NCBI GenBank assembly: GCA_024698885.1
Contig: JAILQQ010000156.1
Coordinates: forward strand, 1-35,489
Source of the DNA: Lachnospiraceae bacterium
GTDB taxonomy: Bacteria; Bacillota; Clostridia; Lachnospirales; Lachnospiraceae
Direction: 5' to 3'
DNA: 35,489 nt
Part shown: positions 1-35,489 of the stretch, piece by piece
How the letters are laid out: every line of letters starts with the position of its first letter
Position numbering within the stretch: the first letter of the stretch is position 1
Translations under genes and position numbers: made by a program
Notes under the pieces: generated by a model
Told to the model about the DNA's origin: nothing
Seen by the model: the letters and a program-made list of their open reading frames with translations, nothing else
Databases searched by the model: none

Positions 1-14
1 GACAGGGAAGTGAT

Positions 15-34
15 CCGGTCAGCAGGCAGACCGG
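15..34 (+). repeat. Module B of the dispersed hairpin repeat
   Basis: A 6-bp stem, CCGGTC (15-20) with GACCGG (29-34), lies about 20 bases upstream of the first gene's start codon. It is followed by TGCAGTAAAGAGAG, which resembles the sequence after the A module in the 33.2-33.4 kb array and also supplies the purine-rich ribosome binding site of the SGNH gene. This is an isolated, diverged copy of the stem carried as GATCCGGTCAG/CTGACCGGATC in the array. Confidence 0.5.
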
Positions 35-53
35 TGCAGTAAAGAGAGAAAAA

Positions 54-1658
54 ATGGACAGGGAAAAGAATGTAAAGGTGACGAAAATCCGCAGAGATGA
101 CAGGGGACATGCGCTTTCCGACGAACCGGTCAGGATGCCGAAGGAAAACCTTTACTATAAAAGCGACGGATATATTCCGCAGGAAAATATGAATTACGGC
201 AGACGGGAGGAGCCCTCTTTTTCGCTGCCCCGTCTTTCGGATATGATGGAGCCGCTTGAGGATTCGGTTTTTGACGCGTCTCTTTCCGATCCTTCGATGC
301 CCGATCTTTCGGAGGAGGCAGAGGACTTTTCGAACGCGGCGGATCTGACGGTCAGTGCGGATGATTATGAGGAGGATGCCGGGATTGTCGGGGAGGCAGT
401 CCCCTTTCAGCCGGATTTTTCCTTTGTGCCGGATTTCGGATTCGAGGAGCCGCAAACCGCAGACTGGGAGGAAGAAGGGACGGAACCGGTAATGAGCGTA
501 TCCGCAGAAGACTATAACGATGATTCATGGGATTATGACCGGGAAGATGATACCGGCTGGAACCGGAATTTTGTTCCGCCTGAACCGGAGGATGCACCGA
601 AAAAAAAGAAAAGCAGGCTTCCCGCCATCCTGGGATGGGCGGTCTGTCTGCTGCTTGCGGCAGGACTTTCCGCGGCTGCCGGCATCTGGATCGCTCTCTG
701 GGATACGCAGAAAACCTTTACGGAAGCAAAGAGCGTCATAAACGGTACTTATATGGAAGAGCGTACGGAGGCTATCCTGGAGGAAATGCGTCTGGCAGAG
801 GCAGAGGAACCCGAGGCAGTGCAGGTGGAGGTCATGGAGGAGACCGGGACGTCCGCGGAAGAAGCGGAAGGTGACGGGGAAGAGGAACCGGAAGAGTCTT
901 TAGAGGATCCGGATACGCCGCATCCGGAGCTTGCTTCGGTGGGAACGATCGTGGAGGCCGGCAACAGTGACGAGATCGTGTTTGACTCGGCATCTGCCGG
1001 AAACGCCGGTGCCGGAGCGGATGGGACACTGAATGCTTACGCGCCGGATGAAAACTATCCGCTGCCGATGGGTAAGGTGGAGGATGACTACTTTGCGGAC
1101 GCACTGTTTGTCGGGGATTCCAGACTGCAGGGCTTTGGGATGTATTCAGGGCTCCAGTCCACCTACTACTGCGTGACCAGCTTTTCGATCTATAAATACG
1201 ATACGATGGCCGTTGTCCAGACGCCGACGGGAAAGGTACCGATCTTCGATGCGCTGCCCTTTGATACCTTTACCAAGATCTATATCAAGGTGGGGCTTAA
1301 TGAGATGGGGATGGATGACGCCTCCTTCTTAGCAAAATACGCGGAGATGATCGAAAAGCTCCGGATCTACGAGCCGCGGGCCATTATCTATGTTCACGCG
1401 ATCCTGCCCGTAACTGCGAAGAAATCCGCTTCGGACAAGTATCATAACAATCCGAACATTGCGGCGCGAAACGAGGCGTTAAAGCAGTTTGCCCTGGAGC
1501 AGAAGGCCTATTTTATCGATGCGGGGCCGGCGGTCTCCGTGGAGGACGGCAGTCTGAACCCGGAGTCCACGGCTGACGGTGTGCATCTGAAGCCGCAGTA
1601 TATGGGACCGTGGTTAGAGTATCTGAAGGAGAATGCTGTGTTGTGGGATGGAAAATAA
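54..1658 (+). CDS. Membrane-anchored SGNH/GDSL-like hydrolase domain protein
   Basis: The first ~180 residues are disordered, acidic and Asp/Glu/Pro-rich, with two copies of a VSA(D/E)DY motif near residues 98 and 148. KKKKSR (about 183-188) precedes a single membrane span (about 189-216), so the acidic tail should be cytoplasmic. A Glu-rich external linker follows, then an SGNH domain from about 345 to the end. Seen there are the block I motif VGDSR (near 352), GLNE (block III-like) and the C-terminal DGVHL (block V catalytic Asp/His). This family contains esterases and O-acyl transferases acting on glycans; the substrate here is unknown. The ATG follows AAAGAGAG at a good distance. A DUF4358-type lipoprotein gene begins 23 bases downstream, probably in the same operon. 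Domain call firm, role inferred. Confidence 0.85.
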   Translation: MDREKNVKVTKIRRDDRGHALSDEPVRMPKENLYYKSDGYIPQENMNYGRREEPSFSLPRLSDMMEPLEDSVFDASLSDPSMPDLSEEAEDFSNAADLTVSADDYEEDAGIVGEAVPFQPDFSFVPDFGFEEPQTADWEEEGTEPVMSVSAEDYNDDSWDYDREDDTGWNRNFVPPEPEDAPKKKKSRLPAILGWAVCLLLAAGLSAAAGIWIALWDTQKTFTEAKSVINGTYMEERTEAILEEMRLAEAEEPEAVQVEVMEETGTSAEEAEGDGEEEPEESLEDPDTPHPELASVGTIVEAGNSDEIVFDSASAGNAGAGADGTLNAYAPDENYPLPMGKVEDDYFADALFVGDSRLQGFGMYSGLQSTYYCVTSFSIYKYDTMAVVQTPTGKVPIFDALPFDTFTKIYIKVGLNEMGMDDASFLAKYAEMIEKLRIYEPRAIIYVHAILPVTAKKSASDKYHNNPNIAARNEALKQFALEQKAYFIDAGPAVSVEDGSLNPESTADGVHLKPQYMGPWLEYLKENAVLWDGK

Positions 1659-1681
1659 ATAATAAGAGGGGAGAATGAGAA

Positions 1682-2248
1682 ATGAAGAAAATGCACAGAG
1701 TTATGTTAACCGCTGCTGCAGCGGGTCTGCTGCTTTTTACCGGCTGTGGCAAGGAAAAGGAGAGTGAGCCGGAAACGCCTCAGAATGTGGAGGTATCCGT
1801 CGAAACGGAGGACGCGGGAACGACGGAGCCTGTTGCGGAAGCAAAGGAAGAGACGACAGGAGTAGTTGACATAAAATCGATCGGCGACGCGCTGAGAAAC
1901 GAGATCACATATCAGGATGAGCTTTCGGCGCTCGATCTGGAGACGGCTGCGATGTTTTTAAGCTTTGGCGATGCGCAGATCGCGGATGCCGTTATTTACG
2001 AAAGTACGGGAGCTACGGCTGAGGAGATCGTGGTGCTGTCCTGCGCGTCAGAGGAGGATGCAAAGAAGGCGGTGAAGGCGCTTGAAAACCGGGTTGAAGA
2101 GCAGAAGGAAGCCTATGAGGACTATGTGCCGGAGGAACTGAAAAAGCTTTCCCACCCCGTGATCAGGCAGAAGGGCACCGTGGCTGTTCTCTCTGTCAGC
2201 GACGAACCGGAGAAGGCCGAAGAAATCCTCGGGCAATACCTGCCCTGA
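1682..2248 (+). CDS. DUF4358-type lipoprotein
   Basis: A 188-residue protein with a lipoprotein signal peptide: a basic start, a hydrophobic stretch and the lipobox LFTGC with the lipidated cysteine at position 22. A Glu/Thr-rich linker leads to a compact domain (about 60-188). The pattern of that domain (start DIKSIGDALRNEI, a central FGDAQIADAVIYES segment, a helix with EEDAKKAVKALENRVEEQ, and a terminal strand) matches what I recall as DUF4358, common in Lachnospiraceae and often next to SGNH and acyltransferase genes. It would sit on the outer face of the membrane. The ATG is preceded by AGAGGGGAG, and the gene lies 23 bases after the SGNH gene, so the two are likely cotranscribed. Biochemical function unknown. 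Confidence 0.8.
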   Translation: MKKMHRVMLTAAAAGLLLFTGCGKEKESEPETPQNVEVSVETEDAGTTEPVAEAKEETTGVVDIKSIGDALRNEITYQDELSALDLETAAMFLSFGDAQIADAVIYESTGATAEEIVVLSCASEEDAKKAVKALENRVEEQKEAYEDYVPEELKKLSHPVIRQKGTVAVLSVSDEPEKAEEILGQYLP

Positions 2249-2403
2249 TGCGGCAGGGAAGTCGGCAGCCCGCTTTTGCTTCTGGTGGTATCCGGAAATT
2301 GACAGGCGGGTTTGCAGGCAAACAGACCAGCGCATAATTGACAGAAAATTTAGACAATTTAAAATTTATAGTCAAAAAACTTCAAAAAATATTTAAAAAA
2401 GTG
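2249..2403. other. Intergenic, A-module-like hairpin and AT-rich tract
   Basis: The first ~90 bases after the lipoprotein gene contain a short hairpin, GTTTGC (2310-2315) with GCAAAC (2318-2323), followed by AGACCAGCGCATA. This resembles the A module (…ATTTGC..GCAAAT…GGCGCA) found elsewhere in the window, in a diverged form. From about 2340 to 2403 the sequence becomes very A/T-rich with several A-tracts and leads straight into the consensus promoter at 2404. I see no clear terminator for the lipoprotein gene and no open reading frame worth calling. Confidence 0.4.
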
Positions 2404-2432
2404 TTGACAAATTAAAAATCAGAGATTATAAT
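2404..2432 (+). promoter_or_regulatory. Perfect consensus sigma-A promoter with AT-rich upstream tract
   Basis: TTGACA at 2404-2409 and TATAAT at 2427-2432 are separated by exactly 17 bases, a 12/12 match to the housekeeping consensus. The preceding ~60 bases contain A- and T-runs that resemble an UP element. Such promoters are typical of rRNA and abundant stable RNAs. Expected start near 2439. The nearest downstream protein start lies some 640 bases away, which points to an RNA product. Confidence 0.88.
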
Positions 2433-2438
2433 ACAGAC

Positions 2439-3025
2439 ATAAACAAGAAAGAGAGATAAAAAAAACGAGCGGAACCGCTCACCGGATGAAGTCTAAAGAA
2501 GGAGGTACGGACCACCGAAATACTTATCTTAGCAGTATAAAGTGATTAAAAGGCCTGTTGATTTTCAGGTTGCCGATTGCAGAAGATTTTCATTTTTTGA
2601 TTATGAACAAGCTTGATCGTCTGAGAAGGCAGACGAAGGATGTTGTAAGACGATGCAAAGCGGGTGCTTAACAAAAGGACATGCGAAGAAAAGCAAGGTA
2701 CAGGTGCCATCCAATCGAGAGATGCAGCCACTGAAAATGTACATGAGATGAAAGAGTCCGAGCGCCGTGAGTAAACTGCGAAGGATTTACCGGCAGACGG
2801 GAAGAAGAAGCAAAGAATAAGGAAACAGAGAAGTTTGATTGTCCGTCGGATCGCAGGAAGAAAAATTGAATATCGTACACAGTGTGATGACACTCTAAAG
2901 TTCACATAGATTGCAAAAGGCGATTGAAGTGGAAGATCAGGAGGCAAAAGGAGGTATAGTCCATTGGATGATTCACTAGTATGAGGGCGGGTGCTGCAAC
3001 GTATGTTCGGTACCCGCTCTTATCA
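2439..3025 (+). ncRNA. Candidate large structured non-coding RNA (~580 nt), family not recognised
   Basis: No plausible protein is encoded on the + strand, yet the stretch begins at a perfect promoter and ends at a GC-rich stem (2983-2992 with 3012-3021). Internal hairpins are visible: GAGCG/CGCTC around a GAAC loop (2468-2480), a GGCCTG stem with CAGG..GCC (2552-2574), TCGTCTG/CAGACGA (2617-2636), GCCG..GTAAA with TTTAC-CGGC (2764-2794), and AGTGT/ACACT (2881-2894). TCGTCTG also has an alternative partner, AGACGAT near 2649. The motif AAGGAGGTA occurs near both ends (about 2500 and 2948). It is not tmRNA, 6S, SRP RNA or RNase P RNA by any signature I know. Its size is in the range of ornate large RNAs such as OLE or ROOL, but I cannot assign it to either. 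The 3' end is uncertain because the T-run is poor. Confidence 0.6.
2983..3025 (+). terminator. Possible 3' stem-loop of the large RNA
   Basis: GAGGGCGGGT (2983-2992) pairs with ACCCGCTCTT (3012-3021), 10 pairs including G·U, with a loop that contains a small AAC/GTT stem. Only a weak T-rich tail (TTATCATGTT) follows, so termination may be partial, or this may be just the last helix of the RNA. Confidence 0.4.
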
Positions 3026-3043
3026 TGTTCTACGGCGGGGTAC

Positions 3044-3072
3044 TTTCTTTTTGTGTCTGTTTTTGGTATACT
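3044..3072 (+). promoter_or_regulatory. Extended -10 promoter giving a near-leaderless amidase mRNA
   Basis: TGGTATACT (3064-3072) is an extended -10 element ending six bases before the ATG at 3079. The -35 position (TTTCTT, 3044-3049) is poor. Transcription would begin at or next to the ATG, which fits the absence of any Shine-Dalgarno sequence there. The same TGGTATACT string occurs upstream of the gene at 13911. Confidence 0.45.
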
Positions 3073-3078
3073 TCTGTT

Positions 3079-4518
3079 ATGAAAAAGACTGTTTTTTCCA
3101 TAGTGCTGCTGGTTTTTTTCCTTCTGTTCCCCATACGGGCGATGGCCTACGATAATATCACGATCGTGATCGATCCGGGGCATGGCGGACCGGAGGATAC
3201 GGATGCGGATACCGGCGCCAAATATACGGAAAACCTTCTGGAAAAAAATATCGATCTGATCACGGCAAGAGCCCTTCGGGACGAGCTTTCGCAATACCCC
3301 AATCTGACCGTTTATATGACGCGGGATGACGATGTTTCTGTTTCCCTGAAGGACAGGATCGATTACGCGGCATCCGTCGGAGCCGATCTTGTGATCAGTG
3401 TTCATTACAATGCTTCCTCCACGCATCTCTTTTACGGCGCGGAAATTTTCACGTCTGCCTTTGGCTCCTGCTATACGACCGGTTACGGCGTCGCTTCCTG
3501 CATTATGAAACGATGGAAGGACTTCGGGCTTCTTGACAAGGGGATCAAGACGAGGCTCGGCGAAGAAAGCCAGGATTATTACGGTGTGATCCGACATGGC
3601 AAGAATCTGAACATTCCTGTGATCATTATAGAGCATGGGTATCTTGACAACCTGCAGGATTACGAAAAGATCGGCAGCGAGGAGGCCTGGCAGCGTCTCG
3701 GCCGGATAGATGCCGACGGCATCGCCGATTATTACGGACTTGAGAAGAATGTTATGGCAGGCACCGTTACGCCGACGGTTTCCGTTAATCTCCCCGACGA
3801 TATCGTTTATCCGGATGATTCGGCGCCGACGAATATCCGGATCAATCTGGAATCCTCTGTCTTAAAGGAAGAGCATGGGACGAAAAGCGTGGAGCATACC
3901 TTCCGCATTACGGCGGACGAACCGGAGAGCCGGCTGATGTATTACGGTCTTGTGCTGAGCGATAAGACCGTTGACAGGCTGGACGATAATGAAAGCATCC
4001 GGGAGATGGAGAAGGAGTTCACCGAGCTGCAGTACTGGGGCGATCGGGAGTCGGTTACGGAGAAGATCCTGATCCCGCAGGATTACAACGGCAATCTTTT
4101 TGTGATCGTTTATAACATATACGGGCAGTCCAGTATGGCACAGATCCCGGTAAAGGCCGTTGTAAACGCGGAGGCGGAGAAGGAGATGGAGAGCGTTTCC
4201 GATAACGGACTGCCGAAAGAAGAGGAAGAGCCGCCGGCTGCCGTGAGCGGCAATACGGTCCCGAAAGAGGGTAGCGGCGCAGAGAACGGGAACGGTTCGC
4301 CAGCCTCCATTACGGTAGAGCATAAGGCCGCGGAGCCGGAAGCGAAGGCGGCGTCGGGAAAGCTTCAGGCGGCGCTTGAGGAGGCCGGCTCGAATACGAC
4401 GATGATCTACGGCCTGATCTTTGTACTGGCTACGATCGTTTTTATCCTGCTGATCATTATCATCGCCCTGATCAAGCAGGGAACCCGCGGGGAGAAGGAC
4501 GACTATTATGATTTCTGA
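3079..4518 (+). CDS. N-acetylmuramoyl-L-alanine amidase (Amidase_3), membrane-anchored
   Basis: Cleaves the amide bond between MurNAc and the stem peptide in peptidoglycan, using zinc. An N-terminal signal sequence (residues 1-23, ending AMA) is followed by the Amidase_3 domain (about 25-225). Seen are DPGHGG (zinc His), TENLLEKNI (zinc Glu), SVHYNAS (zinc His) and IIIEHGYL (catalytic Glu). A beta-rich domain follows (about 260-365), then a low-complexity Glu/Pro/Ser linker and a C-terminal membrane span (about 435-462) with a short charged tail, so it stays tethered outside the cell. I chose ATG 3079, since the preceding 18 in-frame codons spoil the signal peptide; no ribosome site is visible, in line with a leaderless transcript. 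Which wall process it serves is not shown. Confidence 0.9.
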   Translation: MKKTVFSIVLLVFFLLFPIRAMAYDNITIVIDPGHGGPEDTDADTGAKYTENLLEKNIDLITARALRDELSQYPNLTVYMTRDDDVSVSLKDRIDYAASVGADLVISVHYNASSTHLFYGAEIFTSAFGSCYTTGYGVASCIMKRWKDFGLLDKGIKTRLGEESQDYYGVIRHGKNLNIPVIIIEHGYLDNLQDYEKIGSEEAWQRLGRIDADGIADYYGLEKNVMAGTVTPTVSVNLPDDIVYPDDSAPTNIRINLESSVLKEEHGTKSVEHTFRITADEPESRLMYYGLVLSDKTVDRLDDNESIREMEKEFTELQYWGDRESVTEKILIPQDYNGNLFVIVYNIYGQSSMAQIPVKAVVNAEAEKEMESVSDNGLPKEEEEPPAAVSGNTVPKEGSGAENGNGSPASITVEHKAAEPEAKAASGKLQAALEEAGSNTTMIYGLIFVLATIVFILLIIIIALIKQGTRGEKDDYYDF

Positions 4519-4535
4519 AAGGGGGAGGAACAGGT

Positions 4536-6134
4536 ATGAAACTTCGGTTTATCGGCGCGGATCATGAGGTAACGGGAAGCTGTCACTGCATTGAGTGCGG
4601 CGGAAGGTATATGTTAGTGGATTACGGAATGGAGCAGGGGGTCAATCTGTACGAAAACGTACCCCTTCCGGTGGATGCTTCGGATATTTCCTATGTCTTT
4701 CTGACACATGCCCATATCGATCATTCCGGACTGCTGCCGCTTCTTTACGCGAGAGGCTTTCGCGGAAAGATCTTTGCGACGAACGCGACGGCAGAGCTCT
4801 CGTCGATCATGCTTCGTGACAGTGCCCATATCCAGATGTTTGAAGCGGAATGGCGCAACCGTAAGGCAAAGCGCGGTAAGGATATCGAAGGCTATGAGCC
4901 GCTTTACAATATGCAGGACGCAGACGGCGCGATCAAATGCCTGGTACCCTGCCCTTATGACACGATCATCGAGGTATGCGAGGGCGTGAAGATCCGCTTT
5001 CAGGATATCGGGCATCTCCTGGGATCGGCGGCGATCGAGGTCTGGCTGACAGAGGATGATGTAACGGAAAAGATCGTCTTCTCGGGGGACGTGGGAAATC
5101 TGGACCAGCCTTTGATCAAGGATCCGACCAAGATCCCGGAGGCTGACTATGTCGTTATCGAGTCCACCTACGGCGACAGGCTTCATCCGAAGGAGACACT
5201 GGATTACGCGGCGGAGCTTTCAAAGATCCTGAAGGAAACCTTTGACCGCGGCGGCAACGTGGTGATCCCTTCCTTTGCGGTGGGCCGCACGCAGGAGCTT
5301 TTGTATTTCGTGCGAAAGATCAAGGCGAACGGACTTGTAAAAGGCCATGAGGACTTCCCGGTTTACGTGGATTCGCCGCTTGCCGTAGAGGCGACCGGTA
5401 TATTCCATAAGAATATTCAGGAATGCTTTGATGAAGAGGCCATGCAGCTTGTGGAAAGCGGCATCAATCCCCTGACCTTTCCGGGTCTTCAGCTTTCCAT
5501 CACCAGCGAGGAATCAAAATCCATTAACTTTGAGGAGGAACCGAAGGTGATCCTTTCCGCCTCCGGCATGTGCGAGGCCGGGCGCGTGCGGCATCACCTG
5601 AAGCATAATCTCTGGCGGCCGGAATGTACGGTGCTTTTCGTCGGCTATCAGGCAGTCGGGACCCTTGGCCGGGCGATCTGCGACGGGGCAAAGGAGGTAA
5701 AGCTTTTCGGCGAAACCGTGGAGATACGGGCAGAGATCAAGCAGCTGCGCGGCCTGAGCGGTCACGCGGATAAGCAGGGACTGACGGAATGGATGCGGGG
5801 CTTTCAGAATGAACCCAAGCGCGTTTTCGTGGTACATGGCGACGATACGGTATGCGATGTCTTTGCCGAATACCTGCGGGATGAATATGCCTTTAATACC
5901 TATGCGCCCTTTTCCGGCGCTTTGTATGATCTGAAAGCAAACCGCCTGCTCGAAGCGCCTGAGAGCGTCAGGATCACGAAGAAGAAACGCGGTATTTCTT
6001 CTGTATTCGAGAGACTGATCGCGGCCGGACAGCGGCTGCTTACGGTGATCCAGCATAATGAGGGCGGCGCGAACAAGGACCTGGCCAAATTTGCGGATCA
6101 GATCAATTCACTCTGTGATAAATGGGATCGGTGA
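4536..6134 (+). CDS. Beta-CASP metallo-beta-lactamase-fold RNase (YSH1/CPSF-like)
   Basis: A 532-residue nuclease of the metallo-beta-lactamase superfamily. Seen are the zinc motif THAHIDHS (about 57-64), a GHLLGSAAIEV segment with a metal His, FSGDVGN with the bridging Asp, a beta-CASP insert (about 200-400) containing SFAVGRTQELLY, then LSGHADKQGL (near 406) and VVHGDD as C-terminal metal motifs. The order matches the YSH1/mRNA 3'-end-processing family, whose bacterial members are RNA endo- or exonucleases. A ~70-residue basic C-terminal tail follows the RMMBL region. The start is supported by AAGGGGGAGGAACAGGT. It lies 17 bases after the amidase gene and 7 bases before thyA, so all are probably in one transcript. 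It is distinct from RNase J, which has a different C-terminal domain. Confidence 0.88.
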   Translation: MKLRFIGADHEVTGSCHCIECGGRYMLVDYGMEQGVNLYENVPLPVDASDISYVFLTHAHIDHSGLLPLLYARGFRGKIFATNATAELSSIMLRDSAHIQMFEAEWRNRKAKRGKDIEGYEPLYNMQDADGAIKCLVPCPYDTIIEVCEGVKIRFQDIGHLLGSAAIEVWLTEDDVTEKIVFSGDVGNLDQPLIKDPTKIPEADYVVIESTYGDRLHPKETLDYAAELSKILKETFDRGGNVVIPSFAVGRTQELLYFVRKIKANGLVKGHEDFPVYVDSPLAVEATGIFHKNIQECFDEEAMQLVESGINPLTFPGLQLSITSEESKSINFEEEPKVILSASGMCEAGRVRHHLKHNLWRPECTVLFVGYQAVGTLGRAICDGAKEVKLFGETVEIRAEIKQLRGLSGHADKQGLTEWMRGFQNEPKRVFVVHGDDTVCDVFAEYLRDEYAFNTYAPFSGALYDLKANRLLEAPESVRITKKKRGISSVFERLIAAGQRLLTVIQHNEGGANKDLAKFADQINSLCDKWDR

Positions 6135-6141
6135 ACGAAAA

Positions 6142-6987
6142 ATGAGCTACGCGGACAATATTTTTATCGATATGTGCCGGGATATTCTGGAAAACGGCTG
6201 TGATACCAAGGGAGAAAAGGTAAGACCGAAATGGGAGGACGGAACGCCTGCCTATACGATCAAGCGCTTCGGCGTGGTGAACCGCTATGATCTGCGCCGG
6301 GAATTTCCGATCCTCACCCTGCGGCGGACGGCGCTTAAGAGCGCGACTGACGAGATGCTCTGGATCTGGCAGAAAAAGTCCAATAATGTGCATGAACTGA
6401 GCTCTCATATCTGGGATGCCTGGGCGGATGAGGACGGTTCCATCGGCAAGGCCTACGGCTACCAGATGGGCGTGAAGCACAGGTACCGGGAAGGCATGAT
6501 GGACCAGGTGGATCGGGTCCTGTATGACCTGAAGAACAATCCCTTCAGCAGGCGGATCATGACCAATATGTATGTGCATGCCGACCTGAGCGAGATGAAC
6601 CTGTATCCCTGCGCCTACAGCATGACCTTCAATGTGACGGCGCGGCCGGGCGCGGAGAAGCTTACGCTGAACGCCGTGTTGAACCAGCGCTCGCAGGACG
6701 TGCTGACAGCCAATAACTGGAACGTGGTGCAGTATGCGGTGCTTTTGCACATGTTCGCGCAGGTCTGCGGCATGGAGGCAGGAGAGCTTGTGCATGTGAT
6801 CGCGGATGCCCATATCTATGACAGACATGTACCTTTGGTAGAGGAGCTGCTAAGACGGGAGCCGCGGCCGGCGCCGCGCTTTTTACTGAACCCGGAAGTT
6901 ACGGATTTTTACGCGTTTACGAAGGAGGATGTGCGGCTTGAGGGGTATGAGCCGCATCCGCAGATCGAGATACCGGTGGCGGTATAA
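6142..6987 (+). CDS. thyA: Thymidylate synthase
   Basis: Makes dTMP from dUMP using methylene-tetrahydrofolate, yielding dihydrofolate. 281 residues, near the usual 264-280. Seen are NPFSRRIMTN (phosphate-binding arginines), the catalytic cysteine in LYPCAYSM (C157), the nucleotide-binding stretch QRSQDVLTANNWN, and DAHIYDRHV. The Cys is not followed by His as in E. coli. This, the C-terminal IPVAV and the IWDAWADEDGSIG block recall the B. subtilis/phi3T type of enzyme. ATG 6142 was preferred over an upstream in-frame ATG inside the previous gene; GGTGA sits about 8 bases before it. folA begins 16 bases downstream and recycles the dihydrofolate this reaction produces, a classic pair. Confidence 0.95.
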   Translation: MSYADNIFIDMCRDILENGCDTKGEKVRPKWEDGTPAYTIKRFGVVNRYDLRREFPILTLRRTALKSATDEMLWIWQKKSNNVHELSSHIWDAWADEDGSIGKAYGYQMGVKHRYREGMMDQVDRVLYDLKNNPFSRRIMTNMYVHADLSEMNLYPCAYSMTFNVTARPGAEKLTLNAVLNQRSQDVLTANNWNVVQYAVLLHMFAQVCGMEAGELVHVIADAHIYDRHVPLVEELLRREPRPAPRFLLNPEVTDFYAFTKEDVRLEGYEPHPQIEIPVAV

Positions 6988-7003
6988 CATGAGGTAATAA
7001 TTT

Positions 7004-7498
7004 ATGAATTTGATCGCATCTGTAGACAGAAACTGGGCCATCGGCTATCAGGGGAAGCTTCTTGTCAGGATCCCGTCGGATATGAAGCAGTTTCGGGAGA
7101 AGACAACGGGCAAGGTGATCGTCCTCGGCCGTAAGACGTTGATGACCTTTCCCGGGGAGCAGCCACTTCCCAACCGGACGAATATCATTCTGAGCAGAAA
7201 TCCGGATTTTCGGGTCAAAGGGGCGTTAACGGCGGCTTCCACGGAGGCGCTTTTTGAAATGCTGAAAGCGTATCCCTCGGAGGATGTTTTCGTGATCGGA
7301 GGGGAAAGCGCTTACGCTGCCTTGGCGGATCACTGCGATACCGCCTATCTGACGCGGCTCGATTACGCCTACAGCGCGGACGCGTACTTTCCGGATCTGT
7401 CCCGTTACCCGGAATGGCGGATGACGGAGGAGTCGGAGGAAATGACCTGTTTTGATATTGAGTACCGGTTTGAGATCTGGAAGAAACATATAAACTGA
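7004..7498 (+). CDS. folA: Dihydrofolate reductase
   Basis: Reduces dihydrofolate to tetrahydrofolate with NADPH in the cytoplasm. 164 residues, typical for bacterial DHFR. Seen are the N-terminal LIASVDRNWAIGYQGKLL loop, IPSDMKQF with the catalytic acid, VIVLGRKTL, LPNRTNIILS (folate and cofactor binding), VFVIGGESAY (the conserved GG) and LTRLDYAYSADAYFPD near the end. It follows thyA by 16 bases with GAGGTAATAATTT as ribosome binding region, so the two are cotranscribed. No terminator is evident after the gene; the following 40 bases hold a diverged B-type repeat and then the ilvE promoter. Confidence 0.95.
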   Translation: MNLIASVDRNWAIGYQGKLLVRIPSDMKQFREKTTGKVIVLGRKTLMTFPGEQPLPNRTNIILSRNPDFRVKGALTAASTEALFEMLKAYPSEDVFVIGGESAYAALADHCDTAYLTRLDYAYSADAYFPDLSRYPEWRMTEESEEMTCFDIEYRFEIWKKHIN

Positions 7499-7535
7499 AA
7501 TGATCCGATCCAAAAAACAGACCGAATCGGTGCAG
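7499..7535 (+). repeat. Diverged module B next to folA stop
   Basis: GAAATGATCCGATC…CAGACCGAATCGGTGCAG begins at the folA stop codon and matches the B module (GGAAATGATCCGGTC…GACCGGATCGG) of the array at 33.2-33.4 kb with several changes. CCGAT and ATCGG can still pair. It lies just upstream of the ilvE promoter. Confidence 0.45.
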
Positions 7536-7537
7536 AA

Positions 7538-7566
7538 TTGACAAAGCGGACGGAATTAACTACAAT
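7538..7566 (+). promoter_or_regulatory. Promoter for ilvE operon
   Basis: TTGACA (7538-7543), a 17-base spacer and TACAAT (7561-7566), an 11/12 match to the sigma-A consensus. The transcript would start near 7573, leaving a leader of almost 200 bases before ilvE. The -10 hexamer lies inside the first copy of a 12-bp direct repeat. Confidence 0.75.
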
Positions 7567-7725
7567 AGTAACTGTTGAATACAGCCCGAAGCACTTGCTG
7601 CTGAGGGCGTACCAAAATGTAGGTTTTGCGATGCGGCCCGTCCTTTTGCGAAGCAAAACTTTCAATGACGGGCCGCGTATCTGTTCAGAAGCCAAAGGGT
7701 TCTGAACAGATGATAACTACAATAG
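7557..7725 (+). mobile_element. Possible miniature inserted element in the ilvE leader, flanked by 12-bp direct repeats
   Basis: TAACTACAATAG occurs at 7557-7568 and again at 7714-7725, bounding 145 bases. The interior holds a GCGGCCCGTC/GACGGGCCGC stem (7633-7674 region) enclosing a TTTTGC/GCAAAA hairpin, then a perfect 12-bp stem ATCTGTTCAGAA/TTCTGAACAGAT (about 7679-7712). There is no transposase. The layout is that of a small hairpin element with a target duplication. It could also be a structured regulatory leader whose flanking repeats are coincidental. I see no T-box signature and no leucine- or valine-rich leader peptide. Confidence 0.45.
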
Positions 7726-7768
7726 AGAAAAATATATCGGCGTATGATCGGAAGGAAGGGAAACGCTT

Positions 7769-8791
7769 ATGGAAAAAAAGGATATGGATTGGGGAAACCT
7801 GGGATTCGGCTATGTGAAAACAGATTATCGCTTTGTGGCCAATTATAAGAACGGTGCCTGGGAGGAGGGCGGTATAACGGAGGATGCGGATATCGTCCTG
7901 AATGAGTGCGCCTGTGTCCTGCAGTACGCGCAGACGATCTTTGAAGGCTTAAAGGCATATACGACGGAGGACGGCCGCATTGTGATGTTCCGTCCGGATC
8001 TGAACGGCGAGAGAATGGAGCAGTCGGCACAGAGGCTAAAAATGCCTGTTTTCCCGAAGGAGCGCTTTGTGGAGGCCGTGAAGAAGACCGTTAAGGCCAA
8101 TGAAGCCTGGGTACCGCCTTACGGGAGCGGTGCGACTCTTTATATTCGTCCCTATATGTTCGGCTCGGACTCGATTATCGGCGTGAAGCCGGCCAATGAG
8201 TATCAGTTCCGCGTCTTTACGACGCCGGTAGGCCCCTATTTTAAGGGCGGCGCAAAGCCGATCACGGTGCGGATCAGTGACTATGACCGGGCAGCCCCGC
8301 ACGGCACCGGACATATCAAGGCAGGCTTAAATTATGCCATGAGTCTTTTTGCGATCGTGGACGCGCATGAGAAGGGCTTTGACGAAAACATGTATCTGGA
8401 CGCCGCTTCCCGGACGAAGTTAGAGGAGACCGGCGGCGCGAATATCATATTTATCACGAAGGACGGCAAGTTTGTCACGCCGAAATCAAGCAGCATTCTG
8501 CCTTCGATCACGAGACGGTCTTTGGAGGTCGTTGCGAAGGAATATCTTGATATGGAAGTGGAGGAGCGCGAGGTTTACTTAAGCGAGCTTTCCGATTTTG
8601 CGGAATGCGGTCTCTGTGGTACGGCGGCAGTGGTATCGCCTGTAGGGAAGATCGTAGACCATGGAAAGGAGATCTGCCTGCCTGCCGGTATGGAGGAAAT
8701 GGGCCCTGTGACGAAGAAGCTTTATGATACGCTGACAGGGATCCAGATGGGCCGCATCAAAGCGCCGGACGGATGGATCGTGGAAGTGTAG
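7769..8791 (+). CDS. ilvE: Branched-chain amino-acid aminotransferase
   Basis: Transfers the amino group between glutamate and the branched-chain keto acids, the last step of Leu/Ile/Val synthesis, using pyridoxal phosphate. 340 residues, as expected for the BCAT type II (eukaryote-like) branch. Seen are QTIFEGLKAY, RPDLNGERM, LYIRPYMFGSD, the PLP lysine in GHIKAGLNYA (K184), EETGGANI and GTAAVVSPVG. The ATG is preceded by GGAAGGAAGGG at a normal distance. The gene has its own promoter and an unusual ~200-base leader with two strong stems. The next gene, a polysaccharide sugar transferase, starts 13 bases after the stop, so they likely share a message despite different pathways. Confidence 0.94.
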   Translation: MEKKDMDWGNLGFGYVKTDYRFVANYKNGAWEEGGITEDADIVLNECACVLQYAQTIFEGLKAYTTEDGRIVMFRPDLNGERMEQSAQRLKMPVFPKERFVEAVKKTVKANEAWVPPYGSGATLYIRPYMFGSDSIIGVKPANEYQFRVFTTPVGPYFKGGAKPITVRISDYDRAAPHGTGHIKAGLNYAMSLFAIVDAHEKGFDENMYLDAASRTKLEETGGANIIFITKDGKFVTPKSSSILPSITRRSLEVVAKEYLDMEVEEREVYLSELSDFAECGLCGTAAVVSPVGKIVDHGKEICLPAGMEEMGPVTKKLYDTLTGIQMGRIKAPDGWIVEV

Positions 8792-8804
8792 GGTTTAAGG
8801 CTTC

Positions 8805-10235
8805 ATGGTTAGACGCAGATCAGGACTACAAAATTTACTGATATTGCTTTGTGATTTAGCCTCGATTGTAATCAGTCTGTATATTGCGACCCTGATCAGG
8901 GACGGATCCTTTCTGGATTCGTCCGCAGGGCGGATCAGGTTTTTGATCAATCTCGCGCCGATGCTTTTTTTCTTTATCGCGGCGAACCTGACCTGGAACA
9001 ATAATAAAGACTTTTACATCCGGGGCTATCTTTTAGAGCTCTGGCATGTGATCTGGAATAATCTGATCATGCTGACGGGAACCGCCGTGGTGCTGTTCTT
9101 TATCAGGCAGTATGTGCTTTTTTCGAGACTGGCGATCCTGTATTTCTTCCTGATCGACTGCTTTCTCATGTGGGTCGTCCATATTATCTTAAAAAGGATG
9201 ATCCCGCGGCTTTATATGCAGCTGCTGCAGGAGCGAAGCGTCCTGCTTGTCGGGACCGCTGATTTTATCCGGCTGTATTTAAAGGATTATGAGGCTTCCC
9301 ACAATTTCAGCGACGAGATCATCGGCGCGGTGGTCTACGGGAAAGCCTTTCGGGAACCGGGAGATACGGTCACATCGGAAAGCGGTTTACATAATATTCC
9401 GATCGTCACGGATACGGAACACTTATCCGACTACTGCAGAAGCGCCTCGGTGGATGAACTGATCGTCGGGCTTTCGGGGCAGGATCCGGCACTGCTGCCG
9501 GTTCTGAATGAGCTTTCGGTCAGCGGTATTTCCATCAGCTATCAGATCGATATCCCGAGACTATCGGGCTGCAAGCACCGTATCTATGCGGGTACGGAGC
9601 ATATTGACAGTATCATATACGCGAATCAGGTTATTTCAGTGGGCTATCTGCTGATCAAAAGAACGATGGATATTGTCGGGGCGTTATTTGGGTGCCTCTT
9701 TCTCCTACCGCTCATCCTGATCTTCGGGCCCCTGATCCGTCTGGAATCGCCGGGTCCCGTCTTCTTTTCCCAGGAGAGGGTAGGCCGCAACGGCCGGATC
9801 TTCCGCATTTATAAATTCCGGTCTATGTACCGGGATGCCGAGGAACGAAAGAAGGAGCTGCTTGAAAAAAACGAAATGAACGGGCTTGTCTTCAAGATGG
9901 AGGACGACCCCCGGATCACGAAGACAGGACGTTTTCTGCGGAAGACTTCTTTGGACGAATTCCCGCAGTTCATTAACGTCATAAAGGGAGATATGTCTCT
10001 TGTGGGGACGAGGCCGCCCACCGTGGATGAATTTGCGAAATACAGCCTGAACCATAAGAAGCGCCTAAGCTTCCGTCCGGGGCTCACGGGCCTCTGGCAG
10101 GTTTCCGGACGAAATGATATTACGGATTTTGATGAGATCGTCGCGCTTGATATCGAGTATATCGATAACTGGTCGATCCTTTTGGATATAAAGATTCTGT
10201 TCAAGACCCTGCCGGCCATGCTGCAGGGGAAATAA
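8805..10235 (+). CDS. Polyprenyl-phosphate sugar-1-phosphate transferase (exopolysaccharide initiating enzyme)
   Basis: Transfers a sugar-1-phosphate from a nucleotide sugar to undecaprenyl phosphate, starting a surface polysaccharide. 476 residues. Four N-terminal membrane helices (about 8-140), a Rossmann-like soluble middle domain (about 145-270), one more hydrophobic helix (about 288-310), then the catalytic Bac_transf domain: PGPVFFSQERVGRNG, IYKFRSMY, KTSLDEFPQFINV, LVGTRPP and GLTGLWQVSGR. This is the WbaP/CpsE-like architecture. The start lacks a strong ribosome site (TTAAGGCTTC before ATG), so coupling to ilvE is possible. The UDP-glucose dehydrogenase gene follows 15 bases later. 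Donor sugar not determinable from sequence. Confidence 0.9.
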   Translation: MVRRRSGLQNLLILLCDLASIVISLYIATLIRDGSFLDSSAGRIRFLINLAPMLFFFIAANLTWNNNKDFYIRGYLLELWHVIWNNLIMLTGTAVVLFFIRQYVLFSRLAILYFFLIDCFLMWVVHIILKRMIPRLYMQLLQERSVLLVGTADFIRLYLKDYEASHNFSDEIIGAVVYGKAFREPGDTVTSESGLHNIPIVTDTEHLSDYCRSASVDELIVGLSGQDPALLPVLNELSVSGISISYQIDIPRLSGCKHRIYAGTEHIDSIIYANQVISVGYLLIKRTMDIVGALFGCLFLLPLILIFGPLIRLESPGPVFFSQERVGRNGRIFRIYKFRSMYRDAEERKKELLEKNEMNGLVFKMEDDPRITKTGRFLRKTSLDEFPQFINVIKGDMSLVGTRPPTVDEFAKYSLNHKKRLSFRPGLTGLWQVSGRNDITDFDEIVALDIEYIDNWSILLDIKILFKTLPAMLQGK

Positions 10236-10250
10236 AAAGGGGGAGTGCAT

Positions 10251-11516
10251 ATGAACGGGCACACAGTCGGAAAAACATATCATATCGCGGTAGCGGGAAC
10301 GGGTTATGTGGGGATGTCGATCTCCACGCTGCTTGCGCAGCATCACCGGGTCAGAGCCGTGGATATCCTGCCGGAAAAGGTGGAAAAGATTAATCAACGG
10401 ATCTCGCCGATCGCAGATCCCGAGATCGAAGAATATCTGCGGGAAAAGCCCCTCGATCTGGAGGCAACGTTAGATCCGGAATATGCCTATCGGGACGCAG
10501 ACTTCGTGGTGATCTCCACGCCGACCAACTATGATCCCAAAAAGAATTTTTTTGATACCAGAGCCGTGGAGGAGGTCATAAAGCTCGTGACGGAGCTGAA
10601 TCCGGAAGCGACGATGGTCATTAAATCCACGATCCCGGTGGGCTTTACGGAGTCGGTCCGCAAAAAGTATCAGAATCCCAATATCCTTTTCAGCCCCGAA
10701 TTTCTCCGGGAAAGCCGGGCACTGTATGACAACCTCTATCCCTCCCGGATCATCGTCGGGACGGATCTTCATGACCAGACGTTAAGGCAGCGGGCGGAGA
10801 TCTTTGCGGATCTGCTGCAGGAAGGGGCCCTGAAGGAAAATATCGATGTGCTGCTTATGGGCGTGACCGAGGCGGAGGCCGTGAAGCTCTTTGCCAATAC
10901 CTATCTTGCCCTTCGGGTATCGTATTTTAATGAACTTGACACCTACGCGGAGATCAAGGGGCTTGATACGAAAAAGATCATAGAGGGCGTATGTCTGGAT
11001 CCGCGGATCGGGACGCAGTATAACAATCCCTCCTTTGGGTACGGCGGCTATTGCCTGCCTAAGGATACCAAGCAGCTTTTAGCCAATTACGATGATGTGC
11101 CGCAGAACCTGATCCAGGCCATTGTGGAATCCAACCGGACCCGCAAGGATTTTATCGCTGACCGGGTGCTTTCGATGGCGGGCTATTATGACTATTATAA
11201 CCGGGGCGATTACAGCGCCGACAAGGAGAAGGACTGTGTGATCGGGGTCTACCGCCTGACCATGAAATCAAATTCCGACAATTTCCGCCAGAGCTCGATC
11301 CAGGGCATCATGAAGCGGATCAAGGCCAAGGGTGCTACAGTGATCGTCTACGAGCCAACGCTTTTGGACGGCTCCACCTTTTTCGGGAGCATGGTGGTTA
11401 ACGATCTGGCCCGGTTTAAAGAGCAGACAGACGCGATCATCGCGAACCGTTATGACGCCTGCCTTGATGACGTCAGGGAAAAGGTATATACGAGAGATCT
11501 TTTCGGGAGAGATTAG
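10251..11516 (+). CDS. ugd: UDP-glucose 6-dehydrogenase family protein
   Basis: Oxidises UDP-glucose (or a related nucleotide sugar) twice with NAD to the uronic acid, a precursor for acidic surface polysaccharides. 421 residues. Seen are an N-terminal Rossmann motif [38 protein letters not shown], the [16 protein letters not shown] helix, and the catalytic cysteine in [10 protein letters not shown] (C268). ATG 10251 is preferred to the in-frame GTG at 10245, because AAAAGGGGGAG overlaps that GTG and sits correctly for the ATG. UDP-mannuronate or ManNAc dehydrogenases share the fold, so substrate is inferred. Pairing with the sugar transferase upstream supports a polysaccharide role. Confidence 0.88.
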
Positions 11517-11517
11517 G

Positions 11518-12687
11518 ATGGATCTGGACAGATTACAGAACCTGGAGGGACTTTTTGAGCAGGAGATCAAGGAGGGGCGGCTGAAGGGCTGCTCGATCCG
11601 TATCCTGCATCATGGGGAGACCGTATACGGAAAGAGCTTCGGAACGGATGCGCAGGACAGCATATACCGGATCTTTTCCATGACCAAGCCGATCACGGCC
11701 GTGGCGGTTCTTTTGCTGATGGAAAGAGGGCTGCTTGATCTGAAGGAGCCTCTCTCGCGGTATATCCCGGAATTTGAAAAGATGCAGGTGGTGACGCCTG
11801 AGGGTCTGCGGGATGCGGAGAATCCGATCACCATCGCGCACTGCCTGAATATGACATCGGGGATGGTTTACCCGGGGGAGAATTCGATCAGTGAGATACG
11901 CCTTTCGAAGGAAGCGGAACGCATCGCGGTCAGACAGGAATTCGGCGAGGAGCCTGACGCGGTAGCGGTGGCAAAGGCCGTGGCGAACGTACCGCTTCTG
12001 TTTGAACCGGGAACGAAATGGCATTACAGTGTTTCGGCGGATGTTCTCGCAGCGGTGGTCGAAACGATAACGGGTTTCCGGTACGGGGAATTTCTGAAAC
12101 GGGCTGTTTTCGATCCGCTTCAGATGCAGGATACGATGTATGTGTCGGATCTTTCGAAAAAGGAAAAACGCCTTGCGAAGATCTATTCCCGTCAGGCGGA
12201 CGGGAGAGTGGCGGAGGCTTCCGTAGCGCAGCTTGATGATCTGAAAAATACCGCGTTTACGTCGGTTTACGCGACCTCCTTTGACGGGGGCGGCTCGGGG
12301 TTATGTTCTACCATGGAGGATTACAGCCGCTTTGCTTCCATGCTCTTAAACGGTGGTGAATATGAAGGGAAAAGGATCCTCGGCCCAAAGACCGTGGAAT
12401 TCATGCGCACAGACGGCCTGAGCAGCGATGTCAGAAAAACCGTAGACTTCCAGAACGCAGACGGATACTCCTATACGAATCTGGTCCGAATCATGAAGGA
12501 TACCGGGATAGCCGCGTCAAACGGCAGCCGCGGTGAATTTGGCTGGGACGGCATGCTCGGAACCTATTATCTCGTGGATCCGTCAGAAGACCTCGTCATG
12601 GTATACGGCCAGCAGATCTTAGAGGGACTCGACGGACTGCTCATACGAAAGATAAGGAATATTCTGTACAGTTCATTAAAGTCCTGA
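11518..12687 (+). CDS. Serine hydrolase, class C beta-lactamase/EstB-like
   Basis: 389 residues of the beta-lactamase-related PF00144 family, which includes esterases and DD-peptidases. Seen are the nucleophile motif SMTK (S54, K57), a second motif around Y170 (HYSV, where YxN is usual), GGGGSGLCSTMEDYSRFA, and FGWDGMLGTYYLVDP in the place of the KTG/HTG box. No signal peptide is visible, so the enzyme is probably cytoplasmic and more likely an esterase than a wall enzyme or drug-resistance determinant. ATG 11518 begins right after the ugd stop codon with GGGAGAGATTAGG in front; an upstream in-frame ATG lies inside ugd and was dismissed. The gene ends the operon, facing the aminotransferase gene. 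Confidence 0.85.
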   Translation: MDLDRLQNLEGLFEQEIKEGRLKGCSIRILHHGETVYGKSFGTDAQDSIYRIFSMTKPITAVAVLLLMERGLLDLKEPLSRYIPEFEKMQVVTPEGLRDAENPITIAHCLNMTSGMVYPGENSISEIRLSKEAERIAVRQEFGEEPDAVAVAKAVANVPLLFEPGTKWHYSVSADVLAAVVETITGFRYGEFLKRAVFDPLQMQDTMYVSDLSKKEKRLAKIYSRQADGRVAEASVAQLDDLKNTAFTSVYATSFDGGGSGLCSTMEDYSRFASMLLNGGEYEGKRILGPKTVEFMRTDGLSSDVRKTVDFQNADGYSYTNLVRIMKDTGIAASNGSRGEFGWDGMLGTYYLVDPSEDLVMVYGQQILEGLDGLLIRKIRNILYSSLKS

Positions 12688-12725
12688 TAAATCAGTTTTT
12701 ATCAGAGGCTTTCGGCCTCTGAGCT
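12684..12725. terminator. Possible bidirectional terminator between convergent genes
   Basis: CTGATAAA and TTTATCAG can form an 8-bp stem (about 12684-12705), and AGAGGC/GCCTCT around TTTCG forms another inside the last codons of the minus-strand gene. Only short T-runs accompany them, so termination here is plausible but weakly supported. Confidence 0.35.
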
Positions 12726-13820
12726 TAAGATCGATCTTTTGATACAGTCAAGCAGTCTTTCGTTATCCTCCCGCATCATAAAGCAGATCCTGAAAAACAG
12801 GTTGTTTAAGAAGGGGAAGGTGGCGCAGTTTCGTATCATCATTTTTTCCCGGATGCAGTTTTCGAATAAAATATCGGCGTTAAGCCCTTCGCTGTTAATC
12901 TTCACCAGGACAAAGTTGGCCGTCGGCGTAAACACCGTAAGATCCGGTATCTCGCGCAAAGCCTCTGTCATAAAATCCCGTTCCGTCTTTACGAGCTCTC
13001 TTGTTTCCCGGATATAATCCCTGTCGGAAAACATAAGCCTGCCCGCTGCGTCGGCTAAGGAGTTGATGGTCCAGGGGTTTTTGCGGCTGTTGATCAGCTC
13101 GATCAGATCCGTATTGCCCGTGATCGCGTAGCCGAGCCTTAATCCCGGTGCCGCAAAGAATTTGGAGATGCCGCGCAGGATCAGGATGTTGTTGTAGGAG
13201 GCGATTAACGGGATCGCGCTTAAAGCTTCGCAGTTATCGGCGAATTCGATATAGGTCTCATCCACGAGAACAAAAATCCCGTGACGCTTGCAGGTATCTA
13301 AGATCTGGCGCATATCCTCGCGGGTGACCGCGGTAGAAGTCGGATTATTGGGATTGCATATCACAAGAAGCTCGATATCCTCACGCAGCGTATCCTTCAG
13401 GGCGGAAACGTTCAGACGGAAGTCGTCTGCCTCTTCTAACGGAAAATAATGGCTCACGCCGCCGGAGAGGGCGATCTCCCGCTCATATTCGGAATAGGTG
13501 GGGCCTACGATCAATGCTTTTCCGGGTTTTTTGTTCTTGATAAAGAGGGAGATCAGCTCACTGGTGCCGTTGCCGACGATCAGGCTCTCCGGGGCGGCGC
13601 CGCAGTAATCGGAAATAGCCCGTCTGAGAGCCGTATAATCCCTGTCGGGATAGCTTTCGATACAGTCAAGCATCCCGGGGAGCTGCTCCTTGACGCGGCT
13701 GCTGACGCCTAACGGATTGACGTTGGCGGAAAAGCTCAGGATCTCCTCCTTCTTAATATTATAAAGCTGCTCGATCAGTTCAAGATCCGAGCCGTGGAAA
13801 TGATCTGCGTGTTTTATCAT
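12702..13820 (-). CDS. PLP-dependent aminotransferase, CobD/HisC-like
   Basis: 372 residues of fold-type I. The N-terminus (HGSDLELIEQL…LSFSANVNPLG) is the typical opening of L-threonine-O-3-phosphate decarboxylase (CobD), while the rest also resembles histidinol-phosphate aminotransferase. Seen are VGNGTSELI, CNPNNPTS, DETYIEFAD, the PLP lysine in RGISKFFAAPGLRLGY (K220) and a terminal FFRICF arginine. No cobalamin or histidine genes are nearby, so the substrate is open. The start has AGAGGCAG in front, and a TATAAT-containing promoter lies directly upstream, back to back with that of the large cluster. It is the only confident minus-strand gene in the window. Confidence 0.82.
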   Translation of the reverse strand: MIKHADHFHGSDLELIEQLYNIKKEEILSFSANVNPLGVSSRVKEQLPGMLDCIESYPDRDYTALRRAISDYCGAAPESLIVGNGTSELISLFIKNKKPGKALIVGPTYSEYEREIALSGGVSHYFPLEEADDFRLNVSALKDTLREDIELLVICNPNNPTSTAVTREDMRQILDTCKRHGIFVLVDETYIEFADNCEALSAIPLIASYNNILILRGISKFFAAPGLRLGYAITGNTDLIELINSRKNPWTINSLADAAGRLMFSDRDYIRETRELVKTERDFMTEALREIPDLTVFTPTANFVLVKINSEGLNADILFENCIREKMMIRNCATFPFLNNLFFRICFMMREDNERLLDCIKRSILSSEAESL

Positions 13821-13829
13821 ATCTGCCTC

Positions 13830-13858
13830 TTATCATACATTTCTTTCTATGGTATACT
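13830..13858 (+). promoter_or_regulatory. Promoter of the four-gene uncharacterised cluster
   Basis: TTATCA (13830-13835), a 17-base spacer, and an extended -10 TGGTATACT (13850-13858). The transcript would start near 13865, giving a leader of about 45 bases to the TTG start at 13911. The same nine-base extended -10 string precedes the amidase gene. Confidence 0.6.
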
Positions 13859-13861
13859 TTT

Positions 13862-13890
13862 ATTATATATTTTATCTTTCCAAAAAGCAA
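13862..13890 (-). promoter_or_regulatory. Divergent promoter of the aminotransferase
   Basis: On the minus strand, TTGCTT (13885-13890) and TATAAT (13862-13867) with a 17-base spacer. Its -10 lies only three bases from the -10 of the plus-strand promoter, so the two polymerases would compete for overlapping DNA. Confidence 0.55.
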
Positions 13891-13910
13891 CTCAGGGAGA
13901 AGGTGGGTCG

Positions 13911-16900
13911 TTGTCAGATGTTGTGGATAGACTGATCAACGGGTTTTTCGAGTATGAGACCGAAAAGCTTGTTTTTAGTGTACCCAAAATCGAGGAAAAT
14001 CTCAAGCCGAACGATGTGTTTGAGGGCTCTTTTACTCTGACGGCCCAGGGCGGCCAGCCGGTGAACGGCAGCGTCTATTCCTCCTGCATGCGGCTGATCA
14101 GTCTGACGCCGTCCTTCCATGCCGCGCGCTTTGAGGTGAAGTACGGCTTTGATTCCACAGGCCTGGAACCCGGTGCCGTCATCAAGGGGGATATCCAGAT
14201 CGTTTCGGATGCCGGGGAGTACTATATTCCCTTTGTATTTCATATCGTAAGAAATTCCGAGCTTCACGGCAATCAGGAGATAAAGAACCTCTTTCATTTC
14301 TCAAATTCCGCGCAGATGAATTTCCGGGCCGCCGTCCATATTTTCTATTCCGAGAATTTCCTGTCGGTGTTTGAGGGAAATGACCGGGTCCATTACGATA
14401 AATACCGGGGATTTTCCACGAAACGGGGAGATGCGCAGAATGTGGATCTCTTTCTGCGCGCCGTCCGGAAAAAACAGGCTGTCGAGTATAAAACGGATCT
14501 GAGCGTCTATGAATTTTCCAATATCGTATCCGACCTGAAATGTACCCTTGCTGTCAAGAAGTCGACCTGGGGCTATATCGATCTGAGGGTTTCCACCGAC
14601 TGCTCCTTTATCCGCCTGGAAAAGACCGGTATCATCGGGGAGGATTTTCTGGGCAATATCTATAATCTAAGCTTTCTGATCGCGGAGGAAGCCCTGCATG
14701 AGGGAAAAAACTTCGGGACGATCCTCTTAAGCCTGCCGGACGGGCAGGAGCAGCTGCGGGTGGTGATCGTCGCCTCCAAACGGATCGGGAAGGATCCCAA
14801 ACGGATCAGGCGGCGGGAGATGAATGCCCTGACGCATCAGCTGATGCGCCACTATGTGGCTTTTCGGATGAAGCAGATTCAAAAGCTCGTCTGGATCAAG
14901 GAATCCTTAAAGATCGTAGAGCGGATGAACGCGCTGAATGACAAAAATCCTGTTTCCCGGCTTTATCAGGCGCAGCTCTTACTGATGCAGGATCGGACCA
15001 ACGAAGCCAAATGGATCCTTGAGCATATCGAGCGCGATATGCGGATCAAGACCAGAGGAGATGAGATTTATTCATACTTTCTCTATCTGGCGGCGATGTT
15101 TAACAGAGAGGAAGCGTTTATCGACAAGATCACCGCGCAGATCAGGGAAGCCTATGAAAACCACGGAAAAAGCTTTCGGCTGCTGTGGCTTTTACTGTAT
15201 CTGGATGCCGACCTTGCCAAAAGCCCGCCAAAAAGGCTTTCGGCGATCAAGGAGCAGTTTGAGGCCGGCTGCATAAGCCCCCTTCTGTATGTGGAGGCGT
15301 ATAACTGTATCGTGGCAAATCCGTCTTTGATGACGGAGCTGTCGGAATTTGAACTTTCCATCCTTCATTTTGCCCTAAAGAACGGGAAACTCGATCAGGA
15401 GGTAATGGAAAGAGTCCTGATGCTTTCGGAAAAGCTGAAGCATGCGCCGGCACTACTGATCGAGGTCTTCCGGCAGGCGTATCAGCTTGAGGAAAATACG
15501 GAGATCGTGCGGATCCTCTGCGCGCTTCTGATCAAGGACAATGTCACCGACGAGAAGTATTTTGAGTGGTACGCAAGGGGCGTCGAGGCGGATCTGAAGA
15601 TCACAAGGCTTTATGAATACTATATGTTTTCGGTGCCGTTTGACCACAGGATCGTTATCCCAAAGACCGTGATCCTGTATTTCAGCCTGAGCAGTGATCT
15701 GAGCTATGAAAGGACCGCATTTCTGTACGCCAATCTGATCAGGCACCGGGGCCGTCAGCATGAGTTATATGAATCGATGCTCGATAAAATGCGCCAGTTT
15801 GCTTCCGAGCAGATCGAGCTTGAGAATATCAACCGGAATCTTGCGATGATCTATAAGCATCTGATGGTCGTGCAGATGATAACGCCGAAGTTAGCAGGAC
15901 ATTTCCTGCGGATCCTGTTTTCGTACGAGCTTGCGGTTTCCGATCCGCGCTTTACCCGGGTGGTGATCATCCAGGCGGAGCTTAAGGGGGAGCAGTCTTA
16001 TCCGATCGAGGACGGATATGCCTATCCTGTGATCTACTCCCGGAATGTGACGGTCTTTTTGGAGGACGCGAAGGGAAGACGGACGTTAGAGGAATCCGCC
16101 AGGCTCATCCGGGTGCTTGACGATACACTGTATCTGGAGGAAGTCAGAAAGTATGTGACGGATCTGGAAGGATCGCAGAGTGAACCTTCCTTACAGGATC
16201 TCTCCGGGAAAACCGCAAAACCGCGGACGAAGGCCGGGAATGCCGGCTTCCATCTCTATATCTGCACGGTCCGCAACCGCTATGTTTACGTGGACGCCGA
16301 CAACGTGGACGACTGCAGACAGTTAGTGGAATCAGAGGATATCATTGATGCCTATAAGGCGGATATCCGGATCGGATTGATGCAGTACTATTACGATAAC
16401 GGGGAATACGCTGCGCTCGATGAATATCTGCTTCGGATCGACGCGAAAAAACTGCGGGCCAGAGACCGGGTGGATTATATCGATATGCTGGTGCGGCGCG
16501 GCATGTACGAACGGGCCTATGAGACGATCACGATCTATGGCGCGGAGGAGCTGCCGGCTAAGATCTGCGTGCGCATCTGTTCGCAGATGATCGCGGCGCA
16601 TGATGATATCGAGGACCCGATGCTCGTCAAGTTCGCGTATTTTGCGTTCTTAAACGGCAAATATGACCTGCTGACCCTGCAATATCTTGTGCAGAATTTC
16701 AAGGGCCTGACCAAGGAGCTTCGGAATCTCTGGAAGGCGGCAAGGCGTTTCGAGGTCGAATGCGATACGCTGGTAGAAGAGCTTCTGATCCAGATGATGT
16801 ATACCGGGACCATGATCGGCGATAAGGAGGAGCTGTTTGAGGCTTATGTGAAGAGAGGCTCCGGAAGCCGCCTGGAGCTTGCGTTTCTGTCCTATGAGGC

Positions 16901-17549
16901 CTATGAGTATTTCGCGAAGGAGAGACTGCTGCCGGAGAGCATTTTCCGGCACATGCTGAAAAACCACGATCAGGGCGAGGAGATTAATGACGCCTGCAAG
17001 CTGGCGCTGCTTAAGCATTTCGCGGAAGAGGATGCGTCGATGACCGTGCGGATCAGCGAGGTGCTGTCGGAATTCCTGATCGATTTTCTGCACCGGAATA
17101 TCTACTATAATTTCTTTAAGGCTTACAAGAGTATTCTGCCGGAGCTTTCCTCCTACGAGGATAAGACCGTCATCGAATACCGTACGGATCCTTCCCACAG
17201 AGTCTTCCTGCATTATCTGATCGCGGATAAACGGTCGGAGAACGAAAGATATCTGTCGGAGGAAATGAAATGTCTTTTCGGCGGTGTTTTCTCCAGAGAG
17301 TTCATTCTCTTCTTCGGGGATACGCTGCAGTATTATATCATGGAAGAGGTGGACGGAGAGGAAAAGCTGACCTTCAGCGACTCCGTGGAGGTATCCGAAA
17401 CGATCTCCGGGGACGATTCCTCCCGCTATCATATCCTGAATGATATGGTGGTGGCGCGGAATCTGCAGGATGAGGGGACGCTTGTCCACCTGATGACGGA
17501 ATACGCGAAAAAAGACTATTATACCGAAAAAGGCTTTACGATCATCTGA
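13911..17549 (+). CDS. Giant uncharacterised protein, DUF5717-like (beta domains plus alpha solenoid)
   Basis: A 1212-residue soluble protein with no signal peptide or membrane span. The first ~330 residues are beta-rich, with two immunoglobulin-like repeats (each with a surface strand, a Gly-rich turn and a closing FVFHIV or RVVIVAS strand), recalling ASH/MSP-type adaptor folds. From about 340 to 1080 it is almost wholly helical with TPR-like spacing (for example NPVSRLYQAQLLLMQDRTNEAKWILEHI), i.e. a long solenoid. The C-terminal ~100 residues form a smaller mixed domain. I recall this type as DUF5717 of Lachnospiraceae. The start is a TTG at 13911 behind GGGAGAAGGTGGG; upstream in-frame ATGs would place the N-terminus across the promoter. 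It heads a four-gene operon. Scaffold role is inference. Confidence 0.75.
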   Translation: MSDVVDRLINGFFEYETEKLVFSVPKIEENLKPNDVFEGSFTLTAQGGQPVNGSVYSSCMRLISLTPSFHAARFEVKYGFDSTGLEPGAVIKGDIQIVSDAGEYYIPFVFHIVRNSELHGNQEIKNLFHFSNSAQMNFRAAVHIFYSENFLSVFEGNDRVHYDKYRGFSTKRGDAQNVDLFLRAVRKKQAVEYKTDLSVYEFSNIVSDLKCTLAVKKSTWGYIDLRVSTDCSFIRLEKTGIIGEDFLGNIYNLSFLIAEEALHEGKNFGTILLSLPDGQEQLRVVIVASKRIGKDPKRIRRREMNALTHQLMRHYVAFRMKQIQKLVWIKESLKIVERMNALNDKNPVSRLYQAQLLLMQDRTNEAKWILEHIERDMRIKTRGDEIYSYFLYLAAMFNREEAFIDKITAQIREAYENHGKSFRLLWLLLYLDADLAKSPPKRLSAIKEQFEAGCISPLLYVEAYNCIVANPSLMTELSEFELSILHFALKNGKLDQEVMERVLMLSEKLKHAPALLIEVFRQAYQLEENTEIVRILCALLIKDNVTDEKYFEWYARGVEADLKITRLYEYYMFSVPFDHRIVIPKTVILYFSLSSDLSYERTAFLYANLIRHRGRQHELYESMLDKMRQFASEQIELENINRNLAMIYKHLMVVQMITPKLAGHFLRILFSYELAVSDPRFTRVVIIQAELKGEQSYPIEDGYAYPVIYSRNVTVFLEDAKGRRTLEESARLIRVLDDTLYLEEVRKYVTDLEGSQSEPSLQDLSGKTAKPRTKAGNAGFHLYICTVRNRYVYVDADNVDDCRQLVESEDIIDAYKADIRIGLMQYYYDNGEYAALDEYLLRIDAKKLRARDRVDYIDMLVRRGMYERAYETITIYGAEELPAKICVRICSQMIAAHDDIEDPMLVKFAYFAFLNGKYDLLTLQYLVQNFKGLTKELRNLWKAARRFEVECDTLVEELLIQMMYTGTMIGDKEELFEAYVKRGSGSRLELAFLSYEAYEYFAKERLLPESIFRHMLKNHDQGEEINDACKLALLKHFAEEDASMTVRISEVLSEFLIDFLHRNIYYNFFKAYKSILPELSSYEDKTVIEYRTDPSHRVFLHYLIADKRSENERYLSEEMKCLFGGVFSREFILFFGDTLQYYIMEEVDGEEKLTFSDSVEVSETISGDDSSRYHILNDMVVARNLQDEGTLVHLMTEYAKKDYYTEKGFTII

Positions 17550-17563
17550 AAGAGGAAACAACA

Positions 17564-18847
17564 TTGAACGAGGCACTGTATGTGGTGGGCTTTGATCTGA
17601 ATGATTCGATCTCACAGATCAGCTACGTGGAATTAAATGAAAATACGCCAAAGACCTTAGCAAAGGACGGGGAGGAGCAGAAGCTCGGCATTCCGACCGT
17701 GCTGTGCAAGCGTAATGGCGTAGGACAGTGGTATTACGGAAACGAAGCTGTGAATATAGCCGGGCGGGGGGACGGTACCATTGTGACAAAGCTTTTGGGC
17801 GTTGCCAGGGCGGGCGGAAAATACGAGATCGAGGGAGAGGCTTATGATGCCGCGGATCTTCTGGTGCTTTTTGTCAGAAGAACCCTGACAGAGCTTTCGG
17901 GACTGACCTCCCCGGAGCAGGTGGCGTCTCTCGTATTTACCGTGGACGAGCTCGATAAGACGACGCTGAAGCTGTTACAGAAGATCGTGGAGACGATCCC
18001 GGTGGCGGAAGAAAGGATCCACTTCCAGACCTATGCCGAAAGCTCCTACTATTATATCCTGCACCAGCCGCAGGAGCTCTGGGAAAGAGACGTTGTGATA
18101 TTTGACTACAGCGGAAAGGGGCTGCACGGCTTTCAGTTCTGGGTGAACCGGAGGACTACGCCGAATGTCGGCTTCGTGGATGAATTTGAGATCGAAAATG
18201 TCAGGATGCCCGATATTATGCTGGGCGATCATCCCTCGCCGGAGCAGTACGCGGATTTTGACGAGGATATCCTGGTCAAGATGCATGAGCATTTTAACGG
18301 AAAATCCATCGGAACGGTATATCTTTTGGGCAACGGCTTTGAAGAGGACTGGTGCGTCAAGACCATCCGGTATCTCTGTATGGGAAGAAGAGTCTTTCAG
18401 GGGCGGAATCTCTATTCCAAGGGCGCCTGCTTTTTCGCCAGGGACAAGATCGTGCCGTCCAAGCTGATCGAGGATTATATCTTCCTTGGCAGGGATAAGC
18501 TGAAATTCAACCTCGGCATGTATATGCGGTATATGGGAAAAGAGGAATACATCGCCATCGCGGACGGCGGAGAAAACTGGTTTGACTGCGATACAACGAT
18601 CGATATGCTGCTTGACGGCACCAAAGAGATCCGGCTTCTGATCACGCCGCTTGACGGAAAGGATCCGGCGGAACTCGTGATCGAGCTGGAGGGACTGCCT
18701 GAACGACCGAATAAGGCTTCCCGGATCCGTCTGACGGTAACCTTCCTTTCGGAAACCTCGTTAACCGCCACGGCGATCGATCTGGGCTTCGGAGAGATAT
18801 TCCCCTCGAGCGGTCTGAAATGGGAAAAAAGTCTGAAAATAGGGTAA
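17564..18847 (+). CDS. Hsp70/actin-fold protein, DUF5716-like
   Basis: 427 residues. The order of motifs is that of the Hsp70/actin ATPase fold: a phosphate-1-like VGFDLNDS (8-15, where Hsp70 has DLGTT), a phosphate-2-like VIFDYSGKG (D181), an adenosine-type LLGNGFEED (254-262) and the NLYSKGACFFA helix that in Hsp70 closes the nucleotide cleft. The last ~100 residues are a beta-sandwich (IRLLITPLDG…VTFLSET…FGEIF) in the position of the Hsp70 substrate-binding domain. The changed phosphate-1 loop leaves ATPase activity uncertain. I recall this family as DUF5716. The start is TTG, behind AAAGAGGA, 15 bases after the preceding stop, with no usable ATG nearby. Binding of nucleotide and of the partner proteins is inferred. 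Confidence 0.75.
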   Translation: MNEALYVVGFDLNDSISQISYVELNENTPKTLAKDGEEQKLGIPTVLCKRNGVGQWYYGNEAVNIAGRGDGTIVTKLLGVARAGGKYEIEGEAYDAADLLVLFVRRTLTELSGLTSPEQVASLVFTVDELDKTTLKLLQKIVETIPVAEERIHFQTYAESSYYYILHQPQELWERDVVIFDYSGKGLHGFQFWVNRRTTPNVGFVDEFEIENVRMPDIMLGDHPSPEQYADFDEDILVKMHEHFNGKSIGTVYLLGNGFEEDWCVKTIRYLCMGRRVFQGRNLYSKGACFFARDKIVPSKLIEDYIFLGRDKLKFNLGMYMRYMGKEEYIAIADGGENWFDCDTTIDMLLDGTKEIRLLITPLDGKDPAELVIELEGLPERPNKASRIRLTVTFLSETSLTATAIDLGFGEIFPSSGLKWEKSLKIG

Positions 18848-18851
18848 GGTT

Positions 18852-19688
18852 ATGTCGGATCTGATCTTATGTCACAGCGCGTTAGCGGAAAATCCATATT
18901 ATTTTGTCACCCTCGGTGTGAAGATCTACTCGATCGAGGAGCTTTGCTTTGTGTTAAAGGAAAAAGCGGGGCTTTTAGACGAGGATGTGAAGGATGAGGG
19001 ACTGTGCGATTTCCTGATCGGAGAAGCGGGCATGCCGAGGCTCGGGGAGCGTTTGAAGGAAATGCTCAGAGAGGGCTGCAGCGTCGGCGAATTCGTGACA
19101 ACGATCTTTGAGGCCTCCTGCTATCTGAATGAGGAGGAATTGCAGGAGCTGACAAAGACCCTTGTCGATAATGCCGGTCTTGACCGCAACAGAAAGCATA
19201 AGCTCCGGGGGGACGGTATGCTGCGCAGCGGGAAATACGCCCAGGCACTGGATGAATACCGGTTTGTCCTGGGGATCATGGACAGATCCGTGGATCGCGA
19301 GCTTTACGCGGCTGTCCTGCATAACATGGGGACCGCTTATGCCAGAATGTTTCTGTTAAAAGAGGCCTCGGAATGCTTCTACGATTCCTATGAGATATCG
19401 GGTGAGAAGGAAAGCGTGCTGCAGTTTCTGCTCGCGTCCCACGCGATAAACAGTGCGGAACAGTATGACAGGCTTTTAAAGCGGTACGGCTTTAATGAGG
19501 AGCTTAAGCAGGAGGCGGAAAGGCGCTTTGCGCTCCTGAGAGAGCCGGATGAGGACTCGCCGCAGAAGGAGACCCTTGACAGGATCGGCGAATTAAAGGA
19601 ATCCGGTCAGGTGGCCGCCTTTTACCGGATGCTTGAGGATACCATCGACGAGTGGAAGGATGCGTACCGCGCCAGTATGGGAGCATAG
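18852..19688 (+). CDS. Uncharacterised TPR-like helical protein of the cluster
   Basis: 278 residues, soluble and almost entirely helical. The N-terminus (YYFVTLGVKIYSIEELCFVL) is a distinctive conserved-looking segment, followed by acidic helices and then tetratricopeptide-like repeats at about 115-200 (SGKYAQALDEYRFVL; LHNMGTAYARMFLLKEASECFYDSYEI). The last 60 residues hold a charged helix rich in Glu and Lys. It starts four bases after the Hsp70-like gene's stop, with GGGTAAGGTT as ribosome site, and two bases separate it from the next gene, so translation is coupled. TPR domains bind partner proteins, and here the obvious candidates are the neighbouring gene products. Function unknown. 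Confidence 0.75.
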   Translation: MSDLILCHSALAENPYYFVTLGVKIYSIEELCFVLKEKAGLLDEDVKDEGLCDFLIGEAGMPRLGERLKEMLREGCSVGEFVTTIFEASCYLNEEELQELTKTLVDNAGLDRNRKHKLRGDGMLRSGKYAQALDEYRFVLGIMDRSVDRELYAAVLHNMGTAYARMFLLKEASECFYDSYEISGEKESVLQFLLASHAINSAEQYDRLLKRYGFNEELKQEAERRFALLREPDEDSPQKETLDRIGELKESGQVAAFYRMLEDTIDEWKDAYRASMGA

Positions 19689-19690
19689 AG

Positions 19691-20911
19691 ATGAAGCTGT
19701 TTGACTGGATCAAAAAGACCATCGGCTTCGAGGATGAAGACGATGATGATTTTTTCCTGAGCGAACTGAAGGTCGGCGAGGAATCCGAATCGATCACGGA
19801 TGTGCTGAATTCCGCCACCATACGGCGGGAGAACCTGAATGTGGCGGATTACCGGGAAAGAGAGCGCTTTGTCCGGGATCACTGTGAGCAGATGACACAG
19901 TCCTCGCAGGACGTGGAGGAGCAGAAGGCCGAATACTATGTGGTGCTTGAACACCTGACGGATATCGAGACCCTTGCCGCGCTTTCCCACCGTGAAATGA
20001 AATCCCTGCAGGCAAAGGCGGGGAAGATCATTGCGATCGAGGAATCGGAGAAGAACTACAAGCGCCCGGTCAGCAAAATATCCGAAACGCAGTACCGGGA
20101 AATGGCGCGCCTCGAACGGGAGGGGACCCTGCCGGGCGCCCTGGACCAGCTGACGGAAAGCGAAGAACGTCAGATGAAGATCAAGCGGGACATGAACCTT
20201 CTGGAAGGAGAGAAGGGGGCACTGGCCTATCAGCGGAAAAAGGAAAGAGGCCGGGCCGTTAACGCGAAGGCGCTGTGCCTGCTTCTGATCGTGGGGAGCC
20301 TTTTGATCCTCGCGCTTTTACTCTTTGTCAGCAACAGCCTGAAGATGGATGTCAGAATGGGGATCTTTATTATCGTCGGTATCCTGGCGCTTGGGCTGAC
20401 GGCGGTTTTCGTCAATTTCACCGGGGCGCAGTCAGAGCAGGTAAGGCTTGAGAAAAAGCTGAACCGCGCGATCACGCTGCAGAATAAGGCAAAGTTAAAA
20501 TATGTCAACGCGACGAATCTGATCGATTATTATTATTCCAAATATCATGTCAACAGCTCCTATGAGCTCCGCTATATGTGGGATAAATATCTGGAGGAAA
20601 AGAAGGCCAGGAACCATTCGGAGGATGTGGCAAGGCAGATCGACGAAGCCAGACAGGCGCTGACGGGAGCCCTGAAATCGCAGCATATCAAGGATCCGTC
20701 TGTCTTTGTCTATCAGCCCGGCATCCTTGTGAACGAAGAGGAGATGACGGAGCTTCGGCACAGCCTGATCATCCAGAGACAACGCCTGAAAAAGGGCATG
20801 GATTTCAATGCCTATCATCTGGAGCAGTCAAAGAAGGAGATCGAAAAGCTGGTGGCGGATTTCCCGCAGTACGCCAGAGAGATCCTCGGTATCGTGAGCC
20901 AGTACGAATAA
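19691..20911 (+). CDS. Uncharacterised membrane coiled-coil protein of the cluster
   Basis: 406 residues. The N-terminus carries an acidic run (FEDEDDDDFF), followed by a long helical, Glu/Lys/Arg-rich region likely to be coiled coil (about 50-190). Two adjacent membrane helices (about 193-215 and 222-242, separated by SLKMDVR) form a hairpin, and a second coiled-coil region (about 250-406) follows. Both long arms therefore lie on the same side, presumably the cytoplasm. ATG 19691 is preceded by GGGAGCATAGAG and lies two bases after the previous stop; a farther upstream in-frame ATG overlaps that gene and was rejected. As the only membrane protein in the cluster it is the likely anchor for the other three. 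No known family assigned. Confidence 0.75.
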   Translation: MKLFDWIKKTIGFEDEDDDDFFLSELKVGEESESITDVLNSATIRRENLNVADYRERERFVRDHCEQMTQSSQDVEEQKAEYYVVLEHLTDIETLAALSHREMKSLQAKAGKIIAIEESEKNYKRPVSKISETQYREMARLEREGTLPGALDQLTESEERQMKIKRDMNLLEGEKGALAYQRKKERGRAVNAKALCLLLIVGSLLILALLLFVSNSLKMDVRMGIFIIVGILALGLTAVFVNFTGAQSEQVRLEKKLNRAITLQNKAKLKYVNATNLIDYYYSKYHVNSSYELRYMWDKYLEEKKARNHSEDVARQIDEARQALTGALKSQHIKDPSVFVYQPGILVNEEEMTELRHSLIIQRQRLKKGMDFNAYHLEQSKKEIEKLVADFPQYAREILGIVSQYE

Positions 20912-20919
20912 GGGCGCAA

Positions 20920-20948
20920 TTGACTTATCCCCGGAAACATGGTAGTAT
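20920..20948 (+). promoter_or_regulatory. Candidate promoter for the ABC transporter/pur genes
   Basis: TTGACT (20920-20925) and TAGTAT (20943-20948) with a 17-base spacer; TATAAC three bases further on is an alternative -10 with a 20-base spacer. It lies in the 86-base gap after the cluster and about 50 bases before the lipoprotein start. Confidence 0.45.
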
Positions 20949-20997
20949 AACGGGTGGTTTTCGGTTTTATAGGTTTATCGTAAAAGAGGAGGAAAGC

Positions 20998-21858
20998 ATG
21001 AAAAAGAGGATTGTAAGTTTGATCAGTGCTGCCATGCTGCTTGGCATGACCGTTCTTTGCGGATGCGCTGTGCCTGTAGCACAGGCCCCTGCGGCAGGGA
21101 ATGCCGAAAGCGCGCAGACAGAGGAGGCGGCGCCTTCTGCGGGAACCGCGGATGACGGTGTATTTGTGGTAGGTTTTGACGCCAGCTTCCCGCCCTACGG
21201 ATACCAGGATGACAATGGCGAGTATGTGGGCTTTGACCTGGATCTGGCGACAGAGGTGGCAAAACGCCAGGGCTGGGAGATCAAGTATCAGCCTATCGAC
21301 TGGGATTCCAAGGATATGGAGCTCTCAAGCGGCACCATTGACTGTATCTGGAATGGTTTCACGATGAGCGAGGAGCGGCTTGACAAGTACGAGTGGTCTG
21401 AACCCTATGTGGATAACAGCCAGGTTTTCGTCGTGGCAACGGATGCGGGGATCAATTCCCAGGCCGATCTGGCAGGAAAGATCGTAACGGTCCAGACGGA
21501 CTCTTCGGCGCTTGAAGCGCTGGAGTCAGACGACTGCAAGGAGCTGACGGATTCCTTCGCGGATCTGGTGGTGGTTCCCGATTACAATACAGCGTTCTTA
21601 AATCTGGAATCCGGCGCGGTAGAAGCGGTGGCTATGGATATCGGCGTGGCAAATTATCAGATCGCCTCCCGCGGGGACGGCTATATGATCCTGCCGGATG
21701 AGCTGGTCTCCGAGCAGTACGGTGTGGGCTTCTTAAAGGGGAACACGGCGCTGCGGGATACGGTTCAGAAGACGCTTGATGAGATGGCAGAGGACGGCAC
21801 CTTTATGGAGATCGCCGAGAAGTGGGAGCTTCAGGACGCCGTGATCCTCGGGAAATAA
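20998..21858 (+). CDS. Amino-acid ABC transporter substrate-binding lipoprotein
   Basis: 286 residues. A signal peptide ends in the lipobox VLCGC with the lipidated Cys at 23, then a short Ala/Glu linker and a type-3 solute-binding domain of the polar amino-acid family. Seen are VVGFDASFPPYGYQDD, YVGFDLDLATEVAKRQGW, DCIWNGFTMSEERL and GVGFLKGNTALRD. It delivers its ligand from outside the cell to the permease encoded next. ATG 20998 sits behind AAGAGGAGGAAAG; the 26 codons upstream are not part of the signal peptide. Ligand (Gln, Arg, cystine or other) cannot be told from sequence. Confidence 0.92.
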   Translation: MKKRIVSLISAAMLLGMTVLCGCAVPVAQAPAAGNAESAQTEEAAPSAGTADDGVFVVGFDASFPPYGYQDDNGEYVGFDLDLATEVAKRQGWEIKYQPIDWDSKDMELSSGTIDCIWNGFTMSEERLDKYEWSEPYVDNSQVFVVATDAGINSQADLAGKIVTVQTDSSALEALESDDCKELTDSFADLVVVPDYNTAFLNLESGAVEAVAMDIGVANYQIASRGDGYMILPDELVSEQYGVGFLKGNTALRDTVQKTLDEMAEDGTFMEIAEKWELQDAVILGK

Positions 21859-21889
21859 AACAGGTTTTTCCAGAAACAGGAGATAGAGA

Positions 21890-22540
21890 ATGAGTGTCGG
21901 TAAAATTATTCTGCAGCTGCTGGACGGTTCGTTAGTAAGCATAGTGATCTTTTTGCTGACACTCCTTTTTTCTCTGCCTTTAGGGCTTTTAGTGGCGCTT
22001 GGGCGGCTTTCGAAAGACCGGATCCTTCGTTCGCTGATCAAGGTCTATATATCGATCATGCGGGGGACGCCGTTAATGCTGCAGCTTATGGTGGTATTTT
22101 TCGGGCCCTATTATTTATTTGGCATTAAGATCAAAACCTCGTACCGGTTCGCGGCCGTGATCATCGGCTTTGTTCTGAACTATGCCGCTTATTTCGCGGA
22201 GATCTACCGGGGCGGCATCGAAGCGGTACCAAAGGGCCAGTACGAGGCAGCCAGGCTCCTCGGCTATACGCCGGCCCAGACCTTTTTACGGATCATTCTG
22301 CCGCAGGTCATCAAGACGATCCTGCCCTCCGTGACAAACGAGGTGATCACGTTAGTCAAGGACACCTCCCTTGCCTTTGTGATCGCGGTTTCCGAAATGT
22401 TTACCGCGGCCAAGGCGATCGCGGCAGCGCAGACTACCATGATGCCTTTTATCATTGCGGGGATCTTTTACTATGTATTTAACGCGGTGGTGGCATTTGC
22501 CATGGCCCGTATTGAAAAAGCGATGGACTATTATGAGTGA
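21890..22540 (+). CDS. Amino-acid ABC transporter permease
   Basis: 216 residues with about five membrane helices, the size usual for His/Glu/Gln/Arg transporter permeases. Seen is the EAA loop that docks the ATPase, [20 protein letters not shown], preceded by the typical [32 protein letters not shown] near residue 60 is the hallmark segment of the family. A single permease gene suggests a homodimeric channel. The ATG is preceded by CAGGAGATAGAGA, 31 bases after the binding-protein gene, and its end overlaps the start of the ATPase gene by eight bases, so expression is coupled. Confidence 0.93.
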
Positions 22541-23300
22541 CTGCCTGGTAGAAATCAAAAACCTGAAGAAGAGCTTTGGCGATCTGACTGTTTTAAAGGA
22601 CGTTTCTCTTTCTGTGGAGAAGGGCGAGGTGGTATCGGTCATCGGACCCTCCGGCTCCGGAAAATCGACGCTTCTTCGCTGCGCAACGCTGCTTGAGACG
22701 ATGGACAGCGGAGAGCTCAGCTATATGGGAGAAAAAGCCTGCTATACCGATGCCCAGGGGCGGTGCGTCTACGCTTCCAAAGAGGAGCTTAAGCATATCA
22801 GAAAAAAGTTCGGGCTGGTCTTTCAGAATTTTAACCTTTTTCCGCATTTTTCGGTTTTAAAAAATGTGACGGATGCGGCGATCGTTGCCCATGGCGTGCC
22901 AAAGGAGGAGGCTTTCGCAAACGCAAGGAGACTTTTGACGCAGTTTGGGCTGGAGGGGAAGGAGGACAGCTATCCCTGCCAGCTGTCCGGCGGACAGCAG
23001 CAGCGGGTATCGATTGTCAGGGCTCTTGCGTTAAATCCCCAGGTGATCTATTTTGATGAACCGACTTCCGCCCTTGACCCCGAGTTGACAGGAGAGGTGC
23101 TCAGGGTGATTAAGAGCCTGGCCGAAGCGCATATGACCATGATCATCGTGACGCATGAAATGAGCTTTGCCAAAGAGGTGTCCGACCGGGTGATCTTTAT
23201 GGAAAACGGCCTGATCCAGATGCAGGGAACGCCGGAGCAGGTATTTACCTCGGAGAACGAACGGGTAAAGAGCTTTATCGGAAAGCTCGGTAATATATAA
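22533..23300 (+). CDS. Amino-acid ABC transporter ATP-binding protein
   Basis: 255 residues. Walker [10 protein letters not shown] (38-46), Q-loop [15 protein letters not shown], signature LSGGQQQRV, Walker [16 protein letters not shown] and the switch histidine in IIVTHEM are all intact, so it should power uptake together with the upstream permease and lipoprotein. The ATG at 22533 lies inside the end of the permease gene (ATGAGTGA arrangement); a longer in-frame start within the permease gene was rejected. purC begins 16 bases after its stop, without a visible terminator, so transporter and purine genes may be on one transcript. Confidence 0.94.
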
Positions 23301-23316
23301 GGAGCAGATCATAACC

Positions 23317-24024
23317 ATGGAAAAAAGAGAACAGCTGTATGAGGGGAAGGCCAAAAAGGTCTTCGCAACGGACGATCCCGATATCGTGATCGTGGATTAC
23401 AAGGATGACGCGACCGCGTTTAACGGGGAAAAGAAGGGGACGATCGTCGGCAAGGGCGTCGTGAACAACCGCATGACGAACCATGTTTTCAGGCTGCTGG
23501 AAAAGGAAGGCGTACCGACCCATTATATCGAGGAGCTGTCCGACCGGGAAACAGCTGTCAAAAAGGTTCAGATCGTGCCGCTTGAGGTGATCATCCGCAA
23601 TATTGCCGCGGGCAGCTTCTCAAAGCGTCTGGGCGTTCCGGAGGGGAAAAAATTCCGGCAGCCAACGATCGAATTCAGCTATAAAAATGATGAACTGGGA
23701 GATCCCCTGATCAACAGCTATTTTGCGTTAGCGTTAGAGTTAGCCACGGAAGAGGAGATCGAGACGATCAAACGCTATGCCTTTCGGGTGAATGAGGTGC
23801 TGAAAGCCTATTTCCTGCAGGCAGACATAGAACTGGTCGACTTCAAGATAGAATTCGGGCGATTTAAGGGACAGATCATTCTGGCAGATGAGATATCCCC
23901 CGATACCTGCCGCCTCTGGGACGTTCATACCCATGAAAAGCTGGATAAGGACCGTTTCCGCAGAGACCTCGGAAACGTGGAGGAGGCCTATCAGGAGGTA
24001 TTTAAGAGGCTCGGACTGGATTAA
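23317..24024 (+). CDS. purC: Phosphoribosylaminoimidazole-succinocarboxamide synthase
   Basis: Joins aspartate to CAIR with ATP to make SAICAR in purine synthesis. 235 residues, the standard bacterial length. Seen are [28 protein letters not shown], the segment [26 protein letters not shown] and the nucleotide/product site [18 protein letters not shown] lies about 11 bases before the ATG. purB, which acts on the product of this enzyme, follows after a 63-base gap that holds a copy of the A-type hairpin repeat. Confidence 0.96.
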
Positions 24025-24046
24025 AGAGGTGACAGTTCCTAAAAAG

Positions 24047-24074
24047 GCGCACGATTTGCAGAACAAATCGGCGC
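24047..24074 (+). repeat. Module A hairpin in front of purB
   Basis: GCGC, a bulged A, then CGATTTG pairs with CAAATCG-GCGC (24064-24074) around the loop CAGAA. This is the same 12-bp bulged stem as the A module in the array at 33.2-33.4 kb. The hairpin ends 13 bases before the purB ATG, and the bases after it (GGGGAG) form the ribosome binding site, so the stem could affect purB translation. Confidence 0.7.
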
Positions 24075-24087
24075 GGGGAGATGAAGT

Positions 24088-25542
24088 ATGGAAAGAACCG
24101 ACCGATACAGCAGTCCCCTGTCTGAGCGTTATGCCAGCCGGGAGATGCAGTTTATTTTTTCACAGGACATGAAGTTTCGTACCTGGCGTCGCCTTTGGAT
24201 CGCGCTTGCCGAGACAGAAATGGCTCTGGGCCTTTCGGAAAACGGCAGGCCCGTGATCACGCAGGAGATGATCGATGAACTGAAGGCGCACGCGGAGGAT
24301 ATCAATTACGAAGCGGCCAGAGAGAGAGAAAAAGAGGTGCGCCATGACGTCATGAGCCATGTTTACGCGTACGGCCTGCAGTGCCCTCTGGCAAAGGGGA
24401 TCATCCATCTTGGCGCTACCTCTTGCTATGTGGGAGATAATACGGATATTATTATCATGACGGAGGCACTTAAGCTGATCCGGAAAAAGCTCCTAAACGT
24501 CATTGACAGGCTTGCGGCCTTCGCGGATCATAATAAGGATCTTCCGACGCTCGCGTTTACGCATTTTCAGCCGGCACAGCCGACGACAGTGGGAAAGCGG
24601 GCCACGTTATGGATCAATGATTTTCTGACGGATCTCGAGGAGCTTGACTTCGTCCTTGGGTCCATGAAGCTGCTTGGCTCCAAGGGGACGACCGGAACAC
24701 AGGCAAGCTTTTTGGAGCTTTTTGACAATGACGTGGAAACGGTGGAGAAGATAGATCCGATGATCGCGGAAAAAATGGGTTTTGCCGCCTGCTGTCCCGT
24801 CAGCGGCCAGACCTATTCGCGAAAGACAGATGCCAGGGTGGCAAATGTTCTTTCCGGCATTGCGCAGAGCGCGCATAAGTTTTCGAATGATATCCGTTTA
24901 CTGCAGCATCTGAAGGAGGTGGAGGAGCCCTTTGAAAAAAATCAGATCGGCTCTTCGGCGATGGCGTATAAGAGAAATCCGATGCGGAGTGAACGGATCG
25001 CGTCCCTGAGCCGCTACATTATGATCGATGCCTTAAACCCTGCCATGACGGCGGCAACCCAGTGGTTTGAGCGGACGCTTGACGATTCCGCCAATAAGCG
25101 CCTCAGCATTCCCGAGGGATTTTTAGCCTGTGACGGGGTTCTGGATCTTTGCATGAACGTGGCAGACGGTCTGGTCGTGAACAAAAAGGTCATTCAAAAG
25201 CACCTGATGAGCGAGCTGCCGTTCATGGCTACCGAGAATATCCTGATGGATGCCGTCAAAAACGGCGGAGACAGACAGGAGCTGCATGAAAAGATCCGGG
25301 AGCATTCGATGACGGCTGCGATGCATGTCAAGCAGGACGGACGGGAGAACGATCTGCTTACGCTTCTTTCGGAGGATCCGGCCTTTGGCAGGACAAAGGA
25401 GGAGTTAGCGGCACTGCTTAAGCCGGAGCTCTATACCGGCATGGCGGCGCATCAGACAGAGCGGTATCTGAAGGAAACGGTCGCGCCGGTGCTTGCGGAG
25501 AACAGGGAAGCACTGGGACTTACCGCAGAGATACATGTATAA
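24088..25542 (+). CDS. purB: Adenylosuccinate lyase
   Basis: Splits fumarate from SAICAR and from adenylosuccinate, serving both the main purine route and AMP formation. 484 residues. Seen are RYASREMQFIFS at the N-terminus, HVYAYG-type catalytic histidine region (DVMSHVYAYG), HLGATSCYVGDNTD, THFQPAQPTTVGKR, and the fumarase-superfamily signature SSAMAYKRNPMRSE with the catalytic serine loop. The length and sequence type resemble the longer eukaryote-like PurB common in Clostridia. ATG 24088 is set by GGGGAGATGAAGT directly downstream of the repeat hairpin. purA follows after 44 bases. Confidence 0.95.
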   Translation: MERTDRYSSPLSERYASREMQFIFSQDMKFRTWRRLWIALAETEMALGLSENGRPVITQEMIDELKAHAEDINYEAAREREKEVRHDVMSHVYAYGLQCPLAKGIIHLGATSCYVGDNTDIIIMTEALKLIRKKLLNVIDRLAAFADHNKDLPTLAFTHFQPAQPTTVGKRATLWINDFLTDLEELDFVLGSMKLLGSKGTTGTQASFLELFDNDVETVEKIDPMIAEKMGFAACCPVSGQTYSRKTDARVANVLSGIAQSAHKFSNDIRLLQHLKEVEEPFEKNQIGSSAMAYKRNPMRSERIASLSRYIMIDALNPAMTAATQWFERTLDDSANKRLSIPEGFLACDGVLDLCMNVADGLVVNKKVIQKHLMSELPFMATENILMDAVKNGGDRQELHEKIREHSMTAAMHVKQDGRENDLLTLLSEDPAFGRTKEELAALLKPELYTGMAAHQTERYLKETVAPVLAENREALGLTAEIHV

Positions 25543-25586
25543 TAAACAGGGAACAGATACACTGAAGTGCAGAAGGGAGAAAAAGT

Positions 25587-26864
25587 ATGGTAAAAGCAGT
25601 TGTAGGGGCGAACTGGGGTGATGAGGGAAAAGGAAAGATCACGGATATGCTGGCCCAGGACGCCGATATTATCGTCAGATTCCAGGGTGGTGCCAATGCG
25701 GGCCATACGATTGTAAATCACTATGGCAAATTTGCACTGCACACACTTCCTTCCGGCGTGTTTTACAGTCATACAACGAGTATCATCGGAAACGGGGTGG
25801 CGTTAAATATCCCGGTACTGATGAAGGAGATCAAGGGCATCGAGGAACGGGGGGTTCCCTCGCCGAAGCTTCTGATCTCGGACCGGGCCCAGATCGTGAT
25901 GCCCTATCATGTGGCGCTTGATGCCTATGAGGAGGAGCGCCTGAAGGGACATTCCTTCGGCTCGACGAAATCGGGGATCGCGCCGTTTTATTCGGATAAA
26001 TACGCAAAGATCGGTTTTCAGGTCAGTGAGCTTTTTATGGACGAGGAAGCGCTTCGGGAAAAGCTGCATAATGTCTGCGAGATCAAGAATGCGCTGCTTC
26101 AAGACCTGTATCATAAGCCCCTGCTTGATGAGGACGCGCTCTTTGAGGAGCTTAAGAGCTATAAGACCATGGTGGAGCCCTACATCTGCGATACTTCGGC
26201 CTACCTGCACGAGGCGCTTAAAAACGGAAAGAATATCCTGCTTGAGGGGCAGCTTGGCTCTCTGAAGGATCCGGATCACGGCATCTATCCTATGGTAACC
26301 TCCAGCTCGACCTTGGCGGCCTACGGTGCTATCGGCGCGGGTATTCCGCCCTATGAGATCAGACAGATCATTACGGTCTGCAAGGCCTATTCCTCCGCGG
26401 TGGGCGCCGGCGCCTTCGTTTCGGAGCTCTTCGGGGAAGAGGCGGATGCGCTGCGGGAGCATGGCGGCGACGGCGGAGAATACGGCGCTACGACGGGACG
26501 GCCGAGAAGAGTCGGATGGTTTGACTGTGTCGCGTCCCGCTACGGACTCAGGATGCAGGGGACCACGGATGTGGCCTTTACGGTACTGGACGCGCTCGGG
26601 TATCTCGACGAGATCTCCGTCTGCACGGACTATGAAATAGACGGGAAGGAAACGTCGGAATTCCCGGTGACCTGGCAGCTTGAGAGGGCTAAGCCGGTGC
26701 TTGAAACGTTACCGGGCTGGAAATGCGATATACGGGGGATCAGGCGGTATGAGGAGCTGCCGGAGAACTGCCGGGCGTATGTGGAATTTATTGAGGAGAG
26801 GCTCGGCTACCCGATCAAAATGATCAGTAACGGTCCCGGACGGGATGATATCATTTACCGGTAA
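25587..26864 (+). CDS. purA: Adenylosuccinate synthetase
   Basis: Uses GTP to couple IMP with aspartate, giving adenylosuccinate, the substrate of the PurB enzyme encoded upstream. 425 residues, the standard length. Seen are the P-loop GANWGDEGKGKI with the catalytic Asp, GGANAGHTIVN with the catalytic His, GSTKSGIAPFYSDK, EGQLGSLKDPDHG, TTGRPRRVGWFD and the GTP-binding end SNGPGRDD. The ATG follows AGAAGGGAG. With purC and purB it forms a compact set that covers SAICAR formation and AMP synthesis; the other purine genes are not in the window. Confidence 0.96.
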   Translation: MVKAVVGANWGDEGKGKITDMLAQDADIIVRFQGGANAGHTIVNHYGKFALHTLPSGVFYSHTTSIIGNGVALNIPVLMKEIKGIEERGVPSPKLLISDRAQIVMPYHVALDAYEEERLKGHSFGSTKSGIAPFYSDKYAKIGFQVSELFMDEEALREKLHNVCEIKNALLQDLYHKPLLDEDALFEELKSYKTMVEPYICDTSAYLHEALKNGKNILLEGQLGSLKDPDHGIYPMVTSSSTLAAYGAIGAGIPPYEIRQIITVCKAYSSAVGAGAFVSELFGEEADALREHGGDGGEYGATTGRPRRVGWFDCVASRYGLRMQGTTDVAFTVLDALGYLDEISVCTDYEIDGKETSEFPVTWQLERAKPVLETLPGWKCDIRGIRRYEELPENCRAYVEFIEERLGYPIKMISNGPGRDDIIYR

Positions 26865-26865
26865 G

Positions 26866-26892
26866 GAAGGGACAGACCGATGCAGAGAAAGG
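26866..26892 (+). repeat. Remnant of module B 3' half
   Basis: GGAAGGGACAGACCGATGCAG followed by AGAAAGG resembles the end of the B module at the start of the window (CAGACCGGTGCAGTAAAGAG). No stem remains. It occupies the gap before the HAD gene and was called only by similarity. Confidence 0.3.
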
Positions 26893-26905
26893 CTGCAGGA
26901 TACGT

Positions 26906-27517
26906 ATGGCGATCAAAAATCTGGTTTTTGACATAGGAAACGTTTTACTGGCTTTCTGCTGGGAAAAGCATCTCACCAAGCTTGGTATGAGCGGGGAAAT
27001 CTTTGACCGGGTCGCGCAGGCGACAGTAAAGGATCCTCTCTGGAACGAGATGGACCGGGGCGTCATGAGTTCCGAGGAACTGCTGAAGGGCTTTATCCGA
27101 AACGACCCGGGCGTGGAGCAGGAGATCCGCAGGATGGTAGCGGATCTGTACGGTATCGTCGAGGAGTACCCCTATACGGAGAGCTGGCTGTTACAGCTGA
27201 AGGAAAGCGGGTACGGCATCTATGCTCTTTCCAACTATTCGGAGCAGGCCTATCATGATACCCGCGAGAAGATGCGTTTTCTGGATCTGTTAGACGGTTA
27301 TATCCTGTCTTACCGGGAGAAGCTGATCAAGCCGGATCCGGCGATCTACAGGCTTTTACTGTCACGCTATCATCTGAATGCTTCGGAATGTATTTTTATG
27401 GACGATACGCAGGCCAATGTGGATATGGCGATACAGTGCGGGATGGAGGCCTTCCTGTTCAAGGGACGCGACAGCGCGGTCCGGGAGCTTGTCAGACGCG
27501 GTGTCGATACCAGATAG
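26906..27517 (+). CDS. HAD-superfamily hydrolase, sugar-phosphatase-like
   Basis: 203 residues of haloacid dehalogenase fold with a helical cap (about 15-80). Motif I is FDIGNVLL with the nucleophile D9; the second Asp of the usual DxD is replaced by Gly, as in the FDIGNV-type (YihX-like) enzymes. Motif II is ALSNYSEQ, motif III the Lys in EKLIKPDPAIY, and motif IV FMDDTQANVDMA. Such proteins dephosphorylate small sugar phosphates or nucleotides in the cytoplasm; the substrate is not predictable. It follows purA by 41 bases and is probably the last gene of that transcript, as a strong terminator lies 33 bases after its stop codon. Confidence 0.85.
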   Translation: MAIKNLVFDIGNVLLAFCWEKHLTKLGMSGEIFDRVAQATVKDPLWNEMDRGVMSSEELLKGFIRNDPGVEQEIRRMVADLYGIVEEYPYTESWLLQLKESGYGIYALSNYSEQAYHDTREKMRFLDLLDGYILSYREKLIKPDPAIYRLLLSRYHLNASECIFMDDTQANVDMAIQCGMEAFLFKGRDSAVRELVRRGVDTR

Positions 27518-27549
27518 GGAGAGGCGTTGCTACAGTGATAAAACAGATG

Positions 27550-27585
27550 GGGAGCGGGATTTGTCCTGCTCCCTTATAATTTTTT
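27550..27585 (+). terminator. Strong intrinsic terminator
   Basis: GGGAGCGGGA (27550-27559) pairs with TCCTGCTCCC (27564-27573), ten pairs including one G·U, around TTTG. It is followed by TTATAATTTTTT. It closes the pur/HAD transcript before the dgt promoter. Confidence 0.92.
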
Positions 27586-27616
27586 AAAGAAAAAAAAGGA
27601 TTTTCCCATACACATC

Positions 27617-27644
27617 TTGAATAATAGTTTTAGAGTCATATAGT
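27617..27644 (+). promoter_or_regulatory. Promoter of dgt-dnaG-rpoD operon
   Basis: TTGAAT (27617-27622), a 16-base spacer and TATAGT (27639-27644), a fair sigma-A match, in the AT-rich gap after the terminator. The expected start lies about 35 bases before the dgt ATG. Confidence 0.6.
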
Positions 27645-27684
27645 AAGGAAATGGTCCAGTCATTATAGCTTCCATATATCAGCC

Positions 27685-28692
27685 ATGACAATCCGGGAAA
27701 GAGTTGAACAGAGAGAAAAGGAATATCTGAGCCCGTACGCGACGTTAAGCATGCGGTCAAAGGGGCGGGATGTGCCTGAGGCACAGTGCGATATCCGTCC
27801 TGTCTTTCAGCGCGACCGGGATCGTATCCTGCATGCCAAATCCTTCCGGCGCCTGAAGGATAAAACACAGGTATTTCTGACCCCGGAGGGGGATCATTAC
27901 CGGACCAGGCTGACGCATACGCTGGAGGTTTCCCAGAACGCGCGGACCATCGCGAAAGCCCTGCGCCTGAATGAGGATCTGACAGAGGCAATCGCCCTTG
28001 GCCATGATCTCGGCCATACGCCGTTCGGTCATGCCGGAGAGCGGGCCCTTGACCGCTGCTGTGCGGAAGGCTTCCGCCATAATGAGCAGAGCGTGCGGGT
28101 CGTCGAGGTGCTGGAAAAGGAGGGCAGAGGCTTAAACCTCACCTGGGAGGTAAGGGACGGGATCCTGAACCATCAGACCCGTTCGATGCCCGCTACGCCC
28201 GAGGGAAAGATCGTTCGTCTGGCGGATAAGATCGCCTATATCCACCATGATATAGATGACGCGATCCGGGCCGGCGTTTTAAGGGAGGAAGATATTCCGG
28301 TACAGATCAGAAAGACCCTCGGAATGACGACAACGAAGCGTCTGAACACACTGATACATGATGTGATCACAAACAGCGGCGACAGTGAGGATATCCGGAT
28401 GTCCGGAGAGATCTTCGATGCCTTTGTGGAGCTCCGGAAGTTTATGTTTGATCATGTTTACCTGAATCCTGTGGTGAAGCATGAGGAAAGCAAGGCGGAA
28501 AAACTTGTGGAAAATCTCTACGAATATTTTCTAAGAGAATTCGACCGGATCCCGGAGGAATACCGTTCTCTGACGGAGGAGCAGGGAGCAGGCCGCGACA
28601 GGGTGGTCTGTGATTATGTGTCGTCCATGTCTGACAGATACGCTATTAATACCTTTAACAATATATATCTGCCGAAGAGCTGGTCTCTGTGA
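27685..28692 (+). CDS. dgt: Deoxyguanosinetriphosphate triphosphohydrolase-like HD protein
   Basis: Hydrolyses dNTPs, typically dGTP, to deoxynucleoside and triphosphate. 335 residues, the short form common in Firmicutes. Seen are FRRLKDKTQVF, HTLEVSQNARTIA (first metal His), ALGHDLGHTPFGHAGE (HD pair and helper His), LNHQTRS and RLADKIAYIHHDIDDA (last metal Asp). No clear ribosome site precedes ATG 27685, though it is the first sensible start, giving the typical TIRERVEQRE opening. It leads the operon with dnaG, a common arrangement in Clostridia. Members of the family may prefer other dNTPs, so the substrate is by analogy. Confidence 0.9.
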   Translation: MTIRERVEQREKEYLSPYATLSMRSKGRDVPEAQCDIRPVFQRDRDRILHAKSFRRLKDKTQVFLTPEGDHYRTRLTHTLEVSQNARTIAKALRLNEDLTEAIALGHDLGHTPFGHAGERALDRCCAEGFRHNEQSVRVVEVLEKEGRGLNLTWEVRDGILNHQTRSMPATPEGKIVRLADKIAYIHHDIDDAIRAGVLREEDIPVQIRKTLGMTTTKRLNTLIHDVITNSGDSEDIRMSGEIFDAFVELRKFMFDHVYLNPVVKHEESKAEKLVENLYEYFLREFDRIPEEYRSLTEEQGAGRDRVVCDYVSSMSDRYAINTFNNIYLPKSWSL

Positions 28693-28702
28693 GGATACGA
28701 CC

Positions 28703-30505
28703 ATGTTTTATCCGGATAACGTGCTGGAGGAGGTCAGAAGCGCGAACGATATAGTGGACGTGATCTCTTCCTATGTGAGCCTGAAAAAGAAGGGAAGCAG
28801 CTACTTCGGCCTCTGTCCCTTTCATAGTGAAAAAACCCCGTCTTTTTCCGTGAGTCCCGGAAAACAGATCTATTACTGCTTTGGCTGCCAAAAGGGAGGC
28901 AATGTCATCTCTTTTGTGATGGAGTACGAGAACGATTCCTTTGCCGAGGCGGTAGAACGCCTGGCGGAACGGGCAGGCATCTCTCTGCCGAAGCGGGAGG
29001 CAACGCCGGAGGAAAAACGGGCGGCGGATCGGAGAGAACGACTGTTTGCGGTCAATAAGGAGGCGGGGCGGTACTACTATTATAAGCTGCGGGAAAATGC
29101 CGGACAGCGGGCCTATCAGTATCTGAAGAACAGAGGCCTGTCCGATGAGACGATGAAGGGCTTCGGCCTGGGCTTTGCCCAGACAGGAACCAATATGCTG
29201 TACCGCTATCTGAGAAGCAGGGGCTTTGAGGATGAGCTTTTAGCAAAGAGCGGGATCTTCAATGTCGATGGAAAACGGGGGATGACCGATAAATTCTGGA
29301 ACCGGGTCATTTTCCCGATCATGGATGTCAGAGACCGGGTGATCGGGTTCGGCGGCCGGGTCATGGGAGAGGGAGAACCTAAGTACCTGAACTCGCCGGA
29401 GACGGAGATCTTTGATAAAGGAAGAAACCTGTACGGGTTAAATATCGCAAAAAGAGGCGTGGGCGCCAGCTTCATCGTCTGTGAAGGCTATATGGACGTG
29501 ATCTCGCTTCACCAGGCGGGCTTCCGTCAGGCGGTAGCCTCCCTGGGAACGGCACTGACGCAGGCGCAGAGCCGGATCATGGGGCGATATGTTAAAGAGG
29601 TGCTGCTAAGCTATGATTCTGACGGCGCCGGCGTCAACGCGACGCTAAGGGCCCTCGGGATCATGCGGGAAAGCGGTATTGCCTGCCGGGTCGTAAATCT
29701 TCTTCCTTATAAGGACCCGGATGAGCTGATCAAGAATCTCGGCCCGGAGGCCTACGAGGAAAGGCTCAGGCAGGCCGAAAACGGCTTCTACTTTGAATTG
29801 CGCCAGCTTGAGAAGGAATATGATCTGGGGGATCCGGAGGGAAAGACCCGCTTTTTCCGGGAGACGGCGAAACGCCTGACCCGCTTTGAGGATTCGCTGG
29901 AGCGGGAAAACTACCTCGAGGGCGTTGCCGAAAAATATCATGTGCAGAAGGAAAGCCTGTACGAGCTGGTGAAAAAGCAGGCCATGCTGTCGGAGAACAT
30001 CCCGGTTTACGAAAGGCCGCGGCCTGCCGTCCGGGAAAAAGGGAAGGCACCGGACCGGGGCGCTTTGTCCGCGGGAACGCTCCTTGGATGGCTCTGCGAG
30101 GATCCAAAGCTGTACCCGATCATCAGTCCCTATCTGAAGCCGGAGGATTTTCCGGCCGGGATATACCGGACAGCGGCAGAGCAGTTCTTCGCACAGCTTT
30201 CGGAGGGACGGGCGGATCCTTCGGCCGTGATCGATCATTTTACGGAGGAATCCGAGAGAAGCGCGGTAGCGGCCGTGTTTGGCGGTGAGAATAGCGGCGC
30301 GCTTTCGGAGATCTCCGCTTCTCATAACAGCAGTGAGCGGGATAAGGCGTTAAAGGAGCTGCTGCTCAGCGTCAGGGAAGCGGCTCTTTCGGAGAGGGCG
30401 AGGGCGCTTTCGGGAGGAGATGTGACCGCGACGCAGGATATAATCAATCAGAGGAAGAAACTGGAAGAGCTGCGGCTTTTGTTCAGCCGTCAGAGTCTGC
30501 TTTAG
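28703..30505 (+). CDS. dnaG: DNA primase
   Basis: Makes RNA primers for replication at the fork. 600 residues. An N-terminal CHC2 zinc finger (about 35-65: CPFH … CFGC), the primase core with [16 protein letters not shown], and a TOPRIM domain with VCEGYMDVI (catalytic Glu) and SYDSDGAG (metal acids) are all intact. The C-terminal ~150 residues would be the DnaB-binding helical domain. ATG 28703 follows GAGGATACGACC; an earlier in-frame ATG lies inside dgt and would add an unrelated extension. The gene sits ten bases after dgt and about 50 before rpoD, the macromolecular-synthesis arrangement. Confidence 0.95.
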
Positions 30506-30514
30506 AAACGGTTG

Positions 30515-30536
30515 GATTTGCGGGCAAATCGGCGCA
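30515..30536 (+). repeat. Module A hairpin in front of rpoD
   Basis: GATTTGC (30515-30521) pairs with GCAAATC (30524-30530) and is followed by GGCGCA, the constant 3' flank of module A. The 5' GCGCA arm is lost. It occupies most of the 50-base gap between dnaG and rpoD, ending just before the AGGAGG ribosome site. Confidence 0.6.
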
Positions 30537-30555
30537 TAGACAGGAGGATGAAAAA

Positions 30556-31707
30556 ATGGATGAGAACAACCAGTCTGTGTTTGATGAGAAGCTGAACGAA
30601 CTGATCAAACTGGGACACAAGAAAAAGAACGTGGTCGACGACAATGATATTCAGGAAACCTTCACGGATATGGAGCTTTCCGAGGATCATTACGAGAAGA
30701 TCTATGATACGCTCGAGCAGAATAATATCGATATTCTCCGGATCACCGAGGAGGATTCGCTGCTGCCGGATGATGATATCATCTTAGCCGATCCCGAAGC
30801 GGAGGATGAGGATTTCATCCCTTCGGAGGAGGATGAGGTCGATATGGAAAGTATCGATCTGACCGTTTTGGAGGGGGTCAGTGTCGAGGATCCGGTGCGG
30901 ATGTACCTGAAGGAGATCGGAAAGGTTCCGCTGCTGACCGGTGAGGAAGAGATCGAGCTGGCCATGCGTATGGAGAACGGGGATGAAGAGGCGAAAAAGC
31001 GCCTTGCCGAAGCAAACCTAAGACTCGTGGTCAGTATCGCGAAAAGATATATGGGCCGCGGTATGCTGTTCCTCGATCTGATCCAGGAGGGAAATCTCGG
31101 ACTGATCAAGGCCGTAGAGAAATTTGACTATCGCAAGGGCTATAAGTTTTCCACCTATGCGACCTGGTGGATCAGACAGGCCATTACCCGCGCGATCGCG
31201 GATCAGGCCCGGACGATCCGGATCCCGGTGCATATGGTTGAGACGATCAATAAGCTGATCCGGGTGAACCGCCAGCTCCTGCAGGAACTGGGGCGGGAAC
31301 CGACCCCGGAGGAAACGGCGGCGGAAATGGGTCTGCCCGTAGAGAGAGTCCGTGAGATATTGAAGATCTCGCAGGAACCGGTATCGTTGGAGACGCCGAT
31401 CGGAGAAGAAGAGGATTCCCATCTGGGTGATTTTATCCAGGATGATAACGTGCCTGTTCCGGCGGAAGCGGCGGCCTTTACGCTGTTAAAGGAGCAGCTT
31501 TCCGAGGTGTTGCAGACCCTGACAGACAGAGAGCAGAAGGTGCTGGAGCTTCGCTTCGGCCTGAAGGACGGAAGAGCCAGGACCCTTGAGGAGGTCGGAA
31601 AAGAGTTCAACGTTACCAGAGAGCGTATCCGGCAGATCGAAGCCAAGGCACTCCGTAAGCTCAGACATCCGAGCCGCAGCCGGAAGCTGAAGGATTATCT
31701 GGATTAA
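30556..31707 (+). CDS. rpoD: RNA polymerase primary sigma factor (RpoD/SigA)
   Basis: Directs RNA polymerase to housekeeping promoters. 383 residues, usual for a Gram-positive SigA. An acidic region 1.1-like N-terminus (about 1-110), region 1.2 ([21 protein letters not shown]), region 2 with [12 protein letters not shown], the [20 protein letters not shown] and [15 protein letters not shown] segments (-10 recognition), region 3 ([14 protein letters not shown]), and region 4 with the helix-turn-helix [20 protein letters not shown]. The ATG follows ACAGGAGGATG. The consensus promoters found elsewhere in the window fit recognition by this factor. It ends by sharing one base with trmK (TAATG). 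Confidence 0.97.
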
Positions 31708-32405
31708 TGAAGCTTTCCAAAAGGCTTACATGCGTGGCGGATCTGGTGAGTCAGGGGCATATCGCAGCGGATGTGGGCTGCGATCACGCAATGGTTCCGA
31801 TCTACCTTGTGAAAAACGGGATCGTCCCTTACGCGTACGCAACGGATGTAAACCGCGGACCGGCAGAGCGGGCGCGGGAAGCCGTGAAGGCCGCCGGACT
31901 TTCCGAGCTGATCACGGTTCTTTGCTGCGACGGGCTTACGGGATTAACGCCCGGGGATGTGCAGACGGTTATTATGGCGGGAATGGGCGGACCGCTGATG
32001 GCAGATATACTGGCGGCCTCTAAGGAGGTCTGTCTTTCGGCAGAGGAGTTTATCCTGGAGCCGCAGTCCGAGACCGGCGCGTTCCGGCATTTTCTTTCGG
32101 AAAACGGGTACCGGATCGTTTCGGAGGATATGATCTTAGAGGACGGAAAGTACTATCCTGTCATGAAATGCGTGCATGGCAGCATGCGGTTTGACAGTGA
32201 GGTCTTTTACGAATACGGGCCGCTTCTGATCCGGGATAAGCATCCCACCCTGCTTCGGTTTCTCCGCCGGCAGGAAAAGAACCTGACGGCGCTTCTCCAT
32301 ACTCTTTCCGGGGCAGAACCCTCGGAAAGCGTTTCGGCAAGACAGATAAGTGCCGGGCATGAGCTTACGCTTGTGAAAGAGGCCATCAGACGGATAGAAG
32401 GCTGA
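31707..32405 (+). CDS. trmK: tRNA (adenine-22-N1)-methyltransferase
   Basis: Methylates N1 of A22 in tRNA with S-adenosylmethionine. 232 residues. Seen are the opening KRLTCVADLV, the SAM-binding motif DVGCDHAMVPIYLVKNG, ATDVNRGPAERAREAV (acidic ribose contact), and IMAGMGGPLMADIL, the family hallmark, plus LEPQSETGAFRHFL. Its ATG overlaps the rpoD stop codon by one base, so the two are translationally coupled; the rpoD-trmK-Nif3 order is well known in Firmicutes. The enzyme name follows the B. subtilis member of the family. Confidence 0.9.
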   Translation: MKLSKRLTCVADLVSQGHIAADVGCDHAMVPIYLVKNGIVPYAYATDVNRGPAERAREAVKAAGLSELITVLCCDGLTGLTPGDVQTVIMAGMGGPLMADILAASKEVCLSAEEFILEPQSETGAFRHFLSENGYRIVSEDMILEDGKYYPVMKCVHGSMRFDSEVFYEYGPLLIRDKHPTLLRFLRRQEKNLTALLHTLSGAEPSESVSARQISAGHELTLVKEAIRRIEG

Positions 32406-32420
32406 GAAGGAGAGTGTATT

Positions 32421-33203
32421 ATGAAATGTCAGCAGCTGATAGAAATGCTTGAAGAGCTTTCACCGCCTCAATACGCGCTGGACTGGGATAATGTGGGGCT
32501 TTTGGCGGGCAGACGCGATAAGGAGATCGGAACGATCTATATCGCGCTTGATGCTACGGATGAGGTGGTAAAACGGGCGGTGACGGCAGGCGCCGATATG
32601 CTTCTGACCCATCATCCGCTGATCTTTAAGCCTGTCCGGAAGATCAACAGTGATGACTTTATCGGACGGCGGCTTTTACAGCTGATCCGCCATGATATGG
32701 TATATTACGCGATGCATACGAATTTCGATGTCATGGGGATGGCGGATGCGGCAGCGGAAAGCCTGAACCTCAGGGATATCGATATTCTGGACGTTACCTT
32801 TGAAAAGGGGGATGTCCGCGAGGGGATCGGACGTACCGGCAGACTGCCGCGGATCATGAGCCTTCTGGAACTCAGCGAATACGTCAAGGAGCGCTTTCAC
32901 GTGGCGCATGTGAGGATCTACGGAGATCCGGAGAGCAATCTGGAACGGGCGGCCGTATGTCCGGGCTCCGGAAAGAGTGAGATCGGCCATGCGATCGAGG
33001 CCGGCGCCGATGTATTAATAACGGGCGATATTGAACATCACGAGGGCATAGACGCAGTCGCCGCGGGACTGACGATCATTGATGCGGGGCATTACGGGAT
33101 CGAGAAGCTGTTTGTGGAATATATGAAGGACTATATTTTGGATAATGCGAAGGATCTGACCATTCTTACGCATCCGGAGGAAGAGCCTTTTTTGATCTTA
33201 TAA
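32421..33203 (+). CDS. Nif3-like dinuclear-metal protein (DUF34 family)
   Basis: 260 residues of the NIF3/DUF34 family, hexameric metal-binding proteins, some of which act in GTP cyclohydrolase-like or stress roles that remain unsettled. Seen are YALDWDNVGLLAG, the metal motif LTHHPLIFKPVRKI, AMHTNFD, CPGSGKSEI, TGDIEHHEGID and DAGHYGIEKLFVEYM near the end. This is the compact form without the inserted middle domain found in the longer B. subtilis protein. The ATG follows GAAGGAGAGTGTATT, 15 bases after trmK. It ends the operon; the next 250 bases hold the tandem repeat array. Confidence 0.9.
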   Translation: MKCQQLIEMLEELSPPQYALDWDNVGLLAGRRDKEIGTIYIALDATDEVVKRAVTAGADMLLTHHPLIFKPVRKINSDDFIGRRLLQLIRHDMVYYAMHTNFDVMGMADAAAESLNLRDIDILDVTFEKGDVREGIGRTGRLPRIMSLLELSEYVKERFHVAHVRIYGDPESNLERAAVCPGSGKSEIGHAIEAGADVLITGDIEHHEGIDAVAAGLTIIDAGHYGIEKLFVEYMKDYILDNAKDLTILTHPEEEPFLIL

Positions 33204-33228
33204 GGTGCACAAGTTATTTTTTGACAGT

Positions 33229-33444
33229 GCCTAAGCGCACGATCTGCGAGCAGATTGGCGCAGAAAGGAAATGATCCGGTCAGAAAATCTGACCGGATCG
33301 GCATGAATAGGTTCATGCCTAAGCGCACGATCTGCGAGCAGATCGGCGCAGTAAGGAAATGATCCGGTCAGAAAATCTGACCGGATCGGCATGAACACGT
33401 TCATGCCTAAGCGCACGATCTGCGAGCAGATCGGCGCAGAAAGG
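33229..33444 (+). repeat. Tandem array of A-B-C hairpin repeats (2.5 units of 88 bp)
   Basis: Unit 1 is 33229-33316, unit 2 is 33317-33404 and a 40-bp part unit is 33405-33444. Units 1 and 2 differ at only four positions. Each begins GCCTAAGCGCAC and holds three stems: A (GCGC, bulged A, CGATCTG/CAGATCG, GCGC), B (GATCCGGTCAG/CTGACCGGATC) and C (GCATGAA/TTCATGC). The C loops differ between units (TAGG and CACG) while the arms are identical. The part unit runs directly into the ribosome site AAGGGGG of the nucleoside kinase gene. There are no spacers or cas genes, so it is not CRISPR. Confidence 0.92.
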
Positions 33445-33450
33445 GGGAAT

Positions 33451-35118
33451 ATGGGAGACAAAAAGATTGCTGTAGTTGTCAACAATGTGGAAAAGGAATA
33501 TCCGAGGGGCGTGACCTTTGAGGATATAGCGAAGGAGTACCAGAAGGACTATGACGCGCGGATCGTTTTAGCGGTCGCGGACGGAAAGCTGTATGAACTG
33601 AACAAAAAGATCGGCCGAAACTGCAGTGTTTCCTTTGTGACCTTAAAGGATCAGAGCGGCTACCAGACCTACAAGAGGAGCGCCTGCCTGCTGCTTGTCA
33701 AGTCCTTTACGGATGTGGTGGGGGAGGAGAATATCCGGGATTTTATCATTGAATTCTCCATCAGCAAGGGCTATTTCTGCAGTGCCGTCGGTGACTTTAC
33801 GCTTAATGAAAAGCTGCTGAAAAAGGTGAAAAAGCGCATGGACGAGCTGGTGGAGCAGGATATCCCGATCTGCAAGATCTCCTATCATATCAATGACGCG
33901 GTGGAGATATTCAGGCAGCATAACATGACCGATAAGGAGAAGCTTTTTAAGTACCGCCGGGCCTCCCGGGTCAATGTTTATAATCTGGATGAATATCATG
34001 ACTATTATTACGGATATATGCTGCCAAGCACCGGCTACATCACATCGTATGAGCTTTCTCTCTATGATGACGGCTTTATTTTACAGCTTCCTACCCGCAG
34101 GGAGCCGGGTGTGGTGCCGCATGTGGAGGTACCGGAAAAGCTTTACCGCACCATGAAGGAAACCGCCGACTGGGCCAAGGGCCTTGGCGTTGCGACAGTG
34201 GGCGATCTGAATGACCGGATCTGCGCCGGTGAGTTCAATGATCTCGTGTTAGTGCAGGAGGCCATGCAGGAAGGAAATATCGTACGGATCGCGGAGGATG
34301 TCGTTAAACGGGAGGGCGTGAAATTTGTTATGATCGCAGGCCCTTCCTCCTCCGGAAAGACCACCTTTTCCTATCGGCTGAGCGTTCAGCTCAGGGCGCA
34401 CGGCCTCAGACCGCATACGATCGCGCTCGATGATTACTTCAAAAACCGGGAGGATACGCCTCTTGACGAGGACGGCAACTATAACTTCGAATGCCTGGAG
34501 GCGATCGATACCGAGGGCTTTAACCGGGATATGACGGCGCTGCTCGCGGGAGAGACCGTGGAGCTCCCTTCCTTTAACTTTAAGACGGGAAGCCGGGAAT
34601 ACCGGGGGAATTACAAGCGGTTGGGGGCAGAAGATATCCTCGTTTTAGAAGGGATCCATGGCCTGAATGAAAAGATGAGCTACGCGCTGCCGAAGGAGAG
34701 CAAGTATAAGATCTATATCAGCTCCTTAACGACGTTAAATGTTGACGAGCATAACCGGATCGCCACGACGGACGGACGGCTGATCCGCCGGATGGTCAGA
34801 GACCACAGGACAAGGGGAACCTCCGCCAGAAATACGCTTGCGATGTGGGGTTCCGTGCGGCGCGGCGAGGAGGAAAACATCTTCCCGTTCCAGGAATCGG
34901 CGGATGCCATGTTTAATTCGGCGCTGATCTACGAGTTGGCGGTGCTGAAGCAGTTCGCGGAGCCGCTTTTGTTTGCGATCGGCCGTGACGACAGTGAGTA
35001 TCAGGAAGCAAAGAGACTATTAAAGTTTTTGGATTATTTTGTAGGCGTGACCAGTGAAAATCTGCCGAACAATTCCATTATACGGGAGTTTGTCGGCGGC
35101 AGTATGTTTCCGGTTTGA
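33451..35118 (+). CDS. Nucleoside kinase (uridine-kinase-like) fused to TGS/ThrRS-like N-terminal domains
   Basis: 556 residues. Residues 1-65 resemble a TGS domain (VVVNNVEKEYPRGVTFEDIAKEYQ). Residues ~70-250 resemble the second N-terminal domain of threonyl-tRNA synthetase, but the HxxxH metal motif expected around YQTYKRSACLL is absent, so editing activity is unlikely. Residues ~285-500 form a uridine kinase/phosphoribulokinase domain with the P-loop AGPSSSGKTTFS (about 296-304), IALDDYFKNREDT and VLEGIHGLNEKM. It probably phosphorylates a nucleoside in the cytoplasm. The GTG/ATG choice was settled by AAGGGGG before ATG 33451; an upstream in-frame ATG lies within the repeat. Repeats flank the gene on both sides. 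Confidence 0.88.
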   Translation: MGDKKIAVVVNNVEKEYPRGVTFEDIAKEYQKDYDARIVLAVADGKLYELNKKIGRNCSVSFVTLKDQSGYQTYKRSACLLLVKSFTDVVGEENIRDFIIEFSISKGYFCSAVGDFTLNEKLLKKVKKRMDELVEQDIPICKISYHINDAVEIFRQHNMTDKEKLFKYRRASRVNVYNLDEYHDYYYGYMLPSTGYITSYELSLYDDGFILQLPTRREPGVVPHVEVPEKLYRTMKETADWAKGLGVATVGDLNDRICAGEFNDLVLVQEAMQEGNIVRIAEDVVKREGVKFVMIAGPSSSGKTTFSYRLSVQLRAHGLRPHTIALDDYFKNREDTPLDEDGNYNFECLEAIDTEGFNRDMTALLAGETVELPSFNFKTGSREYRGNYKRLGAEDILVLEGIHGLNEKMSYALPKESKYKIYISSLTTLNVDEHNRIATTDGRLIRRMVRDHRTRGTSARNTLAMWGSVRRGEEENIFPFQESADAMFNSALIYELAVLKQFAEPLLFAIGRDDSEYQEAKRLLKFLDYFVGVTSENLPNNSIIREFVGGSMFPV

Positions 35119-35126
35119 AAAATATG

Positions 35127-35245
35127 ATGTCAGGGTCAAAAGCACTTCGTGCCTTTTCCGAACACATGATATAGTGCTTTTGAGCAAGCTCAAGCACTAT
35201 ATCACGTGTTCGGAAAGGTGCAAAAGCACCTTTTGACCCCGACAT
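35127..35245 (+). repeat. Large imperfect inverted repeat after the nucleoside kinase gene
   Basis: The left arm 35127-35185 and right arm 35188-35245 are near complements around a two-base centre. The outer stem is about 16 bp (ATGTC…GGGTCAAAAG) and the inner stem about 29 bp (TTTCCGAACAC…GATATAGTGC…GAGC). Between them each arm has its own small hairpin: GCAC/GTGC on the left, and AAAGGTGC/GCACCTTT followed by TTTT on the right. It begins eight bases after the stop codon. The right small hairpin could act as a terminator. Confidence 0.85.
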
Positions 35246-35253
35246 GATAATAA

Positions 35254-35371
35254 GCATGATCCGGGCGGCAAAGCCGACCGGATCGGCATGACTGGGAAAA
35301 ACGATCGCGCTGCTAAGGAAATGATTCGGTCAGCATGCTGACTGAACCGGCATGAACTGAAGTTCATGCCT
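35254..35371 (+). repeat. Degenerate A-B-C repeat units upstream of RNase P RNA
   Basis: A B stem at 35258-35284 (GATCCGG/CCGGATC with inner CGGC/GCCG) is followed by a shortened C, an A module that has lost its hairpin (CGATCGCGCTGCTAAGGAA), a second B stem at 35325-35346 (TTCGGTCAGC/GCTGACTGAA) and a C stem at 35350-35369 (GCATGAACT/AGTTCATGC). The order is the same as in the array before the nucleoside kinase gene, but with much greater divergence. Confidence 0.7.
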
Positions 35372-35489
35372 AAGCACACAATTTGCTGCGCAAATTGGTG
35401 CGGCAGTGAGGAAAGTCCGGGCTTCACAGGGCAGGATGCCGGATAACGTCCGGTGGGGGCAACCCTAAGGAAAGTGCAACAGAAAGTAT
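35370..35489 (+). ncRNA. rnpB: RNase P RNA (bacterial class A), 5' part, cut by window end
   Basis: The catalytic RNA that matures the 5' ends of tRNAs. The core signature GAGGAAAGTCCGGGC (35408-35422) is followed by CAGGGCAGGATGCCGGATAACG, split here by function into P4/P5 and the P7 region, then GGGGGCAACCC and AAGTGCAACAGAAAG, all as in class A molecules. The 3' two-thirds lie outside the window. The 5' boundary is uncertain: P1 and P2 cannot be checked without their 3' partners. The stretch before the core (35370-35407) is a copy of repeat module A, preceded by a C stem. No clear promoter is seen upstream. Confidence 0.93.

Follow-up and report, generated by a model that had tools for sequence, protein, structure and literature searches.

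A four-gene Lachnospiraceae operon encoding a predicted Hsp70-fold protein that lacks catalytic residues, and its homology to a larger multi-Hsp70 operon

What might be the role of four closely spaced genes in a Lachnospiraceae genome, two of which belong to protein families of unknown function? An earlier note, made from the DNA alone, had proposed that they encode a membrane-tethered, chaperone-like assembly in which an Hsp70-like protein acts as a regulatory nucleotide switch. Among the matches listed in open-licence PMC papers, nothing relevant to these families, DUF5716 and DUF5717, or to this operon was found. The locus was analysed by profile searches, structure prediction and comparison with related loci, within the window (the whole stretch of 35,489 nucleotides) and across the order.

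Results

Gene content of the locus

The proposed four-gene assembly was recovered as four open reading frames on the + strand, spanning positions 13911-20911 of the window.

13911..17549, + strand: gene 1, DUF5717 scaffold, 1212 aa (Pfam PF18984 and PF18983; AlphaFold model of ortholog L080)
17564..18478, + strand: gene 2, DUF5716, predicted pseudo nucleotide-binding domain of Hsp70, approximately residues 1-305 (DnaK profile match; model; catalytic columns lost)
18479..18847, + strand: gene 2, predicted Hsp70 substrate-binding-domain-beta part, approximately residues 306-427, no lid (weak second profile segment; strands of the model)
18852..19688, + strand: gene 3, TPR adaptor, 278 aa, N-terminal region conserved but outside the TPRs (TPR_12; consensus; PDB profile)
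19691..20911, + strand: gene 4, coiled-coil-like membrane protein, 406 aa, two spans at residues 195-213 and 223-241 (hydropathy)

The whole of gene 2 (17564-18847, + strand, 427 aa) begins with TTG, as does gene 1, whose start was picked by the analyst. Adjacent genes are separated by 14, 4 and 2 bases, of which the last two had been given correctly and the first as 15. Pfam confirmed the family names given in the earlier note: gene 1 matched DUF5717_N (E = 4e-263) and DUF5717 (2.9e-94), and gene 2 matched DUF5716_C (7.1e-97), all passing the curated cut-offs. Gene 3 matched TPR_12 (7.5e-7) just below the cut-off (29.7 against 30.1 bits), and gene 4 matched no Pfam family above its cut-off.

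The AlphaFold model of a gene 1 ortholog (66% identical; pLDDT 85.8, pTM 0.57) has two N-terminal Ig-like beta domains, a long helical solenoid with a small beta-domain interruption, and a C-terminal beta domain, in keeping with the beta-plus-solenoid architecture read earlier from the sequence. At low TM, Foldseek paired this model with TPR scaffolds and with chains of the ciliary central apparatus, and no solved relative of gene 1 was found at E <= 1. The gene 3 profile matches TPR proteins in the PDB, and its conserved N-terminal region lies outside the TPRs and contains VYSxEELCY in the consensus. Genes 2 and 3 are naturally fused in one genome (L208), the only DUF5716 frame longer than 530 aa among the matches listed; this fusion lends indirect support to contact between the two proteins. 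Two strong hydrophobic segments in gene 4 agree with the two spans predicted earlier; a search for solved relatives of this protein gave only weak coiled-coil matches, none of them convincing.

Distribution and gene order in Lachnospiraceae

DUF5716 was present in 195 of 200 Lachnospiraceae genomes, nearly always as one match per genome, and gene 1 (DUF5717) was likewise near-universal in the sample. Genes 1-2-3 followed one another in order in 78/78 loci where all three were found, far beyond chance. This set is the best 80 of at least 560 loci, and therefore consists of near relatives; the remaining two loci stop at contig ends. The order was also seen in a further set of 40 loci. Both sets were assembled so as to contain gene 2, and they share at least two loci (L040/L101 and L059/L140). 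One gene 2 (L060) was counted from its Pfam match and is not in the pruned list of open reading frames, and one locus (L076) has an extra open reading frame separating gene 1 from gene 2. The conservation of the genes as a set, a check suggested at the outset, held across relatives. Gene 4 was found in 93 of the 200 genomes at E <= 0.001, with three weak matches, so that the proposed membrane tether stands where gene 4 is present and falls elsewhere. A valyl-tRNA synthetase gene, assigned by eye, lies directly 3′ of two full operons; among 41 reduced loci, the fetched DNA of 10 includes it on the downstream side.

Gene 2 is predicted to have an Hsp70 fold

Whether gene 2 has the Hsp70 fold was one of the points on which the earlier proposal was to stand or fall, and both profile and predicted model bear it out. 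The DUF5716 profile matched DnaK in the PDB (E = 6.2e-6), with a weak second aligned segment, and 48 of the 50 PDB folds listed for the gene 2 model (pLDDT 90.8) were titled Hsp70s or Hsp70 complexes. The listed folds include chains of complexes containing Ssz1 (6sr6, 7x3k, 5mb9), a fungal non-canonical Hsp70 of the ribosome-associated complex, which has the J-protein Zuo1 as its partner and works with an active Hsp70. An actin-type nucleotide-binding domain followed by the substrate-binding beta domain (SBD-beta), the arrangement that marks an Hsp70, was found in gene 2 by profile and predicted model. The SBD-beta marker is kept across the family (D in 119/120 and G in 120/120 sequences), and the helical lid that would follow is absent, with a median of 21 residues past the marker column versus 149 in three DnaKs. 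Mean identity of the family sequences to DnaK is 14%, and no PF00012 match was listed for the gene 2 protein at E <= 10. With high confidence, gene 2 is predicted to encode an Hsp70-fold protein composed of a nucleotide-binding domain and a substrate-binding beta domain, with no lid.

Catalytic and peptide-site residues

Residue columns were counted over 120 DUF5716 family (Lachnospiraceae) sequences aligned with DnaK, whose catalytic residues we take to be K70, E171, D194, T199 and D201. Equivalents of K70, E171 and D201 were found in 0/120 sequences each, the E171 column being the least certain since a Glu only a few residues further on (E159) is well conserved. T199 was kept in 4 sequences and lost in 116, and D194 was kept in 71. 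In the phosphate-1 loop, where the earlier note had read a changed motif (DLNDS) that is seen in gene 2 as FDLNDS, D8 is kept in 112/120, G10 in 57/120 and T11 in 2/120; the phosphate-2 glycines are unconserved. In all 120 sequences the adenosine motif retains its first Gly, and the GA pair downstream is likewise present. Judged from these alignments, gene 2 has lost residues required for ATP hydrolysis.

This bears directly on the nucleotide switch, in which gene 2 would bind ATP or ADP and signal its state via its TPR and membrane partners. Nucleotide binding that does not lead to hydrolysis may occur in Ssz1-like proteins, and the retained D8, adenosine-motif Gly and GA pair would suit such binding. 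However, the residues for hydrolysis are missing in all or nearly all of the 120 sequences, T11, G10 and the phosphate-2 glycines are poorly kept, and no full-length match to a GrpE-like exchange factor was found in the 200 Lachnospiraceae genomes; we consider a switch improbable.

At the peptide site, the columns of the DnaK arch positions have changed, that of M404 being G in 103/120 and that of A429 being E or D in 87/120 family sequences. The hydrophobic positions of the SBD-beta peptide pocket are kept, which may reflect mere core residues. Loss of the arch would be consistent with a passive scaffold, with the Hsp70 fold turned into a structural building block and genes 1-3, with or without gene 4, making up a constitutive assembly, such as one belonging to the cell envelope or the cytoskeleton. 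The large Ig and solenoid scaffold of gene 1 and the near-universal, nearly always single-copy occurrence in the family point the same way, but the substrate-binding beta domain, with its almost invariant marker, has been kept.

A larger homologous operon in other families of the order

The idea that the system is confined to Lachnospiraceae was rejected when an order-level search found a larger form in other families. This operon runs DUF5717, Hsp70-A, a long GrpE-like gene, B (the DUF5716 counterpart), Hsp70-C, Hsp70-D with a vWA domain, and a TPR gene. The order A - GrpE-like - B - C - D was found in 16 of 19 loci, and the GrpE-like gene adjoins B in all 19. In one of them (L166) the three Hsp70s matched Pfam HSP70 at 5.1e-76, 7.4e-63 and 4.5e-96, with GrpE at 3e-13 and VWA at 1.9e-10, and B matched both DUF5716_C (1.5e-26) and HSP70 (1.4e-17). 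Chaperone-like surroundings, suspected earlier, are strengthened by these three intact Hsp70s and the GrpE-like protein. K70, E171, T199 and D201 are all present in A (16/16), C (18/18) and D (15/16, the exception being L168, where the N-terminal part lies in another frame), and most catalytic residues are already lost from B. Over the same loci, B changes much faster, with a mean pairwise identity of 33% versus 67-69% for A, C and D.

Outside Lachnospiraceae, 46 of 105 genomes of the order carry all three of DUF5716_C, DUF5717_N and the GrpE-like protein (E < 1e-30), and 52 carry at least one. In the tree, 21 Lachnospiraceae sequences fall on one side of a branch with support 100, adjoined by B of L168. 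The window's operon is homologous to the larger one and, since A, C and D there keep their catalytic residues while B has lost most, is most simply read as a reduced version of it. A, C and D are probably absent from Lachnospiraceae, judging by the GrpE-like marker, by the loci that were read and by the genome to which the window belongs. Taken together, both the Hsp70 fold of gene 2 and this origin of the operon are well supported. A further Hsp70 on contig C174 of the window's genome was considered as a lost part of the machine and rejected, as its best score was with DnaK (97 bits, versus 61 for D, 58 for A, 48 for C and 21 for B).

The fast divergence of B and the loss of its catalytic residues would again fit a passive scaffold; kinship with an operon rich in ATPase-type Hsp70s and carrying an exchange factor would not, and we regard a purely structural role as rather unlikely, though worth keeping in mind.

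Defence and heat-shock searches

A conflict or stress effector was also weighed, in which gene 4 would be a 2TM pore-type effector under a chaperone-like assembly, akin to GAP1-N2 systems, whose theme of HSP70, GrpE and FNIII-TPR in the excerpted text of PMC7159879 resembles the present list of parts. Gene 4 is patchy and has a weak PADLOC match, at E = 2.2e-4, to a '2TM' effector model; the PADLOC candidate-system model PDC-M61B is matched by Hsp70-C and Hsp70-D (8.7e-11 and 4.4e-7), although these may be generic Hsp70 matches. Genes 1-2, unlike patchy defence islands, are near-universal in the family, genes 1-3 of the window gave no PADLOC match at E <= 0.001, and the operon proteins scanned include no GTPase, so that such an effector seems very unlikely. 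The TPR protein of L166 gave two weak TPR-type matches. The PADLOC matches were read as generic, and a defence system was set aside.

The best resemblance to the CIRCE heat-shock element in 60 loci was 14/18 positions, equal to the best of 20 shuffled loci. This negative is weak because the controls were mixed (17/18, 11 and 11 in DnaK loci, and 10 in the hrcA/grpE piece of the window's genome).

Discussion

These findings are best accommodated by a core that works without ATP, as a complex for holding or docking in the manner of Ssz1, Lachnospiraceae having dropped the ATP-driven parts and kept the passive core; our confidence in this reading is evenly balanced. Set against it are the changed arch columns of the peptide site, the lack of a J-domain in the operon proteins scanned and, more weakly, the negative CIRCE result. 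In the full machine, the pseudo-Hsp70 would not cycle and would keep hold of a client or the partner Hsp70s, or put them in place, as Ssz1 does. Once the ATP-driven parts were lost, the retained Ig/TPR scaffold (gene 1) and TPR adaptor (gene 3) would bind the pseudo-Hsp70 (gene 2), and gene 4, where present, would place the complex at the membrane. Such a core might keep a stable grip on its client or partner with no ATP cycle, or pass it on to the ordinary DnaK.

For the order as a whole, we tentatively propose a multi-Hsp70 relay encoded in one operon. On an Ig/TPR scaffold it would unite three lidless ATPase-type Hsp70s, one of which has vWA where the lid would be, with an obligate pseudo-Hsp70 and a long exchange factor of GrpE type, and from it Lachnospiraceae may have made an ATP-free pseudo-chaperone complex fixed in their cell biology. 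The larger machine is apparently undescribed so far, and would allow the building of several Hsp70s into one dedicated machine, with its own GrpE-like protein, to be tested. For two families of unknown function in nearly all sampled Lachnospiraceae, an origin now seems likely and a role can be put to the test; gene 2 also gains a predicted fold. If the proposal is correct, a bacterial pseudo-Hsp70 has outlived the ATPases with which it evolved, comparable to Ssz1 in fungi, and a pseudo-chaperone complex is fixed in the cell biology of a dominant gut family.

Gene 2 resembles DnaK (PF00012) in domain order, in the predicted fold of both domains, in the adenosine-motif Gly and GA pair, and in the SBD-beta signature (LxGLPxRP...DxGFG in DUF5716, LTGIPPAP...DLGTG in DnaK), but differs in having no lid and in the loss of the catalytic Lys, Glu, Thr and Asp. 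It shares with Ssz1 a non-canonical Hsp70 nature, and entries of the Ssz1 complex are among its fold matches. Ssz1 has a J-protein partner, whereas the window has an Ig/TPR scaffold and a TPR adaptor, to which the larger form adds the GrpE-like protein; no J-domain was found in the window's four proteins or in the L166 and L168 operon proteins scanned, and a partner could be encoded elsewhere.

GAP1-N2 systems, as described in the excerpts of PMC7159879, combine HSP70 and GrpE, a subset with a second Hsp70-type protein, in often membrane-linked neighbourhoods where an FNIII protein also occurs as a fusion with DnaJ or TPR. The HSP70 and GrpE genes are found in the larger operon only and are absent from the window. 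Compared with those excerpts, the present operon differs in having an Ig-type DUF5717 rather than FNIII and in being near-universal in one family, and no GAP1-type GTPase was found among the window's four or the ten L166 and L168 operon proteins scanned. In the excerpts of PMC11019930, which mention neither a pseudo-Hsp70 nor a scaffold, the gene for Myxococcus xanthus DnaK2 is the second of a bicistronic operon, after that of a GrpE homolog, and the likeness there lies in the pairing of an Hsp70 paralog with its own GrpE homolog.

The operon and its co-conservation in Lachnospiraceae

The four window genes are closely packed, with intergenic gaps of 14, 4 and 2 bases. DUF5716 and DUF5717 are existing Pfam families, described there without an assigned function, and an NCBIfam scan of the four genes gave nothing above cut-offs.

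Genes of the window operon
13911-17549, + strand: gene 1 (DUF5717); two Pfam DUF5717 models, 4e-263 and 2.9e-94
17564-18847, + strand: gene 2 (DUF5716); Pfam DUF5716_C, 7.1e-97
18852-19688, + strand: gene 3 (TPR); Pfam TPR match below cut-off
19691-20911, + strand: gene 4; nothing above cut-off in Pfam

DUF5716_C was found in 195 and DUF5717_N in 196 of 200 family genomes, both being absent from two (G272 and G334). In a class sample DUF5716_C occurred in 9 of 245 genomes, all nine of the family, and none of the family genomes listed there lacked it; in a phylum sample DUF5717_N occurred in 4 of 249 genomes, again all of the family. The order 1-2-3 held at 78 of 78 loci with all three genes found (among the best 80 of at least 560) and at the 40 loci read in a second set, which shares at least two loci with the first, except where gene 2 was missed by ORF pruning (L060) or an extra ORF lay between genes 1 and 2 (L076). 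Gene 4 was present at 18 of these 40 loci; of the 200 family genomes, 93 have it (E <= 0.001; three matches weak).

A divergent aminotransferase gene (12702-13820; HisC-like by eye) lies beside the operon, and downstream (20920-26864) are genes read by eye as an amino-acid ABC transporter, together with purC, purB and purA (Pfam). The aminotransferase cluster recurs at 25 and the purB cluster at 19 of 41 loci. An HD phosphohydrolase-type gene, dnaG primase and a sigma-70 gene follow one another at 27685-31707, an ordinary macromolecular-synthesis cluster.

Gene 2 is a predicted Hsp70 fold that has lost catalytic residues

A gene 2 profile built on 40 orthologs and run against PDB sequences gave DnaK as its top match (2v7y, E 6.2e-6), with the main aligned segment in the N-terminal domain and a second, weak one at the corresponding place of the substrate-binding beta domain (SBD-beta). 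An AlphaFold model (63-row alignment; pLDDT 90.8, pTM 0.83) was compared with the PDB by Foldseek, and 48 of the 50 matches listed carry the titles of Hsp70s or their complexes (2v7y among them, E 8.7e-18); the remaining two are chains from entries on the ciliary central pair, with titles that leave the chain unnamed. Entries of the ribosome-associated complex, of which the pseudo-Hsp70 Ssz1 is a component, were among those listed. TM-scores on the query were moderate, 0.45-0.59, which a two-domain protein modelled in one domain arrangement would be expected to give.

Residues were counted in an alignment of 192 Hsp70-type proteins, including 120 family rows (the window, 39 and 80 loci; near-copies are included and at least two loci stand in both sets), and are numbered after E. 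coli DnaK. K70, E171 and D201 were each present in 0/120 family sequences, T199 in 4/120, D194 in 71/120 and D8 in 112/120; the E171 column is the least certain, given a mean identity of 14% to DnaK and the presence, a few residues past it, of a conserved Glu (E159). By this alignment gene 2 has lost its catalytic ATPase residues. It also has no lid, with a median of 21 residues beyond a conserved SBD-beta marker column versus 149 in three DnaKs.

Putative partner proteins

The gene 1 model, made for an ortholog (L080, 66% identical to that of the window; pLDDT 85.8, pTM 0.57), has a pair of Ig-like domains, a long helical solenoid that contains a small beta domain, and a beta domain at the C-terminus. 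Fold matches, at low TM, were to ciliary central-apparatus chains, which we read as Ig domains of the ASH/HYDIN type, and to TPR scaffolds, among them Ski, Naa15 and Ctr9. At nine loci (L043, L044, L048, L051, L067, L068, L071, L075 and L079) gene 1 is shorter (1090-1108 aa) and gene 4 is absent from this place; the link is one-way, a long gene 1 being found at other loci without gene 4. The DUF5717 protein of family genome G440 (L210:4387-6948) covers model positions 297-1177 only, the N-terminal Ig part being absent, and its gene is preceded by metK (by eye).

Profile comparison identifies gene 3 as a TPR protein. It is fused to gene 2 in genome G310 (L208), in a single 709-residue ORF (gene 2 profile 4-419, gene 3 profile 434-708), and this one fusion suggests that the two act together. 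No J-domain or GTPase domain was found in the operon proteins scanned (the window's four and ten of L166/L168).

A larger Hsp70 operon in other families of the order

An order-level search found DUF5716_C in 59 of 116 genomes, comprising each of the 11 family genomes listed and 48 of 105 others, where matches were mostly weaker and often split over two adjacent ORFs. In those 105 genomes a GrpE-like protein (E < 1e-30) occurred in 50 and DUF5717_N in 51; all three were together in 46, and any of them in 52. Nineteen loci (L165-L183) showed a larger operon: DUF5717 (one gene or two), Hsp70-type A, a helical protein, B (the DUF5716 counterpart), C, D, a TPR gene and sometimes gene 4 (3/19; L168, L169 and L171).

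Proteins of the larger operon (19 loci read)
Hsp70-A: 554-581 aa
Helical protein: 563-644 aa (18 loci) or 279 aa (L168)
B (DUF5716 counterpart): 457-542 aa
Hsp70-C: 539-551 aa
Hsp70-D: median 692 aa

The order from A to D was kept at 16/19 loci, the gene set being broken up in L172, L173 and L181, and the helical protein adjoined B in 19/19. At L166 Pfam identified HSP70 in A (5.1e-76), C (7.4e-63) and D (4.5e-96; also VWA, 1.9e-10), GrpE at the C-terminus of the helical protein (3e-13, above cut-off), and both DUF5716_C (1.5e-26) and HSP70 (1.4e-17) in B. In the alignment K70, E171, D194, T199 and D201 were all kept in A (16/16 rows), C (18/18) and D (15/16, the exception being L168, where D is in two frames), while B had K70 in 0/19, E171 in 2/19, T199 in 0/19 and D194 in 18/19. 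Mean pairwise identity was 33% for B versus 67-69% for A, C and D. Only 16-36 residues follow the marker column in A, B and C, which therefore have no lid; D carries its vWA domain there. The TPR gene (L168:5205-6231) and Hsp70-D (L168:6340-8384) of L168 each occupy two reading frames, through decay or assembly error.

Relationship of the two forms

In profile-profile comparison, family DUF5716 matched B with probability 100 (E 4.6e-50), C with 99.2 (E 6e-20), DnaK with 54 (E 1e-4), and A and D with 3-5. In a maximum-likelihood tree of 93 rows, one branch (support 100) set apart all 21 family sequences, next to L168 B. Each of A, C, D and DnaK formed a single group and B formed two, the exact place of B being unsure because the method was quick and several long branches were flagged. 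The longest end branch was G440 gene 2.

L168 B matches DUF5716_C at 3.4e-74 despite the full larger gene set there, and L168 looks intermediate between the two operons. Directly after the larger operons of L168 and L171 lies a valyl-tRNA synthetase gene (by eye), 71-76% identical to one found downstream, at varying distance, at 10/41 reduced loci; this common neighbour suggests that the operons descended in place.

Among 200 family genomes the model of the GrpE-like protein gave 25 weak matches, none of them full-length and 23 at its GrpE end; the 50 genomes matched in the class sample matched only there, in frames of 170-335 aa. Ordinary dnaK, dnaJ and grpE genes are present in the window's genome, as is one further Hsp70, nearer DnaK than A, B, C or D. 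The gene of this DnaK-like protein (535 aa; contig C174) shares its strand with genes for a protein kinase, a PP2C-like phosphatase and a vWA protein (by eye), and together they make up a separate chaperone-kinase cluster (L202:7151-14368). Since B is already degenerate alongside A, C and D, the simplest reading of these comparisons is that the window form arose by reduction of the larger operon.

Proposed function and nearest known systems

Gene 2 would serve on the Ig/TPR scaffold as a holder or dock that does not cycle, with the TPR protein as adaptor, and would do so close to the membrane in genomes that have gene 4. In the larger machine, the constant adjacency of B to the GrpE-like protein hints that B may be a partner of the exchange factor. 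The DnaK arch residues are not conserved in the gene 2 family, so client binding may differ from that of DnaK.

No literature on DUF5716/DUF5717 or the operon was found among the matches listed in open-licence PMC. The closest working analogy for gene 2 is Ssz1, a non-canonical Hsp70; the title of PMC7083937 refers to a relay that guides nascent chains to Ssb, itself an Hsp70. Among published themes the GAP1-N2 systems come nearest, for which PMC7159879 names HSP70, GrpE and FNIII-TPR proteins; their defining GTPase was not found in the operon proteins scanned here. The window and larger operons are classed as an Hsp70 system.
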